64,000 nucleotides of DNA from Plantibacter flavus (GTDB lineage Bacteria; Actinomycetota; Actinomycetes; Actinomycetales; Microbacteriaceae): contig NZ_FXAP01000002.1 in the NCBI RefSeq assembly GCF_900177615.1, forward strand, positions 186,001 to 250,000. Direction: 5' to 3'. A program made the position numbers and the translations under genes. Below the pieces are notes generated by a model. It ran no database searches, was not told the DNA's origin, and saw nothing but the letters and a program-made list of their open reading frames with translations. Numbering within the stretch: the stretch's first letter is position 1; each line of letters opens with the position of its first letter. Shown piece by piece: positions 1-64,000 of the stretch.

Positions 1-1
1 C

Positions 2-112
2 ATGACCGACGAGACGGACTTCGCCGACCACGCCGACAACGAGTACCTCCAGAAGGAGCAGGAGTGGCGGGCGCAGGAGGGCGCGGCGAAGCCGGCGGCC
101 GACCCGGCCTGA
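2..112 (+). CDS. Short or 5'-truncated hypothetical ORF ahead of the sigma factor
   Basis: An open frame reads through the left edge and stops with TGA 22 bp before the sigma-factor start. An ATG lies at the second base of the window, giving 36 residues, but the frame is open to the left edge, so this may be the tail of a longer protein. The visible part is acidic and hydrophilic, with a Lys/Glu/Gln-rich stretch and an Ala/Pro-rich end. ECF sigma factors of this type are often preceded by a DGPF/YCII-domain gene, so the tail of such a partner is possible. Nothing in these residues proves it. Confidence 0.35.
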   Translation: MTDETDFADHADNEYLQKEQEWRAQEGAAKPAADPA

Positions 113-134
113 GCACGACCGACGCGAGACGGAC

Positions 135-1409
135 ATGACCGACGCCGACCTGACCGGCACCGGCGCGGCGGACGGCGACGCGGCCGCCCGCCGCGTGGTC
201 GACAGCGTCTGGCGGATCGAGAGCGCGCAGATCGTCGCCACCCTCACGAAACTGACCGGCGACCTCGGCCTGGCGGAGGACCTCGCTCAGGAGGCACTGC
301 TGGAGGCCCTCGAGCAGTGGCCTCGCGACGGCGTGCCGCGCAACCCGGGTGCGTGGCTGACGATGGTGGCGAAGCGTCGCGCGATCGACGGCTGGCGACG
401 CCGAGCGGCACTCGACGAGCGGTACCGCTCGCTCGCCCGTGACCTGGAGCAGGCGAGCGACCTCGACTGGGAGCCGATCGGGGACGACGTCCTGCGGCTC
501 GTCTTCACCGCCTGCCACCCGGTGCTGTCGCGGGAGTCGCAGGTGGCACTGACCCTGCGGGTCGTCAGCGGCCTCACCACCCCGGAGATCGCCCGGATGC
601 TCCTCGTCCCGGTGCCGACGGTGCAGGCGAGGATCACCCGTGCCAAGAAGACGCTCGCCGCGGCGAATGTGCACTTCGAGGCGCCGGACCCGGCCGAGTG
701 GCCCCGGCGCCTGTCGGCCGTCCTCGGCGTCGTCTACCTGCTCTTCACCGAGGGGTACGCGGCGACGAGCGGACCGAACTGGATCCGCGCCGACCTCGCG
801 AACGAGGCCCTGCGGCTGGGCCGACGCCTCGTCGCGCTCGTCCCCCGCGAGCCGGAGGCGCACGCGCTCGTCGCCCTCATGGAGTTCCAGGCCTCACGCT
901 TCGCCGCCCGCGTCGCACCCGACGGCTCCGCGATCCTGCTCGCCGACCAACACCGCGAGCGCTGGGACCGGGCGCAGATCGTCCGTGGGACGGCGGCGCT
1001 CAGCCGCGCCGACGCCCTCGGCCGGGGTCGCGGCGCCTACGCGCTGCAGGCGGCCATCGCGCAGTGCCACTCGGTCGCTCCGAGCGTGGCGGCGACGGAC
1101 TGGGAGCAGATCGTGATCCTCTACGAGGCACTCGGACGGATCGCGCCCAATCCGGTCGTCGAACTCAACCGCGCGATCGCGGTGTCGATGGCGACCGGCC
1201 CGGCGACGGCGCTCCGCATCGTCGACGGTCTCACCGACGATGCGTCGCTCCGGGGGTCGCACCTCATCCCGAGCGTCCGCGGCGAACTGCTTGCACGACT
1301 GGGTCGCGTCGAGGAGGCGCGCTCGGAACTCCGGACCGCCGCGCACCTCGCCGCGAACGACCGCGAGCGCGAGGTCCTGCTGCGGAAGGTCGCCGACCTT
1401 CCGCAGTGA
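135..1409 (+). CDS. ECF RNA polymerase sigma factor, long form (ECF42-like, DUF6596/TPR C-terminus)
   Basis: A group 4 sigma factor that would direct RNA polymerase to a small regulon. At 424 residues it is about twice the usual ECF length. Sigma region 2 lies near residues 30-90 (LAEDLAQEALLEALEQW, then GAWLTMVAKRRAIDGWRRR) and region 4 near 120-180, with the helix-turn-helix TPEIARMLLVPVPTVQARI. The remaining ~230 residues are an Ala/Arg/Leu-rich helical repeat region typical of the ECF42 subgroup, which uses this extension in place of a classical anti-sigma factor. No anti-sigma gene is adjacent. The gene converges on the DUF805 gene, with only 8 bp between the stops. Family assignment is firm; targets cannot be read here. 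Confidence 0.9.
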   Translation: MTDADLTGTGAADGDAAARRVVDSVWRIESAQIVATLTKLTGDLGLAEDLAQEALLEALEQWPRDGVPRNPGAWLTMVAKRRAIDGWRRRAALDERYRSLARDLEQASDLDWEPIGDDVLRLVFTACHPVLSRESQVALTLRVVSGLTTPEIARMLLVPVPTVQARITRAKKTLAAANVHFEAPDPAEWPRRLSAVLGVVYLLFTEGYAATSGPNWIRADLANEALRLGRRLVALVPREPEAHALVALMEFQASRFAARVAPDGSAILLADQHRERWDRAQIVRGTAALSRADALGRGRGAYALQAAIAQCHSVAPSVAATDWEQIVILYEALGRIAPNPVVELNRAIAVSMATGPATALRIVDGLTDDASLRGSHLIPSVRGELLARLGRVEEARSELRTAAHLAANDREREVLLRKVADLPQ

Positions 1410-1417
1410 ACAGCGCG

Positions 1418-2140
1418 TCAGCGCCCGGACGACACCTGCGCGGGACGATCGAAGCGCTGCCCTTCGGGCTTCGACGGAAGCAGCACGAGGACCAGGATGA
1501 TGACGCTCCCGATCGAGGGGACGAGCGTGAAGAAGTAGTACGGGCCGGGGAAGTTCGCGTCGTGCAGGCGCCGCCAGGTGATCGCCAGGCTCGGCACGAG
1601 GATGGCGAACCACACGACGAGCAGCAGGATCACCCCGAGGATGAGAAGCGCGCGCATGCCGAACTCCATCGGTCCAGGCTCCGCGAAGTCGTAGCTGCCA
1701 CCAGAGAGGTCCTGCTCCTGGGCAGCCGTCGCCGCGGCGACACCGGTCATGATGGCACCGACCATGACGAGCAGCGTCGGGATGAGGATCAGGATCGTCG
1801 TGAGCAGCGAACTCCACCAGTACTCGCTGAGCGACGCGCGCCCGGAGAAGTTCGCGTACTGCTTGAAGAACCGCTTGGTGGCCTGGCGGAACGTCGCCCC
1901 GTAGAGCGGCAGGGTCAGGTCGTCCGGCGAGCTGGCACCCCGGGGCGGGGGCGCGACGTACTGCGGCTGACCGTACGGTGCCTGGCCGTACTGCGGCTGG
2001 CCGTAGGGTGCCTGGCCGTACTGCGGCTGGCCGTAGGGTGCCTGGCCGTACTGCGGCTGACCGTAGGGTGCCTGGCCGTACTGCGGCTGACCGCCCTGCG
2101 GCTGGCCGGAGGGGCCCTGAGGGTTCGGAGGATACGTCAT
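1418..2140 (-). CDS. DUF805 membrane protein with Gln/Tyr/Pro-rich repeat N-terminus
   Basis: A 240-residue protein. The chosen ATG (MTYPPNPQG) lies just upstream of the low-complexity region. Residues ~18-62 are tandem copies of the decapeptide [10 protein letters not shown]. The rest is a DUF805 domain: [14 protein letters not shown], then transmembrane helices near 110-130, 160-185 and 205-225, with the family motif [10 protein letters not shown] between. DUF805 proteins are integral inner-membrane proteins of unknown function. The Pro/Gln/Tyr-rich cytoplasmic tail is common in actinobacterial members. The tail is built from a 30-bp DNA tandem repeat, so its length may vary between strains. 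Confidence 0.85.
1957..2091. repeat. 30-bp tandem repeat inside the DUF805 gene
   Basis: About four near-identical 30-bp units beginning CCTGGCCGTACTGCGGCTG lie in register at 1981, 2011 and 2041, with degenerate flanking copies. The period is a multiple of three, so copy-number change would lengthen or shorten the decapeptide tail without breaking the frame. Confidence 0.9.
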
Positions 2141-2192
2141 GGCTGCTTCCGGATCGCTGGTCGACGGGACACCAGTATGACGCGCCCGACCC

Positions 2193-4166
2193 TCACGCCC
2201 GGGTGATCGGGATCCAGACACGCATCGTGGACGGCCCGCGCTCGGCCCAGGAATGGTACGGCGCGATGCTCGCGGTGAACGTCTCGTCGGCAGCCGCCGC
2301 GACGAAGGTGTCACCATACGGCCAAGTGCTGTCGACGAGACTCCGCGCACGCAGCTCGATCGACAGCCGACCGTCCGCGTCCTCGACGGGGACGACACCC
2401 TCCGCCACCTCGATGCGCGCGATCGCCTCGTCACCGCCCGGGAGGTCCACCGACTCGACGCAGTAGACCTCGGGTCCGCGCTCGATCGCGACGCTGCCAC
2501 GGATGGCGTCCACGCGGGGATCCGGCAGGGTGACCCGCGGACGGACGCTGAACCTGAGCTCCACGACGTCACCGGGGACGAAGGACCGCTCGACGTCGGC
2601 GTAACCGGGGGCGACGGCACGATCCACGGATGCACCGTCCACGGGCCGGACGGCCACCACCGCGTCATCAGCCCACGACGGCACCCGGAGCGAGACGGCC
2701 ACCGGTCCGCTCGGCGCCTCCACGATGCGCACGGTGACGACGCCGGACCGCGGGTAGTCGGTCACGAGCTCGGCCCGGAACCGCCCGCCCTGCTCGCCGC
2801 CGATGACCGTGTCGATCGTCGCCGATGCGAACTGATGGATCTGCACGCCGTGGTCGTCGCTCGTGGCGACGAACGCCGCCAGGCTCGCGAGTGTCCGGGC
2901 CACGTTCGGTGGACAGCACGACACGTCGAACCAGGGCGCACGCTCGGAGGACGACGCGCGCGGTGACACCTCGTCGTCTGGGCTCGACTCCCCCGGCGTA
3001 CGCTGGTGCAGGGTGTTGGCGTAGAAGAACGCGGTGCCGGCGGCCGACGGCGAGGTCGCGACGACGTTGTAGAGGATGCGCTCGATGTGGTCGGCGTACC
3101 GGACGTCGCGGTCTTCGAGCAGCAGCCGCCAGCTGAACATGATCGACGCGATGCCGGCACAGGTCTCGGAGTAGGCGCGGTCGGACGGCAGCTCGAAGTC
3201 TTCGCCGAACGCCTCGTCCTGGTGGTGCGAGCCTTGACCGCCGGTCAGGTAGGTGCGGCGGGCGATCGTCCGGTCCCACTGGCCGCGGAGCGCGTCGAGC
3301 AGGCCGTCGTCGCCGTGCTCGACCGCGATGTCGGTGGCGCCGGCCGCGAGGTAGTTCGCGCGGACCGCGTGGCCCCGCAACGCCTCCGCCTCGCGGATCG
3401 GCACGTCGTCCTGGAAGTACGCGCGGCCCCACTCGATGTCCTGGAGCACGCCGGTGCCGCGACGCTCGACGAACAGCGACGCGAGTTCGAGATAGCGTGG
3501 CTCGCCGGTCACCCGTGACAGCTCCGCGAGCCCCACCTCGACCTCGGCATGCCCGCACACGGACTGGATGCCGTCGGTGCCGAAGACCTCGCAGATGCGG
3601 TCCGCGGCCCGCGTCGCGATCCCGAGGAGCCCGTCGTCGGACCCCGGGCTGGTCCGCTCCCGGGCGACGGCCGCCTGGAAGAGGTGGCCGAGGCAGTACA
3701 GCTCGTGCCCCCACTCGAGATCCGACCAGCGCTCACCCTGCCCCGGGCGACCGAAGCGGGTGTTCAGGTAGCCGTCGGCCTCCTGCGCGGCGGCGACCCG
3801 GTCGACGATCGCGCGGAACCGCGACTCGAGCGCGTCGTCACCGCCGAGCCGTCCGAGCTCCCACGCGACGGCCTCGAGGTACTTGTAGACCTCGGAGTCG
3901 GCGAACTCGCGTCCACGGCGGCCCTCGGGAAGCGTGCCGGCGGCGGCGAGGTCGAAGTTGCGGAGCCAGCCCTCCCGCTCGAGCCAGTGCTCGACGTGCG
4001 GCAGCGTCGCCGTGCCGTTGACCCGCTGACGGTCGGCCCAGAAGCCGTCGGTGATGCGCACCTCGTCGAGGCCGAGCGGTGTGAGCGCGCCGGTGGTGGG
4101 GACGACCGGGGCTGCGACGGTCGCCGACGTGGTGGGCGTGGTGCTGGTGCTGGTGGTGGTGCTCAT
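2193..4166 (-). CDS. Glycoside hydrolase family 127 (beta-L-arabinofuranosidase-like)
   Basis: A 657-residue protein, the length of the characterised family member HypBA1, expected to release terminal beta-L-arabinofuranose from arabino-oligosaccharides. The catalytic zinc site is visible: E334/C336 in SETCAGIA and the pair C417/C418 in FDVSCCPPN, the second motif supplying the cysteine nucleophile in this family. The acid/base Glu fits the Glu in FGEDFELP near 322. The start is the ATG of a Thr/Ser-rich leader ([11 protein letters not shown]) preceded by AGGGG. No signal peptide, so it acts in the cytosol on imported sugar. It is the last gene of an operon with two permeases and a binding protein, immediately after the second permease (2 bp gap). 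A related GH127 specificity cannot be excluded. Confidence 0.87.
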
Positions 4167-4168
4167 GG

Positions 4169-5092
4169 TTACCCCTTGAAGGCGCCGGACATGAAGCCGC
4201 GCACGTAGTGACGTTGGAGGATGAGGAAGAGGAGGATGCACGGCAGCGCCAGGACCACGACGCCGGCTTCGGTCGCGCCGTAGTCGACGACGCCCTGGAC
4301 CTGGCCGCGCAGGTTGGAGACCGCGAGGGGCAGGGTCATCTTCGCCGAGTCGTTGATGAGGATGAGTGGCGCCATGAAGTCGTTCCACGCCGCGAGGAAG
4401 GCGAACAGGCCGACCGTGATCAGCCCCGGCTTCACGGCCGGCACGAGGACCTTCCACAGCACGCTCCAGGACGTGCAGCCGTCGACCATCGCGGCCTCGT
4501 CGAGCTCCTTCGGGATCGACTCGAACGCGATGCGCATCATGAAGGTCGAGAACGGCAACTGGAACATGGTGAGCACGAGCGCCACCCCGACGAGCGAGTT
4601 CGACAGCCCGACCAGGTTGAGGAGCACGTACAGCGGGATGAGCAGCGTCGCGTACGGGACCATGAGGATCGCGATGGTGGCGAGGAACAGGGCGTTCTTG
4701 CCGCGGAACTGGAACCTCGCGAACGCGTAGCCGCCGAACAGCGAGATGACGAGCGTGAGGATCACGGTCAGCAGCGAGACGAACACCGAGTTGCCGATGT
4801 ACTGCAGGATGCCGTCCTGATACCCGGCGAGGGTGATGTAGTTGCCGAGCCCCCACCCCTCGGTCTGGTTCGTACCGGCGAGCGGCGACACCGAGCGGAC
4901 GGCGGTCCAGACGAGCGGATAGAGGAAGATCACGGCGAGCGCCGCCGTGAAGATCCAGAACGGCATCCGGATGGCGATACCGAAGAAGTTCGTCGGCTTC
5001 CCGTCGCGTCCGCGGCCGCGATTGCGTCCGTGACCACGGACGTCGGGCATCGTCGAGGTGACGGTGGCCGGTTCCTTTCGGGTGATGGTCAT
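4169..5092 (-). CDS. Carbohydrate ABC transporter permease, MalG/CUT1 type
   Basis: A 307-residue inner-membrane protein with six predicted helices after a basic, Arg-rich cytoplasmic N-terminus. The cytoplasmic coupling loop carries the EAA motif (EAAMVDGCTSW...P), which docks the ATPase. The start ATG (MTITRKEP) is 2 bp after the stop of the upstream permease. With that permease and the binding lipoprotein it forms a CUT1 importer. No ATPase gene is present in the operon, so a shared MsiK-type ATPase encoded elsewhere probably energises it. The substrate is likely an arabinose-containing oligosaccharide, inferred from the GH127 gene that follows. Confidence 0.92.
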   Translation of the reverse strand: MTITRKEPATVTSTMPDVRGHGRNRGRGRDGKPTNFFGIAIRMPFWIFTAALAVIFLYPLVWTAVRSVSPLAGTNQTEGWGLGNYITLAGYQDGILQYIGNSVFVSLLTVILTLVISLFGGYAFARFQFRGKNALFLATIAILMVPYATLLIPLYVLLNLVGLSNSLVGVALVLTMFQLPFSTFMMRIAFESIPKELDEAAMVDGCTSWSVLWKVLVPAVKPGLITVGLFAFLAAWNDFMAPLILINDSAKMTLPLAVSNLRGQVQGVVDYGATEAGVVVLALPCILLFLILQRHYVRGFMSGAFKG

Positions 5093-5094
5093 GC

Positions 5095-6012
5095 TCAGTC
5101 CTCGACCTTCTTGCTGAACGCGCGGATCTGCACGATGTTGATGACGATGAGCGCGGCGAGCACGATGACCGACAGCGCCCCGGCGACGCCGAGGTTGTTG
5201 GGGCCCTGGAACGCCACGTTGTAGATGAGCTGGACGATGGTGATCGTGCTGTTGTCCGGGCCGCCCTTGGTGAGGATGTAGAACTGCTCGAACGCGAGCA
5301 GCGAACCGGTGACGCACATCACCGTCGTGAGCGCGAGCGTCGGCTTGAGCAGCGGGACGGTGATGTCGCGGAAGGTCTGCCAGCGTGATGCACCGTCGAT
5401 GCGCGCCGCCTCGTAGACCTCTTCCGGGATGCCCTGGAGGCCCACCAGCATGAGCAGCATGTAGAAGCCGGCGAAGCGCCAGACGATGAGGAACACCGTC
5501 GACCAGAGCGCCGCGTCCGGGGTTCCGAGGAAGGTGAAGCCCATGGCCTTCGTGAGGTCGGCGAACGGACCCGCGATCGGCGAGTACAGCACGTAGAAGA
5601 GGAGCGACGCCGAGGCGAGGCCGAGGGCGCTCGGGATGAGGAACGCGGTACGGAGGAAGCCCTTCCACCGACTGGACTCCTGCACGAGGAGTGCGAGGCC
5701 GAGCCCCAGGCCGATGAGCAGGACGGTCGCGATGGCCGTGTACTTGAGCGTGAAGACCACCGAGTCGAGGAAGAAGCGGTTGTCGATGGCCTTCGGGAAG
5801 TTCTCGGGGAAGTTCACACCCTGGTTGCCACCGAGGAGCGGCCAGTCGGAGGCCGCCATCTGGAACACGAGCCCCAGCGGGACAAGGAACAGGAGGATGA
5901 CGAACACTGCGGTGGGGAGCGCGAACAGCCAGCCGGTGCGGGCGTGCACGGCGCGACGCTTCCTGGCACCGACCGAGTCCGTCGGGCCTCGTCTGGCGAG
6001 GGTGGTACTCAT
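5095..6012 (-). CDS. Carbohydrate ABC transporter permease, MalF/CUT1 type
   Basis: A 305-residue inner-membrane permease with six helices. The coupling motif EAARIDGASRWQTF...P sits near residues 200-220. The start gives MSTTLARRGPTD, followed by a basic segment and the first helix (LFALPTAVFVILLFLVPLG). It lies 76 bp downstream of the binding-protein gene and 2 bp upstream of the second permease. The MalF-like and MalG-like pair forms the channel of the importer. Confidence 0.92.
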   Translation of the reverse strand: MSTTLARRGPTDSVGARKRRAVHARTGWLFALPTAVFVILLFLVPLGLVFQMAASDWPLLGGNQGVNFPENFPKAIDNRFFLDSVVFTLKYTAIATVLLIGLGLGLALLVQESSRWKGFLRTAFLIPSALGLASASLLFYVLYSPIAGPFADLTKAMGFTFLGTPDAALWSTVFLIVWRFAGFYMLLMLVGLQGIPEEVYEAARIDGASRWQTFRDITVPLLKPTLALTTVMCVTGSLLAFEQFYILTKGGPDNSTITIVQLIYNVAFQGPNNLGVAGALSVIVLAALIVINIVQIRAFSKKVED

Positions 6013-6088
6013 GGGTGGACCTTTCGAAGCGGGTGGATGCCGGTGCGCCGTCGCAGTGAGGGATGCGGCGGCGCACCGGCGGATCTGG

Positions 6089-7384
6089 CTACTGCGAGAG
6101 CACGTCCGTGATCGCGTCGCTGTCGGCGTCGACCGTGTCGGTACCCTCGAGGACCGCGTTCCGCACGAGGGTCAGCCACGGGCTGGTCGGCGAGTTGAAG
6201 GCCTCCTGGAAGTTCAGCGAGTACGGGGTGTCGCCCTTCGAGGCGACCTCGTTGATCGTGACGAGGCGCGGGTCCTTGCTCGAGTACTCGTTCTCGGCGA
6301 GGTCGGAGCGGGAGACGACGTCGTTGTCCTTCGCGAGGACACCGACCTGTGCGTCCTCGGACATCAGCCAGCTGAGGAAGTTCCACGACTGCGCGGCCTT
6401 CTTGCTGTCCTTCGAGACGCCGATCCCGTCGCCACCGACGAAGGTCGAGTCGCCGCCCTTCGGGCCGGGGATGCCGGACACACCAACGTCGAAGGGGGTG
6501 GAGGAGAGCAGCGTCGCCGGGTACGGCATGACGCCGACCTTGCCTTCGGTGAAGCCGGCGGTCCAGGTGGGTCCGGCCTCGTCCTTCGAGGACGGGAGCA
6601 CGGCGCCCGACTTCCACAGGTCGGCCCACGTGCTGTAGACCTCCTTGGCGCCGTCCTCGGCGAGGAGCGACTCGGTGCCCTCCGTGTTCATGACCTGCTC
6701 GCCGTCGGCCCACACGCTGGGGAACCAGGTGAAGACGAGGCAACCGCCGCAGTTGAGGCCGGTCGCGGTGCCGTAGGTGTCGGGCTTGTTCAGGGCCTGG
6801 ACGGCTTTCGCGTCCTCGGCGAACTCGGCCAGCGTGGTCGGGCCCTGCTCGGGGTCGAGCCCGGCTTCCTTGTAGAGCTCCTTGTTCCAGAACAGCATCG
6901 AGAGGTCGAGGACGAACGGGAGGACGTGCTCCTTGCCGTCGGAGGTGCCGGCGGCGAGGTGCCCCTGGTTGATCTCGTCCTTGAAGTCGAGTCCGTCGAT
7001 GTTCGCGGTGAGGTCCTGGAAGAGGCCCTGTTCGACCCAGTTCGGGACGTACACGATGTCGGCGGCGAACAGGTCGGGGAGGCTGTCGGAGCCGGCTGCC
7101 GCACCGACCTTCGCGACGTAGTCGTCGTTCGGGACCACGGTGAGCTTCACCTGGTTCTCGTGCGAGGCGTTGTAGGCCTCCACGAGGAGCTTCGCCTGCT
7201 TCTCGAGTGGGGCGCGGGTCCAGAGCGTGAGCTCGGAGCCGTCGTCGACGCCCTCGGGCCCGGCACTGGCGAGTGGGGAACTGCCACCGCCCCCGGAGGA
7301 ACAGGCGGCGAGGCCGACGAGGAGGGCGCTGGCGGCCAACACCCCTCCGACCCGCTGCATCCGTCTGGTGTGCGTGCTGCGCAT
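6089..7384 (-). CDS. ABC sugar-binding lipoprotein (CUT1 solute-binding protein)
   Basis: A 431-residue extracellular binding protein. The N-terminus is a lipoprotein signal with lipobox LAAC (Cys28), followed by a Ser/Gly linker, so the mature protein is membrane-anchored and presents sugar to the permeases. The body has the family 1 solute-binding pattern (ELTLWTRAPLEKQAKLLVE near the N-terminus and a Trp-rich ligand cleft). First gene of the operon, preceded by a promoter (-10 at 7473-7478, -35 at 7496-7501) and palindromic operators, and divergent from a LacI regulator that is the likely controller. Confidence 0.93.
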   Translation of the reverse strand: MRSTHTRRMQRVGGVLAASALLVGLAACSSGGGGSSPLASAGPEGVDDGSELTLWTRAPLEKQAKLLVEAYNASHENQVKLTVVPNDDYVAKVGAAAGSDSLPDLFAADIVYVPNWVEQGLFQDLTANIDGLDFKDEINQGHLAAGTSDGKEHVLPFVLDLSMLFWNKELYKEAGLDPEQGPTTLAEFAEDAKAVQALNKPDTYGTATGLNCGGCLVFTWFPSVWADGEQVMNTEGTESLLAEDGAKEVYSTWADLWKSGAVLPSSKDEAGPTWTAGFTEGKVGVMPYPATLLSSTPFDVGVSGIPGPKGGDSTFVGGDGIGVSKDSKKAAQSWNFLSWLMSEDAQVGVLAKDNDVVSRSDLAENEYSSKDPRLVTINEVASKGDTPYSLNFQEAFNSPTSPWLTLVRNAVLEGTDTVDADSDAITDVLSQ

Positions 7385-7441
7385 GGTGACTCCTCTGACT
7401 CATCGTTGAGCGGACCGGTCGGGTCCGGCGGTGCATGGGAG

Positions 7442-7469
7442 GTTTTCGAAACTATCGAAACGCCTTTCG
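7442..7469. promoter_or_regulatory. Putative LacI-family operators at the start of the sugar operon
   Basis: Two adjacent dyads: GTTTTCGAAAC (7442-7452, core TTTCGAAA perfectly palindromic) and CGAAACGCCTTTCG (7456-7469, an inverted repeat with 4-nt centre). They overlap the expected transcription start of the binding-protein operon, immediately downstream of its -10 box. This is a repressing position. The TTTCG/CGAAA half-site recurs in front of the regulator gene. Confidence 0.65.
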
Positions 7470-7472
7470 GTA

Positions 7473-7501
7473 AAGCTAGCCTGGGATCGGTGTAGCGTCA
7501 A
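7473..7501 (-). promoter_or_regulatory. Promoter of the sugar ABC/GH127 operon
   Basis: On the minus strand, a -35 TTGACG (7496-7501) and a -10 TAGCTT (7473-7478) are separated by exactly 17 bp. Transcription would start near 7466, about 80 nt before the binding-protein start codon. Confidence 0.7.
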
Positions 7502-7517
7502 GAGCGAAGTCCGGTAA

Positions 7518-7530
7518 CGTTTCGGAAACG
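7518..7530. promoter_or_regulatory. Putative autoregulatory LacI operator
   Basis: The 13-bp perfect dyad CGTTTCGGAAACG (centre base G) lies 13 bp before the LacI gene start, overlapping a candidate -10 TAACGT at 7515-7520. It shares half-sites with the operators at 7442-7469, so one regulator probably binds both. Confidence 0.6.
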
Positions 7531-7543
7531 AAGAGGGGGAGCA

Positions 7544-8590
7544 ATGCCAGACAGTGATGTCGGTGCTTCGGTGACCGGTACCCCCGGCCGAGCGGCCACC
7601 CTGGGCGACGTCGCCCGGATCGCAGGCGTCTCGATGGCCACCGCCTCGAAAGCCATCAACGGACGGAGCGAGGTCGCCCCGAAGACCCGGCAGCGGGTGC
7701 TCGACGCCGCGAAGGAGGTCGCCTTCACGCCCAACGAACTCGCCCGGAGCCTCATCAACGGGCGCACCGGCACCGTCGGTCTCCTGACGAGCGACCTCGA
7801 GGGCCGCTTCGTCATCCCCATCCTCATGGGCGCCGAGGACGCGTTCGGCGCCGGGCAGGTCAACGTGTTCCTCTGCGACGCCCGCGGGGACGCGATCCGT
7901 GAACAGCACCATCTCAACGCGCTCCTCACCCGGCGCGTCGACGGCATCATCGTCGTGGGCCGCACGACGGACCCGCGCCCCTCGCTCGGCCACAAACTGC
8001 CCGTCCCGGTCGTCTACGCCTACGCGCCGTCCGACGACCCGACCGACGTGTCGATCACCCCCGACAACCGCGACGGCGGGCGCCTCGCCGTCGAGCACCT
8101 GATCGCGTGCGGGCGTTCCCGCATCGCGATGATCACGGGTGAACCGCAGTACGCGGCGGCCAGGGACCGCGTGACGGGGGTGCAGAACGCCCTCGCCGCG
8201 GCGGGTCTGGACCTCGTCGGCACGCCGATGTTCTCGGAGTGGACTGAGCACTGGGGTCGCGATGCGGCGGCGATGCTGCTCGCACAACACCCGGAGATCG
8301 ACGGCATCGTCGCCGGCTCCGACCAGATCGCCCGCGGCGTGCTCGACACCGTCCGCGACCTCGGGCGCGACGTCCCGAGCGACGTCGCGGTCGTCAGCTT
8401 CGACAACTGGGAGATCCTGGCCACCAACTCGCGCCCTGAACTGTCGTCCATCGACGCCAACCTGCAACAGCTCGGGCGACTCGCCGCCACCCGCATCTTC
8501 GAGGCGATCGAGGGCACGGACGTCGCACCGGGCGTCGAGTACCTGCCGGGCCGCCTCGTCCTCCGCGGTTCCACGATCCCGAGGCGCTGA
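7544..8590 (+). CDS. LacI-family transcriptional regulator
   Basis: A 348-residue repressor with the classical layout: N-terminal helix-turn-helix (LGDVARIAGVSMATASKAI, residues ~20-38) and hinge helix, then a periplasmic-binding-like sensor domain (RTGTVGLLTSDL, a later RSRIAMITG). ATG preceded by AGGGGG. Divergently transcribed from the sugar importer and GH127 genes, with palindromes in the shared 159-bp control region. It most likely represses that operon until a sugar inducer binds. The inducer is inferred to be an arabinose-type sugar. Confidence 0.93.
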   Translation: MPDSDVGASVTGTPGRAATLGDVARIAGVSMATASKAINGRSEVAPKTRQRVLDAAKEVAFTPNELARSLINGRTGTVGLLTSDLEGRFVIPILMGAEDAFGAGQVNVFLCDARGDAIREQHHLNALLTRRVDGIIVVGRTTDPRPSLGHKLPVPVVYAYAPSDDPTDVSITPDNRDGGRLAVEHLIACGRSRIAMITGEPQYAAARDRVTGVQNALAAAGLDLVGTPMFSEWTEHWGRDAAAMLLAQHPEIDGIVAGSDQIARGVLDTVRDLGRDVPSDVAVVSFDNWEILATNSRPELSSIDANLQQLGRLAATRIFEAIEGTDVAPGVEYLPGRLVLRGSTIPRR

Positions 8591-8660
8591 GGTCCGGTCG
8601 GACGCCGATACTCACCGCGCGGGTGATGCGACAGCCGTCGGACATCGCTACGGTCGAGCC

Positions 8661-8930
8661 ATGGACAGCTCAACCGTCATCATGATCGTGGTCCTCGCCG
8701 CCGTCGTGGTCATCGTCTTCACGATCACCGTGCAGGCCAGACGACGTGCCGGCGGGTCGAAGCATCGCGGGGGTACGACTTCGGACTCCGGAATGCCGTT
8801 CATCGTCGATGGCGACAGCCACCACGGCGGAAGCGACTCCGGCGGAAGCGACTCCGGCGGTTGGGACGGTGGCAGCAGCGGCGACTCCGGCGGCGGAGGA
8901 GACGGGGGCGGCGGGGGCGGCGGCGACTGA
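8661..8930 (+). CDS. Small single-pass membrane protein with Gly/Ser/Asp-rich tail
   Basis: An 89-residue protein of no recognised family. One N-terminal transmembrane helix (VIMIVVLAAVVVIVFTI, residues ~5-21) is followed by a basic stretch and a hydrophilic, Gly/Ser/Asp/His-rich C-terminus that ends in a run of glycines. The start is supported by a -10 box TACGGT (8649-8654) exactly 6 nt before the ATG, which predicts a leaderless mRNA. No functional clue from its neighbours. Confidence 0.6.
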   Translation: MDSSTVIMIVVLAAVVVIVFTITVQARRRAGGSKHRGGTTSDSGMPFIVDGDSHHGGSDSGGSDSGGWDGGSSGDSGGGGDGGGGGGGD

Positions 8931-8947
8931 GCGCCCGACGCCCTGCG

Positions 8948-9364
8948 TCACGTCTCGGCGCGCTCACCCTCCCGCAGCTGCTGGAGCACTCGGCGATTGA
9001 GGACGAGGTTGCCGACACCGCTGGCACAGAGGATGACGGCGAAGACCAGCCCAGTCCAGTCCTGACGCAGGATCGCGAACGCCGCGAGCCCGATCGTGCC
9101 GACGACCAGGACGCTGCCGAGCACCCGACCCACGGCAAGGCGACGGAGCTGTTGCCGCCGGGTCGGTGTGGCATCAGGAGGCCACGTCTCCGCCCAGGAT
9201 CGACGATACGTCGCGACGACGCCGGTTGCGAAGACGATGGACGCGGCCACAAGGACCAGCGCTCCAAGGATGCTCCACGGCGGGGAGGCGATGAGTACCC
9301 CGCCGAACACGGCGACCGCGACGGCGGCGACGATCACGCACCATCCGGCCACCCGCGGGGTCAC
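8948..9364 (-). CDS. Four-helix membrane protein, apparently out of frame with its natural start
   Basis: The intact frame gives 138 residues from GTG (VTPRVAGWC) with about four transmembrane helices. The only good ribosome site (GGGAGGAATC followed by ATG at 9427-9429) opens a different frame of 22 codons (MMTRQQSDRRRR...), whose TGA overlaps this GTG. Between them lies a 14-bp tandem duplication (9375-9410). Removing one 14-bp copy joins the ATG in frame with the membrane protein. The gene is therefore either frameshifted, phase-variable, or expressed by GTGA re-initiation. Family unknown. Confidence 0.6.
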   Translation of the reverse strand: MTPRVAGWCVIVAAVAVAVFGGVLIASPPWSILGALVLVAASIVFATGVVATYRRSWAETWPPDATPTRRQQLRRLAVGRVLGSVLVVGTIGLAAFAILRQDWTGLVFAVILCASGVGNLVLNRRVLQQLREGERAET

Positions 9365-9374
9365 CTGTCGCCGA

Positions 9375-9410
9375 CCGATCCGGCGCCGCCGATCCGGCGC
9401 CGCCGATCCG
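9375..9410. repeat. 14-bp tandem repeat at the N-terminus of the membrane-protein gene
   Basis: On the minus strand the unit CGGATCGGCGGCGC occurs twice in tandem, followed by the first eight bases of a third copy. Fourteen is not divisible by three, so gain or loss of one unit switches the reading frame. Confidence 0.9.
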
Positions 9411-9536
9411 ACTGTTGCCTGGTCATCATGATTCCTCCCAGGAGCAGTCTGGCCGTTGCACCACGTTCTCCCAAGCCCCCTTCTCGGAGCAGCTGACGTG
9501 TCGACACCATCACGCGCCGATTGAGACACTGGGCAG

Positions 9537-10220
9537 GTGTACTCCGAGCGCGTCCTCCTCTCCGGCGAGGCCCTGTGGCGCTCGGAAGGCAGCGTGGGCG
9601 GGGCGGTCGTCCCGGCCGACGGCTGTGTCGACCTGATCCTCCGCGACGGCCGGGTCGAGGTTGCCGGACCGTCGACACGGTGGCTCGCCACCGGTCCCGA
9701 CGGGGCCGCCGGGTCGTTCGGATTCAGGATGCAGCCGGGGCGGGCCGGTCTCCTGCTCGGCCTCGATCTCGCAGCGATCGCGGACCAGCTCGTACCGCTC
9801 GACGACGTCGCCGATCGGCGGACCGCGGCACGGCTGCGCGAGGCGATGACCCCGCTCGAAGCCGGACCCGCCCCGATCGGCACGCTCGCGGCGTTCTCGG
9901 CCCAGCTGGCCGAAGCGAGTCCCTGGTCGGACGCCGTCCGCCGATCGGCGTCCGAGGCGACGTCGGCGCGTGACGTCGCCGCGACGCTGAGCGGCTCCGA
10001 ACGGTCCTTCCGGCGGCGGATGCTCGCCACCTTCGGATACGGCTACGCCACGCTCGTGCGCCTCGATCGCGCGCACCGTGCTCGATCATCACTCCGCTCG
10101 GGCTCATCGATCGCCGACGTCGCCGCATCGGCGGGCTATGCCGACCAACCCCACCTCTCCCGCGAGTTCAGGCGTCTCGTCGGCTCGAGCCCCGCTCAGT
10201 TCGCGGCGAGCGCGGCGTAG
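9537..10220 (+). CDS. AraC-family transcriptional regulator
   Basis: A 227-residue regulator starting at GTG (MYSERVLLSG when initiated). The N-terminal ~110 residues form a small sensing domain (PADGCVDLILRDG). The C-terminus is an AraC double helix-turn-helix ending with the conserved GYADQPHLSREFRRL and SSPAQF. A weak -10-like GACACT lies 6 nt before the GTG. It converges with the VOC-protein gene, and the two 3' ends overlap by 25 bp. Target unknown; the overlapping VOC gene is a candidate. Confidence 0.88.
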   Translation: MYSERVLLSGEALWRSEGSVGGAVVPADGCVDLILRDGRVEVAGPSTRWLATGPDGAAGSFGFRMQPGRAGLLLGLDLAAIADQLVPLDDVADRRTAARLREAMTPLEAGPAPIGTLAAFSAQLAEASPWSDAVRRSASEATSARDVAATLSGSERSFRRRMLATFGYGYATLVRLDRAHRARSSLRSGSSIADVAASAGYADQPHLSREFRRLVGSSPAQFAASAA

Positions 10221-10594
10221 AGGTCGACCGAGTTCCCGTCCGGGTCGAGGAGGGTCGCGTACCGCTGTCCCCACACGGCATCCCAGGGCTCGACGTGCCC
10301 GGCGTATCCGGCATCGACGAGCGTGGCGAAGGTGGCGTCGACGGCAGCCGGACTCCCCTGGTCGAAGGCGAGGGCGATCCGGTGGCCGCCGGACGCCGGA
10401 ACGAAGGTCGGGTCGAAACCGCGGATCGTCTCGACCGTGTCCCATGCGAGCGCCACCCCTCCGTCCAGGAGTGCATCCACGTGGGGAGCGTCGTCCTGAC
10501 CGGGCTCGATGGGCACGCCCAGGGCCCGGTAGAAGGCGAGTGAGGCCGCCATGTCGTTCGTCACGATGCCGATGAAGCCGAGTCTCAGTGTCAT
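10196..10594 (-). CDS. VOC-superfamily (glyoxalase/bleomycin-resistance fold) protein
   Basis: A 132-residue single VOC module pair (betaalphabetabetabeta twice): GFIGIVTNDMAASLAFYRAL at the N-terminus and YATLLDPDGNSVDLYAAL at the C-terminus, the standard metal-binding fold. Substrate cannot be deduced. The start is fixed by -10 TACGGT (10601-10606), 6 nt before the ATG. The last 25 bp overlap the AraC gene on the other strand. Confidence 0.85.
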   Translation of the reverse strand: MTLRLGFIGIVTNDMAASLAFYRALGVPIEPGQDDAPHVDALLDGGVALAWDTVETIRGFDPTFVPASGGHRIALAFDQGSPAAVDATFATLVDAGYAGHVEPWDAVWGQRYATLLDPDGNSVDLYAALAAN

Positions 10595-10677
10595 GGTCTC
10601 ACCGTACGACCGGGCGCCGACGGGGTCGTGAACAGAACGGCCACGCTGCGCGCGCGACCGGTTCCCGGTCTGCTCGG

Positions 10678-11244
10678 TCAGCGACCCGCCAGGTCGCCGA
10701 GTCGGGCGCGCATCGCGCGAAGCACGTCGACGAGGAGCACGTCGTCCGGTCCGGCGAGCCACTGCTCGAGGGAGGCGTCGAAGAGTGCCGAACCGATGGA
10801 CGCGGCGAGCGCCGCGTCGGCTGATGTGACACCACTCTCCATGAGGCCATCGCGCATCGCGTCGGTGAGGACCGCCGACTTCAGCCGTTCCCGCTCGCGC
10901 AGCTGCGGTTCGGACCGGATGACTGCGCGGCGGGCTGCGATGTCGTCCCGCCAGCGCTGCAGCTCACCGGCGGCCACGGTCTCGAGGCCGGACATCACCA
11001 GCGCGAGCGGGTCGAGTCCTGGTGGCGCAGCAGAGACCAGCCGCCCGACCACGGTCGGGAGCTCGCGCTCGCGGAGGAAGAGCACGTCACGCTTGTCGGC
11101 GAAGTGACGGAAGAACGTTCGGGTGGTGAGCCCGGCGGCTTCGGCGATCTCCGGGACCGTCGTCGCCGTGAAGCCCCGCTCGGCGAAGAGCGCCATCGCA
11201 GCGCTCTCGAGTCGGAGAGCGGCGTCGGGTGCCCAGCGTGCCAT
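10678..11244 (-). CDS. TetR/AcrR-family transcriptional repressor
   Basis: A 188-residue repressor. Residues ~10-55 are the TetR DNA-binding domain ([20 protein letters not shown], then [18 protein letters not shown]). The remainder is the helical ligand domain. A -10 TATCCT (11251-11256) sits 6 nt before the ATG, predicting a leaderless transcript. Divergent from an MDR-family oxidoreductase; two copies of a 17-bp dyad in the shared region are the probable binding sites. Likely represses both genes in the absence of a toxic or xenobiotic ligand. Confidence 0.92.
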
Positions 11245-11260
11245 GCGATCAGGATAGTCG

Positions 11261-11307
11261 ATGACACGTCGTGTCGTCAGGTGTACAGTGATGGCACACC
11301 GTGTCAT
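11261..11307. promoter_or_regulatory. Paired TetR operators
   Basis: Two 17-bp dyads of the same design, ATGACACGTCGTGTCGT (11261-11277) and ATGGCACACCGTGTCAT (11291-11307), have centres exactly 30 bp apart, about three helical turns. They lie between the divergent TetR gene and the MDR oxidoreductase gene, close to the TetR promoter. Same-face binding of two repressor dimers is suggested. Confidence 0.75.
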
Positions 11308-11344
11308 CATCGCCACACCAATCCGCAACACCCTTGGAGACCTC

Positions 11345-12460
11345 ATGCCGACGAACACCGCAGCCTGGCTGCCAGCACCCCGCGCGGACCTCGTCGTCGG
11401 TCCGGCCGCGATGCACGAACCCGGCCCGGGTGAACTCCTCCTCCGGAACCGTGCGGTCGCGGTGAACCCACTCGACGACGTCAAGCAGCGGACCGGGAAC
11501 CTCATGTACCGGTGGCTGCCCTCGCCCGCCGTGCTCGGTGAGGACGTCGCGGGCGAGGTCGTGGCCGTCGGGTCGGGTGTCCGTCGCTTCGCCGTCGGCG
11601 ACCGCGTCGTGGCGTACGCGGTCGGCATGGAGCGCGATCGGCGCCATATCGCCGAGGGCGGGTTCCAGCAGTTCACCGTCGTGCGGGCGGACCTCGCTGC
11701 CCCGATCCCGGAGGGCCTGCGAGACGAGGACGCGGTCGTCCTGCCGCTCGGGATCTCCACGGCCGCGACCGCCCTCTTCCAACGCGACCACCTCGCGCTC
11801 CCCCACCCCTCGGAGCACCCCATCCCCACCGGGACGACCGTCGTCGTCTGGGGCGGCGCCACGAGCGTCGGCAGCAACGCCATCCAGCTCGCGGTCGCCT
11901 CCGGCCACCGGGTCGCGACCACCGCCTCGCCGCACAACCACGACCGGATGCGCGAGCTCGGTGCCGACCTCGTGTTCGACTACCGCAGCCCGACCGTCGT
12001 GGCGGATCTGGTCAGCGCCCTCCGCGGCTCCTCGGTCGTCGGCGTCCTCGCCGTCGGGACCGGCTCCGCAGAACCAGCCGTCGCCGTCGCCGCCGCCACC
12101 GGGGCGCGCCGCGTCGCACTCGCGAGCCCGTCGGTGTCGTTCGGGTCGCTGCCGCGTCGGGCCGGGCCGAGTCTGACGTTCGTCCGCACCATGACCCGAC
12201 TCGTGGCGGCCAACGTCGCGCTCCAGGTCCGTGCCCGTCGGGCGGGGATCTCGGCGCGGTACGTGTGGGGCAGCTCGCTCATGACCAACGAGGTCGGGCC
12301 GATGCTGTGGGAGGGCTACCTGCCGGGCGCGCTCGCCGACGGACGACACGTCTGCGCGCCAGCCCCCGAGGTGGTCGGCGACGGCCTCGAGGCGATCCAG
12401 CCGGCCCTCGACCGACTCCACAGCGGCGTCTCAGCCCGCAAGCTCGTCGTGCGGTTGTGA
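11345..12460 (+). CDS. Zinc-independent MDR alcohol dehydrogenase / quinone reductase-like enzyme
   Basis: A 371-residue medium-chain dehydrogenase. The GroES-like catalytic domain is N-terminal ([15 protein letters not shown], then [17 protein letters not shown]). The Rossmann domain follows near 165 ([18 protein letters not shown]). The classical zinc ligands of alcohol dehydrogenases are not evident, matching the quinone-oxidoreductase-like branch that uses NAD(P)H. Start chosen at ATG 11345 with GGAGA seven bases upstream; an in-frame ATG upstream lies inside the operator region. Presumed target of the divergent TetR repressor. Confidence 0.88.
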
Positions 12461-12485
12461 GGCTCGGGGCCGTGACGCTCCGCCC

Positions 12486-13079
12486 TCAGACCTCCCAGGT
12501 CGAGCGGTAGCTCCGCTCGGCGAGGAGCGCCGACAGCTCCGCATGCACGCTCATCGTCTTGGCGAGCCGCTCGGCGCGGTCCGTCTTCAGCACCTCGGGG
12601 CGCTCCCAGTCCCGCTCCGACAGGTAGGCCGTGTACGGGTTGATGACGCACTTGAAGTCCAGCATGAGCGACTGCCCGAGCGTGGCCGTCGCCATGTAGC
12701 TGTGCGGCAGGCCCGCTGCGCAGACGAAGGTCACCACCTTGTCGAACCAGGCGGCGACCCTGCCGTCCTCACCGGTCGCGCCGGTCGCGCCGGTCGCCTC
12801 GATGAGCGACTTCACCGTCGCGGCCGGTGCCCAGTTGTAGACCGGGAAGGCGAGGACGACGCCGTCGGCAGCCGTGATCAGCTCGTGCAGGCGACGGAAC
12901 GCGGGGCTCGCGAAGACCCGGTCGTTGTCGAACGGCGGCAGTTCCATCTCGGCCAGATCGATGACGGACGAGTCATGGCCCTGCTCGCGCAGCAACCCGC
13001 TGCTCGCCGAAGCAAGGGTCCGGCTCCGACTCGCCGGATCGAGGCTGCAGGAGATCACGGGCAGGTTCAAGGCGGCCAT
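12486..13079 (-). CDS. NAD(P)H-dependent FMN reductase-like flavodoxin-fold oxidoreductase
   Basis: A 197-residue flavodoxin-like protein: N-terminal phosphate loop SCSLDPASRSRTLA and flavin-ring loop FPVYNWAPAATVK (~residues 80-92), as in chromate/azo/FMN reductases. It would transfer electrons from NAD(P)H to FMN or a quinone-like acceptor. A 9-bp triplication in the DNA inserts the low-complexity tract GATGATGE near residue 97. -10 TAGCGT (13086-13091) is 6 nt before the ATG, so the mRNA is probably leaderless. Confidence 0.85.
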   Translation of the reverse strand: MAALNLPVISCSLDPASRSRTLASASSGLLREQGHDSSVIDLAEMELPPFDNDRVFASPAFRRLHELITAADGVVLAFPVYNWAPAATVKSLIEATGATGATGEDGRVAAWFDKVVTFVCAAGLPHSYMATATLGQSLMLDFKCVINPYTAYLSERDWERPEVLKTDRAERLAKTMSVHAELSALLAERSYRSTWEV

Positions 13080-13138
13080 CCCTCTACGCTAACCCTCCTG
13101 CCTATGCTTCGACCCCGGCGGGTGTGCGAGGGTGGAAC

Positions 13139-14218
13139 ATGCCCTCGCCGCAGTCCCTCAGTGAAGCCGACCGCCGTCTCGTCGCCTCGTGGGCCGCCGA
13201 TTGCGCCGAGCGGGTGCTGCCGCTGTTCGAAGCGGAGGCGCCGGATGACGACCGTCCGCGCGACGCGATCGCCCGCGCCCGGGCGTACGCGAGTGGCGAG
13301 CTCGACACCGCCGGTGAGATCCGACGACGCTTCGTCGCCAATCGGGCCTCCCAGGTGGTGTCCTCACCCGCCGCCAAGGCCGCCGCGTGGTCGGCCGGAC
13401 AGGCAGCGGGTGTCGCGCACATGGGCGCCCACGCGCTCGGCTCCGCCGCCTACGCGGCGAAGGCCGCCGAGCTGCATCAGGCCGGAGCCGGCGCAGCCGA
13501 GATCGCCTGGCAGCTCGAGCAGCTGAGCGACCCGGCCCGCACGGCACTGCGCCTCCTGCCGGCACTCGGCACCGATCTGTCGGGGCCGCTCGGTTCCGGG
13601 CTGCTGGCCTCGGGTGTGCTCGGAGCCAACATCCGCGCCTTGCAGGACGGGCTGCGACGCCGCCCGGAGGTCACTGCGCTCGAGCTGGTCGGCGGCCCCG
13701 AGCCGGTCCGGGTCGAATTGCACGATGCCGATCCCCGGTGGCCCGAACGGTATCTCGACCACCGGCAGCGGATCATCGAGGCCCTCGGAACGAGCGCGGG
13801 CGGATCCAGCACCATCGCGATCGAGCACATCGGCTCGACCTCGGTGCCCGGACTCGCGGCGAAGCCGATCGTCGACATCGTGGTCGCCGTCGCGGACATC
13901 ACGGCGGAGGAGGACTACCTCGACCCACTGCTGGCCGCCGGCTACGTGCTGCGCGTCCGTGAACCTCGTCACCGTATGGTCCGGACGCCGGAGCGCGACG
14001 TCCACGTGCACCTCTACGAGCAGGGCGCCCCGGAGATCGGCGAGTACCTCCTCCTCCGCGACCATCTGCGTTCCGACACCGACGACCGCGCGCTGTACGA
14101 GCGCACCAAGCGGGAGCTGCTCGGGAGGCCCTGGGACGACATGAACGACTACGCCGACGCGAAGACCGAGGTCATCCTCGCGATCAAGGCGCGGGCGCGG
14201 GCTGCCCTGAGCCGCTGA
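13139..14218 (+). CDS. Fusion protein: Imm-5-like putative immunity domain plus GrpB (UPF0157) domain
   Basis: A 359-residue two-domain protein. Residues ~1-165 are Ala-rich and helical, with the pattern of the putative immunity (Imm-5-like) family: ADCAERVLPLFE, RARAYASGEL, and an AWSAGQAAGVAHMGAHAL core. Residues ~190-355 are a GrpB domain of the nucleotidyltransferase fold (VELHDADPRWPERYL, IEHIGSTSVPGLAAKPIVDI, then VHVHLYEQG). GrpB is often linked to CoaE. The N-terminal family is seen next to polymorphic toxins, but no toxin is nearby. ATG preceded by GAGGGTGGA; an in-frame GTG lies five codons upstream. The fusion is unusual. Confidence 0.75.
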   Translation: MPSPQSLSEADRRLVASWAADCAERVLPLFEAEAPDDDRPRDAIARARAYASGELDTAGEIRRRFVANRASQVVSSPAAKAAAWSAGQAAGVAHMGAHALGSAAYAAKAAELHQAGAGAAEIAWQLEQLSDPARTALRLLPALGTDLSGPLGSGLLASGVLGANIRALQDGLRRRPEVTALELVGGPEPVRVELHDADPRWPERYLDHRQRIIEALGTSAGGSSTIAIEHIGSTSVPGLAAKPIVDIVVAVADITAEEDYLDPLLAAGYVLRVREPRHRMVRTPERDVHVHLYEQGAPEIGEYLLLRDHLRSDTDDRALYERTKRELLGRPWDDMNDYADAKTEVILAIKARARAALSR

Positions 14219-14273
14219 GTCGCCCGAATCTGCACGAATTCGGCTCGGTTTCGGACGATTCCGGGCGACTCAG
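14215..14273. terminator. Bidirectional hairpin between convergent genes
   Basis: Arms CTGAGTCGCCCGAATC (from 14215) and GATTCCGGGCGACTCAG (to 14273) pair with a single-base bulge around a 26-nt loop. The arms overlap the stop codons of both convergent genes (GrpB fusion and ThrE exporter). No U-run is present, as is usual in high-GC actinobacteria. Confidence 0.65.
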
Positions 14274-15544
14274 GGACGGGCGGTCGCACGCACCGGCGGG
14301 ATGACGACACCGGTGAGGACCGCAGCCGTCTTGACGCCGACACAGAGGCTGATGAAGACCGTCAGCGCTGCCGTGACCGCTGAGCCCTCGAGCGTCGCGA
14401 GGGAGACCAGGCCCACGGTGCCCGGCACGAGCATGAGCAGGGCCGGCTGGAACGTGACATTGGACGGCACCGCCGCCGAGTATCGCTCGACGATGCGAGC
14501 GACGACGAACACGAGCCCGGCGGTGAGCCCCGTCGCGACCGCGTTCCCCACGAGCGGGGCGAACAGGACGATGCCCGCATAGGTCAGCGCCATCACGCAG
14601 ATCGTCAGCAGCGTCAGGGAGCGGCCCGAGCCGAACGCGATCCCGATCCCCGCCGCAAGCATCACGACGCCGATCCACGTGAACCACAGCGGCGGGACCG
14701 ACTCCCACCCGACGAGGTCCGAACTTCCGCGCCCCACCTGACCGACGAGCGCCGTCGAGTCGGGGTCGATCGACAGGCCGGTGAGCAGCGCCCCGGCCGA
14801 GATCCCGGCCGCCATGAAGGCGAGCACGATGAGCCCGTACATCAGGCGTGCCGAGCCCGTCACGATGTCGGTCGCCGTCAGCTCCAGCAGGGCGTTGGTG
14901 ATGAGCGCGCCGGGCACGAGGATCGCGATCGGCGCACAGACGGCGAACAGCGGCACGGGGCCGAGGTCCATCGCCGATGCGAGCGTCCCGACGAGCGTCG
15001 TCGACACGAACGCCGTCACGAACGGGGCGATCGCGACCGCTCCCCGCCACCGCGCCAGCAGGGTGATGACGAGGCCGACGAAGGCACCGACGAGCATGGA
15101 TGCGAGGATCGCCCACCATGGGCAGCGGAACAGCAGCGCGAGCCCACCCGCGAGCAGCAGGTTCCCGACCACCCAGTGCATCGACGCGTGCGGACGCGGC
15201 GTCTCCCGGATCGACTGGATGCGGGCCGGCAGGTCACCGACCGGCCAGTGTCCGAGCTCGAGTTCGCGCATGAGCCGGTTCGCCCGGGCCGCGCCGCGGA
15301 ACGACAGCTCGCCATGCGTGTTGCCGGCCGCGAGCACGGCGCCGGTGCGCACGTCGTTCACGATGATGAGCTGCGGCAGCACCGAGAAGGCGAGGCCCTC
15401 GTCGCCTGATGCGACCGTGGCGCGCTCCAGGGAGTCGCGGACGTCGGTGACGGAGGTGCCGGCGTCGAGGAGCAGGCAGCCGAGCGCACTGTAGGCGTGC
15501 GCAGCGGTCCTGCGGTGCTCCTCGGTAGCCGCGTCGTCACTCAT
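14270..15544 (-). CDS. Threonine/serine exporter family protein (ThrE-like, two-domain)
   Basis: A 424-residue membrane protein. Residues ~1-130 are the cytoplasmic part of the ThrE N-terminal domain (LLLDAGTSVTDVRDSLERA, SVLPQLIIVND). About ten transmembrane helices follow, made of the N-terminal-domain membrane part and the fused ThrE_2 domain (GLDTP-like PGALITNALLELTATDIV, LLMLVPGTVGLVSLATLEG). It would export threonine/serine or short amino compounds by proton exchange. A -10 TACCGT lies 7 nt before the ATG. Confidence 0.88.
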   Translation of the reverse strand: MSDDAATEEHRRTAAHAYSALGCLLLDAGTSVTDVRDSLERATVASGDEGLAFSVLPQLIIVNDVRTGAVLAAGNTHGELSFRGAARANRLMRELELGHWPVGDLPARIQSIRETPRPHASMHWVVGNLLLAGGLALLFRCPWWAILASMLVGAFVGLVITLLARWRGAVAIAPFVTAFVSTTLVGTLASAMDLGPVPLFAVCAPIAILVPGALITNALLELTATDIVTGSARLMYGLIVLAFMAAGISAGALLTGLSIDPDSTALVGQVGRGSSDLVGWESVPPLWFTWIGVVMLAAGIGIAFGSGRSLTLLTICVMALTYAGIVLFAPLVGNAVATGLTAGLVFVVARIVERYSAAVPSNVTFQPALLMLVPGTVGLVSLATLEGSAVTAALTVFISLCVGVKTAAVLTGVVIPPVRATARP

Positions 15545-15593
15545 CCCGCCAACGGTACGCGAGATCCAGGGACGCCTGCGGCCGCTGCAGGCC

Positions 15594-15800
15594 TCAGCGG
15601 CGGTTGCGGAGCCCGACGGCTCCGGCCACACCAAAGTACAGGCCGGCGAGGATCGGGACGATGACGATCCACCAGAAATGGAAGCCGTACTCGCCGTGGG
15701 CGTTCGCGATGGCGACGGGGATGAGCGCCACCCCGAGCACGACGGCCACGATGCCGATGCCGAGCGCGAGTCGGGGTCTTCCCGGAGTGAACGAGGCCAT
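15594..15800 (-). CDS. Small two-helix membrane protein
   Basis: A 68-residue hydrophobic protein with two transmembrane helices (LALGIGIVAVVLGVALIPV and WWIVIVPILAGLYFGVAGAV) and a short basic tail. No family recognised. Start supported by -10 TAGCGT (15807-15812) placed 6 nt before the ATG. Confidence 0.65.
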   Translation of the reverse strand: MASFTPGRPRLALGIGIVAVVLGVALIPVAIANAHGEYGFHFWWIVIVPILAGLYFGVAGAVGLRNRR

Positions 15801-15945
15801 GGGGACACGCTAACGCCGAGGAGCCCGCGGACCTCGGGGGATATCCCCTGCGCTCACGTGGCGCAAGCGCTTGTCCGGCCGACGACACGCTGGCATCGTC
15901 GCTCACACGCCGCTCGCGCGCGGCGTCGAGCGCCGAGGAGGCAGC

Positions 15946-16158
15946 ATGGCAGACGTACGAGTGGGCGACCGCGTGTCCTGGGGCACCTCGCAGGGACGGA
16001 CGCAGGGGAAGGTCGTCGAGCGGAAGACCGCGGACTTCCAGTTCGACGGCCAGCACTTCACGGCCTCGACGGACGAGCCCGCGTTCATCGTGGAGTCGGA
16101 GAAGACCGGCGCGAGGGCCGCACACAAGGGCTCGGCGCTGCGTGTCCTGAAGTCCTGA
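15946..16158 (+). CDS. DUF2945 / HVA1-family TUDOR-like small protein
   Basis: A 70-residue protein that begins MADVRVGDRVSWGTSQG and continues TQGKVVERKTADFQFDG, the signature of the DUF2945 (hypervirulence-associated, TUDOR-like) family. It is a compact beta-barrel of unknown molecular role. ATG preceded by GAGGAGGC; an upstream in-frame ATG at 15871 lacks a ribosome site and is not used here. Confidence 0.85.
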   Translation: MADVRVGDRVSWGTSQGRTQGKVVERKTADFQFDGQHFTASTDEPAFIVESEKTGARAAHKGSALRVLKS

Positions 16159-16234
16159 CGCTCTCCCCCTGGTGGCGCGTTGCACCGACGCCCGGACGTC
16201 CACGACGGACCCCGGCTGGGCGTAGCGTTGGCGC

Positions 16235-17143
16235 ATGACCGTCGTGATCGCCTTCCTGGCCAACATCGTCGTCGCCATCGCCAAGTCCATCGTCGCCGCG
16301 CTCACCGGGTCGGCGTCGATGCTGGCCGAGGCCGCGCACTCGTGGGCCGACGCGGGGAACGAGATCTTCCTCCTCATCGCCGACAAACGGGCCGACAAGC
16401 AGCGCGATGCCGCACATCCGCTCGGCTACGGCCGTGACGCGTACATCTTCTCGCTGTTCGCCGCCTTCGGGATCTTCACCGTCGGTGCGGTCGTCTCAAT
16501 CCAGCACGGCATCCAGAGCCTCACCGCACCGGAGGCGATGGAGGACTACGCCCTCAGCTACCTCGTGCTCGGCGTCGCCTTCCTCCTGGAGGGCTTCTCC
16601 TTCACCCAGTCGATCCTCGAGGGGCGGCGCACGGCGAAGAAGTACGGCCGTGGCTTCTTCGACTACATCGTGAACGGCTCCAACACGACGCTCCGCTCGG
16701 TGTTCTTCGAGGACTCCGCAGCACTGCTCGGCCTCATCATCGCGGGTGCCGGCATCGGCCTCCACCAGGTGACCGGCGACCCGGTCTGGGATGCGATCGG
16801 CTCGATCGCGATCGGCGTCCTGCTCGGCGGCGTCGCGCTGCTGCTCATCAACCGCAACCGGCGCTACCTCCTCGGAGCCTCGCCGAGCCCCGCGTACCGC
16901 GCTCAGACCATCACCGCGCTCCTGTCCCACCCGGAGATCGAGCGGGTCACGGCGCTGTACCTCGAGTTCAGCGGACCGGAACGCCTCTTCCTCGTCGCGT
17001 CGGTCGACCTCGTCGGCGACGACCGCGAGAACGACGTCGCGCGTCAACTCCGCCGACTCGAGGGCGACCTCGAGCAGGACGACCTCATCGGCAAGGCCGT
17101 GCTCACGCTCTCGGTGAGCGACGAGCCGTCGATCACCGCCTGA
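16235..17143 (+). CDS. Cation diffusion facilitator (CDF) transporter
   Basis: A 302-residue metal exporter of the CDF fold: six helices followed by a cytoplasmic alpha/beta domain. The TM2 metal site HxxxD is visible in AEAAHSWADAGNE. In the helix corresponding to TM5 the usual His is replaced (SVFFEDSAALLG), so metal choice may differ from zinc. The DKRADKQRDAAHPLGYGRD loop is typical. -10 TAGCGT (16223-16228) is exactly 6 nt before the ATG, predicting a leaderless mRNA. Converges on the MetE-like gene. Confidence 0.9.
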   Translation: MTVVIAFLANIVVAIAKSIVAALTGSASMLAEAAHSWADAGNEIFLLIADKRADKQRDAAHPLGYGRDAYIFSLFAAFGIFTVGAVVSIQHGIQSLTAPEAMEDYALSYLVLGVAFLLEGFSFTQSILEGRRTAKKYGRGFFDYIVNGSNTTLRSVFFEDSAALLGLIIAGAGIGLHQVTGDPVWDAIGSIAIGVLLGGVALLLINRNRRYLLGASPSPAYRAQTITALLSHPEIERVTALYLEFSGPERLFLVASVDLVGDDRENDVARQLRRLEGDLEQDDLIGKAVLTLSVSDEPSITA

Positions 17144-17164
17144 GCGCGGCGTCGAGCCGGAGCT

Positions 17165-18352
17165 TCAGGACCCGAACAGCCGCTTCGACGCGATCGCAGC
17201 GCCCTCGACGAGCGCACCGAGCTTCGCCCACGCGACGTCGGTCGCGACGAACTCGTAACTCGCGAAGGTCGAGAGCCCGCAGTCGGTGCCGGCGATGACG
17301 CGGGTCGGATCGCCGACCGCCTCGGCGACCTCGACGATGCGGTTCGCGATGACCTGCGGGTGCTCCAGGTAGTTGGTGGTCACGTCGACGACCCCCGGGA
17401 TGAGGAGCGCGCCCTCGGGGAGCGGGTGCTCGCGGAACGCCGGCGCCTCGTGCTGGTGCCGCGGGTTGCCGAGCGGGATGCTGAACGCACCGACCCGCGC
17501 CCGGTAGAGGTGCGGGAGGAGCACGTCGACCGGGACGTCGTCCTGGTGCGGCCCCTGCCAGTTGCCCCAGCAGACGTGCAGCCGGACCTGCTCACGGGGG
17601 ATGTTCCGGATGGCGTGGTTGAGCGCGTCGACGTGCAGGTCCACAGCCGCCAGGAACTCCTCGAGCGTCGCGTCACCGAAGTGGATGACCCGCTCCATGG
17701 CGAGGTCCGGGGCGTCGAGCTGCAGGACGTGACCCCGGGCGACGATGGCCTCGTATTCGATCCGCAGCTGCTCGGCGAGCGCGAACACATAGGCGCGGTC
17801 GTCGCCGTAGAACGGGTTCGCGGCGTCGAGCAGCAGCGTCGTCGACACGATCCCGGGCGTCGCCGCGGAGAAGAAGGTGCCGGCGGGCGTGCGCGCATGG
17901 CCCGCCTGCACGGCGAGTTCCCGTTCGAAGCCGTCGAGATCGGCGGTGATGCCGGACAGCGTGGGGTCGTACAGGAGCTGCCCCTGGGCCATCGGCGGAT
18001 CCCACACCCGTGCGACGTCCGCACCCTCGACGATCTGCTTCGCCTGGAAGGCCGCATAGTCCGGGAATCGCACGGAGTCGAGCGTCGGCTTGCGGTGTCC
18101 GGCTCCACCGAACCCCTCGATGCGTTCCAGCACATAGGTGGAGAACCCGACGCGCGGGACCTCGCCGTCGTTGATGAGATCGAGACCGGTGGCGAGCTGT
18201 GCGGCGACCGTCGCGGCCACCGCGTCCGCCGTGACCTCCTCCAGCTCGGCGACGTCGAACGCCCGCCGCTGGTCGCGGGCTACGAGCAACCGGGTCAGCT
18301 CGGGCGTCCGCGGCAGGCTGCCGGCGTGCGTGGTCAGGATGCGGTCGGTCAT
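17165..18352 (-). CDS. MetE C-terminal-domain-like zinc methyltransferase (stand-alone)
   Basis: A 395-residue TIM-barrel protein matching only the catalytic C-terminal half of cobalamin-independent methionine synthase (LTTHAGSLPRTPEL at the N-terminus). Zinc ligands are seen in HVCWGN (His and Cys, ~residue 260) and in GTDCGL (~350). Stand-alone members are often demethylases or methyl/alkyl transferases with non-methionine substrates, so a catabolic role is inferred from the preceding aldehyde- and alcohol-dehydrogenase genes. ATG has AGGAGC upstream. It lies 145 bp downstream of the ALDH gene, possibly in the same operon. Confidence 0.8.
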   Translation of the reverse strand: MTDRILTTHAGSLPRTPELTRLLVARDQRRAFDVAELEEVTADAVAATVAAQLATGLDLINDGEVPRVGFSTYVLERIEGFGGAGHRKPTLDSVRFPDYAAFQAKQIVEGADVARVWDPPMAQGQLLYDPTLSGITADLDGFERELAVQAGHARTPAGTFFSAATPGIVSTTLLLDAANPFYGDDRAYVFALAEQLRIEYEAIVARGHVLQLDAPDLAMERVIHFGDATLEEFLAAVDLHVDALNHAIRNIPREQVRLHVCWGNWQGPHQDDVPVDVLLPHLYRARVGAFSIPLGNPRHQHEAPAFREHPLPEGALLIPGVVDVTTNYLEHPQVIANRIVEVAEAVGDPTRVIAGTDCGLSTFASYEFVATDVAWAKLGALVEGAAIASKRLFGS

Positions 18353-18497
18353 GCGTGAGCTCCTCGGTGCGTGGTGCGGGTGGAGGACAGCGGCGGCGGC
18401 GCGACCCTGCCCACGGTCCCACGATGCCGTATCGCTCCCCGACCTGCCAGCTCATCGGCCGGTCGGGCCGAGTCCGCCGCAGTTCCGCTCACCCCGC

Positions 18498-19967
18498 TCA
18501 CGACGTCAGGGCGATGTACTGCTCCTCCAGGAACTCGAGGATCCCCTCGCTCGACCCTTCGCGTCCCAGACCGCTCTGCTTGACCCCGCCGAAGGGTGCA
18601 GCCGGGTCGCTCACGACACCGCGGTTGATCGCGACCATGCCCGCCTCGAGCCGGCGTGCGACCGCGACGGCCTCGCGCTCCTCACCGAACACGTAGGCCA
18701 TGAGCCCGAACACGGTGTCGTTCGCCATGCGGACCGCCTCATCGACGTCGTCGTAGCGGACCACGGCGGTGACCGGTCCGAAGATCTCGGTGGTCGTGAT
18801 CGCCGATCCGTGGCGGACACCGGTCACGAGCGTCGCGTCGTAGAACGCGCCGTCCTCCCAGCTGCGCCCGCCGTGCACGACGGTCGCACCGTCACGCACC
18901 GCACCGTCGACGAGTCCCGCCACTTTGTCGCGTTCGCGCACCGAGACGAGTGCGCCGAGGTCGTTGTCGTGGTCGAGCCCGGAGCCGACTCGGACGGCCG
19001 CGAGTTCCTCAGCCATGCGCGCCACGAAGGCGTCATGGATGCTCGAGTGCACGTAGAACCGGTTCGCCGCCGTGCAGGCCGAGCCGCCGTTCCGCATCTT
19101 GGCGAGCAGCGACTCGCGAACCGTGAGCTCCAGATCCGCCCCTGGGAGGACGACGACCGGGGCGTTGCCGCCGAGCTCCATGGACGCGCTCACGACCGTA
19201 TCGGCGCAGGCGTGCAGGAGCTCCCGCCCCACCTCGGTCGAGCCGGTGAACGACAACTTGCGCACCGCAGGATGCGAGAGCATCTCGGCGACGATGGGGC
19301 CGGTCGGCACAGGCGTGACGAGGCTGACGACGCCGGGTGGGAAGCCGACCCGGCGGAGCACGTCGACGACGAACGCGGCGGCCAGCGGCGTCTCCCGGGC
19401 GGGCTTGAGGATCACCGTGCACCCGGCGGCGAGCGCCGGTGCGAGCTTGCGGGTGGCCATCGCGGCGGGGAAGTTCCACGGGGTGATGAGGAGGGAGACG
19501 CCGATGGGCTGCCGGTCGACGACGATCCGCTTGTCGCCGCTCGGGGACAGGCGGTACTCGCCGGGGATCCGCACGGCCTCCTCGGCGAACCACCGGAAGA
19601 ACTCCTTGGCGTAGTTCGCCTCACCGATCGCGTCGCGGTACGACTTGCCGTTCTCCCGGATCATGATCTCGGCGAGCGTCTCCACCTCCTCGGTGAGGAC
19701 CTCGTAGGCCGCCCGGAGGAGCTCGCTGCGCTCCCGCGGGGAGGTCGCCGCCCACGAGGTCTGGGCGAGCGCGGCGGACTCGACGGCCGCGAGGCAGTCC
19801 TCGCGACTCGCAATGGCGAAGTCGGCGATGGTGCTGCCGTCGGCGGGATCGACGACGGGGAAGGTCCCTCCGTCGGAACCGGCCCGCCAGGCACCGTCGA
19901 TGAAGAGTTGCGCGATCGGCTCGGTGCGCGTGGTGCTGAGGGTCGTGGCTGGTGTGGTGGTGGTCAT
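18498..19967 (-). CDS. Aldehyde dehydrogenase (succinate-semialdehyde dehydrogenase-like)
   Basis: A 489-residue NAD(P)-dependent ALDH. General base E264 in MELGGNAP and nucleophile C298 in NGGSACTAANRF are present, with the coenzyme motif FTGSTEVG (240-247) and ITPWNFP. It resembles the GabD branch and would oxidise a semialdehyde to an acid. Its ATG overlaps the stop of the iron alcohol dehydrogenase (ATGA), so the two are translationally coupled. They probably work in sequence, alcohol to aldehyde to acid, within the catabolic operon that begins at the DUF6282 gene. Confidence 0.92.
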   Translation of the reverse strand: MTTTTPATTLSTTRTEPIAQLFIDGAWRAGSDGGTFPVVDPADGSTIADFAIASREDCLAAVESAALAQTSWAATSPRERSELLRAAYEVLTEEVETLAEIMIRENGKSYRDAIGEANYAKEFFRWFAEEAVRIPGEYRLSPSGDKRIVVDRQPIGVSLLITPWNFPAAMATRKLAPALAAGCTVILKPARETPLAAAFVVDVLRRVGFPPGVVSLVTPVPTGPIVAEMLSHPAVRKLSFTGSTEVGRELLHACADTVVSASMELGGNAPVVVLPGADLELTVRESLLAKMRNGGSACTAANRFYVHSSIHDAFVARMAEELAAVRVGSGLDHDNDLGALVSVRERDKVAGLVDGAVRDGATVVHGGRSWEDGAFYDATLVTGVRHGSAITTTEIFGPVTAVVRYDDVDEAVRMANDTVFGLMAYVFGEEREAVAVARRLEAGMVAINRGVVSDPAAPFGGVKQSGLGREGSSEGILEFLEEQYIALTS

Positions 19968-21196
19968 CGTGCGTCCGTGTCTGCTCGGAGGGCGGATCGG
20001 TCGCCGGCGTGGGCGGCCTGGAGGATGGTGTCGATGAGCTCCGGGTCGGAGCCGATCGGTGAGATGTCGACGAGTCGCTTCGACTGGAGCGTCAGCTCCG
20101 CGATACGCGGCAGCTGGTCGGCTCGGACGCCGATCTCGGCGAGGCTCGTCGGGATGCCGATGGTGCGGCAGAGCTCGGCGACCCGGTCCACGGCGTCCTG
20201 GGCTGCACTGCGGATGTCCGTCTCCGTACCGCCGAGGGCGGCACCGATAGCCGCCAGCCGCTCAGGTATGAGGGGTACGCACGCCTGGAGGACGTAGGGG
20301 ATCATGAGTCCGGTGCCGAGCCCGTGCGGCGTCTTCGTGATCGCACCGACCGGGTACTGCACCGCGTGCGAGAGGTGCGTCCCGGAGGGGCCGAAGCACA
20401 TCCCTGCGAGCAGGCTGCCGTAGGCGACCTCGGCACGGGCCTCGCGGTCCGTCCCGTCGGCGACGGCCCTCGGCAGGTTCGGTGCGATCCTTCGGATCGC
20501 CTCGAGCGCCAGGTGCTGCACGAAGAGGTTCTGTCCGGTGAAGACGGGCAGCTGCGTCTCCCAGTCCAGCGGCAGATCCGCTGCGGTGAAGGACTCGAGG
20601 GCGTGCACGAGGGCGTCGACACCGGCGTAGGCGGTGACCGACGGCGGAGCCCCGATCGTCAGCTCCGGGTCGACGACGGCCGCGACCGGGATGAGGTGAT
20701 GGCTGGACACGCCGATCTTCATCTCCCGGTCCGGGTCTGAGATCACCGCGACCGGCGTCACCTCGGACCCCGTCCCGGCGGTCGTCGGCACGGCCACGAT
20801 GGGCAGGATCGGCCCCGGCACGTTGTTCTCGCCGTAATAGTCGGAGAGCACTCCTCCGTGCGCGACGAGCACGGCGATGAGTTTCGCCGCATCGAGAGCG
20901 CTGCCGCCGCCGTAGGCCAGGACGACGTCAGGCGCGAAGGCGGTGGCGACGCCTCCGGCCTCGGTGAGCGAGTCGACCGGCAGCTCCGGGAGGACGTCGG
21001 TGTACACGGCGACCTCGGACCCGCCGGCGCGCAACGCGTCGACGATGGTCACGAAGTCGGGTGATCGGGCAAGGAAGGGGTCGACGACGGCGAACACCCG
21101 CGTCCCGTGCTCGCCGACGATCACGGGGAGCTGGTGGCGGACGCCGAAGCCCACGTGGATGCGGGGTGGCAGCCGGAGGGTTCCGGTCTCGGTCAT
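19964..21196 (-). CDS. Iron-containing alcohol dehydrogenase
   Basis: A 410-residue group III alcohol dehydrogenase. Nucleotide motif GGGSALDAAK and the conserved PTTAGTGSEVTP are present. The metal site is in AYAGVDALVHALES and the His-rich SGTHLSHAVQYPVG and TPHGLGTG segments. It would oxidise a primary or secondary alcohol, or reduce the reverse, with NAD. Stop codon overlaps the ALDH start. The SDR gene is 57 bp upstream on the same strand. Specific substrate unknown. Confidence 0.92.
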   Translation of the reverse strand: MTETGTLRLPPRIHVGFGVRHQLPVIVGEHGTRVFAVVDPFLARSPDFVTIVDALRAGGSEVAVYTDVLPELPVDSLTEAGGVATAFAPDVVLAYGGGSALDAAKLIAVLVAHGGVLSDYYGENNVPGPILPIVAVPTTAGTGSEVTPVAVISDPDREMKIGVSSHHLIPVAAVVDPELTIGAPPSVTAYAGVDALVHALESFTAADLPLDWETQLPVFTGQNLFVQHLALEAIRRIAPNLPRAVADGTDREARAEVAYGSLLAGMCFGPSGTHLSHAVQYPVGAITKTPHGLGTGLMIPYVLQACVPLIPERLAAIGAALGGTETDIRSAAQDAVDRVAELCRTIGIPTSLAEIGVRADQLPRIAELTLQSKRLVDISPIGSDPELIDTILQAAHAGDRSALRADTDAR

Positions 21197-21253
21197 GCTG
21201 GGGTTCCTGTCCTGTCGAAGGGTGCGGGGGTGATGGTCGGTCGGCGCTCGGCG

Positions 21254-22036
21254 TCAGGCACTGAAACCACCGTCCACCGGGAGGACGACGCCGCTCGTGT
21301 GGCTCGCGAGGTCGCTGAGGAGCCAGGCGGCCGCTTCGCCGACTTCGGCGCCCGTCCCGGCCTTGCGGAGCGGAGTCGCGGCGATCCGCGCCTCCACCCC
21401 GCCGGGGATGGCGGCTCGCGTCTGGTCGAGCATCGGTGTCTCGGTCGGTCCGGGGGCCAGGGCGTTCACGCGGATGCCGAGCGGGCCGTTGTCGTGTGCG
21501 GCCGTGCGGGTGAGGCCGATCACCGCGTGCTTCGTGGCCTGGTACGCGCCCATGCCCGAGCTCCCGCGGAGACCGCCGATGCTGCTGACGTTGACGATCG
21601 ACCCGGCTCCGGCCGCACGCATGATCCGGAGCTCCTCACGCATGCAGAGCCACACACCTTTCACGTTGACGGCGAGGATGCGGTCGAAGTCGTCCTCGGT
21701 CACCTCGTCCAGGCGTCCGGCCTGGGTGAGGGCCGCGTTGTTGAACGCGCCGTCGAGCCTGCCGAAGCGTTCGACCGTGGCGTCGACGATCCGCGCGACG
21801 TCGGCACCGACGCTGATGTCCCCGGTGGTCGACGCGGCGTCGAAGCCGTTCGCGACCAGCTCGTCGGTCACCGCCCGGAGCGGTCCTTCGGTGCGCGCCA
21901 CGAGCATGACGGCGGCACCGTGCTCGGCGAAGACGCGCGCCGCGTCGGCACCGATCCCGGCGCTCGCACCGATCACGAGGACGACCTTGCCCGCGAGGAG
22001 GGGCTGCTGCGGGGGCGTGTTGGCTGCTGTGGTCAT
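21254..22036 (-). CDS. Short-chain dehydrogenase/reductase (SDR)
   Basis: A 260-residue classical SDR: coenzyme loop IGASAGIGADA, NNAAL, catalytic Ser in VNVSSIGGLRGS and YQATK as the active-site Tyr/Lys. C-terminal PVDGGFSA is standard. ATG of MTTAANTPP with AAGGACC upstream. It is the fifth gene of the minus-strand catabolic operon. It probably interconverts a hydroxy and a keto intermediate; the exact substrate is not visible. Confidence 0.9.
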   Translation of the reverse strand: MTTAANTPPQQPLLAGKVVLVIGASAGIGADAARVFAEHGAAVMLVARTEGPLRAVTDELVANGFDAASTTGDISVGADVARIVDATVERFGRLDGAFNNAALTQAGRLDEVTEDDFDRILAVNVKGVWLCMREELRIMRAAGAGSIVNVSSIGGLRGSSGMGAYQATKHAVIGLTRTAAHDNGPLGIRVNALAPGPTETPMLDQTRAAIPGGVEARIAATPLRKAGTGAEVGEAAAWLLSDLASHTSGVVLPVDGGFSA

Positions 22037-22080
22037 GAGGGGTCCTTCCAGCGGGTCGGTTGCGAGCGGTGCTCGGTGGG

Positions 22081-22112
22081 TCGGGCGGATCGGGGGTCGG
22101 GCGGATCGGGGG
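22081..22112. repeat. 16-bp direct repeat ahead of the SDR gene
   Basis: Two perfect adjacent copies of TCGGGCGGATCGGGGG lie in the 92-bp gap between the HpcH-type aldolase and the SDR gene. Looks like a recent duplication; no function assigned. Confidence 0.8.
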
Positions 22113-22128
22113 TCGAGGTGTCCGGCGG

Positions 22129-22917
22129 TCATCGGCCGTACCGCACCGAACGTCCCGCCTGCACGGCCGCGGCCGCAGCCCCTCCGAGCAGACTGGCATC
22201 GTTGCTCATCAGCGTGAAGCGGTAGCCGACGTCGACCGAGGTCTGGACGGAGGCCGCGGTGGCGCCCCCGGCGTTGCCGATGGGCTTCCCGGCCGCGACG
22301 GTGTCGCGGACGGCGTCGGCGATGAGCGCGGTGACGACCGGGTCGGACTCGCTACGACCCTCGCTCGTCGAGAGGTCGGCCGCGCCGATCAGGAGCGCGT
22401 CGACGCCCGCGACCGCGGCGATCGCACCGGCTGCCCGCGCGGCGGCGGCGCTCTCGATCTGAGCGATCAGGACGACCTCCTCCTGGCCGAAGCGCAGGTA
22501 CTCCTCCCGAGAGGTCGCACCCCAGGCCCCGGCTCGACTCGTGCTGCCGACGCCCCTCGTGCCGAGCGGCGCGAAGCGGACGGCGGCTGCTGCGGCCTCG
22601 GCCTGCTCGACCGAGTCCACGTGCGGGAGCATGATCCCCTCCGCGCCGGCGTCGAGCACCCGCTGGACGATCCCGCCGTCGAGCGCCGGGATGCGCACGA
22701 TCGGTGAGACGCCGGCGAGCAACGCCACCCCGATGTGCTGTGCAGCCGTCTCGAGACTCATCGGCGAGTGTTCGAGGTCGATGACCGCGAAGTCGAAGCC
22801 GGCGAGCGCCACGAGTTCCATGCTCTCCATGGCGGGGAGCTTCACCCAGGTGCCGAGGGCCGGCCCGGAGGGGTCGGTGAGCGCGGCGCGGAACCGGCTC
22901 GTGCGCTTGGTCGCCAT
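22129..22917 (-). CDS. HpcH/HpaI-family class II aldolase
   Basis: A 262-residue TIM barrel of the HpcH/HpaI (2-keto-3-deoxy acid) aldolase family: ALGTWVKLPAMESMELVALA, FAVIDLEHSPMS, GAEGIMLPHVDSVEQAE, and VVLIAQIESAAA, where the Glu would bind the divalent metal. It would cleave a 4-hydroxy-2-oxo acid to pyruvate plus an aldehyde. Start ATG is 2 bp after the stop of the cupin gene (GTG two codons earlier is an alternative). The aldehyde product could feed the ALDH/ADH pair downstream in the same operon. Confidence 0.9.
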   Translation of the reverse strand: MATKRTSRFRAALTDPSGPALGTWVKLPAMESMELVALAGFDFAVIDLEHSPMSLETAAQHIGVALLAGVSPIVRIPALDGGIVQRVLDAGAEGIMLPHVDSVEQAEAAAAAVRFAPLGTRGVGSTSRAGAWGATSREEYLRFGQEEVVLIAQIESAAAARAAGAIAAVAGVDALLIGAADLSTSEGRSESDPVVTALIADAVRDTVAAGKPIGNAGGATAASVQTSVDVGYRFTLMSNDASLLGGAAAAAVQAGRSVRYGR

Positions 22918-22919
22918 GG

Positions 22920-23837
22920 TCACGCGGACGGGTAGTCGTCGGCGTTCAACACCCAGCCGGAGGCCGAGAAGTCGACCCGTGGCGGGGCGAAGATGTCGAG
23001 CAACTGCTGGTGCTCGCCGATCCCCTGCGTCGTGTGGACCGTGGGCGGCGGGATGATGCAGATCGACGGCGTGCCGATCTCCGCGTGCTCGTCCTCGCGC
23101 CAGGTGGCCGAGTCGGGTCCCCAGGGATAGCGGATGTGGTGCCGGAAGCGCCCCTTCACCCCGAAGGAGATCTGCTCGAAGTCGTCGTGGAAGTGGGGCG
23201 AGAGCTTGTGGGCGTCGCGCGGCGCGGGTTCCTCGGCGAGGAAGTTGACCATCAGGTTCGTCGTCCGGAAGATGCGGCCGAACCGTCCCTCGGCGATCGG
23301 GGTGTCGGCCAGACGGTACACCCGGAGCGCGAAGCCGCCGACCGGGTCTGGCCACGGGACGAGTGGTGCGGCCCGTCGGTCCGGTTCGGCGTACGCGTCG
23401 GCGTTCGAGGCCTGCTGCAGGAGGTCCTCCGCGCGGGTGGAGAACAGGCGGATGACCGGGCCGTCGGTCAGGACCTCGATCTCGCTGTCGCCGGGCGGGA
23501 CGACGACGAACGCCTCCTCGTCGACCGAGGCCTCCTCCCCGCCCGCCGTGATCCGGAGCGCGGCACTGTCCGAGTACAGGAGGACGGCGTACTCGTCGGG
23601 CTGCCCGGTGCGGGCGAACCGATCCCCGGCGCGAGCGTCGGAGTAGGCGATCACGAGGTTGGCCGCTCTGGCGATCCAGGTGCGGCCGCCGGCCGGACTG
23701 GTCTCCGTGGGTTCGACGTCGTGGAACGCGATCCACTGCGACGGTTTCACCGGTGTGCCCGGATCGACCGCCGACGCGGACGGGGGTGTCGTCGTGGCCA
23801 GTCGTGAGCGGATGTCGTCTTTGGCATACATCGTCAT
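22920..23837 (-). CDS. Cupin-fold protein of the catabolic operon, function unknown
   Basis: A 305-residue protein that appears bicupin-like. The second half has a clear metal-site pattern: SPHFHDDFEQISFGVKGRFR, then a later His in PPPTVHTTQGIGEHQQLLD, and a Trp-rich end. The first half (LVIAYSDARAGDRFARTG) looks like a degenerate cupin without obvious metal ligands. It could be an isomerase, dioxygenase or hydrolase of an oxo-acid intermediate. ATG preceded by AAGGAACC; a second ATG is two codons inside. Lies between the BKACE and aldolase genes. Confidence 0.7.
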   Translation of the reverse strand: MTMYAKDDIRSRLATTTPPSASAVDPGTPVKPSQWIAFHDVEPTETSPAGGRTWIARAANLVIAYSDARAGDRFARTGQPDEYAVLLYSDSAALRITAGGEEASVDEEAFVVVPPGDSEIEVLTDGPVIRLFSTRAEDLLQQASNADAYAEPDRRAAPLVPWPDPVGGFALRVYRLADTPIAEGRFGRIFRTTNLMVNFLAEEPAPRDAHKLSPHFHDDFEQISFGVKGRFRHHIRYPWGPDSATWREDEHAEIGTPSICIIPPPTVHTTQGIGEHQQLLDIFAPPRVDFSASGWVLNADDYPSA

Positions 23838-23885
23838 AGGGGTTCCTTGCGTGAGAGGGAGGACGTCGTGGGTGCGAGGACCGGG

Positions 23886-24818
23886 TCAGCGGGTGACGCG
23901 GTCGAGACCCTTGAGGTGGAGCATGCGGCGGGCGTCGGCGGGCGTGGCGATCGTCTTGCCCAGGTCTTCGACGACGGCGCGGATCTTCCGGACCTGCTGG
24001 GCGTTGCTCGTCGCGAGTTCGCCCTTACCGATCCAGAGGCTGTCCTCGAGACCGACACGGACGTGTCCGCCGAGCCAGGCGCTGTGCGTGCCGAACTGCA
24101 TCTGGCCTCGGCCGGCCGCGAAGGCGGAGAAGGAGTAGTCGTCTCCGAAAAGCTTGTCCGCGATCGCGACCATGTGTGTGAGGTTCTCGTGGTCGGCCCC
24201 GATCCCGCCGAGGATGCCGAAGACCCCCTGGATGAGGAACGGCGCCTTCGCGAGCCCCCGGTCGGCGAAGTGGGCGAGCGAGTACAGGTGCCCGATGTCG
24301 TAGCACTCGTACTCGAAACGGGTACCGAGGCCGTCGCCCAGCTCCCGCAGCGTGTGCTCGATGCGGTCGAACGAGTTGATGAAGGGCTGCGAGTAGGTGT
24401 TCAGCACGTACTCGCGCTCCCAGTCGTGCTTCCACTCCGTGACCTTGTCGGCGATCCCCGAGTAGACGAAGTTCATCGACCCCATGTTCAGCGAGGCCAG
24501 CTCCGGGGCGAAGCGCATCGCCCCGGCCAACCGCTGCTCCATCGTCATGGCCGACGAGCCACCCGTCGTGATGTTGATGACGACGTCGGTCTCGTCGAGG
24601 ATGCGTGGGACGATCTCCTCGTAGATCTCGGCTTCCCAGGCGGGGCGGCCGTCGGGGTGGCGGGCGTGCAGGTGGATGATCGCCGAGCCCGCCGCCACCG
24701 CCTCGAGCGCCGACGCGACGACCTGGTCGGCGCTCAGCGGCAGGTGGTCGCTCTGAGACGGGACGTTGACCGAGCCCGTGACGGCGGTACTGATGATGAC
24801 CTGCTCGGCGGCGCGCAT
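23886..24818 (-). CDS. BKACE-family enzyme (3-keto-5-aminohexanoate cleavage enzyme-like, DUF849)
   Basis: A 310-residue TIM-barrel zinc enzyme. The metal motif HLHAR (49-53) and a VINITTGGSSAMTMEQRLA segment are diagnostic of the BKACE family, which exchanges a beta-keto acid with acetyl-CoA to give acetoacetate plus a CoA ester. Its ATG overlaps the TGA of the DUF6282 gene by one base. In this context it probably cleaves the beta-keto acid formed from the compound taken up by the divergent ABC importer. Family members act on carnitine-, lysine- or leucine-derived beta-keto acids, so substrate is open. Confidence 0.92.
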   Translation of the reverse strand: MRAAEQVIISTAVTGSVNVPSQSDHLPLSADQVVASALEAVAAGSAIIHLHARHPDGRPAWEAEIYEEIVPRILDETDVVINITTGGSSAMTMEQRLAGAMRFAPELASLNMGSMNFVYSGIADKVTEWKHDWEREYVLNTYSQPFINSFDRIEHTLRELGDGLGTRFEYECYDIGHLYSLAHFADRGLAKAPFLIQGVFGILGGIGADHENLTHMVAIADKLFGDDYSFSAFAAGRGQMQFGTHSAWLGGHVRVGLEDSLWIGKGELATSNAQQVRKIRAVVEDLGKTIATPADARRMLHLKGLDRVTR

Positions 24819-25738
24819 CAGATGGTCTCCTCGAGGCCGAGGAGGAAGGCCGTGTTCCGGCAGATCATCTGGCGGATGTCGCGTTCCGCGACCCCGTGAT
24901 CGAGCAACTGCTGGATGACGTAGATGTAGCCGTCCACCGGGAGGGGGTTCGTGAGCTGCCCGAGGTCGGAGTCGATGACGGTCCGTTCAGGACCGACCTT
25001 CTCGATCCAGTCGACGAGTCGGCTGATCGGGAAGCCGGGCGCGGGGACGTCCGGGTGGTACATCGACATCTCGTGCTCGACGAAGGCGCCGTACCCCAGC
25101 ATCTCCTCCACGTCGCCGTCGGAGGCGTTGATGATGAAGTCGGGGTGGTGCAGGAGGAGTCGGGTGACGCCGTTGTCCTTCGCGGTGGAGAACAGCGCCT
25201 TCATCGACTCGGCGTCGAGGTGGCCACCGGAGAGCATGATGCCGGCCTCACCGACGAGCTGGGTGACGCGGACGGTCTCGGCCGAGACGTTGCCGTCCGC
25301 CGCCCAGATGGACTCCTCACGTTCCTCGAGGTTGGAGCCGGCGGTGGGGAAGCCGTCGTCGTGGCTGTGCGCACGGATGTGCTGACCGGCGGAGACCGTC
25401 GGGCCCCACACGGCGCGGCCACCCATCTGGATCGCGACGGCTACGGCGGAGGGGTTGACCCCGCCGACCTCGGAGTTGAGCGCGACACCGCCGTAGGCCG
25501 GCGTGGGGGCGTCCTTCAGGAGGTCCTGCATGGCGAGGAGGTCCATGACGGTGTTGTGGTGGTGCGACTTGATGAGGATCGCCCGCAGGTTGATGCGGGC
25601 GGCGTCGTAGGACGCCTCCACGTGGTTGAGCCGTCGCGGGAACGGGCTGGGGCCGGAGTGCACGTGCAGATCGACGGCTCCGTCCAGGACCTTCAACAGC
25701 GCGGGCGATGGGATCGGTGCGTCTTCGGTGGCGAGCAT
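24818..25738 (-). CDS. DUF6282 amidohydrolase-like metal-dependent protein
   Basis: A 306-residue protein with an amidohydrolase/PHP-type set of histidines: DLHVHSGPSPFPRR near residues 22-35, LIKSHHHNT near 60, and LLLHHPDFIIN near 205, followed by TVIDSDLGQ. Family DUF6282 has no established reaction. It is the first gene of the operon. ATG (MLATEDAPIP) has a strong AAGGAGG nine bases upstream, which decides the start over an upstream in-frame codon. Promoter directly upstream. Likely a hydrolase for an amide, ester or lactone bond of the imported substrate. Confidence 0.8.
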   Translation of the reverse strand: MLATEDAPIPSPALLKVLDGAVDLHVHSGPSPFPRRLNHVEASYDAARINLRAILIKSHHHNTVMDLLAMQDLLKDAPTPAYGGVALNSEVGGVNPSAVAVAIQMGGRAVWGPTVSAGQHIRAHSHDDGFPTAGSNLEEREESIWAADGNVSAETVRVTQLVGEAGIMLSGGHLDAESMKALFSTAKDNGVTRLLLHHPDFIINASDGDVEEMLGYGAFVEHEMSMYHPDVPAPGFPISRLVDWIEKVGPERTVIDSDLGQLTNPLPVDGYIYVIQQLLDHGVAERDIRQMICRNTAFLLGLEETI

Positions 25739-25754
25739 CCGAGAACCTCCTTGT

Positions 25755-25789
25755 GTTCGGATTGCGTACTTTTGGTTCAGATTACGCAC
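25755..25789. promoter_or_regulatory. Direct-repeat regulatory site at the catabolic promoter
   Basis: GTTCGGATTGCGTAC (25755-25769) and GTTCAGATTACGCAC (25775-25789) match at 12 of 15 positions and are spaced exactly 20 bp, two helical turns. They overlap the -10 and transcription start of the minus-strand operon. Probably the site of one of the two IclR-type regulators, in a repressing position. Confidence 0.6.
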
Positions 25790-25807
25790 ACTGATCCTGA
25801 CTGTCCA
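25779..25807 (-). promoter_or_regulatory. Promoter of the BKACE/DUF6282 operon
   Basis: On the minus strand, -35 TGGACA (25802-25807) and -10 TAATCT (25779-25784) are separated by exactly 17 bp. The start of transcription would fall near 25772, about 35 nt before the ATG. Confidence 0.7.
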
Positions 25808-25846
25808 GCGAAATCAGGCAAATCAGCACCACAAAAGCCAGGTCGC

Positions 25847-25885
25847 TTGTTCATGATGCGGAAATATAGATTGCATTATGAACAA
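25847..25885. promoter_or_regulatory. Long inverted repeat upstream of the IclR gene
   Basis: Arms TTGTTCATGATGC (25847-25859) and GCATTATGAACAA (25873-25885) are complementary at 12 of 13 positions, with a 13-bp A/T-rich centre. It lies 58 bp before the IclR start, in a locally AT-rich stretch that contrasts with its surroundings. A likely dimer-of-dimers regulator site. Confidence 0.65.
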
Positions 25886-25943
25886 AGTCCTGCTGTACTG
25901 ATCGACATCAGCAGCTTCGACCCTCGACGAGGAGGTGAGTGAC

Positions 25944-26711
25944 ATGAGTGACGCGACCGCCGGCATCGCCCGACCGATTCCGCTGCCCGAGACCGACCGC
26001 GGCTCCATCCAGTCGATCGAACGGGCGGCGATGGTCCTGGCGCTGTTCGACCAGCACACCCGCACCCTCTCACCGGCACTCGTCTCGGAGCGACTCGGCC
26101 TGAACCGCACGACGGCACACCGATACCTGCTCTCGATGCAGGCGTCCGGCTTCCTGAGTGCCTCCTACGGCCCCGGCCCACTCGTCGACCAGCTCTCGGG
26201 GCTCGTCTCGACGCGTCAGCAGATCATGACGCTCGCCCCGTCGCTCCTCCGTCAACTCTCCGACCGGACCGGCCTCACCGCCGTCGTGAGCTTCCTCGGC
26301 CGCTCCGGCGCCGTCGTCGGCCACGTGGAGGAGGCGAACGAGGGCACCATCGTGCTCACCGTGCGGGTCGGGACGGTGTTGGAGATCAAGGCCGCGCAGT
26401 CGCGCGTACTCCTCGCCTTCCAGTCCGACCCCGCGGTCGTGTCGCGCCTGCACGCCGGTCTCGCGCCGGCGGAGGCGCAACGCGAGCACGCGGAACTCGC
26501 CCTCGCCCGACGCGATCGCATCGCCTGGGCGGACCTCGGCCGGGTCGGGCTGGCCTCGGTGGCCGCACCCGTGTTCGGCGCCGACGACGTCCAGGCGGCC
26601 ATGGCCGTCCTGGGTACCACGACCATGCTCCCTTCCTCGACGGAATCCGAGGAGCGCGTGACGATGCTGCGCGAGGCTGCCGAGCAGCTGAGCGCCATGC
26701 TGAACGGATGA
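25944..26711 (+). CDS. IclR-family transcriptional regulator (first of two)
   Basis: A 255-residue IclR regulator: N-terminal winged helix (LVSERLGLNRTTAHRYL, ~residues 45-61) and C-terminal GAF-like effector domain ending in a helical dimer segment. ATG is chosen with GGAGG eight bases upstream; the GTG three codons earlier overlaps that ribosome site. It is 4 bp ahead of the ABC permease genes and divergent from the BKACE operon. It therefore probably controls both in response to the imported compound or an intermediate. Confidence 0.9.
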   Translation: MSDATAGIARPIPLPETDRGSIQSIERAAMVLALFDQHTRTLSPALVSERLGLNRTTAHRYLLSMQASGFLSASYGPGPLVDQLSGLVSTRQQIMTLAPSLLRQLSDRTGLTAVVSFLGRSGAVVGHVEEANEGTIVLTVRVGTVLEIKAAQSRVLLAFQSDPAVVSRLHAGLAPAEAQREHAELALARRDRIAWADLGRVGLASVAAPVFGADDVQAAMAVLGTTTMLPSSTESEERVTMLREAAEQLSAMLNG

Positions 26712-26715
26712 CCAC

Positions 26716-27594
26716 ATGACGACCACCTCCCCTCCCTCCACCAGGCGGCTCCCGCGCCCGGCCTGGCTCATGCTGGTGCCCGCGCTCGGTCTGCTCGCCG
26801 TGGTCCTGCTGGCGCCGCTCGGACAGAGCCTCGTGCGCAGTCTCGGCGCCCCGGACGTGACGCTCGACCACTACGCCTCCCTGTTCACCGACGGGGTCAC
26901 CCTCACGGTGCTCGGCCGGACCGCGTCGACCGCGATCATCGTCACCGTCGTCGCATTCCTGCTCGGCTACCCCTACGCGTACCTGATGACGCGGGTCGGC
27001 CCGCGGCTGCGGGGGATTCTGCTGGTCATCGTGCTCGTCCCGTTCTGGACGTCCGTCATGGCCCGCAACTACGCGTGGATCGTGCTGCTGCAGCGTGGCG
27101 GACCCGTCCAGAGCGTCTTCGAGTTCTTCGGATTCGGCAACGTCACCTTCCAGGGGAGTGTCGTCGGCGTCACGATCGCGATGAGTCAGGTGCTCCTCCC
27201 CTTCATGGTGCTCCCGCTCTACAGCTCGCTCGGCGGCATCGACCGGAAACTCCTTCTCGCCGCCCGAGGCCTCGGGTCCTCACCGCTCGTGGCGTTCTGG
27301 AAGGTCTACTGGCCGCTCTCACGGGGAGGCGTCGTGTCCGGCCTCATCCTCGTCTTCACACTGAGCCTCGGTTTCTACGTCACACCGGCCCTCCTCGGCT
27401 CTCCCCAGCAGTCGCTCATCGCCCAGCTGCTCGCTCAGCGGACCACGCAGCTGCTCGACTTCGCCGGAGCCGGGGCGCTCGGCATCCTCGTCCTCGTCAT
27501 CACCCTGACGCTGGTCGCCTGGGCCAACCGCTTCGGCGGGACCATCTCGGCCATCGGCGTCACCAGCACCGCCCGAAGCAAGGAGCAGTCATGA
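26716..27594 (+). CDS. Spermidine/putrescine-type ABC permease (PotB-like)
   Basis: A 292-residue inner-membrane permease with six helices. The coupling loop has AARGLGSSPLVAFWKVYWP, the EAA-like motif of the PotB/PotC class. The N-terminal cytoplasmic segment is short and Pro/Arg-rich. Four base pairs after the IclR stop and overlapping the second permease by ATGA. Imports an amine- or carboxylate-type small molecule, judged from family membership. Confidence 0.92.
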   Translation: MTTTSPPSTRRLPRPAWLMLVPALGLLAVVLLAPLGQSLVRSLGAPDVTLDHYASLFTDGVTLTVLGRTASTAIIVTVVAFLLGYPYAYLMTRVGPRLRGILLVIVLVPFWTSVMARNYAWIVLLQRGGPVQSVFEFFGFGNVTFQGSVVGVTIAMSQVLLPFMVLPLYSSLGGIDRKLLLAARGLGSSPLVAFWKVYWPLSRGGVVSGLILVFTLSLGFYVTPALLGSPQQSLIAQLLAQRTTQLLDFAGAGALGILVLVITLTLVAWANRFGGTISAIGVTSTARSKEQS

Positions 27595-28481
27595 CCGCGC
27601 TGAGCGACGTCGACGACCTCGACACCCGCAGCGTCCTCACCGCACGCGGGCCGTCCGCCTCCCCCGACGCGCGCCGGGTACGGCGCAAGGACCGGGGCAT
27701 CGACCCGGTGCCGTGGTGGCTCACGGTCATCGGGACGCTCGTGGCGCTGTACTTCATCCTGCCGACGCTCATCGTGATCCCGTTGAGCTTCAGTGCCGCA
27801 TCGGCGTTCCAGTTCCCGCCCACGGAGTTCTCCCTGCGCTGGTACGAGAACTTCTTCACCGACCCGAAATGGCTCTCCTCGCTCGGCAACTCCTTCCTCG
27901 TGGCGATCCTGGCGGCGGTCATCGCGACCCTCGTCGGCACCGCCGCAGCGGTCGGGCTGAACCGTCTGACGGGTCGGCTCGCCGGCTTCCTCCGCACGCT
28001 GCTCATGATCTCGATGGTCACCCCGGCCATCGTCGTGGCCGTGGCCGTCTACGTGTCGTTCCTCCAGTGGCACCTGACGGGCAGCCTGCTGGGCTACGTC
28101 CTGGCCCACGCGGCTCTCGGAGTCCCGTTCGTGCTCGTGTCCGTCACCACGGCGCTCGGCGGGTTCGACCCGAAGCTGCTCCGGGCCTCCGCATCGCTCG
28201 GCGCCTCCCCGCTGCGTTCCTTCATCACCGTGACGATGCCGCTCATCAGTCGCGGCGTCCTGACCGGAGCGATCTTCGCCTTCGTCACCTCCTTCGACGA
28301 GGTCGTCATCGCCCTCTTCCTCCGCTCGCCCACCTTCCAGACGCTGCCCGTGCAGATGTACAACAGCGTCACCTTCGAGCTCGACCCCACCATCTCCGCG
28401 TCGTCGAGCCTCGTCGTCGTCGCGGTCACCATCATCTTCCTGGTGCCCATGCTCATCGGCAGCCGCACCAAGAACCGTTAG
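27591..28481 (+). CDS. Spermidine/putrescine-type ABC permease (PotC-like)
   Basis: A 296-residue permease with a ~40-residue hydrophilic N-terminal extension before the first helix. Its coupling motif ASASLGASPLRSFITVTMP is clear. The ATG overlaps the stop of the first permease (ATGA), ensuring equal synthesis of the two channel subunits. The ATPase gene follows at once. Confidence 0.92.
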   Translation: MTALSDVDDLDTRSVLTARGPSASPDARRVRRKDRGIDPVPWWLTVIGTLVALYFILPTLIVIPLSFSAASAFQFPPTEFSLRWYENFFTDPKWLSSLGNSFLVAILAAVIATLVGTAAAVGLNRLTGRLAGFLRTLLMISMVTPAIVVAVAVYVSFLQWHLTGSLLGYVLAHAALGVPFVLVSVTTALGGFDPKLLRASASLGASPLRSFITVTMPLISRGVLTGAIFAFVTSFDEVVIALFLRSPTFQTLPVQMYNSVTFELDPTISASSSLVVVAVTIIFLVPMLIGSRTKNR

Positions 28482-28489
28482 GAGCCGTC

Positions 28490-29626
28490 GTGACCATCTC
28501 GCGATCAGACACCACCGCCCCCTCGCAAGAGACCGCTGCCCGGCAGGGCACCCAGATCCGCCTCTCGGGCGTGACGAAGGACTACGGCCTCGCCATCCCG
28601 GCCGTGGACGACATCTCGCTCACGATCCAGCCGGGCGAGTTCATGACCCTGCTCGGCCCGAGCGGATCGGGGAAGACCACGACGCTCAACCTCATCGCGG
28701 GGTTCGAGACGCTCACCGCTGGAACCATCGACCTGAACGGGACCGACGTCGGTTCCCTGCCGCCGCACAAGCGCAACCTCGGCATGCTCTTCCAGAACTA
28801 CGCGCTCTTCCCGCACATGACGGTCGCGCAGAACGTGGGCTACCCCCTCCGGGAACGGAAGCTGCCGAAGGCGGAGATCACCCGTCGCGTCGCCGAGGTG
28901 CTCGAGCTCGTGCAGCTGCCCGGCCGTGACGGCAACTACCCGTCCCAGCTCTCCGGCGGACAGCAGCAGCGCGTCGCCCTCGCACGGGCGATCGTCTTCA
29001 ACCCGGCGGCCCTGTTGCTCGACGAACCCCTCGGAGCCCTCGACCGCAACCTCCGCGGCGCACTGCAGATGGAGATCCGGCGCATCCACCGGGAGGTCGG
29101 CTCCACGTTCGTCTTCGTCACCCACGACCAGGAGGAGGCGATGAACCTCTCCGACCGCATCGCCCTCTTCAACAGCGGACGCATCGAGCAGGTCGGCTCC
29201 CCTGAGGAGCTCTACCACGAGCCGGACACCCTCTTCACCGCGACGTTCCTGGGCGATTCGAACGTCTTCGACCTCGGCGGTTCGGCGTTCGGCCCGCAGG
29301 CCGGCTGGGAGGGCAACACCTGGTCCATCGATCCGACCACCGTCGCCGACCACCCCGGTGTCGGCGTCCACGGGGCGGTCGTCGTGCGACCTGAGGACGT
29401 GCGCATCACCCACGATGCGACCGCCGTCCCCGCTGGCAGCAACACCGTTCAGGCGGTCGTCCGTGACCTCGAGTACATGGGTTCCTACCGCACGGCGATG
29501 CTCGACCTCGGTCGATCGGGCCAGCTCGGCCGAGCCCGGATCGACGCGCTCGACGCCGCCCACGCGATCGGCGACACCGTCACCGCCTGGTGGAAGCCGG
29601 AGCGGCAGCGCATCGTCGCCGCCTGA
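28490..29626 (+). CDS. Spermidine/putrescine-type ABC ATPase (PotA-like)
   Basis: A 378-residue ATPase: Walker A GPSGSGKTT, Q-loop LFQNYALFPHMTV, signature LSGGQQQR, Walker B LLLDEPLGALD and H-loop FVTHDQEEAM. The last ~100 residues form a TOBE regulatory domain. GTG start is preceded by AGGAG that overlaps the previous stop codon. It powers the permease pair just upstream; unlike the sugar importer at the left end, this system has its own ATPase. Confidence 0.93.
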   Translation: MTISRSDTTAPSQETAARQGTQIRLSGVTKDYGLAIPAVDDISLTIQPGEFMTLLGPSGSGKTTTLNLIAGFETLTAGTIDLNGTDVGSLPPHKRNLGMLFQNYALFPHMTVAQNVGYPLRERKLPKAEITRRVAEVLELVQLPGRDGNYPSQLSGGQQQRVALARAIVFNPAALLLDEPLGALDRNLRGALQMEIRRIHREVGSTFVFVTHDQEEAMNLSDRIALFNSGRIEQVGSPEELYHEPDTLFTATFLGDSNVFDLGGSAFGPQAGWEGNTWSIDPTTVADHPGVGVHGAVVVRPEDVRITHDATAVPAGSNTVQAVVRDLEYMGSYRTAMLDLGRSGQLGRARIDALDAAHAIGDTVTAWWKPERQRIVAA

Positions 29627-29634
29627 GCCGAAGC

Positions 29635-29674
29635 ACCCGAACACCCGAACACCCGAACACCCGAACACCCGAAC
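29635..29674. repeat. 8-bp tandem repeat between ATPase and binding-protein genes
   Basis: Five perfect copies of ACCCGAAC in the 99-bp intergenic gap. Outside coding sequence. May affect the mRNA segment between the two genes, or simply be slippage-prone DNA. Confidence 0.9.
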
Positions 29675-29725
29675 ACCAACCCTGCGCCCGACGCCCGTCG
29701 GAGCGCCCATCCAGAGGAGACGACA

Positions 29726-30856
29726 ATGGCGCCCAGCTCCACCTCCAGATCCACCATCACGAACAACAACGCTCGCACCCGACGCACCCGTTTCGCCATC
29801 GGGGTGAGCACCGTCGCGATCACGGCGCTGCTGTCCGGCTGCGCGAGCGGCGGAGACGCCGCCCCGAGCGGCTCGGCTGCGGCCGGCGACGACGCGGCCG
29901 CCACGATCACCTTCGTCGGTTACGGGGGCGGCGGGCAGGACGCCCAGGTCGAAGCCTGGCAGGAGCCGTACACGACGGCGCACCCGAACGTCACCTTCGT
30001 CAACACCTCCCCGCCGGACGTCGCGCAGGTGAAGGCGCAGGTCGAGAGCGGCTCCGTGCAGTGGGACGTCATGGCGACGGCACCCTACGCGGCGCAGCAG
30101 AACTGCGGCACGCTCTTCGAGAAGCTCGACCTCAGCGACGTCGACCAGACCGACCTCGTCGAGGGCACCGTCGGTGAGTGCTACCTCGGGAACTGGATCA
30201 ACGCCACCCCGATCGCGTACCGCACCGACGCCTTCCCGAAGGGCAAGGGCCCGGAGTCCGTAGCGGACTTCTTCGACACCGAGCAGTTCCCGGGCCAGCG
30301 CGGCATCGTCACCAACCTGCAGAACGGCATCCTCGAGTACCCACTCCTCGCCGACGGGGTCAAGCCCGACGACCTCTACCCGCTCGACGTCGACCGCGCC
30401 CTCGACAAGCTCGACGAGATCCGCGACGTCACCACGTTCGCACCGAACGTCGGCGCCCTGCAGCAGGCGGTGGAGGCGAACCAGGTGGACATGTTCCTCC
30501 TGCCCGACTCGCGACTGGTCCCGCTGCTCCAGAACGGTTTCGACATGACGATCGTGTGGGACGTGACCGTCGCCTCGCTGAACGCCTTCGCCATCCCGAA
30601 GGGCGCGCCGAACAAGCAGGCCGCCGTCGACTTCATCTCGAGCGTCGTCGAACCCGAGCAGGTCGCCAAGATCTCGGAGCTGCTCGGCGTCGCACCCGTC
30701 AACACGGCGGCGAAGCCGAAGCTCGACGAGTTCACCGAGCAGGTCGAGGTGTACGGTCCGACCAACACGGGCGAGACCGTCCTGCAGGACATCGACTGGT
30801 ACACGGACAACTTCAACGACACGACGACCAAGCTGACCACCTGGCTCGCCGGGTGA
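29726..30856 (+). CDS. Polyamine-type ABC substrate-binding lipoprotein (PotD-like)
   Basis: A 376-residue lipoprotein: basic N-terminus, hydrophobic segment and lipobox LSGC (Cys39), followed by Gly/Ser/Ala linker. The body is the family 1 polyamine/Fe-binding type (ATITFVGYGGGGQDAQVEAW, QWDVMATAPYAAQQNCG, ...IAYRTDAFP). ATG preceded by AGAGGAGACG. It delivers substrate to the PotBC-like channel. The ligand is likely the starting compound for the divergent BKACE pathway; chemical identity unknown. Confidence 0.92.
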   Translation: MAPSSTSRSTITNNNARTRRTRFAIGVSTVAITALLSGCASGGDAAPSGSAAAGDDAAATITFVGYGGGGQDAQVEAWQEPYTTAHPNVTFVNTSPPDVAQVKAQVESGSVQWDVMATAPYAAQQNCGTLFEKLDLSDVDQTDLVEGTVGECYLGNWINATPIAYRTDAFPKGKGPESVADFFDTEQFPGQRGIVTNLQNGILEYPLLADGVKPDDLYPLDVDRALDKLDEIRDVTTFAPNVGALQQAVEANQVDMFLLPDSRLVPLLQNGFDMTIVWDVTVASLNAFAIPKGAPNKQAAVDFISSVVEPEQVAKISELLGVAPVNTAAKPKLDEFTEQVEVYGPTNTGETVLQDIDWYTDNFNDTTTKLTTWLAG

Positions 30857-30921
30857 TCCCGTGACCCGGACCGATGCTCCGACCACCCGGGCGTGTTCTC
30901 CAGCTGAACTACGCTTCAGTC

Positions 30922-31713
30922 ATGGCGAACAACGACGGAACGGGCGAAGCATCCGGGTCGGACATCCAGGCGGTGGACCGGGTCGGACAGATCTGCTCAC
31001 TGTTCGGCCCACACACCACGGAGCTGACGGCGGCGGAAGTGGCCGAGCGGTTGGGACTCAATCGCACCACCGCCTACCGCTACTGCGCATCGATGGTGAC
31101 CGCCGGCATCCTCGACCGCGGCCCACGGCGGAGCACCTTCGTCCTCGGCGGGCTCATGCTCCAGCTCGGCATCCACGCGCTGAGCCGCCGCCGGGTCACC
31201 GAGGTCGCACCACCGCACCTCGCCGAGCTGAGCGCCGCCGTCCGCATGACGGCGGTGCTCAGCCTCTGGGGCGCACGCGGGCCGGTCGTCACGCTCGTCG
31301 AGGAGGACCGCACCCGCTCCGCCGTCGTGACGGTCCGGGCCGGCACCGGCCTCGATGCGACCGCCGCCCAGACCAGAGTGTTCCTGGCGCATCTGACGGA
31401 CGAGCGCGCGTTCGGCTGGATGACCGAGGGGTCGACCTCGGCGCAGCGAGCCGAGCTGGAGGCGGCGGTCTACACCGCGCGTCGCTCCGGTTACTGCATC
31501 GCCTCCCAGTCGGGCGGCGTGTTCACCGCTGCAGCACCGGTGTTCGACGAGTACGGCATCGCCGCGACGGTCGGGCTGCTCGGCGCCGACCCCGACGCCG
31601 ACCTCAGTGCCGACTCCCCCATCATCACCGCGCTCCTGCGCACGACGACCGCGTTGAGCAACGAGCTCCGCGGCAGACCGGACGGATCCACCGATGACCA
31701 TTCCGAACTATGA
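30922..31713 (+). CDS. IclR-family transcriptional regulator (second)
   Basis: A 263-residue IclR protein with winged helix VAERLGLNRTTAYRYC near residues 38-53 and a GAF-like effector domain. Start at ATG 30922 is supported by -10 TACGCT (30910-30915) exactly 6 nt upstream, so the mRNA is likely leaderless and independent of the transporter operon. An in-frame ATG 16 codons earlier has no supporting signal. The 3' end overlaps the cyclase gene by 20 bp. Two IclR proteins in one locus suggest separate sensing of substrate and intermediate. Confidence 0.87.
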   Translation: MANNDGTGEASGSDIQAVDRVGQICSLFGPHTTELTAAEVAERLGLNRTTAYRYCASMVTAGILDRGPRRSTFVLGGLMLQLGIHALSRRRVTEVAPPHLAELSAAVRMTAVLSLWGARGPVVTLVEEDRTRSAVVTVRAGTGLDATAAQTRVFLAHLTDERAFGWMTEGSTSAQRAELEAAVYTARRSGYCIASQSGGVFTAAAPVFDEYGIAATVGLLGADPDADLSADSPIITALLRTTTALSNELRGRPDGSTDDHSEL

Positions 31714-32674
31714 CGAGCTCACCAGAGCCACCCCACCCGGATCGAGCTGGTCGGCCTTCGGACCGGACGACGAGCTCGGAACCGTCAACTTCCTGACGCC
31801 CGAACGCGTCGCGCACGCCGCAGGCCTCATCAGGACCGGTCGGCGATTCGGGCTCGACCATCCGGTCACCGCGTTCGAGCCGTACCCGACCGGCACCAGG
31901 CGCGCGCTCGAGCACCACGTGTTCTCGAACAACGAGTGGCACCGGGACGACTACCTCGACTCGTTCTACCTCCAGTCGTCGTCGCAGATCGACGCCCTCC
32001 GCCACATCGGCCACCCGCAGCACGGCTTCTACAACGGGTTGAGTGCTGAGGCGAACGACGCGACGTCGACCCGTCTCGGCGTGCACACCTGGGCCGACGC
32101 CGGTATCGCCGGCCGCGGGGTGCTCCTCGACGTCCCGCGATACTTCGCAGCGACCGGCCGGGCCTACGACCCGTCGTCCACGATCGCGATCGACGCACCA
32201 CTCCTCGACGCCATCGCCGAGCATCAGGGGGTCACCTGGCACGGTGGCGAACTCCTCCTCCTCCGGACCGCCTGGGCCGAGCAGTACCTCGCGAAGACCC
32301 CGGCGGAGCGTCTCGCCACCCCGTGGCGGCGATCACCCGGCCTGGCGCAACGGGAGTCCGTGCTCCGCTGGCTCTGGAACCACGAGATCGCCCTGGTCGC
32401 TGCGGACAACCTCGCCGTCGAGGCCGACCCGGTCGTCGAGAGCGACTTCCGGTCGCCGGAGGACCGGCCTCCCGAGCGCGGGGTCGATCACAGCGGCATG
32501 CTCCACCGGCCGCTCATCGCCCTGCTGGGCATGGCGCTCGGCGAGCTGTGGCGACTGGACGAACTCGCCGACGATTGCGCGGCCGACGGCGTCTACGAGT
32601 GCTTCGTCACGTGCAAGCCGCTCTACATCCCTGGTGGAGTGGGGTCACCGCCGAACGCGATCGCGTTCAAGTAA
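31694..32674 (+). CDS. Cyclase-family (kynurenine formamidase-like) metal hydrolase
   Basis: A 326-residue protein of the cyclase/formamidase fold: FGPDDELGTVNFLTPERV at the N-terminus, TGRRFGLDHPV, and YIPGGVGSPPNAIAF at the end. The usual HxGTHxDxxxH metal motif is represented here by SSQIDALRHIGH, so the first metal ligands differ from canonical kynurenine formamidase. It likely opens a cyclic amide or lactone. Start overlaps the IclR gene by 20 bp, so the two are co-expressed. Together with DUF6282 it is a candidate first step on the imported compound. Confidence 0.85.
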   Translation: MTIPNYDELTRATPPGSSWSAFGPDDELGTVNFLTPERVAHAAGLIRTGRRFGLDHPVTAFEPYPTGTRRALEHHVFSNNEWHRDDYLDSFYLQSSSQIDALRHIGHPQHGFYNGLSAEANDATSTRLGVHTWADAGIAGRGVLLDVPRYFAATGRAYDPSSTIAIDAPLLDAIAEHQGVTWHGGELLLLRTAWAEQYLAKTPAERLATPWRRSPGLAQRESVLRWLWNHEIALVAADNLAVEADPVVESDFRSPEDRPPERGVDHSGMLHRPLIALLGMALGELWRLDELADDCAADGVYECFVTCKPLYIPGGVGSPPNAIAFK

Positions 32675-32691
32675 GGGAGCGTGTGCGGCGC

Positions 32692-32922
32692 TCACGCCAT
32701 GCAGGGAGCCCACTCCTGGTTGGAGAGTTCCCGCTGCTCGTTCTCGGTCTGCAAGAGCCACCCGGTCTTCGTCGCGCCTCGGTACTGTCCGCTCACGAGG
32801 TCGGCGCACCAGGAGCGACCGTCGAAGGCCCACCGGACGAAACTCGCCTCGCTCCCCTTGCGCAGGAGCGGGCGTTCGCGTTCTACCTGACTCATGTGTT
32901 CCATCTCGACCGTGGCTGACAT
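32692..32922 (-). CDS. Hypothetical small protein
   Basis: A 76-residue basic/acidic mixed protein with no recognised domain: FVRWAFDGRSWCADLVSGQ in the middle and a Glu/Gln-rich end. A -10 TACGGT lies 8 bp before ATG 32922, supporting that start. Internal ATG codons at residues 7 and 10 are alternatives. The region is slightly richer in A/T than its neighbours. Confidence 0.5.
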   Translation of the reverse strand: MSATVEMEHMSQVERERPLLRKGSEASFVRWAFDGRSWCADLVSGQYRGATKTGWLLQTENEQRELSNQEWAPCMA

Positions 32923-33055
32923 ATCTTCCAACCGTATCGAGGAACGTCTTCGGTGAACAGACTGCTTGCGTTTCGCGGCCGGTTGCCCGAAAATACCCGG
33001 TCGCGCCCGGAAGCGGCGTCCTTCGACACGCTCGGAGATCGGGTGCAGCGGTCGT

Positions 33056-33613
33056 TCAGCCCACGAACACGCGGAGCGCCTCGTCGCTGAGCACGCGGTC
33101 GGCGAACACCAGGCGCACGGCATCCGGATCCGGGTTGCCCGCGTCGGGGCCACGCCACACGACCTCCAACCCCGCCCGTTCGGCAGCCCGACGTGAACCC
33201 TCGTTGTGCTCCAGGAGGAACGCCACGACGGGCAGATCCGGTGCCGACGCCGATGCCGCGGCTCGCGCGGCCGCGATGAGCTCCTGTGCGTATCCGCGCC
33301 CCCAGGCCGCGGGCGCCAGACGGTAGTAGAGGTTCCAGGCGACCCCTCCCCGCAGGCTCGGGCCGCCGATGCCGACCAAGGCACCCGTCGCGGTGTCGCG
33401 CGCCACCCACACGTCGAGACCGTTCGCCTCCCAGCCGGCCTGGTACCGCTCGATCAGCTCACGAGTCTCGGCGAGCGCCGTGTGTCGGGCGGACGGCAGG
33501 TGCGTCCAGACCGCGGGGTCGGCATGGAGGTCGTGGAGCTCCGGCAGGTCGCGCTCGGCGGGGCGGGCGAGCGTCAGTCGTTCCGTCCGGGTCGGCGGAG
33601 TCGCGTCGGTCAT
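33056..33613 (-). CDS. GNAT-family N-acetyltransferase (RimJ/RimL-like)
   Basis: A 185-residue acetyltransferase: TERLTLARPAERDLPELHDL at the N-terminus, acetyl-CoA-binding turn AAWGRGYAQELIAAA (motif A) and NEGSRRAAERAGLEVV (motif B). It resembles the RimJ/RimL type acting on protein or small-molecule amino groups. ATG at 33613 is preferred; another ATG lies three codons upstream. Substrate unknown. Confidence 0.85.
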   Translation of the reverse strand: MTDATPPTRTERLTLARPAERDLPELHDLHADPAVWTHLPSARHTALAETRELIERYQAGWEANGLDVWVARDTATGALVGIGGPSLRGGVAWNLYYRLAPAAWGRGYAQELIAAARAAASASAPDLPVVAFLLEHNEGSRRAAERAGLEVVWRGPDAGNPDPDAVRLVFADRVLSDEALRVFVG

Positions 33614-33665
33614 GCCCTCCATTCTGCTCTGGTCGGTGACTGGCACCAGTCGATACCCTGTGCCC

Positions 33666-33953
33666 ATGGCTGCGAAGAACGAACCGATCTCGGCACGCGC
33701 GTGTGCGATCCTCAGCATCGCCATCGCCGCGTTCTCCATCTACATCGTCGCGTCGACGGCGAGAGACGGCGGGTCATGGACGTTCTCGGTGCTCGCCTGC
33801 TTCGTGCCCCTGCTGTTCGCGGTCCAGGGCATCAGGATGAGTCGCCAACCCGGCGCCCCCTGGCCCACCTTCAGCCTCATCGGGTCGATCGTCGGCGCAG
33901 CACTCGGACTCGTGTCCTTCGGCGCCTTCGCCTGGTTGCTCGTGCGCTCCTGA
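33666..33953 (+). CDS. Small three-helix membrane protein
   Basis: A 95-residue hydrophobic protein with helices near residues 10-28, 38-56 and 70-92. No family recognised (DUF4190-like layout is possible). The start is supported by -10 TACCCT (33654-33659) precisely 6 nt before the ATG. Confidence 0.65.
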   Translation: MAAKNEPISARACAILSIAIAAFSIYIVASTARDGGSWTFSVLACFVPLLFAVQGIRMSRQPGAPWPTFSLIGSIVGAALGLVSFGAFAWLLVRS

Positions 33954-33960
33954 GCAGCGG

Positions 33961-34009
33961 TCTCAGCGGAGCGGCGGTCTCAGCTGAGCGGCGGTGTCAG
34001 CTGAGCGGC
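33961..34009. repeat. 17-bp tandem repeat, three copies
   Basis: Three imperfect 17-bp units (TCTCAGCGGAGCGGCGG and close variants) span the end of the small membrane-protein gene's 3' flank and run into the last codons of the RidA gene on the minus strand, which reads its VPLS end through them. Confidence 0.75.
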
Positions 34010-34416
34010 ACGATCGCGTCGATCTGCACGAGCGCATTGCCCTGCAGCACGTTCACACCGATCATCGATCGTGCCGGAGGGGCGTCGGTGAAGGATTCAC
34101 GGTACACACGATCGATGGTGGGGGCGAGTTCGATCAACATGGGCGTATAGATGGTGAGCTTGATCGCCTGGGAGAGGTCGGCCCCAGCAGCCCGACAGAT
34201 GGCGTCGAGATTCGTCAGGCACTGTCTCATCTGCGCGCTGACCGCTTGCGGACCACCGCCGAATGCCGGGTTCAGGGGCCGAGGCAGCATCTGACCAGTC
34301 GCCGGATCGATCGGAAGCTGACCAGACACGTAGAGCACACCGTCGTGCGCGATCGCTTGGCTGGAACCCCCAGGGGACCAAGGTGCGTTCGGAGTGAAAA
34401 TCACGTTACGTTCCAC
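33997..34416 (-). CDS. RidA/YjgF-family enamine/imine deaminase
   Basis: A 139-residue RidA-family protein: IAHDGVLYVSGQLPIDPATG, NLDAICRAAGADL and PPARSMIGVNVLQGNALVQID, with the family's active-site Arg retained in PARS. RidA proteins hydrolyse reactive 2-aminoacrylate-type enamines. GTG start is chosen because GGGGGAG precedes it by seven bases. Stands alone between a membrane protein and a hydrolase. Confidence 0.88.
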   Translation of the reverse strand: MERNVIFTPNAPWSPGGSSQAIAHDGVLYVSGQLPIDPATGQMLPRPLNPAFGGGPQAVSAQMRQCLTNLDAICRAAGADLSQAIKLTIYTPMLIELAPTIDRVYRESFTDAPPARSMIGVNVLQGNALVQIDAIVPLS

Positions 34417-34565
34417 AGGTCGCTCCCCCGGGCTTGATGTCAACCGCACTGATCCCGACATCCTACGGCGGGGCACCCCCTGACTCGCATATGCCTGGTC
34501 GCTCGTTCGATCCTGTGCACAGCGACGCCGCGTAGAGTCGTCCCCAACCCCGACGGAGGAGGACC

Positions 34566-35294
34566 ATGCGACTGCACGTCGAGGAACGCGGGCGCGGACC
34601 GGTCCGGATCGCCCTCATTCACGGGTTCCTGGCCGACGGAGCCGCCTGGACCGACGTCGTCGCAGCGTCCGACCCGGAGCGGTACGCGTTCCTGCTCGTC
34701 GACCTCCGCGGTCACGGCTCCAGCCCGCGAGCCGATCGACCCCGGGGCGAGCGGTATGACATCGCCTCGCTCGCGGCCGACCTCGCCGAGACGTTGCCGA
34801 CCGGCCTCGACGCGATCGTCGGCCACTCCCTCGGCGGGCGGCTCCTCATCGACATCGTGGGGCCGCTCCGCCCGGCGCACGCGATCTACCTCGATCCCGG
34901 GTTCGGGCTGAAACTCCCCGGACGTGGGCTCGGAGCCCGCCTGTTCTGGGCCATCCCAGGGCTGCCACGGCTCCTGGCTTGGCTCTACGACCGCACGGAC
35001 CCTGCGACGGGTCCCGCGAATGTCGCGCTCGCCGAGGCCGCCCATGCCGCGTGGGACCGCTCGATGGTCGCGGAAGTGCTGCACGACGTCGCAGCGAACC
35101 CGGTGACGCCCTCGGCGCCGATCGTGCCCTCGACGCTGGTGCTGTCGGACGACGCGAAGCTCGTCGTTCCGCGAGCGGACATCGAGCAGTACGAACGGCT
35201 CGGCTGGACCGTCACCCGGTTCCCGGGGATCCGCCACGACATGGCGGCGCTCGACGGTGCACGCACCTTCGAGGTGATCCAGCGAGCGCTCTGA
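34566..35294 (+). CDS. Alpha/beta-hydrolase
   Basis: A 242-residue alpha/beta-hydrolase fold protein. Oxyanion strand IALIHGFLADGAAW, nucleophile elbow GHSLGG (Ser ~residue 95), acid in LVLSDDAK and catalytic His in GIRHDM near the end. Compact, without a lid signature, so an esterase or similar. ATG preceded by GGAGGAGG. Repeat block begins 30 bp after its stop. Confidence 0.88.
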   Translation: MRLHVEERGRGPVRIALIHGFLADGAAWTDVVAASDPERYAFLLVDLRGHGSSPRADRPRGERYDIASLAADLAETLPTGLDAIVGHSLGGRLLIDIVGPLRPAHAIYLDPGFGLKLPGRGLGARLFWAIPGLPRLLAWLYDRTDPATGPANVALAEAAHAAWDRSMVAEVLHDVAANPVTPSAPIVPSTLVLSDDAKLVVPRADIEQYERLGWTVTRFPGIRHDMAALDGARTFEVIQRAL

Positions 35295-35323
35295 GCCGGA
35301 AGGCGCACACGGACAACGCCGCC

Positions 35324-35770
35324 CTTCGACAAGCTCAGGGACCGGAACCGATCAAGCCACCTTCCCCGGTCACTGAGGCACCTTCCCCGGTCACTGAGCC
35401 ACCTTCCCGCGGTCACTGAGCCACCTTCCCCGGTCACTGAGCCACCTTCCCGCGGTCACTGAGCCACCTTCCCCGGTCACTGAGCCTGTCGAAGTGCACA
35501 CGGAGGACACCGCCCTTCGACAAGCTCAGGGACCGGAACGCGTGCTGAGGAACCGGAAACCGATCAAGCCACCTTCCCCGGTCACTGAGCCACCTTCCCC
35601 GGCCACTGAGCCTGTCGAAGTGCACACGGAGGACACCGCCCTTCGACAAGCTCAGGGACCGGAACCGATCAAGGCACCTTCCCCGGTCACTGAGCCACCT
35701 TCCCCGGTCACTGAGCCTGTCGAAGTGCACACGGAGGACACCGCCCTTCGACAAGCTCAGGGACGGGGCG
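35324..35770. repeat. Dense array of the CTTCGACA intergenic repeat family
   Basis: The gap of 596 bp between the hydrolase and permease genes is almost filled by one repeat family. Arms GGTCACTGAGCCTGTCGAAG and CTTCGACAAGCTCAGGGACC form inverted pairs with a 20-bp spacer, for example at 35475-35494 and 35515-35534. Between pairs lie tandem short units such as CACCTTCCCCGGTCACTGAG. About four full pairs or half-pairs are seen. The same elements recur at 43.7, 44.7, 48.7, 54.0 and 58.6 kb. No gene seen in this gap. Confidence 0.85.
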
Positions 35771-35890
35771 TCTGTGCAGAGTGCTGATATCGCGCGCACA
35801 TTCCTGCATCATGCACATTCTGCTGCGGGCGAGCCGCCAGTAACGTTGCCGCCACCCGCACCGCTCCCTCCCCCACTTCTGGAGACCAGC

Positions 35891-37243
35891 ATGGCTCGCA
35901 TGGCACACGCAGACGACTTCGCCCTGTCCCGCGTCCGTCCCGACGCACAGAAGCCCTGGTTCGGCATCGCCGTCCAACGCTTCGGACAGGTGTCGGCCCT
36001 GTCCCAGTTCCTCCTCGGCGCCACCCTCGGCTACAGCATGACCTTCGGCGAGGCCTTCCTCGCCCTGCTCCTCGGCTCGATCATCCTCGAGGTGATCATG
36101 TGCATCGTCGGCATCATCGGCCAGAAGGAGGGCCTCAACACCGCCCTCCTCGCCCGCTGGACCGGCTTCGGCGAGATCGGCGCGTCCCTCGTCGGACTCG
36201 CGATCGGCATCAGCCTCATCGGATGGTTCGGCATCCAGAGCGCGATCTCCGCAGAATCGCTCGACGCCCTCCTTCCCGGTTTCATGCCGGTCTGGGCCTG
36301 GAGCCTCATCTTCGGCCTCGCCGTCACCGCCATCGTCGCCTACGGGTTCAAGGGCATGCAGTGGCTCGCGAACATCACCGTCCCGCTGTTCCTCATCCTC
36401 GTCGGCTGGTCGATCATCAGCGAACTCACCCAGCACGACTTCATGGAACTCGTCACGGGCCCGGCACCCGGCCCCACCATGAGCGTCTGGGCCGGCACCG
36501 GCATCGTCGCGGGCGGCCTCATCGTCGGTGCCATCATCACCGCCGACATGACCCGGTTCAACCGGTCCCGCGCCGACGTCATCAAGCAGACCGTCGTCGG
36601 CGTCTCGCTCGGTGAGTTCGTCATCGGCCTCTCCGGGGTCCTGCTCGCCCACGCAGCAGCCTCGGGCAACGTCGTCGCGATCGTCACGTCGTCGGTGGGG
36701 CTCATCGGCCTCATCATCGTCATCACCGGGACGCTCAAGATCAACGACTGGAACCTGTACTCGTCGACGCTCGGGCTGGTCAACTTCATCTCGACCGCGT
36801 TCGGCAAGAACCTCAACCGCGTGACCACCACCATCGTGCTCGGCGTGGTCGGCTCCATCCTCGCGGCGGTCGGCATCCTCGGTCAGTTCTCCGGCTTCCT
36901 CATCATCCTCGGCGTCGCCTTCCCGCCCATCGCCGGCATCATGGTCGCCGAGTACTTCATCGTGAAGCGCTGGCGCGGCGAGCTCGACGAGACCCGCGCC
37001 TCGGGCCGCCTGCCCACGACCGCCCCGCGCATCGTCCCGGCGACCATCATCATCTGGGCCGTGTCCGCGATCACCGGCTACTTCGTCACCTGGGGCATCC
37101 CCGCCGTCCTGTCGCTCATCCTCTCGATGGTGCTGTACATCGCCGCCGGCAAGCTCGGCCTGGTCCGAGGCGTCGGCGTCGCCCACACCTCGCAGATCGA
37201 GGCGGACGTGACGACGGACAGCCCGGCCACCGCCTCGAGCTGA
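35891..37243 (+). CDS. NCS1-type cytosine/purine permease-like transporter
   Basis: A 450-residue membrane protein with about twelve helices, the CodB branch of NCS1: FSLR-type start RVRPDAQKPWFGIAVQRFG, long amphipathic helices, GWFGIQSAI and ITADMTRFNRS. It would import a nucleobase, hydantoin or similar N-heterocycle with a cation. ATG at 35891 follows GGAGACC; the frame stays open upstream into repeat DNA. First gene of an operon with the hydantoinase-type and three DUF917 genes, which supports an N-heterocycle substrate. Confidence 0.9.
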   Translation: MARMAHADDFALSRVRPDAQKPWFGIAVQRFGQVSALSQFLLGATLGYSMTFGEAFLALLLGSIILEVIMCIVGIIGQKEGLNTALLARWTGFGEIGASLVGLAIGISLIGWFGIQSAISAESLDALLPGFMPVWAWSLIFGLAVTAIVAYGFKGMQWLANITVPLFLILVGWSIISELTQHDFMELVTGPAPGPTMSVWAGTGIVAGGLIVGAIITADMTRFNRSRADVIKQTVVGVSLGEFVIGLSGVLLAHAAASGNVVAIVTSSVGLIGLIIVITGTLKINDWNLYSSTLGLVNFISTAFGKNLNRVTTTIVLGVVGSILAAVGILGQFSGFLIILGVAFPPIAGIMVAEYFIVKRWRGELDETRASGRLPTTAPRIVPATIIIWAVSAITGYFVTWGIPAVLSLILSMVLYIAAGKLGLVRGVGVAHTSQIEADVTTDSPATASS

Positions 37244-37324
37244 CCCGCGGGACGCCCGTTCCACCAGCTCAGACCGTTCCATCGCACACCGTTCCACCGC
37301 ACCAACAGAAAGCGAACCCCTCAT

Positions 37325-38878
37325 ATGCACATCGGTATCGATGTCGGCGGCACCAACACCGACGCCGTGCTCATGGACGGCACCACCACCCTGGCGGCCG
37401 TCAAGCACGCGACCACCCCGGACGTGACCGACGGGATCGTCCAGGCGATCGGCGAACTGCGGAGCGGACACCACTTCGACGGCGAGCAGATCACCGCGGT
37501 GATGATCGGCACGACGCACTTCATCAACGCCCTCGTGCAGGCCAAACGGCTCGCACCCACCGCGGCACTGCGGCTCGGGCTCCCGGCGACCCGCGCGTTG
37601 CCGCCGCTCGTCGACTGGCCGGCGGAGCTCGTCGAGGCGATCAGTGCACGCAGCTATCTCGCGCACGGCGGCTACGAGTTCGACGGACGCCCCATCTCAC
37701 CGATCGACCCCGACGAGCTGCGGGCACACGCCGAGGACATGCGCGCGAACGGCATCCGCTCCGTCGCGATCTCCTCCGTCTTCAGCCCCGTCAACCACGA
37801 CCTCGAGGTCGAGGCGGCTCGGATCGTCGGCGAGGTCCTCGGCCCGGACGTCGCCATCTCGCTCTCGCACGAGATCGGGCGCATCGGCCTTCTGGAGCGC
37901 GAGAACGCGACGATCATCAACGCAGCCCTGCGCGAGCTCGCGTCGGAGATCGTCGACGGGCTCACCGCCGCCGTCCGGAAGCAGGGCATCGAGGCGCCCA
38001 TCTTCCTCAGCCAGAACGACGGCACGCTCATGGACGAGGACTACGTGCGCCTCTACCCCGTCGCGACGTTCGCCTCCGGCCCCACCAACTCGATGCGCGG
38101 GGCGGCACTCACGAGCGGACTCGCGACCTGCGCGGTCGTCGACATCGGCGGCACGACGGCGGACATCGGTCTGCTCATCAACGGCTTCCCCCGCGAGACG
38201 GCGAACGAGGTCAAGGTCGCCGGCATCCGCACCAACTTCCGCATGCCCGACGTCCTGTCCATCGGCATCGGCGGCGGCAGCATCGTCGACGAGGAGACCG
38301 CCGAGGTCGGCCCGGCATCCGTCGGGTACAAGCTCATGACCGAGGCCCTCGTCTTCGGCGGCAGCACCCTCACCGCGACGGACATCGCCGTGGCCGCCGG
38401 TCGCGCGTCGATCGGTGACGCGTCGAAGGTCGCCCACCTCGACCCGGCCTTCGTGGCGCGCGTGCTCGAGCGGATCGGCGAACGCATCGCCGAGGCCGTC
38501 GACCGCATGCGCACCTCCCCCGAGCCGATCCCCGTGGTGGCGGTCGGCGGCGGGTCGATCCTGCTCTCCGACGAACTCCCCATCTTCGGCGCCGTCCACC
38601 GGCCCGACAACTACGCCGTGGCCAATGCCATCGGTGCCTCCATCGCGCAGGTCGGGGGCGAGATCGACAAGGTCTACGCCATCGAACCCGGCCGGCGTGA
38701 GGAGGCGATCGCCGAGGTCCGTGCCGAGGCGATCGACAAGGCGATCGCGGCCGGCGCCTCCCCCGCGTCGGTCGCGATCGTCGATTTCGACGAGGTCCCG
38801 ATCCCCTATCTCCCCGGGAACGCCACGCGCATCCGGGTGAAGGCCGTCGGCGACCTCGACATGGGAGGTCTCCGATGA
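37325..38878 (+). CDS. Hydantoinase/oxoprolinase A-type protein (short form)
   Basis: A 517-residue ATPase-fold protein. Nucleotide signature GIDVGGTNTDAVL at residues ~4-16, GTTHFINAL near 62, second phosphate loop VVDIGGTTADIGLL near 270, and IGIGGGSIVD near 315. It matches the hydantoinase A / N-methylhydantoinase family and is shorter than full 5-oxoprolinase A. A HyuB partner is absent. Its stop overlaps the first DUF917 start (ATGA). Together they would process a hydantoin-like ring in an ATP-dependent manner; this is inference from family. Confidence 0.9.
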   Translation: MHIGIDVGGTNTDAVLMDGTTTLAAVKHATTPDVTDGIVQAIGELRSGHHFDGEQITAVMIGTTHFINALVQAKRLAPTAALRLGLPATRALPPLVDWPAELVEAISARSYLAHGGYEFDGRPISPIDPDELRAHAEDMRANGIRSVAISSVFSPVNHDLEVEAARIVGEVLGPDVAISLSHEIGRIGLLERENATIINAALRELASEIVDGLTAAVRKQGIEAPIFLSQNDGTLMDEDYVRLYPVATFASGPTNSMRGAALTSGLATCAVVDIGGTTADIGLLINGFPRETANEVKVAGIRTNFRMPDVLSIGIGGGSIVDEETAEVGPASVGYKLMTEALVFGGSTLTATDIAVAAGRASIGDASKVAHLDPAFVARVLERIGERIAEAVDRMRTSPEPIPVVAVGGGSILLSDELPIFGAVHRPDNYAVANAIGASIAQVGGEIDKVYAIEPGRREEAIAEVRAEAIDKAIAAGASPASVAIVDFDEVPIPYLPGNATRIRVKAVGDLDMGGLR

Positions 38879-39978
38879 GCTGGACCATCTCGGCCGAGCT
38901 CATCCCCGGCCTCGCCCGCGGAGCCGCCGTCCTCGGGACCGGCGGTGGCGGCGACCCGTACATCGGCGCGCTCCTCGCCGCGCAGGCGCTCCGCGAGCAC
39001 GGCGACGTCACCGTCGTCACGCTCGACGAGGTCCCCGACGACGCGCTCGTCCTGACCGTCGCGATGATGGGAGCCCCGACCGTCATGGTCGAGAAGCTGC
39101 CGAGCCTCACCGAGGTCGTCGCACCGGTCCACGCCCTCAGCGCGTCCCTCGGTCGTCCGGTCACGCACATCGCGTGCGCCGAGGTCGGCGGCGTGAACTC
39201 GACCATCCCGATCGCCGCGGCCGCAGCGCTCGGACTCCCCCTCATCGACGCCGACGGGATGGGGCGGGCCTTCCCCGAGCTGCAGATGGTGCTCCCGACC
39301 CTGTACGGGATCGACGCCTCCCCGCTCGCGTTCAGCGACGAGAAGGGGAACACGGGCGTCCTCACGACCGTCGACAACAGCTGGACGGAACGCATCGCGC
39401 GCGTCGCCTGTGTCGAGATGGGCTGCTCGGTCATGATCTCCGGCTTCCCGATGTCCGGCGCGCAGGCACGCGAGGCGCTCGTCGCGGACTCGCTGTCGCT
39501 GTGCCGCGAGATCGGCGACGGCATCGAGGCGGCCCGAGCCGAGAAGGCCGACCCCGTGGAGCGGACCGTGCAGCTGCTCGGCGGCCGCGAGCTGTTCTCC
39601 GGCAAGGTCGTCGACGTCGAGCGCGCGACCACCACCGGGTTCGCCCGCGGTCGCGTCCGGATCGACGGCGTCGACGCGAGCCTCGAGCTGTCGTTCCAGA
39701 ACGAGCACCTCATGGCGGCGCTCGACGGCGTCACCCTCGTGACGACGCCCGACCTCATCATGGTGCTCGAGCACGATTCCGGCGAACCCATCACCACCGA
39801 AGGGCTCCGCTACGGACAGCGCGTCCGGGTGATCTCGGCACCGAGCGACGACCGCTGGCACAGCCCGGCGGCGCTCGCGATGGTCGGGCCGGGGTACTTC
39901 GGGTACGAGGTGCCGTCGCACCGCTTCGACGGCACAGCCGAGACGCCTGCGCCTGACGCGCCGGAGGTCGCCGCATGA
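38875..39978 (+). CDS. DUF917-family protein, copy 1
   Basis: A 367-residue DUF917 protein (the family has been linked to S-methyl-thiohydantoin desulfurase-type chemistry in Pfam naming; function here not proven). Motifs: GTGGGGDPYIG near residue 22, MGAPTVMVEKLPS near 65, EVGGVNSTIPIAAAAALGLP near 105, DADGMGRAFPELQM near 125. The pattern recalls the hydantoinase-associated clan. ATGA overlap with the hydantoinase gene and with the second DUF917 gene. Confidence 0.9.
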   Translation: MSWTISAELIPGLARGAAVLGTGGGGDPYIGALLAAQALREHGDVTVVTLDEVPDDALVLTVAMMGAPTVMVEKLPSLTEVVAPVHALSASLGRPVTHIACAEVGGVNSTIPIAAAAALGLPLIDADGMGRAFPELQMVLPTLYGIDASPLAFSDEKGNTGVLTTVDNSWTERIARVACVEMGCSVMISGFPMSGAQAREALVADSLSLCREIGDGIEAARAEKADPVERTVQLLGGRELFSGKVVDVERATTTGFARGRVRIDGVDASLELSFQNEHLMAALDGVTLVTTPDLIMVLEHDSGEPITTEGLRYGQRVRVISAPSDDRWHSPAALAMVGPGYFGYEVPSHRFDGTAETPAPDAPEVAA

Positions 39979-41123
39979 GCTGGACGCTGACCGCGGACGA
40001 CCTGCCCGACCTCGCCCGAGGCGCCACCCTCCTCGGGACCGGCGGCGGTGGCGACCCGTACATCGGCATGATGCTCGTGAAGCAGGTGCTCGGCGACCGC
40101 TCCATCACGATCCTCGACCCCGACGACCTCGCCGACGACCTCTTCGTCATCCCCACCGCGCAGATGGGCGCTCCGACGGTCATGGTCGAGAAGATCCCGG
40201 CCGGGTTCGAACCGACACTCGCCCTGCGGACGCTCGAGGAGCACCTCGGGCGCACGGCCGACGCGACCATGCCGATCGAGTGCGGTGGCATCAACTCGAT
40301 GATCCCGCTCATCGTGGCCGCCGAGACCGGGCTGCCGGTCGTCGACGCCGACGGCATGGGCCGGGCCTTCCCGGAGCTCTCCATGGAGACCTTCGCGGTC
40401 TACGGCGTGCACGGTTCGCCGCTCGCCATCGCCGGTGAACGCGGCGAGCGCGTGATCATCGACACCGGCGACGACGACCGACAGATGGAGTGGTTGGCGC
40501 GCGGCATCGCGATCCGCCTCGGCGGCGTCGCGCACATCGCCGAGTATGCGATGAGCGGGGCCGACGTGCGTCGCACCGCGGTGCCGCGGACGATCTCGAT
40601 GGCGCTGGCTCTCGGTCGGGCGATCCGGGTCGCGCGCGAGGAGCACCGTTCGCCGTTCGCCGCCATCGCCGACACGCTGTCCACGACGCTCTACTCGCAC
40701 GTCCGGGAGCTGTTCGTCGGGAAGGTGGCCGACGTGGAGCGTCGCACCACCGAGGGCTTCGCGAAGGGCACGGCCGTGATCTGGTCGGCTGACCCGTCGA
40801 GCTCCGAACGCCTCGAGATCTCGTTCCAGAACGAGAACCTCATCGCACGATGGAACGGCGAGGTCGTCGCGATCGTGCCGGACCTCATCTGCATCGTCGA
40901 CCATGAGACCGCCGAACCGATCACCACGGAGGGCCTCCGCTACGGCCAACGCGTCCGGGTCCTCGGGATCTCGACGCCGGCCCTCATGCGCACGCCGGAC
41001 GCACTGCGCGCCTTCGGGCCGACCGCGTTCGGGCTGACGGAGCCGTTCGTCCCAGTGGAGGGCGAGACAGCGGCTGCGGAAGCCGCGGATACGTTCGCCG
41101 CCGGTCAGGCGGTCCGAGCCTAG
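39975..41123 (+). CDS. DUF917-family protein, copy 2
   Basis: A 382-residue paralogue of the preceding gene, with the same motif order (GTGGGGDPYIGMML, QMGAPTVMVEKIP, ECGGINSMIPLIVAAE, DADGMGRAFPELSM). It has a longer C-terminal Ala/Glu-rich tail. The start overlaps the first paralogue by four bases. The two proteins likely form a heteromeric pair, since they are similar throughout but not redundant in the glycine-rich loop. Confidence 0.9.
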   Translation: MSWTLTADDLPDLARGATLLGTGGGGDPYIGMMLVKQVLGDRSITILDPDDLADDLFVIPTAQMGAPTVMVEKIPAGFEPTLALRTLEEHLGRTADATMPIECGGINSMIPLIVAAETGLPVVDADGMGRAFPELSMETFAVYGVHGSPLAIAGERGERVIIDTGDDDRQMEWLARGIAIRLGGVAHIAEYAMSGADVRRTAVPRTISMALALGRAIRVAREEHRSPFAAIADTLSTTLYSHVRELFVGKVADVERRTTEGFAKGTAVIWSADPSSSERLEISFQNENLIARWNGEVVAIVPDLICIVDHETAEPITTEGLRYGQRVRVLGISTPALMRTPDALRAFGPTAFGLTEPFVPVEGETAAAEAADTFAAGQAVRA

Positions 41124-41132
41124 GCTGAGGGC

Positions 41133-42191
41133 ATGCCGACCCTCCTCGAGCGCGATCGCCTCCCCGCCCTGGCGACGGGGTTCGCGATCCTGGGCTCGGG
41201 AGGTGGCGGCGCGACGACGATGCTCGAGCTGGCGCTCCGCGACGAGCGCGCCTGGCCGTTCGAACTCCACGGCGTCGACGACCTCGACCCGGAGACCCCG
41301 TGTCTCGCCGTCGGCTTCGTCGGCTCGACGATGCTGCTCAGCGAGCGCCTCCCCGGCACGGATCCGTTCGGGCGACTGATCGGGGCTGCGGAACGCTGGC
41401 TCGGACACCGCATTCCGGCCATCTGCTCGTTGGAGGGTGGCGGCGTCAACGGGCTCACCCCGTTCGCGTTCGCCGCAGGGCGGACCATCGTCGACGCTGA
41501 TCTGACCGGACGCGCCGTCCCCGCGCTCGACCAGATGTCGATCCTCGTGGACGAGGTTCCAGGCATCGTCGTCACCTGCGACACCGGTGCCGGCGGGGTC
41601 GCCCTCGTCGAGACCGAGCGGGCCCTCGACATCGAACGCGTCGTCCGCGCGGCGATCGTGCAGGCAGGCGGCAGCGGCGGCATGGTGTTCGCGGGCTTTA
41701 CCGTCGGCGACCTCCGAGCACACGCCATCGTCGGGAACGCCACCCGGGCGCTCGAGCTTGGCGGAGCGTTCCTCGCGCGGATCGACGGTCCGCTGACCGC
41801 CCTGGCCGAGTCGCTGGGTGGACGGCTCCTCGCGGAGGGACGGGTCAGCAGCATCGAGCCGGACCAGCGGGACCCGCACGTGCTCACCGTCGGGATCGAT
41901 GGGAGCAGTGGCGCGCTGCATCGTCTCGTCGCCCGCTCCGAGACGCTCGCGTTCATGACCGACGGACGACTGGAAGCCGCCGCGCCGGACCTCATCGTCG
42001 TGGTCGACGCCGTCTCGCGGGACATCCTCGAGGTCACGGCGATCTCGATGGCGAGGCACGTCGCCGTCATCCGGGTCGACGGTCCGGACTGGTGGACCGG
42101 CTCCCCGGAGCGACTCCGCCATGTGCTCCCCTCCGCCTACGGCCTGGAGGAGCTCGACGAGGTCGGCGACTGCATCGAGGTCGGCGTATGA
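41133..42191 (+). CDS. DUF917-family protein, copy 3 (divergent)
   Basis: A 352-residue third paralogue, more divergent: GSGGGGATTMLELAL instead of GTGGGGDPYIG, SLEGGGVNGLTPFAF and VDADLTGRAVPALDQM in place of the DADGMGRAFPEL block. The substitution of the Asp-Pro-Tyr and Asp-Gly-Met-Gly motifs suggests an altered or regulatory role. A -10 TAGGCT (41121-41126), whose first three bases are the stop of copy 2, lies 6 nt before the ATG. This copy can therefore be transcribed alone. Overlaps the PucR gene by ATGA. Confidence 0.85.
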   Translation: MPTLLERDRLPALATGFAILGSGGGGATTMLELALRDERAWPFELHGVDDLDPETPCLAVGFVGSTMLLSERLPGTDPFGRLIGAAERWLGHRIPAICSLEGGGVNGLTPFAFAAGRTIVDADLTGRAVPALDQMSILVDEVPGIVVTCDTGAGGVALVETERALDIERVVRAAIVQAGGSGGMVFAGFTVGDLRAHAIVGNATRALELGGAFLARIDGPLTALAESLGGRLLAEGRVSSIEPDQRDPHVLTVGIDGSSGALHRLVARSETLAFMTDGRLEAAAPDLIVVVDAVSRDILEVTAISMARHVAVIRVDGPDWWTGSPERLRHVLPSAYGLEELDEVGDCIEVGV

Positions 42192-43702
42192 GCGATCGCC
42201 TGCAGTTGGGCGCGCTCCTCGCGCACCCCGACAACGGCGGCGTGCGGCTCGTCGCCGGCCCGGCCGACGCGAACTGGGCCGGCGTGGTCGTCGAGACGAA
42301 CGAGGCGACCCTCCCCGAGGACGGCGCCGGCCGACTCGCCGTGGTGACCGGAGTCCCACCCACGAGGCCGTGGCAGCAGGACGCGCTCGTCCGTCGCACC
42401 AGGGATCGCGGCTTCCTCGCCCTGGCGATCCCGGAGGCCGACAGCTTCGGCGCGGGGACGCGCGCGCTCGCCGACCGACTCGGCTTCTCGCTCCTGCACG
42501 TCGACCGACCCATGCTGCTCGCGAAGGCGTGCTGGCAGCTCGTCGAGGCCCGCGACTCCCTGACCCTCGGGTACGTCCGCAAGGTCGCGCAGTCCATCGA
42601 GTACCACGCCGAGGGCCTGGCCGACCTGCTCCGCCACCTCTCGACGAGCATCGGCCACGGGATCGCCCTCATCGACAGCGAGGGGGTCCTGCTCGAGGCC
42701 GGCGGGCGGTTACCGGCCGAGGTGCACGCGGCGATCGACTTCGGCCCCTGGGTCGACCTGACGAAGGCCGGGCGCGGCGCTGCGGCATCGGTCCGGGTGG
42801 ACAGCCCGAGTCGGGAGGGCCTCCGGGTCGCGTTCTTCGGGGACGGCCTCGACGACCGACAACTGAGCGCGCTCGCGGTCGCCGCCGAGGTCGCCATGCC
42901 CGCCGTCGCGGCGCGAATCCTCATCGACGAGGTCGCCGAGGTCAGTGACGCGTCCGTGTCGTCCGGCGTCCTGCGGGACTTCGTCGACCTCCGGGGCCGC
43001 CCCGATCCCGACATCGAGCGCCGCATGCTCGAGCGGGGCTGGCGGACGACCGGCTACCACCTCGCGTTCCGCATCGTCGGCCGGAGCCGGGTGGACGCCC
43101 TGCAACTCCTCCGCTTCGTGACCGGCGCGCTCGGTCGGATCGCCGTGGACTCCCACGCGACGACGAGCGGCCGCGGGGTGAGTGGCTGGCTGACCTTCGC
43201 CGAACCGCCGGAGCCACCGCAGGTCGAGCGCTACATCGCCGCCCTCCGCGACCTGCACGTGGAGGCGCGGCGCTCGTTCAACGTCGCGACGGCAGTCGGG
43301 TCCCTGGCGAGCGGATCGGCGGGACTCACCTCATCACTCGGCGAGGCGTCCGACGCGGTGCGCATCGCCGCGAACCGGTCCACGACGGGCTGGTTCGTGC
43401 GGGTCGACGGCCTCGGCCTCGAACAGCTGCTGCTCGCCTGGACCGGCAACGACACCTTCGTCCCGGCGGCGCGGTCGCTCCTCGCACCGTTGCAGACCGG
43501 CAACGGCGAGCTGCTCACGACGCTGTCCGCCTACCTCGACCTCGAGTCCGCGGTCGCGCCGACGGCCGCCGCGCTCGGGCTGCACCGCAACACCGTCGCG
43601 ACGCGGATCACCCGCGCGCAGGAGCTCCTCGGCGTCGACATGGCCGACCCGGAGGTTCGCCTCGCGCTCCACCTCGCCTGCCGCGCCGTGCGGGGGCAGT
43701 GA
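42188..43702 (+). CDS. PucR-family transcriptional regulator
   Basis: A 504-residue regulator. N-terminal PucR sensing domain (LLAHPDNGGVRLVAG), a central region, and a C-terminal helix-turn-helix of the PucR/CdaR type (AAALGLHRNTVATRITRAQ, then LHLACRA at the end). Relatives control purine or related nitrogen-heterocycle catabolism. Last gene of the operon, coupled to the third DUF917 gene. It probably regulates this same operon; no obvious dyad was seen upstream of the NCS1 gene because repeat DNA adjoins it. Confidence 0.9.
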   Translation: MSDRLQLGALLAHPDNGGVRLVAGPADANWAGVVVETNEATLPEDGAGRLAVVTGVPPTRPWQQDALVRRTRDRGFLALAIPEADSFGAGTRALADRLGFSLLHVDRPMLLAKACWQLVEARDSLTLGYVRKVAQSIEYHAEGLADLLRHLSTSIGHGIALIDSEGVLLEAGGRLPAEVHAAIDFGPWVDLTKAGRGAAASVRVDSPSREGLRVAFFGDGLDDRQLSALAVAAEVAMPAVAARILIDEVAEVSDASVSSGVLRDFVDLRGRPDPDIERRMLERGWRTTGYHLAFRIVGRSRVDALQLLRFVTGALGRIAVDSHATTSGRGVSGWLTFAEPPEPPQVERYIAALRDLHVEARRSFNVATAVGSLASGSAGLTSSLGEASDAVRIAANRSTTGWFVRVDGLGLEQLLLAWTGNDTFVPAARSLLAPLQTGNGELLTTLSAYLDLESAVAPTAAALGLHRNTVATRITRAQELLGVDMADPEVRLALHLACRAVRGQ

Positions 43703-43724
43703 GCCCTCCCGGTCGCCGACTCCT

Positions 43725-43911
43725 CCCCGGTCACTGAGCCCTCCCCGGTCACTGAGCCCTCCCCGGTCACTGAGCCCTCCCCGGTCACTGAGCCTGTCGA
43801 AGTGCACACGGACAACCCCGCCCTTCGACAAGCTCAGGGACCGGAACGGGCGCTCAGGGACCGGAACGGGCGCTCAGGGACCGGAACGGGCGCTCAGGGA
43901 TCGGAGGGGGC
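43725..43911. repeat. CTTCGACA-family repeat block downstream of the PucR gene
   Basis: Five units of about 18 bp (CCCCGGTCACTGAGCCCT) lead into an inverted pair (CTGAGCCTGTCGAAG and CTTCGACAAGCTCAG), followed by three tandem 20-bp units (GCTCAGGGACCGGAACGGGC). The remaining part of this 349-bp gap holds a promoter. Confidence 0.85.
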
Positions 43912-43943
43912 GACTCGACGTCTGCTCTGACGCGTAGACTGTC

Positions 43944-43973
43944 TTGACCACTGACATTCCACATGGATATACT
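43944..43973 (+). promoter_or_regulatory. Strong promoter upstream of the CDP-alcohol phosphatidyltransferase
   Basis: TTGACC (43944-43949) and TATACT (43968-43973) with an 18-bp spacer. It is the closest match to the sigma-70 consensus in this window. Six bases after the -10 is a GTG (43980) that is in frame with the downstream gene. Confidence 0.75.
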
Positions 43974-44051
43974 ACATTTGTGGTTCACGCGGATGAGCGC
44001 AACACTCCCCGGCAGGCCACCCCCACGACCACCTGCGGAAGGAACACCGCC

Positions 44052-44711
44052 ATGAAGCAGTCCTCCACCACCCGGCGCTCCGTCGGCCGTCTCCTCGAGC
44101 GCATCGGCGTCGACGAACACTGGCGCACGGTCCCGAACCTCATCACGATCACCAGACTGGTCCTCCTCCCAGCGCTCGTGCCACTCCTCCTGAACGGACT
44201 CTTCGCTGCTGCGCTCATCCTCACGGTGCTCGCATTCCTGTCCGACTTCCTCGACGGCCACATCGCCCGCCGGACCGGCCAGGTCACCGCGCTCGGCACC
44301 TGGCTCGACCCCGTCGCCGACCGGGTGGCCGGGCTCGCCGTCATGTTCGGCCTCGCCGCGGGGCACGCCATCCCGTGGCAGTTCGTCGCGCTCGTCCTCG
44401 TCCCCGACGTCGTCCTGTTCCTCGTGTCGGTGATCCGCTTCGGCGGGGACCCTCGGGTGCCGGTCACCCGGATCGGCAAGGTCCGCACCGCGGTCCTCTT
44501 CGCCGGACTCACGTCCGTCCTCCTGGGCATGGCCCTGCTGGAGACGGCGCTGCTCCCCGGCTGGGTTCCGGTCCTCGTCGGCGCGGGATTCGCCGCGTGC
44601 CTCCTCGGGCTCGTCGGTCACTGGATCGCCGGCGCCCAGTACCTGCACGCCATGCTGACGAAGCCGGGGCACCGCGACGCGACGCCCACCCCGGTCGGCG
44701 CTGGGGCCTGA
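44052..44711 (+). CDS. CDP-alcohol phosphatidyltransferase family protein (PgsA-like)
   Basis: A 219-residue membrane enzyme. The catalytic signature of the family, DG(x2)AR(x8)G(x3)D(x3)D, is complete in DFLDGHIARR...GTWLDPVAD at residues ~58-82. It would exchange CMP of a CDP-alcohol for a polar alcohol, as in phosphatidylglycerolphosphate or cardiolipin synthesis. The ATG at 44052 has AAGGAAC upstream. A GTG at 43980, 24 codons earlier and six bases after the -10, gives an in-frame leaderless alternative with a Thr/Arg-rich leader. Two start forms are possible. Confidence 0.85.
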   Translation: MKQSSTTRRSVGRLLERIGVDEHWRTVPNLITITRLVLLPALVPLLLNGLFAAALILTVLAFLSDFLDGHIARRTGQVTALGTWLDPVADRVAGLAVMFGLAAGHAIPWQFVALVLVPDVVLFLVSVIRFGGDPRVPVTRIGKVRTAVLFAGLTSVLLGMALLETALLPGWVPVLVGAGFAACLLGLVGHWIAGAQYLHAMLTKPGHRDATPTPVGAGA

Positions 44712-44737
44712 CGCGACGCCCACGGAGCCGCTGAAGG

Positions 44738-44995
44738 CACCCTTCGACAAGCTCAGGGGACCGGAAGGAGAACTCAGGGGGCCGGAAGGGAAGCTCAGGG
44801 GACCGGAAACCACTCGGGACCCCTTCCCCGGTCACTGAGCCTGTCGAAGTGCACACGGACAACCCCCCCCCTTCGACAAGCTCAGGGACCGGAAGGAGAA
44901 CTCAGGGACCGGAAGGAGAACTCAGAGGACCGGAAAGAGAACTCAGAGGACCGGAAGGGGACGCTCAGTGGCCTGAACCGCAACTCAGGGAACGA
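44738..44995. repeat. CTTCGACA-family repeat block
   Basis: Mixed tandem (GAACTCAGGGACCGGAAGGA-type) and inverted units fill the 291-bp gap before the pyridoxal kinase gene. A run of nine C residues occurs at 44863-44871, between a CTGTCGAAG arm and its CTTCGACAAG partner. No gene in this gap. Confidence 0.8.
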
Positions 44996-45002
44996 GACCC
45001 GC

Positions 45003-45851
45003 TCAGACCGCCGTCGCCGTGAACTGCAGGCGCGGGTTCGCGTAGAACTCCTGCGCCTCGACGAGCTGCAGCTCGCGCTGGCCGGAGCGGTAGGTGAGCT
45101 CGACGAGGTCGAACACACTCGACGCCGTGCGCTCGAGGGCGAGCTTCGCGTCGCGCGTCTCGCCGTAGTGTGCGGCGAACAGCGCGGCCGTGACGTCGCC
45201 GGATCCGTTCGCCTTGAACGGCAGCAACGGCGTCTGGATGATCCATCGACCGGCGTCGTCCACGACGAGCATCTCGATCGTCTCGGGGTCGCGGTCGGGA
45301 CGCTCGACGCTCGTCACCAGGACGACCGACGGGCCCATCGCGCGCGCCAGTTCGACCGACGCCAACGTGGACTCGAGCGAAGCGGGCTCAGTACCGGTGA
45401 GGAAGCCCAGCTCGAACTGGTTCGGCGTGATGATGTCGGCGTTCGGCACGACGCGGTCGCGCAGCAGATCAGGGATCTCTGGAGCGACGAAGCAGCCGGA
45501 CTTCGCGTTGCCCATGACCGGGTCGCACGCGTACAGCGCGTCGGGGTTCGCCGCCTTGACCCGCTGCACCGCGTCCACGATGACGTCGCCGATGCCGACG
45601 CCGCCCTGGTAGCCCGAGAGCACGACGTCGATCTGCGGGAACGCACCGCGCTCCTCGACACCGGTGATGACCTCACCGACCTGCTCGGGCGAGATGAGCG
45701 GCCCGCGCCACGCGCCGTACCCGGTGTGGTTCGAGAAGTTCACCGTGTTGACCGGGATCACCTCGACGCCGATGCGCTGGAGGGGGAACACGGCCGCGGA
45801 GTTGCCGACGTGCCCGTAGGCCACGGCTGACTGGATGGAGAGGATCTTCAC
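45003..45851 (-). CDS. pdxY: Pyridoxal kinase (PdxY-type)
   Basis: A 282-residue ribokinase-fold enzyme: SVQSAVAYGHVGNSAAVFPLQ-type start (here ILSIQSAVAYGHVGNSA), substrate loop NFSNHTGYGAWRG, ACDPVMGNAKSG and the anion hole FKANGSGDVTAALF with the catalytic Asp. It phosphorylates pyridoxal in B6 salvage. GTG start is taken because it gives the canonical MKILSIQ start; no strong ribosome site. Divergent from the diacylglycerol-kinase-type gene. Confidence 0.9.
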   Translation of the reverse strand: MKILSIQSAVAYGHVGNSAAVFPLQRIGVEVIPVNTVNFSNHTGYGAWRGPLISPEQVGEVITGVEERGAFPQIDVVLSGYQGGVGIGDVIVDAVQRVKAANPDALYACDPVMGNAKSGCFVAPEIPDLLRDRVVPNADIITPNQFELGFLTGTEPASLESTLASVELARAMGPSVVLVTSVERPDRDPETIEMLVVDDAGRWIIQTPLLPFKANGSGDVTAALFAAHYGETRDAKLALERTASSVFDLVELTYRSGQRELQLVEAQEFYANPRLQFTATAV

Positions 45852-46021
45852 GATGTCGCAATCACGATGGGGAGGCCGCCGCGGACACTGCGTTCGTGGC
45901 GGGCATGGACGGTGCCTGCAAGGACTCAACGATACTCTTCCACCGCCTGCAGAACCCGCGTGCCGCGTCAACCCGTGAGCGGGATGCCCCTCGCCCGCGT
46001 GTCCGCTCCTATGCTGATCGG

Positions 46022-47032
46022 ATGACGACTCCTGAGAGCACGACCACGCCGAGCGACACCACGGCGACCAAGACCGCCGCCGTCATCTACAACCCTGTGA
46101 AGGTCGACCTCGACGCACTCCGGGAGTCGATCGACCGCTCCGCCGCCGACGCGGGCTGGGGCGAGTCGCTCTGGCTCGAGACGAGCATCGACGACGTCGG
46201 CCAGGGCGTCACCGCCGAGGCGATCGCCGCGAAGGTCGACCTCGTCATCGCGGCCGGCGGCGACGGAACGGTCCGTGCGGTCTCCGAGGCACTCCGGGGC
46301 AGCGGGATCCCCCTCGCGCTCCTCCCCTCCGGCACCGGCAACCTCCTCGCCCGCAACCTCAAGCTCACCCTGAACGACCTCCCGGGTTCCGTCATCACGG
46401 CGTTCACCGGCGACGACAAGCCCATCGACCTCGGCGTCATCGACATCGAGCGCGCCGACCACTCGCGCGACCGCCACGTGTTCGTCGTCATGGCCGGCAT
46501 GGGTATCGACGCGAAGATGATCAAGAACACGGACGACGACCTCAAGGCGAAGGCCGGTTGGGCTGCCTACATCGACGCGATCGTGAAGTCGCTGCGCGAC
46601 CCCGACGAGCTGCACCTGCGCTTCCGCATCGACGACGAGCCGCAGACCCGCGCCACCGTCCACACCGTCATCATCGGCAACTGCGGTTCACTGCCGGCCA
46701 ACATTCTGCTGCTGCCGGACGCGGTCGTCGACGACGGCCTGTTCGACCTCATGTTCATGCGCCCGGGCGGCATCCTCGGGTGGATCCGCATCTGGGCGAA
46801 GGTCGCCTGGGTGAACGGCGTCCTCCGTCGCACGAAGGCGGGCAAGGCCCTCGCCGGCAAACAGAAGGACGACGGCGACCTCCGGTACGGCACCGCGAAG
46901 CGCTTCGTCGCCCGCATGTCGAAGCCGGAGGAGATCGAACTCGACGGTGACGGCTTCGGCAAGGCCGTCGCGATCAACACCTGGATCGAGCCGGGTGCCC
47001 TCACCGTCCGCGTTCCGGCTGCGGCGGAGTAG
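46022..47032 (+). CDS. Diacylglycerol/lipid kinase-family protein
   Basis: A 336-residue DAGK catalytic-domain protein. AAGGDGTVRAVSEAL near residue 80 is the nucleotide-binding GGDGT motif; PSGTGNLLARNL near 105 follows. C-terminal beta-sandwich domain with MSKPEEIELDGDGFG. It phosphorylates a lipid alcohol such as diacylglycerol in the membrane. TATGCT (46010-46015) ends 6 nt before the ATG, predicting a leaderless mRNA. Confidence 0.9.
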   Translation: MTTPESTTTPSDTTATKTAAVIYNPVKVDLDALRESIDRSAADAGWGESLWLETSIDDVGQGVTAEAIAAKVDLVIAAGGDGTVRAVSEALRGSGIPLALLPSGTGNLLARNLKLTLNDLPGSVITAFTGDDKPIDLGVIDIERADHSRDRHVFVVMAGMGIDAKMIKNTDDDLKAKAGWAAYIDAIVKSLRDPDELHLRFRIDDEPQTRATVHTVIIGNCGSLPANILLLPDAVVDDGLFDLMFMRPGGILGWIRIWAKVAWVNGVLRRTKAGKALAGKQKDDGDLRYGTAKRFVARMSKPEEIELDGDGFGKAVAINTWIEPGALTVRVPAAAE

Positions 47033-47043
47033 GTCGCGCGCCC

Positions 47044-48372
47044 TCAGCTCAGCGCTCTGCGTGGCGTGACCCGTCGGGCCCAGAGCAGCACGGGGATGAG
47101 CAGGAGGGCGAGCACGCCGCCCGCGATCGACAGCGCACCGTAGCCGACACCCGCCATCACGACGCCGGACATGACGCCGGCTCCGGCACCGGCGAGCGCG
47201 ATGAGGACGTCGAGCGTGCCCTGGGTGCGGGCACGGTTGGCGGGCACGGTGTGGTCGACGACGAGCGCGGTGCCCGCGATGAGCCCGAAGTTCCAGCCGA
47301 GTCCGAGGAGGGCGAGCGCCAGGATGAGCAGGCCGAGCGAGTCCGCCGGCGCGAGGGCTCCCGTGACACCGGCGAGCAGGAGGGTCACCCCGGCGGCGAT
47401 CGCCATCGGGGTGCGGCCGATGCGGTCGACCAGGACGCCGGTCACGAGCGAGGGGAGGTACATCGCCGCGATGTGGATCCCGATCACGAGCCCGACCTCG
47501 CCGAGGCCGTGGTGGTGGGCGCGCATGTGCACCGGGGTCATGGTCATCACCGCCACCATGGCGATCTGCGTGACCACCATGACCGCAGCGCCGACGTAGG
47601 CACCGACGCCGGGACGCGGGCGAGGGACGGTCGTCGGCGACACCTGCTTCGACCCCACCTGCTCCGCGGCGGTCTGCTCCACCTCCAGCTGCGCGAGCTC
47701 GGCGTCGAGACGGCGGGCGAGGAGGAACGGGTCGGGTCGGAGCAGCACGAGGAACGCCGTCCCGGCCGCGAGGTAGGCGACCGCGGCGAGGAGGAACGGC
47801 CCGGCGAGCGCCGGGAGCCCGAGGCCGGTCGCGAAGGCTCCCAACGGCTCGACGAGGTTGGGTCCGGCGACGGCGCCGAGCGTCGTCGACACCATCGCGA
47901 CGCTGATCGCCGAACCACGACGGGCCGGGGTCGCGAGGTCGGTCCCCGCGTAGCGTGCCTGGAGGTTCGTGGCCGTGCCCGCTCCGTAGACGAACAGTGA
48001 CAGGAAGAGGATCGGCACCAGGGCGGTGGTGGCGGCGACGACCACACCGATCGCGCCGACGCCGCCCGCCGCGAATCCGAGTCCGAGCCCGATGCGCCGG
48101 CCGAGCCGCTGGGTCACGCGCCCGACGAGGAACGCGGTGAGCGCGGAGCCGAGGGTCAGGAGCGCGGCCGCGACGCCCGCGAGGCTCATGCTGCCGAGGA
48201 CGTCCTGCACGAGGAGCGCCCCGACCGTCACCCCGGCGGCGAGACCGGCACCGCCGAGGACCTGGCTGATGACGACGACCGTGAGCGTCCGCCGCTGGAC
48301 GCGGGCTCGCTCGGCGGCGATGACAGCCCTGGCGGCGGTCTCCCGGGAGTCGCTCTCGCCGCGCCCGCTCAT
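47044..48372 (-). CDS. MFS transporter (12 TM, drug/efflux-like)
   Basis: A 442-residue major-facilitator protein. Twelve helices, with the loop 2-3 signature GRVTQRLGRRIGLGLG and the loop 8-9 GVLVDRIGRTPMAIAAG. A ~35-residue cytoplasmic loop (LDAELAQLEVEQTAAE...) separates the halves. Resembles efflux-type permeases; substrate unknown. Converges on the lipid kinase gene, with 11 bp between stops. Confidence 0.88.
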   Translation of the reverse strand: MSGRGESDSRETAARAVIAAERARVQRRTLTVVVISQVLGGAGLAAGVTVGALLVQDVLGSMSLAGVAAALLTLGSALTAFLVGRVTQRLGRRIGLGLGFAAGGVGAIGVVVAATTALVPILFLSLFVYGAGTATNLQARYAGTDLATPARRGSAISVAMVSTTLGAVAGPNLVEPLGAFATGLGLPALAGPFLLAAVAYLAAGTAFLVLLRPDPFLLARRLDAELAQLEVEQTAAEQVGSKQVSPTTVPRPRPGVGAYVGAAVMVVTQIAMVAVMTMTPVHMRAHHHGLGEVGLVIGIHIAAMYLPSLVTGVLVDRIGRTPMAIAAGVTLLLAGVTGALAPADSLGLLILALALLGLGWNFGLIAGTALVVDHTVPANRARTQGTLDVLIALAGAGAGVMSGVVMAGVGYGALSIAGGVLALLLIPVLLWARRVTPRRALS

Positions 48373-48382
48373 GCTCCGGCCG

Positions 48383-48661
48383 TCAGCGTCGCGTGGAGAT
48401 GCGACCGTAGGCGTCGACCGTCACGATGAGCGACTCGACCTTGCGGTTCACGACGCGGATGATCACGACGATGAGCCAGAGCCCGCCGGTGATGAGCGTC
48501 AGGATCAGGTTCCAGAACCAGCCGATGCGCTTCTGCCGCTGCAGCACGGCCTGCTGGCCCTGCACCGACGACACCGTCCAACCGCGCGCGGCGTAGCGGG
48601 CGACTTCGGCGTTCAGGACGGCGGTGAGCTGCTCCATCGGGAGCGGAGTGGAGGAGGACAT
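48383..48661 (-). CDS. Small membrane-anchored hypothetical protein
   Basis: A 92-residue protein: helical, amphipathic N-terminus (MEQLTAVLNAEVARYAARGW), a single hydrophobic segment (FWNLILTLITGGLWLIVVII) and a basic tail. Start codon has TAGATT (48668-48673) 6 nt upstream, indicating a leaderless mRNA. No family recognised. 10 bp ahead of the MFS gene on the same strand, so possibly co-transcribed. Confidence 0.65.
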   Translation of the reverse strand: MSSSTPLPMEQLTAVLNAEVARYAARGWTVSSVQGQQAVLQRQKRIGWFWNLILTLITGGLWLIVVIIRVVNRKVESLIVTVDAYGRISTRR

Positions 48662-48688
48662 GCCTCGAATCTACCCGTCGCGGGCACC

Positions 48689-48850
48689 CGGTCCCTGAGC
48701 CTGTCGAAGGGCGCCCCGCCCACGAGCACACCGCCGGTCCCTGAGCCCACCACCGCCGGTCCCTGCGCCCACCACCCTCGCTCCCTGAGCCCACCACCCT
48801 CGGTCCCTGAGCCCACCACCCTCGGTCCCTGAGCCTGTCGAAGGGCGCCC
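48689..48850. repeat. GGTCCCTGAG-type repeat block
   Basis: Copies of CGGTCCCTGAGCCTGTCGAAGG flank several GGTCCCTGAGCCCACCACC tandem units in the ~200-bp gap. The right-hand copy ends just before the acetyltransferase promoter. Same family as the block at 35.3 kb. Confidence 0.8.
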
Positions 48851-48862
48851 TACGATCGATGT

Positions 48863-49378
48863 ATGCGCATCCGTCTCGCCGAACCCGCCGACCTGCCTGG
48901 CGTCCTCGCCATCCACACCGACGCCGTCGCGAACGGTGTCGCGATCTGGACCGAGGTCACACCCGACCTCGCCGAGCGCGAGGCCTGGCTCGCCCGCCAC
49001 CAGGAGCCGGGCCGGGTCGCGCTCGTCGCCATCGCCGACGGCCCCGACGACGCGCTGCCCGAGGGTGGCGTCCTCGCCTACGGCGGTTACGGCCCGTACG
49101 CCGCGAAGGACGGGTACCGCCACACCGTCGAGAACTCCGTGTACGTCCACCCGGACGCGCAGGGGCGCGGCCTCGGCAAGGCACTCATGGTCGAGTTGTT
49201 GGAACGTGCCACGGCCGACGGCCACCACGTCATGCTCGCCCTCATCGAGGCCGAGAACACCGCATCGATCGCCCTGCACACGAAGCTCGGGTTCGAACAG
49301 GTCGGCCTGCTGCCGGAGGTCGGGACGAAGTTCGGCCGCTGGCTCGACCTCGCCATCCTGCGCCGCACGCTCGCCTGA
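48863..49378 (+). CDS. GNAT acetyltransferase (phosphinothricin-acetyltransferase-like)
   Basis: A 171-residue GNAT protein with a start IRLAEPADLPGVLAIHTDAV, VYVHPDAQGRGLGKALMVELL as acetyl-CoA loop, and NTASIALHTKLGFEQVG. The order and length resemble the Bar/Pat type that acetylates an amino group of phosphinothricin-like compounds; more generally a small-molecule N-acetyltransferase. TACGAT (48851-48856) sits 6 nt before the ATG (leaderless). Confidence 0.85.
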   Translation: MRIRLAEPADLPGVLAIHTDAVANGVAIWTEVTPDLAEREAWLARHQEPGRVALVAIADGPDDALPEGGVLAYGGYGPYAAKDGYRHTVENSVYVHPDAQGRGLGKALMVELLERATADGHHVMLALIEAENTASIALHTKLGFEQVGLLPEVGTKFGRWLDLAILRRTLA

Positions 49379-49385
49379 GCAGGAT

Positions 49386-51347
49386 CTACGAACCCGAACC
49401 GGCCATCACGACCCGGGCGACCGCACCCACACCGAGGTCCACGGTGCGCGGCTCGGACGCGCCGGTCAGGACGACCCGGACCGGTGTCTCGCCGAGGTTG
49501 CCGAGGATCACGACGGTCTCGCCGGCGGCATCGACGGCGGCGATCGCGGTCACACCTGCCGGCGAGACGGGTGGCACGGCGACAGGCTGCACGGCGACGG
49601 GCGACCCGGCACCGAGCGACACCCCGCCGATCTCGACCGCGACGCGCTGCCGGCCGCTGAGCTCGGCGATCCACCCGAGCGCCCGGCCCGCAGCCGTGAG
49701 CGTCCCGTCGGCCGTGACGAGCCCACGCGGTCCGGTCGCCTCGAAGTACGACAACGATTCGACACCGGAGACGGCCAGCGCCGCGACACTGCCGACGACC
49801 CACGCGCCGAGCGCCTCGGCCGACTGCCGCTCGTCCGTCGCGCCGGGCACGTGCTCCGCGCCGAAGCCCGCACGGAGTTCCGGGTCGCTGGCGTCGCCCG
49901 CACTCGCCCGCGTGGTTGCGACCGCGTTGTAGCGGGCGCCGAGCGTGACCGGGCCGACGTGCAGCGGGCGGCCGTCGGCGATCCTGACAGCGTCCGCCAC
50001 GACGACGGCCTGCATCCCGAGCGACTCGACGAGCTGGTGCCCGCCGCGGTCGTGCATGAACGGCGTGACGCTGAACGCCACGGGGCCCTCCCAGCGCTCG
50101 AGGCGCGCGTGGTTGCGGTTGAGCTCCGTGAAGTGCGCGCGTGTGCCGCCGATGAGCTCGGGGTGCGGCGTCGGGGCCTCGGCCCACAGGGTTCGCAGGA
50201 CGTCGCCGAGCGCGGTCAGCAGCGCGCCCTCCGAGAGGTGGGTGCGGCGATGGAACGCCCCGACGCGCAGGACGGGCACGACCGCGTCGCGGAGCCGCCG
50301 CAGCACCGGCTCGGCCTCCTCGCCCGTCCCGAGCACCAGTCGGAGGTCGAGGAGCCTGGCGCCGGCCTGGCGCACGGCGCGGTCGAGGATGGCGGGCCAG
50401 TCCGGGTTGGTCGGGTCGATCTCCACGAGGATCCCGGCGATCGGGTCCGGGACCACCGCACCAGTGCGTCCACCGTCGGGGTCGCTCGAGACCGAGGTCG
50501 AGATCGTGGGGACGACGCTGTCGAGTGGCGCGCCGATCCGCGCTTCGACCGGCTCGGAGACCGGGTCCTCTCGTCCCGCCGCCAGCTCCGTCTCGGGCAC
50601 GACCGTCACGGCGAGCGGTGTGGGCAGTGGGGCGTCGGCACGCTCGGCAGCGTCGACCCGCGCACAGCTGACCTCGACGGACTGCTCCACGACGTCACCG
50701 ACCGCCAGCGCCACGGGGAACGGCAACGAGAGCGGCGTCGAGTAGGTCTTGAACGAGGCGTCGGTCCAGTTACGCTGGTCCTCCATCTCGAAGACGTCAC
50801 CGCTGAGGCGGGTCGTGGTCGCGATACGGTCGCCGGTCCAGGCGAGGGACTCGATGCGGATGGCCGGCTGATGCGGAGCGACGTGCTCCGGGAGGCGCGT
50901 GGTCGTCGTGGAGCCCTCCGGGTGGCCGACGACGAGCTCGGTGCCGGCGAGGGCCGGTGACTGCAACACGATGAGACCGATGCGCGCGCGCCGGAACGCG
51001 GCGGTCACCTCGGCCCGGACGGCGACCCGCAATGTCGACGCACCGAGGTCGACCGACAGGGACCAGGCGACGGTCTCGCCGTCGTCGCCGACGCGGCCGC
51101 GCAACTGCAAGCCGCTCGTCGTGTGGTCGACCGCGTCGACGATGACGGGCAGCGTCTTCCAGTCCTGGTCGCGGACGACGAAGCGGATGCTGCGCAGCAC
51201 GAGCTCGCCGTCGAAGGCGATGTCGTCCAGCTCCGAGCCGCGGAGCGAGGCCGACCAGGGTCCTCGGCCGACGGCGAGGGCGTCGCGCTCGCGGTCGAGC
51301 AGGAGGTCGGATGCGACGCGGAAGGTGGTTCCCGAACGCGAGGTCAT
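49386..51347 (-). CDS. apnL: D-apionate lactonase (ApnL-like)
   Basis: A 653-residue protein with the TIM-barrel lactonase layout of ApnL: N-terminal beta-rich part (AFDGELVLRSIRFVVRDQDW) and the hallmark QRNWTDASFKTYSTPL near residues 185-200, GTRAHFTELNRNHARLE and SVTPFMHDRGGHQLVESLG later, and a C-terminal beta domain. ApnL hydrolyses D-apionolactone to D-apionate. Last gene of the locus, 10 bp after the SDR gene. A short Pro/Val/Thr-rich insert lies near 245-290. Assignment rests on motif recall plus the neighbouring ApnO and OiaC genes. Confidence 0.82.
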   Translation of the reverse strand: MTSRSGTTFRVASDLLLDRERDALAVGRGPWSASLRGSELDDIAFDGELVLRSIRFVVRDQDWKTLPVIVDAVDHTTSGLQLRGRVGDDGETVAWSLSVDLGASTLRVAVRAEVTAAFRRARIGLIVLQSPALAGTELVVGHPEGSTTTTRLPEHVAPHQPAIRIESLAWTGDRIATTTRLSGDVFEMEDQRNWTDASFKTYSTPLSLPFPVALAVGDVVEQSVEVSCARVDAAERADAPLPTPLAVTVVPETELAAGREDPVSEPVEARIGAPLDSVVPTISTSVSSDPDGGRTGAVVPDPIAGILVEIDPTNPDWPAILDRAVRQAGARLLDLRLVLGTGEEAEPVLRRLRDAVVPVLRVGAFHRRTHLSEGALLTALGDVLRTLWAEAPTPHPELIGGTRAHFTELNRNHARLERWEGPVAFSVTPFMHDRGGHQLVESLGMQAVVVADAVRIADGRPLHVGPVTLGARYNAVATTRASAGDASDPELRAGFGAEHVPGATDERQSAEALGAWVVGSVAALAVSGVESLSYFEATGPRGLVTADGTLTAAGRALGWIAELSGRQRVAVEIGGVSLGAGSPVAVQPVAVPPVSPAGVTAIAAVDAAGETVVILGNLGETPVRVVLTGASEPRTVDLGVGAVARVVMAGSGS

Positions 51348-51357
51348 GATCGTCGAC

Positions 51358-52110
51358 TCAGAGGCTCGTCATGCCGCCGTCGACCCGGAAGGTCGCTCCG
51401 GTGGCGAAGCTCGACTCGTCGCTGGCGAGGTACACCATGATGCCCTCGACGTCCGAAGCCTGGCCGGGACGACCGAGCGGGATTCGCCCGACGATCGCGG
51501 CGCGGGACTCGGGGTCGCCGGAGATCGCGGTGACGAGCGGCGTCTCCGTGTAGCCGGGGACGACGGTGTTCACGCGGATCCCCTGATCGGCGTAGGCCGC
51601 GGCGACGGTCCGGCCGAGGCCGTGGATCCCGGCCTTGGTCGAGCTGTACGCCGTGAAGTCGGCGCCTTCGCCGTTGAGACCGGTCGGGCTGCCCGTGAGG
51701 ATGATCGAGCCGCCGCGTCCGAGCATGGCGCGGACGGCGTGCTTCGTCGTGAGGAAGGTGCCGGTGAGGTTGATGTCGACCGTGCGCTGCCAGACCTCGA
51801 GGTCGAGGTCGGCGATCTTCGCGTCCTGGCCGAAGAGCTGCACCCCGGCGTTCGCGACGACGACGTCCGGGGTCTTGCCGGCTGCGTCCATGACCGCGAA
51901 GGCGGCCTCGACACTCGCTTCGTCGGCGATGTCGAGTCGCACGGCGATGGCGGTCGGGAAGGGTGCCGCCGCATCGCGGGCGGCCTGGATGTCGCGGTCG
52001 GAGAAGACGACGGCGGCGTCCTCCCGCGCGAACCGTTCGGCGACCGAGCGTCCGATCCCCGATCCGGCTCCCGTCACGAGCGCGGTCTTTCCTGCAAGTC
52101 GTCCAGTCAT
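51358..52110 (-). CDS. SDR oxidoreductase of the apionate locus
   Basis: A 250-residue classical SDR: TGAGSGIG (13-20), NAGVQ near 87, catalytic Ser141, Tyr155 and Lys159 (TAYSSTKAG), and C-terminal FRVDGGMTSL. In known apiose pathways the first oxidation (apiose to apionolactone) is by ApsD, a GFO/IDH-type enzyme; none is visible here, so this SDR is a candidate substitute. It lies first in a two-gene unit with ApnL, behind a promoter carrying the CAACCGGTTG palindrome. Substrate not proven. Confidence 0.85.
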   Translation of the reverse strand: MTGRLAGKTALVTGAGSGIGRSVAERFAREDAAVVFSDRDIQAARDAAAPFPTAIAVRLDIADEASVEAAFAVMDAAGKTPDVVVANAGVQLFGQDAKIADLDLEVWQRTVDINLTGTFLTTKHAVRAMLGRGGSIILTGSPTGLNGEGADFTAYSSTKAGIHGLGRTVAAAYADQGIRVNTVVPGYTETPLVTAISGDPESRAAIVGRIPLGRPGQASDVEGIMVYLASDESSFATGATFRVDGGMTSL

Positions 52111-52192
52111 CGTCGCCTGTCTCTCGTGCGGTGTTCGGGGGTGTCGCGTGGTGCTGCGGTGGGTGTCGCGGGTGGTGCATCGGGTCGTCTGC

Positions 52193-52218
52193 AGCCTATC
52201 CGGCACAACCGGTTGACC
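52193..52218 (-). promoter_or_regulatory. Operator and weak promoter ahead of the SDR/apnL unit
   Basis: CAACCGGTTGACC (52206-52218, inner 10-mer CAACCGGTTG palindromic) lies within a possible promoter on the minus strand, -10 TAGGCT (52193-52198) and a poor -35 TGCGGT 17 bp upstream. The identical 13-mer recurs at 58560-58572 in the main operon promoter. It is probably bound by the FCD-type regulator at 58686. Confidence 0.65.
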
Positions 52219-52249
52219 GCATCTGACGTCGGAATTGTCTGGTGCAGGA

Positions 52250-52334
52250 TTCCCCAACTCAGGAGCCGGTGGGCGTGTCGGCCCGCCAGGGGGGACAGCG
52301 GACCGACACGCCGAAGCGCTCCTGAGTTGGGGAA
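52250..52334 (-). terminator. Large nested hairpin downstream of apnO
   Basis: TTCCCCAACTCAGGAGC (52250-52266) and GCTCCTGAGTTGGGGAA (52318-52334) are perfectly complementary over 17 bp. Inside, GGCGTGTCGG (52272-52281) pairs with CCGACACGCC (52303-52312). The structure starts 6 bp beyond the apnO stop, so it would terminate or stabilise the end of the operon transcript, and isolates the SDR/apnL unit. Confidence 0.75.
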
Positions 52335-52339
52335 GTGGG

Positions 52340-53212
52340 TTACCGCTCGATCTTGTCGAGGTGGAGCATGGCGGCGAGGTTCTTGTCGAGCTCGTCGTCC
52401 TGGAAGACCTTCTTCCAGTCGTCCTTGATGATCGCGCTGCGGCCGTAGTCCATCGCGATGAGGCACGCGTCGGAGAACGGGTTGTCGCCCTTGAGCGAGT
52501 TCGCGAGGGCGACCTGCGTGTGGCCGAGGAGGATCGCACGAGCGGCCGGCTCCGGCACGCCCATGGTGTTGACGGCCTCGTCGAGCGACTCCTTGAGGAG
52601 CGCACCGATCATGCAGGCGATCGTCTCCACGAGGGTCGGCTCGAGCTGCGCGAGCTGCTTGACCGTGACCCAGTGGACCTCGCCGACAGGGGCGAAGATC
52701 GCCCGGACGACGGCCTCGACCTGCGCCTGCTTCTCAGCGTCGTCGGACTCGATCGCCGCGATGGCGTCCTGGAGGGCGGCGATGCCACCGAAGGTGTCCG
52801 CGTACTCCTCGGGCGTGTGGCGCTCGACGAAGACGGAGGGGTGGCAGGGGTGCGTGACGGCCTGGATGACGTCGTCGCGACGCGTCAGCAGACCCGCGTA
52901 CGCGGCGGCCGGGTCGAGCGTGAGGAGCACGGCGCCCGACTTCATGAGCGGGACGACGCCGGCGGACACGGCCTTCAGAGCGAGGTCCGGGACGGCGAGG
53001 ATGACGACGTCGGCGTCGGTGACGGCCGCGTCGGTCTCGGTGAGCTCGCGACCGGCCTCGGTCACGCGCTCCTGGCCGGCGGGCGAGACCTCGCTGTAGA
53101 AGACGTTGTGGCTGGTCTTCACGAGGTTGTTGGAGACGCGCATGCCCATCTTGCCGCCCGCGCCGATGACGGCGATGGTGAGCTGGTCCGCGACGGTGGT
53201 GGTGTCGGTCAT
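52340..53212 (-). CDS. apnO: D-apionate oxidoisomerase (ApnO-like)
   Basis: A 290-residue NAD(P)-dependent enzyme. N-terminal Rossmann motif VIGAGGKMGMRVSNNL near 15-30, then a helical phosphogluconate-dehydrogenase-like C-terminal domain (TVKQLAQLEPTLVETIACM, MGVPEPAARAILLGHTQVAL). This domain pair is typical of ApnO, which converts D-apionate to 3-oxo-isoapionate. ATG with AAGGAAG upstream overlaps the OiaC stop (ATGA). Ends the overlapping six-gene operon. An ordinary 3-hydroxyacid dehydrogenase is the alternative. Confidence 0.83.
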   Translation of the reverse strand: MTDTTTVADQLTIAVIGAGGKMGMRVSNNLVKTSHNVFYSEVSPAGQERVTEAGRELTETDAAVTDADVVILAVPDLALKAVSAGVVPLMKSGAVLLTLDPAAAYAGLLTRRDDVIQAVTHPCHPSVFVERHTPEEYADTFGGIAALQDAIAAIESDDAEKQAQVEAVVRAIFAPVGEVHWVTVKQLAQLEPTLVETIACMIGALLKESLDEAVNTMGVPEPAARAILLGHTQVALANSLKGDNPFSDACLIAMDYGRSAIIKDDWKKVFQDDELDKNLAAMLHLDKIER

Positions 53213-54006
53213 GATCTTCCTTCTCTCAGGTACTGCAGGTTGTGTGCGGTCCACGTGCGCTCGAGCTCGATCGTCTCCGTGATGGAGTCGCCGAGCGGGA
53301 GCCAGTGTTCGATGATCTGGTTGACACCGCGCTCGTCCGGTCGGACGACGGCGGTGAGGGCGGGGTAGTCGAGCAGGCCGGTGCCGAGCGGGGCACCTTC
53401 GAGGGTGAAACCGACCCAGCCGCCCCGGCGGGTGAACGCGAAGTCCTTGACATGGATGTTCCGGACGTACGGAGCTGTGCGCTCGATGACGTCCGCCGGG
53501 TGCTCGAGCCGCGCCACGGTGTTGGCCGGGTCGAGACAGATGCCGAGGTTCGGGTGGTCGACGGTGGTCACGAGGTCGACGAGCTCCTGCGACGACAGCT
53601 GCTCGTAGGTCTCGAGTGCGATCGTGACGCCGGCCGCCTCGAACGCCGGGAGCACCGCGCGGAGTCGATCCACGGCGTCGGCGTGGGACGGCCGGTCGTC
53701 GCCGGACGTGGCCATGCTGCGGAGGAGCTTCGCGCCCAGCACGGTGGCGATGTGGAGGAAGCGTTCGAGGTGCGCGACCGCGATCCCCTTCGTCCCGAGT
53801 TCGAGGGTGACCCCGCGCTCGCGGGCGACCTCGGCGATCCGGCGCAGCTCATCGTCGGACATCGACTCGATGCGGGCGTCGTCGCAGATCTGGAAGAGCT
53901 CGACGCCGGCGTCGGCCGTGCGCTCGAGCATGCCGATGACGCTCAAGCGCTCGGGTGCGAGCTCGGAGCCCTCCCAGAAGAAGGTGTAGGTGCCGAAGCC
54001 GATCAT
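53209..54006 (-). CDS. oiaC: 3-oxo-isoapionate decarboxylase (OiaC-like, TIM-barrel)
   Basis: A 265-residue sugar-phosphate isomerase/epimerase-fold protein. Metal-binding set E132 (ALETYEQ), D159 (LDPANT), H185 (IHVKD) and E233 (IIEHW) is intact. In the non-phosphorylated apionate route OiaC decarboxylates 3-oxo-isoapionate to L-erythrulose, and the following LerK/LerI/DerI genes are exactly those needed to use L-erythrulose. Overlaps both neighbours by ATGA. By sequence alone it could be another xylose-isomerase-like enzyme; context drives the call. Confidence 0.8.
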
Positions 54007-54857
54007 GCTGTCCTCGGTCCCTGAGCCTGTCGAAGGGTGCCATCCTGAGCCTGTCGAAGGGTGCCATCCTGAGCCTGTCGAAGGGCCTCGTCGAGCACTG
54101 CCTCGAGCGCCGCCACGTCGTGGGCGAAGCGTCCGAGGAACACGCCGTCGACGTCGTCACCGAGGGCGGTCAGCAGACCGGGACCCGCACTGCCGCCGTA
54201 GATGACCGAGCTGCCGACCCGGTCGGGCCGCTCGGCGATCGACTGCTTCAGGATCGCGCCGACGGCTCGCACGTACTCGGCAGACGCGGGTTCAGCCGCA
54301 CCGATCGCCCACACGGGCTCGTAGGCGACGATCACCGGTCCGGCCACGGCATCGGCGAGCGCGGAGTCCAGCTGGCGCACGCACTCCGTCGCAGCCGCCT
54401 CGGGCGTCGTGCGCTCGACCTCGCCGATGCAGAGGACCGGCGAGAGGCCGTTGCGGAGGGCCGCGGCGGTCTTCTCGGCGACGACCTCGTCGGTCTCGCC
54501 GAAGAGGGAGCGGCGCTCCGCGTGGCCGACCTCGACCACGGCGACGCCGACCTCGGCGAGCTCGGGGCCGCCGACCTCACCGGTGAACGCGCCACGGTCC
54601 GCGCTCGCGAGGTCCTGTGCTCCGACCAGCACGCCCGTCCCGGCGAGGGCCGCCACCGACGGCGCGACCGCGAGGTAACCGGGGATGACGAACAGTCGCA
54701 CGCGACCATCGACCACGGCCTCGTGCCGACGGGCCAAGGCGCCCACCTGCTCGATCCACTCGAGGGTCTGCGCGTGGCCGAAGTACATCTTCAGGCTCAC
54801 GCCGACCACGCGGGGCGCGGTCGACGTGGGCACGGCCGACGGGGACGGGGTGGTCAT
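54003..54857 (-). CDS. lerI: Triose-phosphate-isomerase-like L-erythrulose-1-phosphate isomerase (LerI-like)
   Basis: A 284-residue TIM barrel with catalytic residues Lys23 (VSLKMYF), His112 (VGHAERR) and Glu180 (AYEPVWAIG), and GGSAG phosphate loop near 221. Housekeeping TPI usually starts AGNWKMN, which is absent here (SLKMY), and gene context favours LerI. The last ~27 residues (LRQAQDGT repeated, then [10 protein letters not shown]) are encoded by three direct units of the CTTCGACA repeat family at 54013-54086, an added tail not part of the barrel. Overlaps DerI by one base. Confidence 0.82.
54013..54086. repeat. CTTCGACA-family repeats inside the lerI 3' end
   Basis: Three units of CCTGAGCCTGTCGAAGGG with a 24-bp period, in frame with lerI on the minus strand, encode its C-terminal tail. 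They end just before the OiaC start. Confidence 0.9.
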
Positions 54858-55327
54858 CAGCAGGAGCCCGTCGCCTCGTATTCACCGATGACGGCGACCT
54901 TCTCGGCACTCGCGCTGGTCTCGTCGAAGCGGTAGGTGAGCCACTCGCGGACGAGGCGGCGGGCGAGCTCGATGCCGATGACGCGCTGGCCCATCGTCAG
55001 GACCTGCGCGTTGTTGCTGAGGACACCGCGCTCGACCGAGAAGCTGTCGTGTGCCGTCACGGCGCGGATGCCGGCGACCTTGTTGGCGGCGATCGCGACG
55101 CCCAGGCCGGTGCCGCAGAAGAGGAGCGCGCGGTCGGCCTGGCCGGACGCGACGAGCTCGGCTGCGGCGATCGCGACCCGCGGGTAGGCGGTGTGCCCGT
55201 CGGCGTCCACGCCCACGTCGACGAGCGAGGCGACGCCGTCGTGCTGCTCGAGGTCGCGCTTGACGATCTCCTTGTAGTCGAACCCGGCGTCATCCGAGCC
55301 GATGACGATGCGCAGCTGATCAGTCAT
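54857..55327 (-). CDS. derI: RpiB-family D-erythrulose-4-phosphate isomerase (DerI-like)
   Basis: A 156-residue RpiB/LacAB-family sugar-phosphate isomerase: [10 protein letters not shown] near 11-20, active-site Cys71 in [16 protein letters not shown] and [17 protein letters not shown]. In erythrulose catabolism DerI interconverts D-erythrulose 4-phosphate and D-erythrose 4-phosphate. Context (LerI, LerK) favours this over ribose-5-phosphate isomerase. Start overlaps the LerK stop (ATGA), the end overlaps lerI by one base. Confidence 0.83.
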
Positions 55328-57108
55328 GCGTGTACTCCTTCGTTGGTGGTGGTGCTGGTGGAGCGGTCCGGTGCGGTGGTGCCGCCGGCGCGCTCGAGGA
55401 CGGGGACGATCGCCGTGACGATCAGGCCGAACGAGTGCGCACCGGCGTCGACCGTACCGAGACTCTTCTCGGCGTGCGGACGGGCGCGGCCCATCTTCGG
55501 CAGGAGGTCCGCGGTCTCGGCGGCAGCGGTGGAGGCAGCCGCAGCGGCGGTCGTCCAGGCGGTGACGAGGTCGGCACCGTCGGCGACGGCTGCGCTCAGG
55601 GTGGTGGTGAACGGCACGAGCGCGTCGACCATCGTCTTCTGCCCGACCTCGGCCTTGCCGAACGACATGATGCCGTCGACCGCGGCCTGCACGCCGGTCG
55701 CGACGTCGGTGCGGCCTGGTGCGACCTCGTCGCCGAGGGCGGTTCCGACCGAGCGGAGCGCGAGGCCCCACAGAGCGCCGGACGTGCCGCCGGCGCGGTC
55801 CGCCCAGGCGTCGCCGGCCAGGTGCAGGACGGTGTGGGCACCGGCCCCGGCATCGGCGGCGGCGTGCGCGGCGGTGACGGCGGCACGAGCACCGCGCTGC
55901 ATGCCGATGCCGTGGTCGCCGTCACCCGCGACGGCGTCGATCCGGCCTAGCTCCTCGACGTTCGTGTCGATGACCTGGACGAGCGCGTCGAGGGCTTCGA
56001 CCACGACCGCGGCGGCGGCCCGTGACACGTCGGTGGACTCGGGGATCTCGGCAGCCGTCTCGGCGACGAGCTCCGAGGGGTCGAGCTGCTCGGCCGCTGC
56101 GACGACGCCCTTGCGGTAGGCGGGGGTGTCGGCACCGGCAGCCCAGAAGCCCTCGAGCTCCTCGTCCAACCAGAAGAGCGTGAGCGAGACGCCGGCCATG
56201 TCGAAGCTCGTGACGAGCTCGCCGACCTCGGGATCGACGATCTCCACCCCGGCGGCCTCGAGCTGCGCGGCGACCGCACGGTAGACGACGAACAGTTCCT
56301 CGTACTTCACCGAGCCGAGCCCGTTGAGGATGACGCCGACGCGAGCGCCCGCGGCCTCGGAGACACCCTCGGGCAGTTCCGCGAGCAGCGAGGAGACGAG
56401 CAGGGTGGCGAGTTCATCGGCCGTCGGCACGTCGGTCTCGTCGATGCCGGGCTCGCCGTGGATGCCCATGCCGACCGCCATTCGCCCCTCGGGCACGGTG
56501 AACAGCGGCTCGGTCGCGCCCGGCAGGGTGCAGCCGCTGAACGCGACACCGAAGGACCGGGTGCGCTCGTTCGCGTGGGTGGCGACGCGGACGACCTCGT
56601 CGAGGTCGTAGCCCGCCTCGGCCGCAGCGGCGGCCGACTTGAAGACGGTGAGGTCGCCCGCGATACCGCGACGCTTGTGCTGCTCGGCGAGGGGCGCGCT
56701 CGAGATGTCGTCGGTGACGGCGACGCTGCGGGTGGGGATGCCCGCAGCGTTCAGCGCGTCCTGCGCCTGGGTGAAGTGGAGCACGTCGCCCGCGTAGTTG
56801 CCGTAGCTGAGGAGGACGCCGCCCCCGCGCTGCGCCGCCTTCGCGACAGACTCGACCTGGTGGGCGGACGGCGAGGCGAACAGGTTGCCCATCGCCGCAC
56901 CGTGCGCGAGGCCCTGGCCGACGATGCCGCCGAACGCCGGGTAGTGGCCGGAGCCACCGCCGATGACGAGCGCGACCGTGCCCTCGGGCGTCCGGGTGCT
57001 CCGGACGACGCCGCCGGTCACGCGCCGGACCTGGTTGCGGTTCGCGGCGACGAAGCCGTCGATCATCTCGTCGGCGAAGTCCGCCGGGTCGTTGAACAGG
57101 CGCGTCAT
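55324..57108 (-). CDS. lerK: L-erythrulose 1-kinase (LerK-like DhaK-DhaL fusion)
   Basis: A 594-residue dihydroxyacetone-kinase-family ATP-dependent enzyme with both domains in one chain. DhaK domain has [12 protein letters not shown] (50-61) and the substrate-linking His217 in GMGIHGEPG. DhaL domain has the metal-binding [13 protein letters not shown] (~391-403). Dihydroxyacetone kinases and LerK are the same family; with DerI, LerI and OiaC next door, L-erythrulose is the likely substrate. Stop overlaps DerI, start overlaps the MFS stop (ATGA). A Thr/Ser-rich C-terminal tail is present. Confidence 0.86.
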
Positions 57109-58484
57109 CGGGTCTTACCCGTGAGGTCGTCGTGCGAGACGCGCAGCTCGCGAGAGCTCCGCTGCTTCGAGAGGATCACCATGAGCGTCGCGGAGATCAT
57201 CATGAAGCCACCGACGATGAACATCGGGACGACGTACTGCGGGGTGTCGCCGACCTTGGTGAGGTCCGCGACGGCACCCGTGATGTACGGCGCCGAGAAC
57301 CCGGCGAGGTTGCCGACCGTGTTGATGAGTGCGATACCCGCGGCAGCCGCCGCACCGGTGAGGAACTGCGTGGGCAGCGTCCAGAAGTTGGGCAGCGCGG
57401 CGAAGATCGCCATGGCGGTGACCGCGATGATCGCGATGGTGAGGGCGGGCGAGTTGGCGAAGAGCGCGAGCGGGATGCTCACGGCACCGACGATCGCGGG
57501 GATCACGATGTGCCAGGTCTTCAGGCCACGGCGCGTCGCGTCACGAGACCAGAAGTACAGGGCGATGGCGGCCGGCACGTACGGGATCGCCGTGATGAGG
57601 CCCTTCTGCATGACGTTGAACTCGGTCCCGAACGTCTCCTGGAAGCCCTCGATGATCGTGGGGAGGAAGAAGCCGAGCGCGTAGAGGCCGTAGATGAAGC
57701 CGAAGTAGATGAACGCGAGCATCCAGACGCGACCGCTCGTGAACGCGTGCTTGAGGCTGACGTGGCCCTGCTTCTGCTCGGTGGTGGCCTTCTCGTGTGC
57801 GAGGGCCGCCGTGAGCCAGACCTGCTCCTCGGTGGTGAGCCACTTGGCGTCCGCGGGGCGGTCCTTCAGGTAGAACCAGGCGATGACACCGATGAGGATG
57901 GCCGGGAGTCCGACGCCGAGGAACATGAAGCGCCAGCCCTCGAGGCCGAAGAACACGCCGTGCTGGCCGATGAGCCACCCGGCGAGGGGAGCGCCGATGA
58001 CGGTGGTGAGCGGCTGCGCCAGGTAGAAGAGGGCGAGGATCTTGCTGCGGTGCTTGGCCGGGACCCAGAGGCTCAGGAAGAGGATCGCGCCGGGGAAGAA
58101 GCCGGCTTCGGCGACACCGAGCACGAAGCGGAGGATCGCGAGCTGTTCGAAGTTGGCGACCCAGGTGAACAGGACCGCGACGATGCCCCAGGTGACCATG
58201 ATGCGGGCGAGCCAGCGACGGGCACCGAACTTGTTGAGCGCGAGGTTGCTGGGCACCTCGAGCAGGATGTAGCCGATGAAGAAGACGCCGGACGCGAAGC
58301 CGAACTGGGCGGCGGAGAGCGCGAGGTCCTCGTTCATGCCGTTGGGGGCGGCGAAGCCGATCGCGGTGCGGTCCAGGTAGTTGATGAAGAACATCAGCGC
58401 CACGAACGGCACGAGACGGATCGAGACCTTCCGGATGGCTGATCGCTCGACAGCCGGATTGGCCGCGGGGGCGGTGGTGTCCAC
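57105..58484 (-). CDS. MFS transporter (anion:cation symporter-like) of the apionate locus
   Basis: A 459-residue twelve-helix MFS protein of the ACS type: MFFINYLDRTAIGFAAP after a short basic N-terminus, loop 2-3 NKFGARRWLARIM, and the family's YGLYALGFFLP block. Such carriers take up organic or sugar acids with a proton, fitting apionate or apionolactone. GTG at 58484 is chosen since GGAGTCATA directly precedes it and it yields VDTTAPAANP; upstream in-frame starts lie in the promoter region. First gene of the six-gene overlapping operon. Confidence 0.86.
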   Translation of the reverse strand: MDTTAPAANPAVERSAIRKVSIRLVPFVALMFFINYLDRTAIGFAAPNGMNEDLALSAAQFGFASGVFFIGYILLEVPSNLALNKFGARRWLARIMVTWGIVAVLFTWVANFEQLAILRFVLGVAEAGFFPGAILFLSLWVPAKHRSKILALFYLAQPLTTVIGAPLAGWLIGQHGVFFGLEGWRFMFLGVGLPAILIGVIAWFYLKDRPADAKWLTTEEQVWLTAALAHEKATTEQKQGHVSLKHAFTSGRVWMLAFIYFGFIYGLYALGFFLPTIIEGFQETFGTEFNVMQKGLITAIPYVPAAIALYFWSRDATRRGLKTWHIVIPAIVGAVSIPLALFANSPALTIAIIAVTAMAIFAALPNFWTLPTQFLTGAAAAAGIALINTVGNLAGFSAPYITGAVADLTKVGDTPQYVVPMFIVGGFMMISATLMVILSKQRSSRELRVSHDDLTGKTR

Positions 58485-58550
58485 TATGACTCCTCGGGTG
58501 GGCGGCATCGATGCCGCGGGCAGGGCGTGGTCCGGGCCGGACCGGAATGA

Positions 58551-58579
58551 ACGATACATCAACCGGTTGACCAATTCAA
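58551..58579 (-). promoter_or_regulatory. Promoter with embedded operator for the apionate operon
   Basis: On the minus strand, -35 TTGAAT (58574-58579) and -10 TATCGT (58551-58556) are separated by exactly 17 bp. The spacer contains TCAACCGGTTGA, a perfect 12-bp palindrome (58559-58570), which is an ideal repression site. Confidence 0.8.
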
Positions 58580-58599
58580 GCATCGCTAGCCCCCGAGCC

Positions 58600-58668
58600 C
58601 CCCGGTCCCTGAAGCACCCCTCCCGGTCCCTGAAGCACCCCTCCCGGTCCCTGAGCTTGTCGAAGGGC
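58600..58668. repeat. GGTCCCTGAG-type repeat ahead of the FCD regulator
   Basis: Three direct units (CCCGGTCCCTGAAGCACCCC twice, then CCGGTCCCTGAGCTTGTCG) lie between the operon promoter and the regulator start. Member of the CTTCGACA repeat family. Confidence 0.8.
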
Positions 58669-58685
58669 CGCGATACAGTGAACCC

Positions 58686-59423
58686 ATGCCTGCGTTCCCG
58701 GATCGGCCGACCGACGACATCTCGTCCAGCCTCGGACCGGTCGCGGTGGGATCAGCCGTCTCCGCCGTCGCGAAGCGTCTGCTCGACCACTTCACGAGCG
58801 GTGAGATCGCCCCGGGGACCCGACTCCCACCGGAACGTCAGCTCGCCGCGTCCCTCGGCATCGGGCGCTCAGCCGTCCGCGAGGCACTCGCGGCGCTCGA
58901 GATCCTCGGCGTCGTCGACGTCCGCCCAGGCAGCGGCACCTACCTCCGCGGCAGTGTCTCCGAGCTCCTCCCCGAGACGCTCAGCTGGGGCCTCATGCTG
59001 GGCGAACCACGGACCCGCGAACTCATCGAGGTGCGCGGGCAGCTCGAGGTCTTCGCCGCCGGCCTCGCTGCAACGCGTATGGACGACATGGCACGCAACC
59101 GGCTCCGCAACCACCTCACCGCGATGAGCGAGGCGGGTGCCAATCGCACCAAGTTCATCGAGGCCGACCTCAAGTTCCATCTGGAGCTCGCCTCGGCCAC
59201 CGGGAACCGCGTACTCTCCGACCTCCTGCAGAGCATCCGCTCGCTCCTCCGCATCTGGGTGGAGCGCGGTATCCACGAGGACGTCGACGCCCAGCGCGCC
59301 TTCGAGGAGCACGAGGCCGTCTACGAGGCGATCATGTCGGGCGACCCGGCCGCCGCGACGACCGCGATGCAGCACCACATGGACACCGCGACCGAGCGCC
59401 TGAACCGCACCCTCACGGCGTAG
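58686..59423 (+). CDS. GntR-family regulator, FadR/FCD type
   Basis: A 245-residue regulator: winged helix near residues 20-90 (ASLGIGRSAVREALAALEIL) and an all-helical FCD effector domain with metal-coordinating pattern (EADLKFHLELA, EEHEAVYEAI, MQHHMD). Divergent from the apionate operon, separated by repeat DNA and a promoter with a palindrome. TACAGT (58674-58679) lies 6 nt before the ATG, so the message is likely leaderless. Probable repressor of both apionate units, with a pathway intermediate as inducer. Confidence 0.9.
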   Translation: MPAFPDRPTDDISSSLGPVAVGSAVSAVAKRLLDHFTSGEIAPGTRLPPERQLAASLGIGRSAVREALAALEILGVVDVRPGSGTYLRGSVSELLPETLSWGLMLGEPRTRELIEVRGQLEVFAAGLAATRMDDMARNRLRNHLTAMSEAGANRTKFIEADLKFHLELASATGNRVLSDLLQSIRSLLRIWVERGIHEDVDAQRAFEEHEAVYEAIMSGDPAAATTAMQHHMDTATERLNRTLTA

Positions 59424-59690
59424 GGCCTCCGGCCTGCGCGAGAGCAGGATGAACGCACGAGGACCGGACGACCCGCTCGCGCTGGCTTCGCGCACTCGCG
59501 GGCGTAAGACCCGCCGCTCGACAGTCCGCCGCTGTTGCATCGCGCGCTGGTGGCACGGCGGGCGGCCAATCGACCATCCGACAGCCGACCTAGCCGCGGG
59601 ATTGCGAGCTCCCGCGCCTCTCCGCTCAAACTCACTCAGTTTAAATATAAGTTGTGCGCCTGTAAAACTTTAATGCTAGTATTTGTGACC
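59424..59690. other. Non-coding junction with AT-rich promoter
   Basis: No convincing gene. The first half is GC-rich with no clear dyads. From 59630 the composition drops sharply to A/T (TTTAAATATAAG, then TGTAAAACTTTAATG). A promoter is likely here: TTGTGC at 59652-59657, then an extended -10 TGCTAGTAT at 59674-59682, 19 bp apart. This AT-rich step marks the left limit of the chorismatase gene group. Confidence 0.6.
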
Positions 59691-59725
59691 TGCGGGCGAC
59701 TGCCCGCAAGTCGAGGGCACTCGAC
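59691..59725 (+). promoter_or_regulatory. Two tandem hairpins in the leader of the chorismatase operon
   Basis: TGCGGGC and GCCCGCA (59691-59697 and 59702-59708) form a 7-bp stem with GACT loop; GTCGAG and CTCGAC (59710-59715 and 59720-59725) form a 6-bp stem with GGCA loop. They lie between the putative promoter and the ribosome site GGAGGA (59743-59748). Structures could regulate or stabilise the leader. Confidence 0.55.
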
Positions 59726-59751
59726 GCTCGCTTGACCATTCCGGAGGAATC

Positions 59752-60720
59752 TTGCAGACGTTCGTCGCACCCATGTTCTCGATCGATGAGGGTTCACTTC
59801 CGAGTGAGATCATCGGAGTTTCACCCCTGGCTCGGATCTATTACGGCCAGACCGAGGCGGGGCCACGTGTGATCGACGGCGTCCTAGAGCTCCCGGTACA
59901 CATGGTCACTGATGGCACCGCCGGATTCATCGAGACATGGCACGCCACGGGCAATGTCACCGTTGTCATTCGGGGCTCTGTCGCCGTTGCCCACGATGGC
60001 CAGCAACTCGTCTGCGCCGGATTCGTGCCGCGTCACGGCCGCTGGGCAGATGCGATCCGCCAGGCGTACGCGCAGGGTATCGCACTGGCCGATGAGCTTG
60101 GATACGCCAACATCTTCCGCATGTGGAACATGATTGGCCACATCAACGAGACGAACCAGGACGGGCTTGAGGTCTATCGCGACTTCTGCGTGGGGCGCGC
60201 TGAAGCGTTCGATGTTCGCAAGATGATCGATGGTGTGCCTTCAGCGACCGGGATCGGATCACGTGGTGACGGCATCAGCTTCTACTTTCTCGCGACACGC
60301 TCGGGGCGAATCACAAACCTGGAGAACCCCAACCAGGTTCCGGCGTTCGAATATCCGGATGACTACGGTCCACGACCACCATCCTTCGCTCGCGCATCGA
60401 CGATCGATGGCGCCGACAAGCTTTTCATCTCAGGGACGGCGAGCATACTCGGGCACCGCACCATGCACGTCGGCAACATTGAGAAGCAACTTGAGACCAC
60501 CCGCGACAACCTCCAGGCGCTCCTGCGCGCCAGCGAAGATGATGAGCGTGGTTGGCAACTGGAGCACGTGAAGGTCTATGTGCGTCACAGCCGCGACCTT
60601 GAGACGGTGCGCAGGTTCGTTGAGCAGAACCTTCCGACACCCACACCGCCCGTCTACATGAACGTGGCGATCTGTCGGAGCGACCTGCTCGTCGAGATCG
60701 AGGGGGTGGCCAGAAGATGA
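59752..60720 (+). CDS. Chorismatase (FkbO/Hyg5/XanB2-family chorismate hydrolase)
   Basis: A 322-residue protein from a TTG start (MQTFVAP) with GGAGGAAT four bases upstream. Family blocks: FRMWNMIGHINETNQDGLEV (122-141), YRDFCVGRAEAF, GIGSRGDGISFYFLA (~167-181), and ENPNQVPAFEYPDDYGPR (191-208). Chorismatases release pyruvate from chorismate and leave either a dihydroxycyclohexadiene-carboxylate (FkbO type) or 3-hydroxybenzoate (Hyg5 type). Which one is not clear from sequence; the hydroxybenzoate hydroxylase-like gene downstream favours 3-hydroxybenzoate. First gene of a four-gene overlapping operon. Confidence 0.9.
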   Translation: MQTFVAPMFSIDEGSLPSEIIGVSPLARIYYGQTEAGPRVIDGVLELPVHMVTDGTAGFIETWHATGNVTVVIRGSVAVAHDGQQLVCAGFVPRHGRWADAIRQAYAQGIALADELGYANIFRMWNMIGHINETNQDGLEVYRDFCVGRAEAFDVRKMIDGVPSATGIGSRGDGISFYFLATRSGRITNLENPNQVPAFEYPDDYGPRPPSFARASTIDGADKLFISGTASILGHRTMHVGNIEKQLETTRDNLQALLRASEDDERGWQLEHVKVYVRHSRDLETVRRFVEQNLPTPTPPVYMNVAICRSDLLVEIEGVARR

Positions 60721-61595
60721 CGGCTCCCCAAATCCACGGCTCAGTGCCCGCCCTGGTCACGCCGTTCGACGGAGACTCATGGTCGCGCGACGCGCTGGAG
60801 TCCCTCATCGACTGGCACATCGCCGAGGGGAGCTCGGCGCTCGTTGTGTGCGGCACGACTGGCGAGAGCACGACGCTCACCGAGAATGAGCAGATCGACG
60901 TCATCGCGGCCGCCGTCCAAGCGGCGAACGGGAGAATCCCGATCATCGCCGGCGCCGGATCGAATTCCTCAACGACGTCCATCGAGCTAACACGTGCGGC
61001 CGAAGCCGTCGGAGCGGACGCCACGCTCCACGTCGCTGGTTACTACAACCGACCCAACAGCGGCCAGCTCATCGCCCACTTCCACGCGGTGGCAGACTGC
61101 GCGGAGCGGCCTGTCCTGCTCTACGACATCCCGCAGCGAACGGGCGTCGCGCTGTCGGTGTCCGATGTCCTCGAGATCTGCGCTCACGACAACATCGTCG
61201 GCATCAAGGACTCAACAGGTGATCTGGGGCGCCTCACCGCGGAGCGGTTGGGCACGGAGACTCCCCTGAGCTTTCTGTCGGGAGACGACTTCTCCGCGCT
61301 TTCCTACCTCGCCTCAGGTGGCCACGGATGGGTCTCCGTCGTAGCCAACGTCGCCCCCCGACTCTGCGCGTCCCTGGTGGCGGCGGTCACATCTGGTGAC
61401 CTGATCGACGCACGTCGTATCAACGATCTGCTGCATCCGCTGTCGCTCGCACTGATGCTCGATCCGAACCCGGCTGGCCCAAAGTACGCGCTCTCCTGTG
61501 CGGCCCGGTGCAGCACGGAGGTGCGGGCTCCACTCACTCCGGCGTCGCCGGAGACCAGACGGCGCATCGACGAAGCACTGGCAGCTATCTCGTGA
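60717..61595 (+). CDS. DapA-family (dihydrodipicolinate synthase/N-acetylneuraminate lyase) enzyme
   Basis: A 292-residue TIM-barrel aldolase. Schiff-base Lys164 (GIKDST), Tyr136 and Arg141 (YDIPQRTG) and the GTTGES loop (46-51) match functional dihydrodipicolinate synthases, which condense pyruvate with an aldehyde. Since chorismatase liberates pyruvate, both could share that metabolite; it could equally be a redundant lysine-pathway paralogue or an arylidene-pyruvate aldolase. ATGA overlap with the chorismatase gene and GTGA overlap with the aminotransferase gene. Confidence 0.88.
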   Translation: MTAPQIHGSVPALVTPFDGDSWSRDALESLIDWHIAEGSSALVVCGTTGESTTLTENEQIDVIAAAVQAANGRIPIIAGAGSNSSTTSIELTRAAEAVGADATLHVAGYYNRPNSGQLIAHFHAVADCAERPVLLYDIPQRTGVALSVSDVLEICAHDNIVGIKDSTGDLGRLTAERLGTETPLSFLSGDDFSALSYLASGGHGWVSVVANVAPRLCASLVAAVTSGDLIDARRINDLLHPLSLALMLDPNPAGPKYALSCAARCSTEVRAPLTPASPETRRRIDEALAAIS

Positions 61596-62830
61596 TCTCT
61601 ACCTCTCTCAAGCTCTCCGAGAATGCTGCTCTGCGATCACTGGGCACCCACCCGTTTCAACACCTCGCCGCTCTCCTCGACGGGATAGACCCTCCATCTG
61701 CGCTGACACCTATCGATCTGACGATCGGCGAGCCCACCTCAAGACCGCCCGAGTGGACAGCAGCTGCACTATCGGAGGACTCGGCGTCATTCGGCACGTA
61801 TCCACCGAACGGCGGCCCCGCGTGGTTCAACGATGCGGTCATCGACTGGGCTGAGCGGCGCTTCGGCATCCCTCGGCAAGCTATGGACCGCGCCGCAGTG
61901 GTCCCGACGGCCGGAGCCCGCGAAGCACTCTTCCAGCTGGCATTGGCAGTTGAAGGGCCGCGAAGTGGGCGGGACCTCGTGGTGATGCCCACGCCCCACT
62001 ACGCACCGTACCGCGCCGCTGCGGCATTTCCTGGATTCTCCGTGTTGCCGCTGGCAGCCGACGCGTCGAATGGGAATCTTCCCACTCCCGACATGCTGCC
62101 TGTCGGGGTCGCCCAACGAGTCGCCCTCACATACCTGTGCTCGCCGAGCAACCCTGAGGGGGCGGTCGCTGACAAGCAGCGACTCGGCCGTGCAATCGAA
62201 CACGCGAGGCGACACGGATATTTGCTTGTCGTCGACGAGTGCTACAGCGAAATCTACCGCAATGAGCCTCCGACAAGCGCCCTCGCTGTCGCTGCGGGTC
62301 TCGCTGCGGCCCCGAGCGAGGATTTGTTCCGCAACGTGGTGGTCGTGAACTCGCTGTCTAAGCGGTCTAGTGCAGCCGGTCTGCGAGTCGGGTGGGTCGC
62401 CGGCGACCGGCATATCGTTGACAGCCTCGTACGTGCGCGTTCGTACATCGGTGGCTCTACCCCATTGCCTAATCTGCGGGCCGCCGCGCGACTGTACACA
62501 GACGAGGGGCACGTCGAACGGATTCGCCAGGGATATTGCGACGCGTTCGACGCTTCGGACTCCGTCCTTCAAGACGTCGAGGGCTACAGATCTCCGGCTG
62601 CCGGAATGTTCCTCTGGCACCAAGTCGGGGACGGTGAGACGGTGGCACGACGTGCGTGGCGCGACGCCGGCGTGCGACTGGTACCCGGGGAGTATCTTGG
62701 GCCGGCCGGGCATGACGGCCGCCACCCTGGGCGCTCGCACGTTCGTCTGGCGATGGCCTGTCCCCGCCCGCTCATCGAAGAAGCGCTTGATCGACTCCAT
62801 CCGATTCTCCAGGATGAGGGAAGAGCGTGA
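61592..62830 (+). CDS. Class I/II PLP-dependent aminotransferase (DapC-like)
   Basis: A 412-residue fold-type I aminotransferase: PLP Lys257 in NSLSKRSSAAGLRVGW, Asp215/Tyr218 in VVDECYSEIY and Asn187 in CSPSNPEG. The active-site Arg near the C-terminus is in SHVRLAM. It resembles succinyldiaminopimelate aminotransferases. GTG start overlaps the DapA-like stop (GTGA). It would aminate a keto acid, perhaps the product of the preceding lyase. Codon usage is A/T-richer than genes left of 59 kb. Confidence 0.88.
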   Translation: MISTSLKLSENAALRSLGTHPFQHLAALLDGIDPPSALTPIDLTIGEPTSRPPEWTAAALSEDSASFGTYPPNGGPAWFNDAVIDWAERRFGIPRQAMDRAAVVPTAGAREALFQLALAVEGPRSGRDLVVMPTPHYAPYRAAAAFPGFSVLPLAADASNGNLPTPDMLPVGVAQRVALTYLCSPSNPEGAVADKQRLGRAIEHARRHGYLLVVDECYSEIYRNEPPTSALAVAAGLAAAPSEDLFRNVVVVNSLSKRSSAAGLRVGWVAGDRHIVDSLVRARSYIGGSTPLPNLRAAARLYTDEGHVERIRQGYCDAFDASDSVLQDVEGYRSPAAGMFLWHQVGDGETVARRAWRDAGVRLVPGEYLGPAGHDGRHPGRSHVRLAMACPRPLIEEALDRLHPILQDEGRA

Positions 62831-64000
62831 GCTCCGCAGAACGTCAGGGGGCGTTCATCATCGTGGGCGGCGGCATCGCCGGGCTTGCTAGTGCTCTGGC
62901 CCTCGCACCGCACGCCTCATCAGTGACTGTGCTCGAGCGCAACTCCCGCTTCCAAGAGGTCGGAGCGGGAATACAGTTGAGCCCGAACGCTTTCGCAGCA
63001 TTGGATGAGCTCGGCGTGAAAGAAGCTGTACTCACTCGCTCGATTCGTGTCCAGCGACTTACGGTGCTAGACGCTCAATCGGGCGGCACCCTCGTGGACT
63101 TTCCTCTGGACGATCGTTTCGAGGCCCAGTTCGGGCATCCGTACGCCGTCGTCCATCGAGGCGCATTGCACCGAACACTGCTCGATGCGTGCCGCCGATT
63201 AGCCACGATCCGGCTCATCACGAACGCCAACGTCAATGGCCTCACCGAGCACGACGACTCGATCACCGCCAACCTCGCCGACGGCCGTGTTTTCGTCGGT
63301 GACGTGCTAATCGGCGCTGACGGACTCAATTCTTCGGTACGGGCCCAGGTGGTCGGAGACGGAGCACCGGAACCTGCCGGCCATGTTGTGTATCGCGCGG
63401 TTATCTCGGCGGAGCAGTTCCCTGCAGATCTGCCAGCACGATCCTCGATCCTCTGGGCAGGCCCGGATATGCACGTCGTGCACTACCCGCTCGCTGACGG
63501 CAAGTCATTCAACCTCGTCGCGACTAGGGTCGAGCCGGTAAACGAGATGTTCGCCAACCGCGGGATCCAGGCTGCGTGGGTGAGGAGCGCATTCGCAAGC
63601 GTGGCGCCTCCGCTCCGGCGCCTGCTCGACGCGCCGGCCCATTGGCGAGCGTGGTCGATCGCGGACCGGGCGCCGGTGCACACTTGGCATCGCGGACGTG
63701 CCGTGCTCATGGGGGACGCCGCGCACCCAATGCTGCAATACGCCGCCCAGGGTGCGTGCCAGGCCATCGAGGATGCGGTGATTTTCGCTCGACTCGTGGG
63801 GGCCGTCGGCGCGAACGACGCAGTCGCGTCGCTAGGCCCTGCTCGAGCTGGCCGTACTGCGCGCGTGCAGCAGACCGCGCGCTGGCTGGGCGACGCGATC
63901 TACCACCCGGCCGGCGTACCGCGTCGCGCCCGGGACGTGATGCTCAAGAGCCTCGACCACGCGAAGCTCACAGCGTCCCTCCAGTGGCTGTACGCCTGGA
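62827..64000 (+). CDS. FAD-dependent aromatic monooxygenase, 3-hydroxybenzoate 6-hydroxylase-like (3' end beyond window)
   Basis: 391 codons before the window edge. GTG start overlaps the aminotransferase stop (GTGA). Flavin-binding GGGIAG (14-19), GADGLNSSVR (163-172) and the GDAAHPMLQYAAQGA block (296-310) are those of group A flavin hydroxylases. Similarity to 3-hydroxybenzoate 6-hydroxylases (LSPNAFAALDELGV, YAVVHRGALHRTLLDAC) is clear by eye. It would convert 3-hydroxybenzoate to gentisate, thus linking with the chorismatase product. The C-terminal part is missing from this window. Confidence 0.87.
   Translation, partial: MSSAERQGAFIIVGGGIAGLASALALAPHASSVTVLERNSRFQEVGAGIQLSPNAFAALDELGVKEAVLTRSIRVQRLTVLDAQSGGTLVDFPLDDRFEAQFGHPYAVVHRGALHRTLLDACRRLATIRLITNANVNGLTEHDDSITANLADGRVFVGDVLIGADGLNSSVRAQVVGDGAPEPAGHVVYRAVISAEQFPADLPARSSILWAGPDMHVVHYPLADGKSFNLVATRVEPVNEMFANRGIQAAWVRSAFASVAPPLRRLLDAPAHWRAWSIADRAPVHTWHRGRAVLMGDAAHPMLQYAAQGACQAIEDAVIFARLVGAVGANDAVASLGPARAGRTARVQQTARWLGDAIYHPAGVPRRARDVMLKSLDHAKLTASLQWLYAW

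Follow-up and report, generated by a model that had tools for sequence, protein, structure and literature searches.

What might a densely packed operon of Plantibacter flavus be making when it opens with a chorismatase and continues with a DapA-like aldolase, a DapC-like aminotransferase and a 3-hydroxybenzoate 6-hydroxylase-like enzyme? An earlier note on this DNA (a stretch of 64,000 nucleotides, hereafter the window) had read these as four overlapping, co-expressed genes of a pathway that continues past the window, and the overlaps ATGA, GTGA and GTGA between them were confirmed. The four genes are the first half of a single operon of eight co-oriented genes, in which 4-nt overlaps at 6 of the 7 junctions support the idea of co-expression. 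The continuation was also borne out: a dioxygenase, a GNAT/FemAB-like transferase, an ATP-grasp ligase and an MFS protein make up the remaining four genes past the window edge, and the operon ends at window-equivalent position 68724 (Table 1). Promoter and terminator scans of the locus did no better than shuffles.

Table 1. Features of the inserted cassette in window coordinates; window-equivalent positions lie past the window edge.
Feature	Position	Strand	Remarks
Leader of the inserted cassette	59424..59751	+	328 bp, includes an AT-rich stretch; no gene assigned; begins right after the GntR gene stop
Chorismatase, FkbO/Hyg5 family, CH-II residue pattern	59752..60720	+	TTG start after GGAGGA; TIGR04444
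DapA / dihydrodipicolinate synthase-type class I aldolase	60717..61595	+	TIGR00674, catalytic residues
Divergent PLP aminotransferase, DapC (succinyldiaminopimelate transaminase) lineage	61592..62830	+	TIGR03538, 3jtx, 3ezs
FAD monooxygenase, 3-hydroxybenzoate 6-hydroxylase type	62827..64068; 68 bases past window	+	NF006021, 4bjy
Gentisate 1,2-dioxygenase	window-equivalent 64065-65114	+	TIGR02272, 2d40
FemAB-like/GNAT transferase	window-equivalent 65111-66226	+	PF04339, PF13480
RizA-like ATP-grasp L-amino acid ligase	window-equivalent about 66272-67510	+	PF18603, 4wd3
MFS exporter	window-equivalent 67507-68724	+	

The operon lies in an acquired segment

All six congeners carry an empty site, with 46-174 bp in place of the 9.3 kb found in the P. 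flavus strain. Their sequences align up to window position 59423 (in one case 13 bp further) and then run into a short REP-like spacer, and the left edge of the insertion lies directly 3' of the stop of a GntR gene. Since the empty site was seen in six out of six congeners, the operon is, on this genome comparison, an acquired cassette. The claim of a differing base composition also held, as the GC3 of the operon genes is 0.69-0.79 against a mean of 0.886 (sd 0.057, minimum 0.719) for the 49 called ORFs to the left, the lowest of which may be wrong-frame calls. Boundary repeats able to name a mobile element were sought at the insertion edges and none were found. That the cassette was horizontally acquired and is of the natural-product type belongs to the explanation that we favor as a whole, and which has in our estimate about an even chance of being right.

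Predicted formation and opening of a benzene ring

The chorismatase scored 331.1 bits against the FkbO/Hyg5 family model TIGR04444 (cut-off 325), and among solved structures 257.6 bits with Hyg5 (5ag3) and 212.9 with FkbO. At Hyg5 positions 173, 240 and 327 it carries G, G and C, where FkbO has G, A and A; the CH-II residues of Nat-hyg5 are Gly-164, Gly-231 and Cys-318 in the accessible text of PMC7170507. Because G and C occupy the last two of these positions in 19 of 20 aligned sequences (XanB2 and CH-IV lie outside the alignment), the CH-II residues set only FkbO apart. The enzyme is predicted from its G/G/C pattern to be a 3-hydroxybenzoate-forming chorismatase of CH-II type, which supports the previously proposed conversion of chorismate at the level of prediction. 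In a tree of the kind suggested as a further check, with FkbO and Hyg5 included, the cassette chorismatase sat on a long branch with no firm placement. Its identity to 12 Streptomyces-like relatives was 41-47%.

For the FAD monooxygenase the 3-hydroxybenzoate 6-monooxygenase model NF006021 was the best by 217 bits, with a score of 426.5 bits that is below the cut-off of 459, and the match to 4bjy (211.4 bits) covered residues 8-397 of 413. In the Rhodococcus 3-hydroxybenzoate 6-monooxygenase we take the catalytic residues to be Y105, H213 and Q301. The aligned catalytic Y, H and Q are all present in the cassette enzyme, which carries Q where chain 4bk2 has E, and the assignment to a gentisate-forming 6-hydroxylase stands as a prediction. 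The next gene product scored 402.8 bits against the gentisate 1,2-dioxygenase model TIGR02272, below its cut-off of 442.1, and 213.3 against a 5-aminosalicylate dioxygenase model. Fe-binding cupin motifs have the form HxH ... H, and its HRHSQSALR and WHDH correspond to HRHNQSALR and WHDH in 2d40 (285.9 bits). At E<=0.001 this dioxygenase matched itself alone in the genome, and no second gentisate dioxygenase was found there. The steps from chorismate to gentisate that the earlier note had sketched are retained as predictions; gentisate is probably not the final aromatic, since the following gene encodes this ring-opening enzyme.

Proposed amination, ligation and export

The aminotransferase was nearest to DapC (TIGR03538, 300.2 bits, below the cut-off of 474.6; 3jtx, 179.4 bits; 3ezs, 155.1 bits), and by these matches it is of DapC lineage and not filed as DapC. 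We infer its substrate from lineage and chain length only, its relatives acting on a C7 2-oxo-dicarboxylate. Because it falls below the equivalog cut-off, as do the monooxygenase and the dioxygenase, shifted substrates are possible for all three.

The operon also encodes a peptide ligase of RizA type, a transferase resembling FemAB and an exporter, and the earlier four-gene scheme, which had none of these, was incomplete to that extent. The ligase passed the LAL C-terminal domain model PF18603 (38.9 bits, cut-off 29.4) and scored under the cut-offs of ATP-grasp domain models; its nearest solved relative was RizA (4wd3) at 200.3 bits, and the next scored 34.5. The transferase has FemAB_like and GNAT domains (PF04339, 29.0 with cut-off 27; PF13480, 24.5 with cut-off 22) and no NCBIfam match. 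When a six-member GNAT profile was compared with structures, the best match was a plain acetyltransferase (2eui, E 0.0051), with FemX at E 0.66-0.71, and one tRNA-dependent synthase matched the transferase weakly (E 0.34). Among 199 same-family genomes this GNAT protein occurred in its own genome only. In 2 of 8 Streptomyces-like neighborhoods a GNAT relative and an ATP-grasp relative lay close together, with an MFS relative in one of the two, and a GNAT relative stood beside an ATP-grasp relative on a Streptomyces plasmid.

A proposed route

Taken together, family membership and retained residues would describe an acquired natural-product cassette that makes and then opens a benzene ring, a five-step scheme that we regard as evenly balanced between right and wrong. 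In this scheme, the chorismatase is predicted to split chorismate into 3-hydroxybenzoate and pyruvate, the monooxygenase to convert 3-hydroxybenzoate into gentisate, and the dioxygenase to open gentisate to the C7 2-oxo-dicarboxylate maleylpyruvate, (2Z)-4,6-dioxohept-2-enedioate. The DapC-like aminotransferase would then probably aminate maleylpyruvate to 6-amino-4-oxohept-2-enedioate (C7H9NO5, 187.048), which may cyclize via its own amine to 4-oxopiperidine-2,6-dicarboxylate. The RizA-like ligase and the FemAB-like transferase, the latter possibly using aminoacyl-tRNA, would join one or two further amino acids to this C7 unit, giving a small peptide for export by the MFS protein. Hyg5, a 3-hydroxybenzoate 6-hydroxylase and a gentisate dioxygenase work together, with an added hydrolase, in engineered E. 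coli according to the accessible text of PMC5658364. No second full gene set, which would have offered an evolutionary test of the grouping, was found.

The least certain part of this scheme is the DapA protein, which could be a building-block enzyme supplying a second C7 unit, an enzyme that processes the C7 chain, or, as the boldest option, a self-resistance copy. It exceeded the TIGR00674 cut-off (281.1 bits against 206.15) and retains all six catalytic residues that were checked (T44, T45, Y107, Y133, R138 and K161; E. coli numbering throughout), so that aspartate semialdehyde may be a substrate, or the protein may serve as a resistance copy. Re-use by DapA of the pyruvate is possible. Residues of the lysine site are altered (E84 to T, H56 to Q, S137 to Q), and unusual residues occur at positions 112, 114, 134 and 137, which lie at or near the active site. 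Its closest counterpart elsewhere in the genome, at C4:58933-59778, shares 41% identity with it.

Alternative explanations

DapA and the aminotransferase might form a branch of their own, in which aspartate semialdehyde and pyruvate, some of it from the chorismatase, would give 4-hydroxy-tetrahydrodipicolinate, whose open form would be transaminated; the 4-hydroxy-2,6-diaminopimelate so formed would be joined by the ligase to the ring-cleaved C7 unit. The two genes adjoin, the aminotransferase is nearest DapC, and DapA lies above the dapA cut-off with its catalytic residues, including R138, in place. The change of E84 to T would also fit a feedback-free supply enzyme, but this argument is weak because the C4 DapA copy of the genome likewise lacks E84 (it has H there). 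However, with such a branch maleylpyruvate would carry no amine for the ligase to use, and no DapB- or DapD-like gene is present among the eight, and we consider it fairly unlikely.

A separate reading, to our minds also rather improbable, is that DapA is a self-resistance copy: a C7 4-oxo-hept-2-enedioate made by the operon would inhibit the dihydrodipicolinate synthase of competitors, and the extra DapA would sustain lysine and cell-wall synthesis in the producer. This reading arises because, going by the titles of Turner 2005 and Boughton 2008, 4-oxo-heptenedioates are reportedly irreversible inhibitors of this enzyme. It is consistent with the catalytic residues, the 41% identity and the unusual positions of the cassette DapA, and with the inhibition of M. 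tuberculosis dihydrodipicolinate synthase by alpha-ketopimelate, for which the accessible text gives an IC50 of 21 uM. Against it, earlier inhibitors of this kind are described as weak (50% inhibition at 0.5-50 mM for the Turner compounds, 2-49% at 5 mM for diketopimelate analogues), and no report of dihydrodipicolinate synthase as a cluster's self-resistance was found in the open-licence literature. The reactive lysine of DapA is moreover unchanged, so the basis of resistance would be unexplained. An extended form of this idea, which we think unlikely, would have the operon make an antimetabolite that is directed at dihydrodipicolinate synthase and delivered as a peptide. Its active unit would be an aminated 4-oxo-hept-2-enedioate derived from the formation and cleavage of gentisate, on a carrier built by the RizA-like ligase, with export by the MFS protein and self-resistance conferred by DapA. 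If this is true, a resistance gene would have led to a natural inhibitor acting at the lysine/diaminopimelate branch point.

A changed substrate for either the monooxygenase or the dioxygenase-like cupin, with a final product that is still aromatic, would fit their scores somewhat under the equivalog cut-offs (426.5 of 459 and 402.8 of 442.1), but metal-binding and catalytic motifs are retained and the pair shares the gene order of a catabolic operon; we consider this very improbable. The catabolic type of monooxygenase and dioxygenase would speak for plain gentisate catabolism, with the remaining genes as hitch-hikers. This was rejected as the purpose of the operon and retains hardly any probability, since the pathway starts from chorismate, neither a maleylpyruvate isomerase or hydrolase nor a recognized uptake gene is among the eight, no second gentisate dioxygenase was found in the genome, and a peptide ligase and an MFS protein of efflux type are part of the operon.

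Distribution of related loci

The gene combination had been called unfamiliar, and the neighborhood check proposed for it found the gene set at none of 26 other chorismatase loci (12 genomic, 14 plasmid); nor was such a cluster described among the open-licence literature matches listed. ATP-grasp relatives occurred in 5 of the 26, and relatives of DapA, the aminotransferase and the dioxygenase in none of the 12 genomic or 14 plasmid loci, over the 12-25 kb examined. In overlapping genome samples, the chorismatase was confined to its own genome among 7 of the genus, exceeded the family-model cut-off once among 398 same-family genomes (with 16 further matches at E<=0.001, all short and partial), and was found in 1 of 396 phylum genomes (E<=1e-20), 1 of 335 order genomes (E<=1e-15) and 12 of 295 genomes of one Streptomyces-like genus (E<=1e-15). 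At E<=1e-3, those 12 neighborhoods (12-19.5 kb each) contained nothing that matched DapA, the aminotransferase, the dioxygenase, the GNAT protein or the MFS protein; FMO was matched weakly (26%) in two of them, and one had three ATP-grasp matches. A search of genome contigs returned two distant Bacteroidales loci only.

All 14 plasmid chorismatase records were examined, with no match to DapA, aminotransferase, FMO, dioxygenase, GNAT or MFS and with ATP-grasp matches in four (S. goshikiensis, Mg1). Aminotransferase relatives on Pantoea, Yersinia and Azospirillum plasmids, one locus each, had no match to the other seven proteins nearby (E<=1e-4). Plasmid searches with DapA, FMO, dioxygenase and MFS covered the best 12-15 matches of long lists, so a plasmid with the set but no chorismatase match is possible. 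Paulomycin was considered as a related system and rejected, since its biosynthesis, as far as the available text describes it, does not use a chorismatase-gentisate-cleavage route.

Significance and comparison with known systems

If the scheme is true, a non-proteinogenic C7 amino diacid would be reached in an unusual way, through chorismate-derived gentisate whose ring a catabolic dioxygenase opens; ring cleavage is a step mostly known from degradation. Should DapA prove to confer resistance, the product would draw attention to dihydrodipicolinate synthase, a bacterial enzyme that to our knowledge has no counterpart in animals. At 9.3 kb and eight genes, with no megasynthase, the cassette is short and therefore testable as a whole, and small ligase-only clusters of this kind may escape cluster finders tuned to large assembly lines.

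The chorismatase resembles the Hyg5-type (CH-II) enzymes Hyg5 and Nat-hyg5 in passing the family model and in the three CH-II residues, and differs in its long branch, its 41-47% identity to relatives and its gene neighborhood. On Streptomyces plasmids (S. goshikiensis, Streptomyces sp. Mg1) and at one genomic locus, a chorismatase has ATP-grasp relatives (24-30% identity) at a distance of about 10 kb or less. The four plasmid loci are near-identical: an AMP-binding enzyme and a tyrosine 2,3-aminomutase come after the chorismatase, and an enediyne chromoprotein gene lies nearby; they have no match to the DapA, aminotransferase, monooxygenase or dioxygenase, and the annotated GNAT and MFS genes that they also hold do not match those of the cassette at E<=1e-3. 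In the 3-hydroxybenzoate/gentisate catabolic operon of an Azospirillum argentinense plasmid the monooxygenase and gentisate dioxygenase adjoin in the same order, whereas the cassette lacks the maleylpyruvate isomerase/hydrolase and ABC uptake genes and would be fed from chorismate. The chorismate-to-maleate pathway engineered in E. coli uses, in the accessible text, the same first three enzyme types (PMC5658364), but it is man-made and ends with a maleylpyruvate hydrolase, while the cassette is natural and has an aminotransferase, a ligase and an exporter.

The FemAB_like and GNAT Pfam domains of the transferase recall the FemABX-like GNAT transferases of antibiotic pathways (VlmA, DhpH, DhpK, PacB and Orf11, as named in the available part of PMC12945691), from which it differs in having no significant match to FemX structures. 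With the ATP-grasp clusters of rhizocticin (RizA) and the phosphonoalamides (PnaB-PnaC) the cassette shares a RizA-like ligase. For the phosphonoalamides, the accessible text of PMC11867202 describes a PLP aminotransferase as the source of the head amino acid, which is then joined by ATP-grasp ligases. In contrast to those clusters, no phosphonate gene was recognized among the eight genes, and the predicted source of the head group of the cassette product is the opening of an aromatic ring.

Organization of the operon

An earlier note had described four genes on this DNA, encoding a chorismatase, a DapA-like protein (dihydrodipicolinate synthase type), a DapC-like aminotransferase and an FAD monooxygenase, as an overlapping operon running beyond the window. 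Positions and overlaps were both as stated, and in the rightward extension (G000:C2:244000-263000, here locus L003; window position = L003 position + 57999) the operon was seen to continue in the same direction, so that the four-gene observation is confirmed and enlarged to eight genes. The junctions are, in order, ATGA, GTGA, GTGA, ATGA, ATGA, a gap of ~45 nt, and GTGA. Family and domain models found no regulator among the eight genes, and no tRNA gene was found within L003.

Operon genes that follow the first four
Gene product	L003 positions	Orientation
Gentisate 1,2-dioxygenase	6066-7115	same direction as first four genes
FemAB-like/GNAT protein	7112-8227	same direction as first four genes
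ATP-grasp ligase	about 8273-9511, start uncertain	same direction as first four genes
MFS protein	9508-10725	same direction as first four genes

The operon as an insertion

The cassette is an insertion. The site was empty in all six congeners, with 46-174 bp in place of the 9.3 kb of this strain; alignment with the congeners breaks off at the GntR stop codon (L003 1424; in one congener, 1437) and resumes at L003 10730 (10718 in one). All six empty sites contain a REP-like palindromic repeat in the spacer, the core of which, CCCTGAGCNTGTCGAAG, has 11 exact copies in the window (35340-58649) and none in the insert. A flank query containing this repeat matched the own genome 127 times and each congener 52-95 times, and most of the matches listed were to the repeat. 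The deviant base composition reported earlier was also borne out, with GC3 values of 0.69-0.79 in the eight genes vs a mean of 0.886 in the 49 ORFs called on the left (sd 0.057, minimum 0.719, where the lowest members may be wrong-frame calls). No end repeats able to name a mobile element were found at the boundaries.

As judged from reading translations, the left neighbour (window 52340-59423) resembles a sugar or polyol catabolic operon, with dihydroxyacetone-kinase-like, RpiB-like, triosephosphate-isomerase-like, sugar isomerase-like, MFS and GntR genes. Its MFS-GntR end is present in two copies ~17 kb apart in congener G003. About 22 kb to the right of the cassette lies a large ORF that reads as polyketide-synthase-like (L102:15209-18988; G000:C2:277208-280987).

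A predicted route from chorismate

The chorismatase scored above the FkbO/Hyg5 model cut-off (331.1 vs 325 bits) and was closer to Hyg5 (257.6 bits) than to FkbO (212.9 bits). It carries all three CH-II residues (Gly-164, Gly-231 and Cys-318 of Nat-hyg5, PMC7170507; Hyg5 positions 173/240/327), of which FkbO lacks the last two; this comparison, which covered 20 aligned sequences, sets the enzyme apart from FkbO only, because the other aligned relatives also carry the last two. A chorismatase tree gave it no resolved position. The monooxygenase was nearest to 3-hydroxybenzoate 6-monooxygenase and the dioxygenase to gentisate 1,2-dioxygenase, both slightly below the curated cut-offs (426.5 vs 459 and 402.8 vs 442.1 bits). 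Catalytic and metal-binding motifs are conserved in both alignments.

Together, these three families predict a route in which chorismate would be converted to 3-hydroxybenzoate, gentisate and maleylpyruvate in turn. Homology of the enzymes supports these three predicted steps well, and with them the part of the earlier scheme that led from chorismate through 3-hydroxybenzoate to gentisate. An engineered maleate pathway in E. coli (PMC5658364) combines enzymes of these three types with a hydrolase; its authors also write that making gentisate from sugars is beyond aromatic-degrading microbes themselves. An Azospirillum plasmid catabolic operon has the monooxygenase and dioxygenase in the identical order, with an isomerase and a hydrolase after the pair and ABC transporter genes before it, all of which the cassette lacks. 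No second gentisate dioxygenase was found in the own genome.

Maleylpyruvate, (2Z)-4,6-dioxohept-2-enedioate, is a C7 2-oxo-dicarboxylate, as are intermediates of the lysine pathway. The aminotransferase is of DapC lineage and is not DapC itself, since it scored 300.2 bits against a cut-off of 474.6. Given this shared chemistry, it is a reasonable candidate for the amination of maleylpyruvate.

Proposed ligation and export

We infer that amination would be followed by ligation by the ligase/GNAT module and export of the product by the MFS protein. The ligase carries a LAL_C2 domain, and its nearest solved structure is RizA (4wd3; 200.3 bits, the next 34.5). In the GNAT protein, FemAB_like and GNAT domains were both above cut-off; in an alignment of six relatives, FemAB_like was present in 6/6 and GNAT in 5/6 at E<=0.01. 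GNATs of FemABX-like type that use aminoacyl-tRNA are catalogued in antibiotic pathways in a review (PMC12945691). With the six-member profile, a plain acetyltransferase was the best structural match (E 0.0051) and FemX reached E 0.66-0.71, which counts against a tRNA-dependent reading.

Relatives of the ligase, GNAT and MFS proteins tend to be co-located. A ligase match at E<=1e-20 was present in 67 of 295 Streptomyces-like genomes, and of the eight high-scoring neighbourhoods examined, four held ligases only and two MFS and ligases; in the remaining two the ligase was accompanied by GNAT, in one of them together with MFS. On plasmids, a GNAT gene adjoins a ligase relative in Streptomyces camelliae, and GNAT (in part) and MFS matches are adjacent in a Rhizobium; another Streptomyces plasmid has a GNAT match together with annotated ATP-grasp and MFS genes that do not match those of the cassette. 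This co-occurrence is what would be expected of a portable module for the completion and export of small peptide-like products.

L065:5873-17326 and L066:3767-13315, from Streptomyces-like genomes, hold GNAT and RizA-like ligase pairs; by reading of the translations, the pair is accompanied in one cluster by NRPS/PKS-like genes and an additional ATP-grasp gene, and in the other by two oxygenase-like genes, one dehydrogenase-like gene and one aminotransferase-like gene. On Rhizobium lusitanum plasmid NZ_CP050307.1 (L153:10628-21839, a stretch that carries no annotation), GNAT and MFS relatives precede genes that read as aldolase-like, PLP-enzyme-like and hydratase-like, perhaps a ketomemicin-like pseudopeptide cluster. 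Yersinia frederiksenii plasmid NZ_MT039225.1 (L030:3947-11152) has ATP-grasp, diaminopimelate-decarboxylase-like, DapC-like aminotransferase, methyltransferase and unknown genes, possibly for another lysine-pathway-derived small peptide.

Possible roles of the DapA protein

The cassette DapA scored above the model cut-off (281.1 vs 206.15 bits) and retains T44, T45, Y107, Y133, R138 and K161 (E. coli numbering). We compared it with 35 proteins, namely those of E. coli, the C4 copy (the host's closest other family member), 30 phylum loci that were the best-scoring places of a 60-genome search, and three plasmid proteins. It deviates at 11 positions common to at least 88% of them, including 112, 114 and 134 (D, shared by 4/35); at position 137, which is variable, its residue is Q. 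In its lysine site, E84 is replaced by T and H56 by Q; neither residue is present in the C4 copy (H and K there), so that feedback loss is not peculiar to the cassette protein. The genome holds three other members of the family, the closest 41% identical.

The protein may condense aspartate semialdehyde with pyruvate to give a second C7 unit, or it may act on the ring-cleaved chain. It may also be a self-resistance copy: maleylpyruvate and its aminated form contain the 4-oxo-hept-2-enedioate unit, and 4-oxo-2-heptenedioates are called irreversible inhibitors of dihydrodipicolinate synthase in two paper titles (Turner 2005 and Boughton 2008, cited in PMC4977564 and PMC3102117). PMC4977564 gives an IC50 of 21 uM for alpha-ketopimelate against the M. 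tuberculosis enzyme. Two points speak against self-resistance: that paper calls earlier inhibitors of this kind weak (0.5-50 mM), and the cassette protein has kept the reactive lysine. The open-licence literature yielded no paper on dihydrodipicolinate synthase as self-resistance in a gene cluster.

Comparison with known clusters

Among 7 genomes of the genus, 335 of the order and 396 of the phylum, chorismatase matches were restricted to the own genome, as were those above cut-off among 398 genomes of the family, and 12 of 295 Streptomyces-like genomes had a match; these samples overlap and are a subset of all genomes. Around the 26 other chorismatase genes examined (12 genomic, 14 plasmid), DapA, aminotransferase, dioxygenase, GNAT and MFS matches were absent and a weak monooxygenase match occurred twice. 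ATP-grasp matches were found in five (one genome and four near-identical plasmid loci), so that the proximity of a chorismatase to ATP-grasp ligases does not by itself make a locus unique.

The plasmid loci of S. goshikiensis and Streptomyces sp. Mg1 (L156-L159) have annotated chorismatase, ATP-grasp, serine acetyltransferase and cysteine synthase genes and adjoin an enediyne chromoprotein gene; their annotated GNAT and MFS genes are unlike those of the cassette. L094:6239-19342, from a Streptomyces-like genome, reads as the same four gene types.

The gene combination was not met as a set in any of the 26 neighbourhoods, and no published cluster like it was among the matches listed from the open-licence literature. 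Since its parts belong to known families and their combination was not met elsewhere, we file the cassette with the small-peptide clusters built on ATP-grasp ligases, as one with a combination not seen elsewhere.
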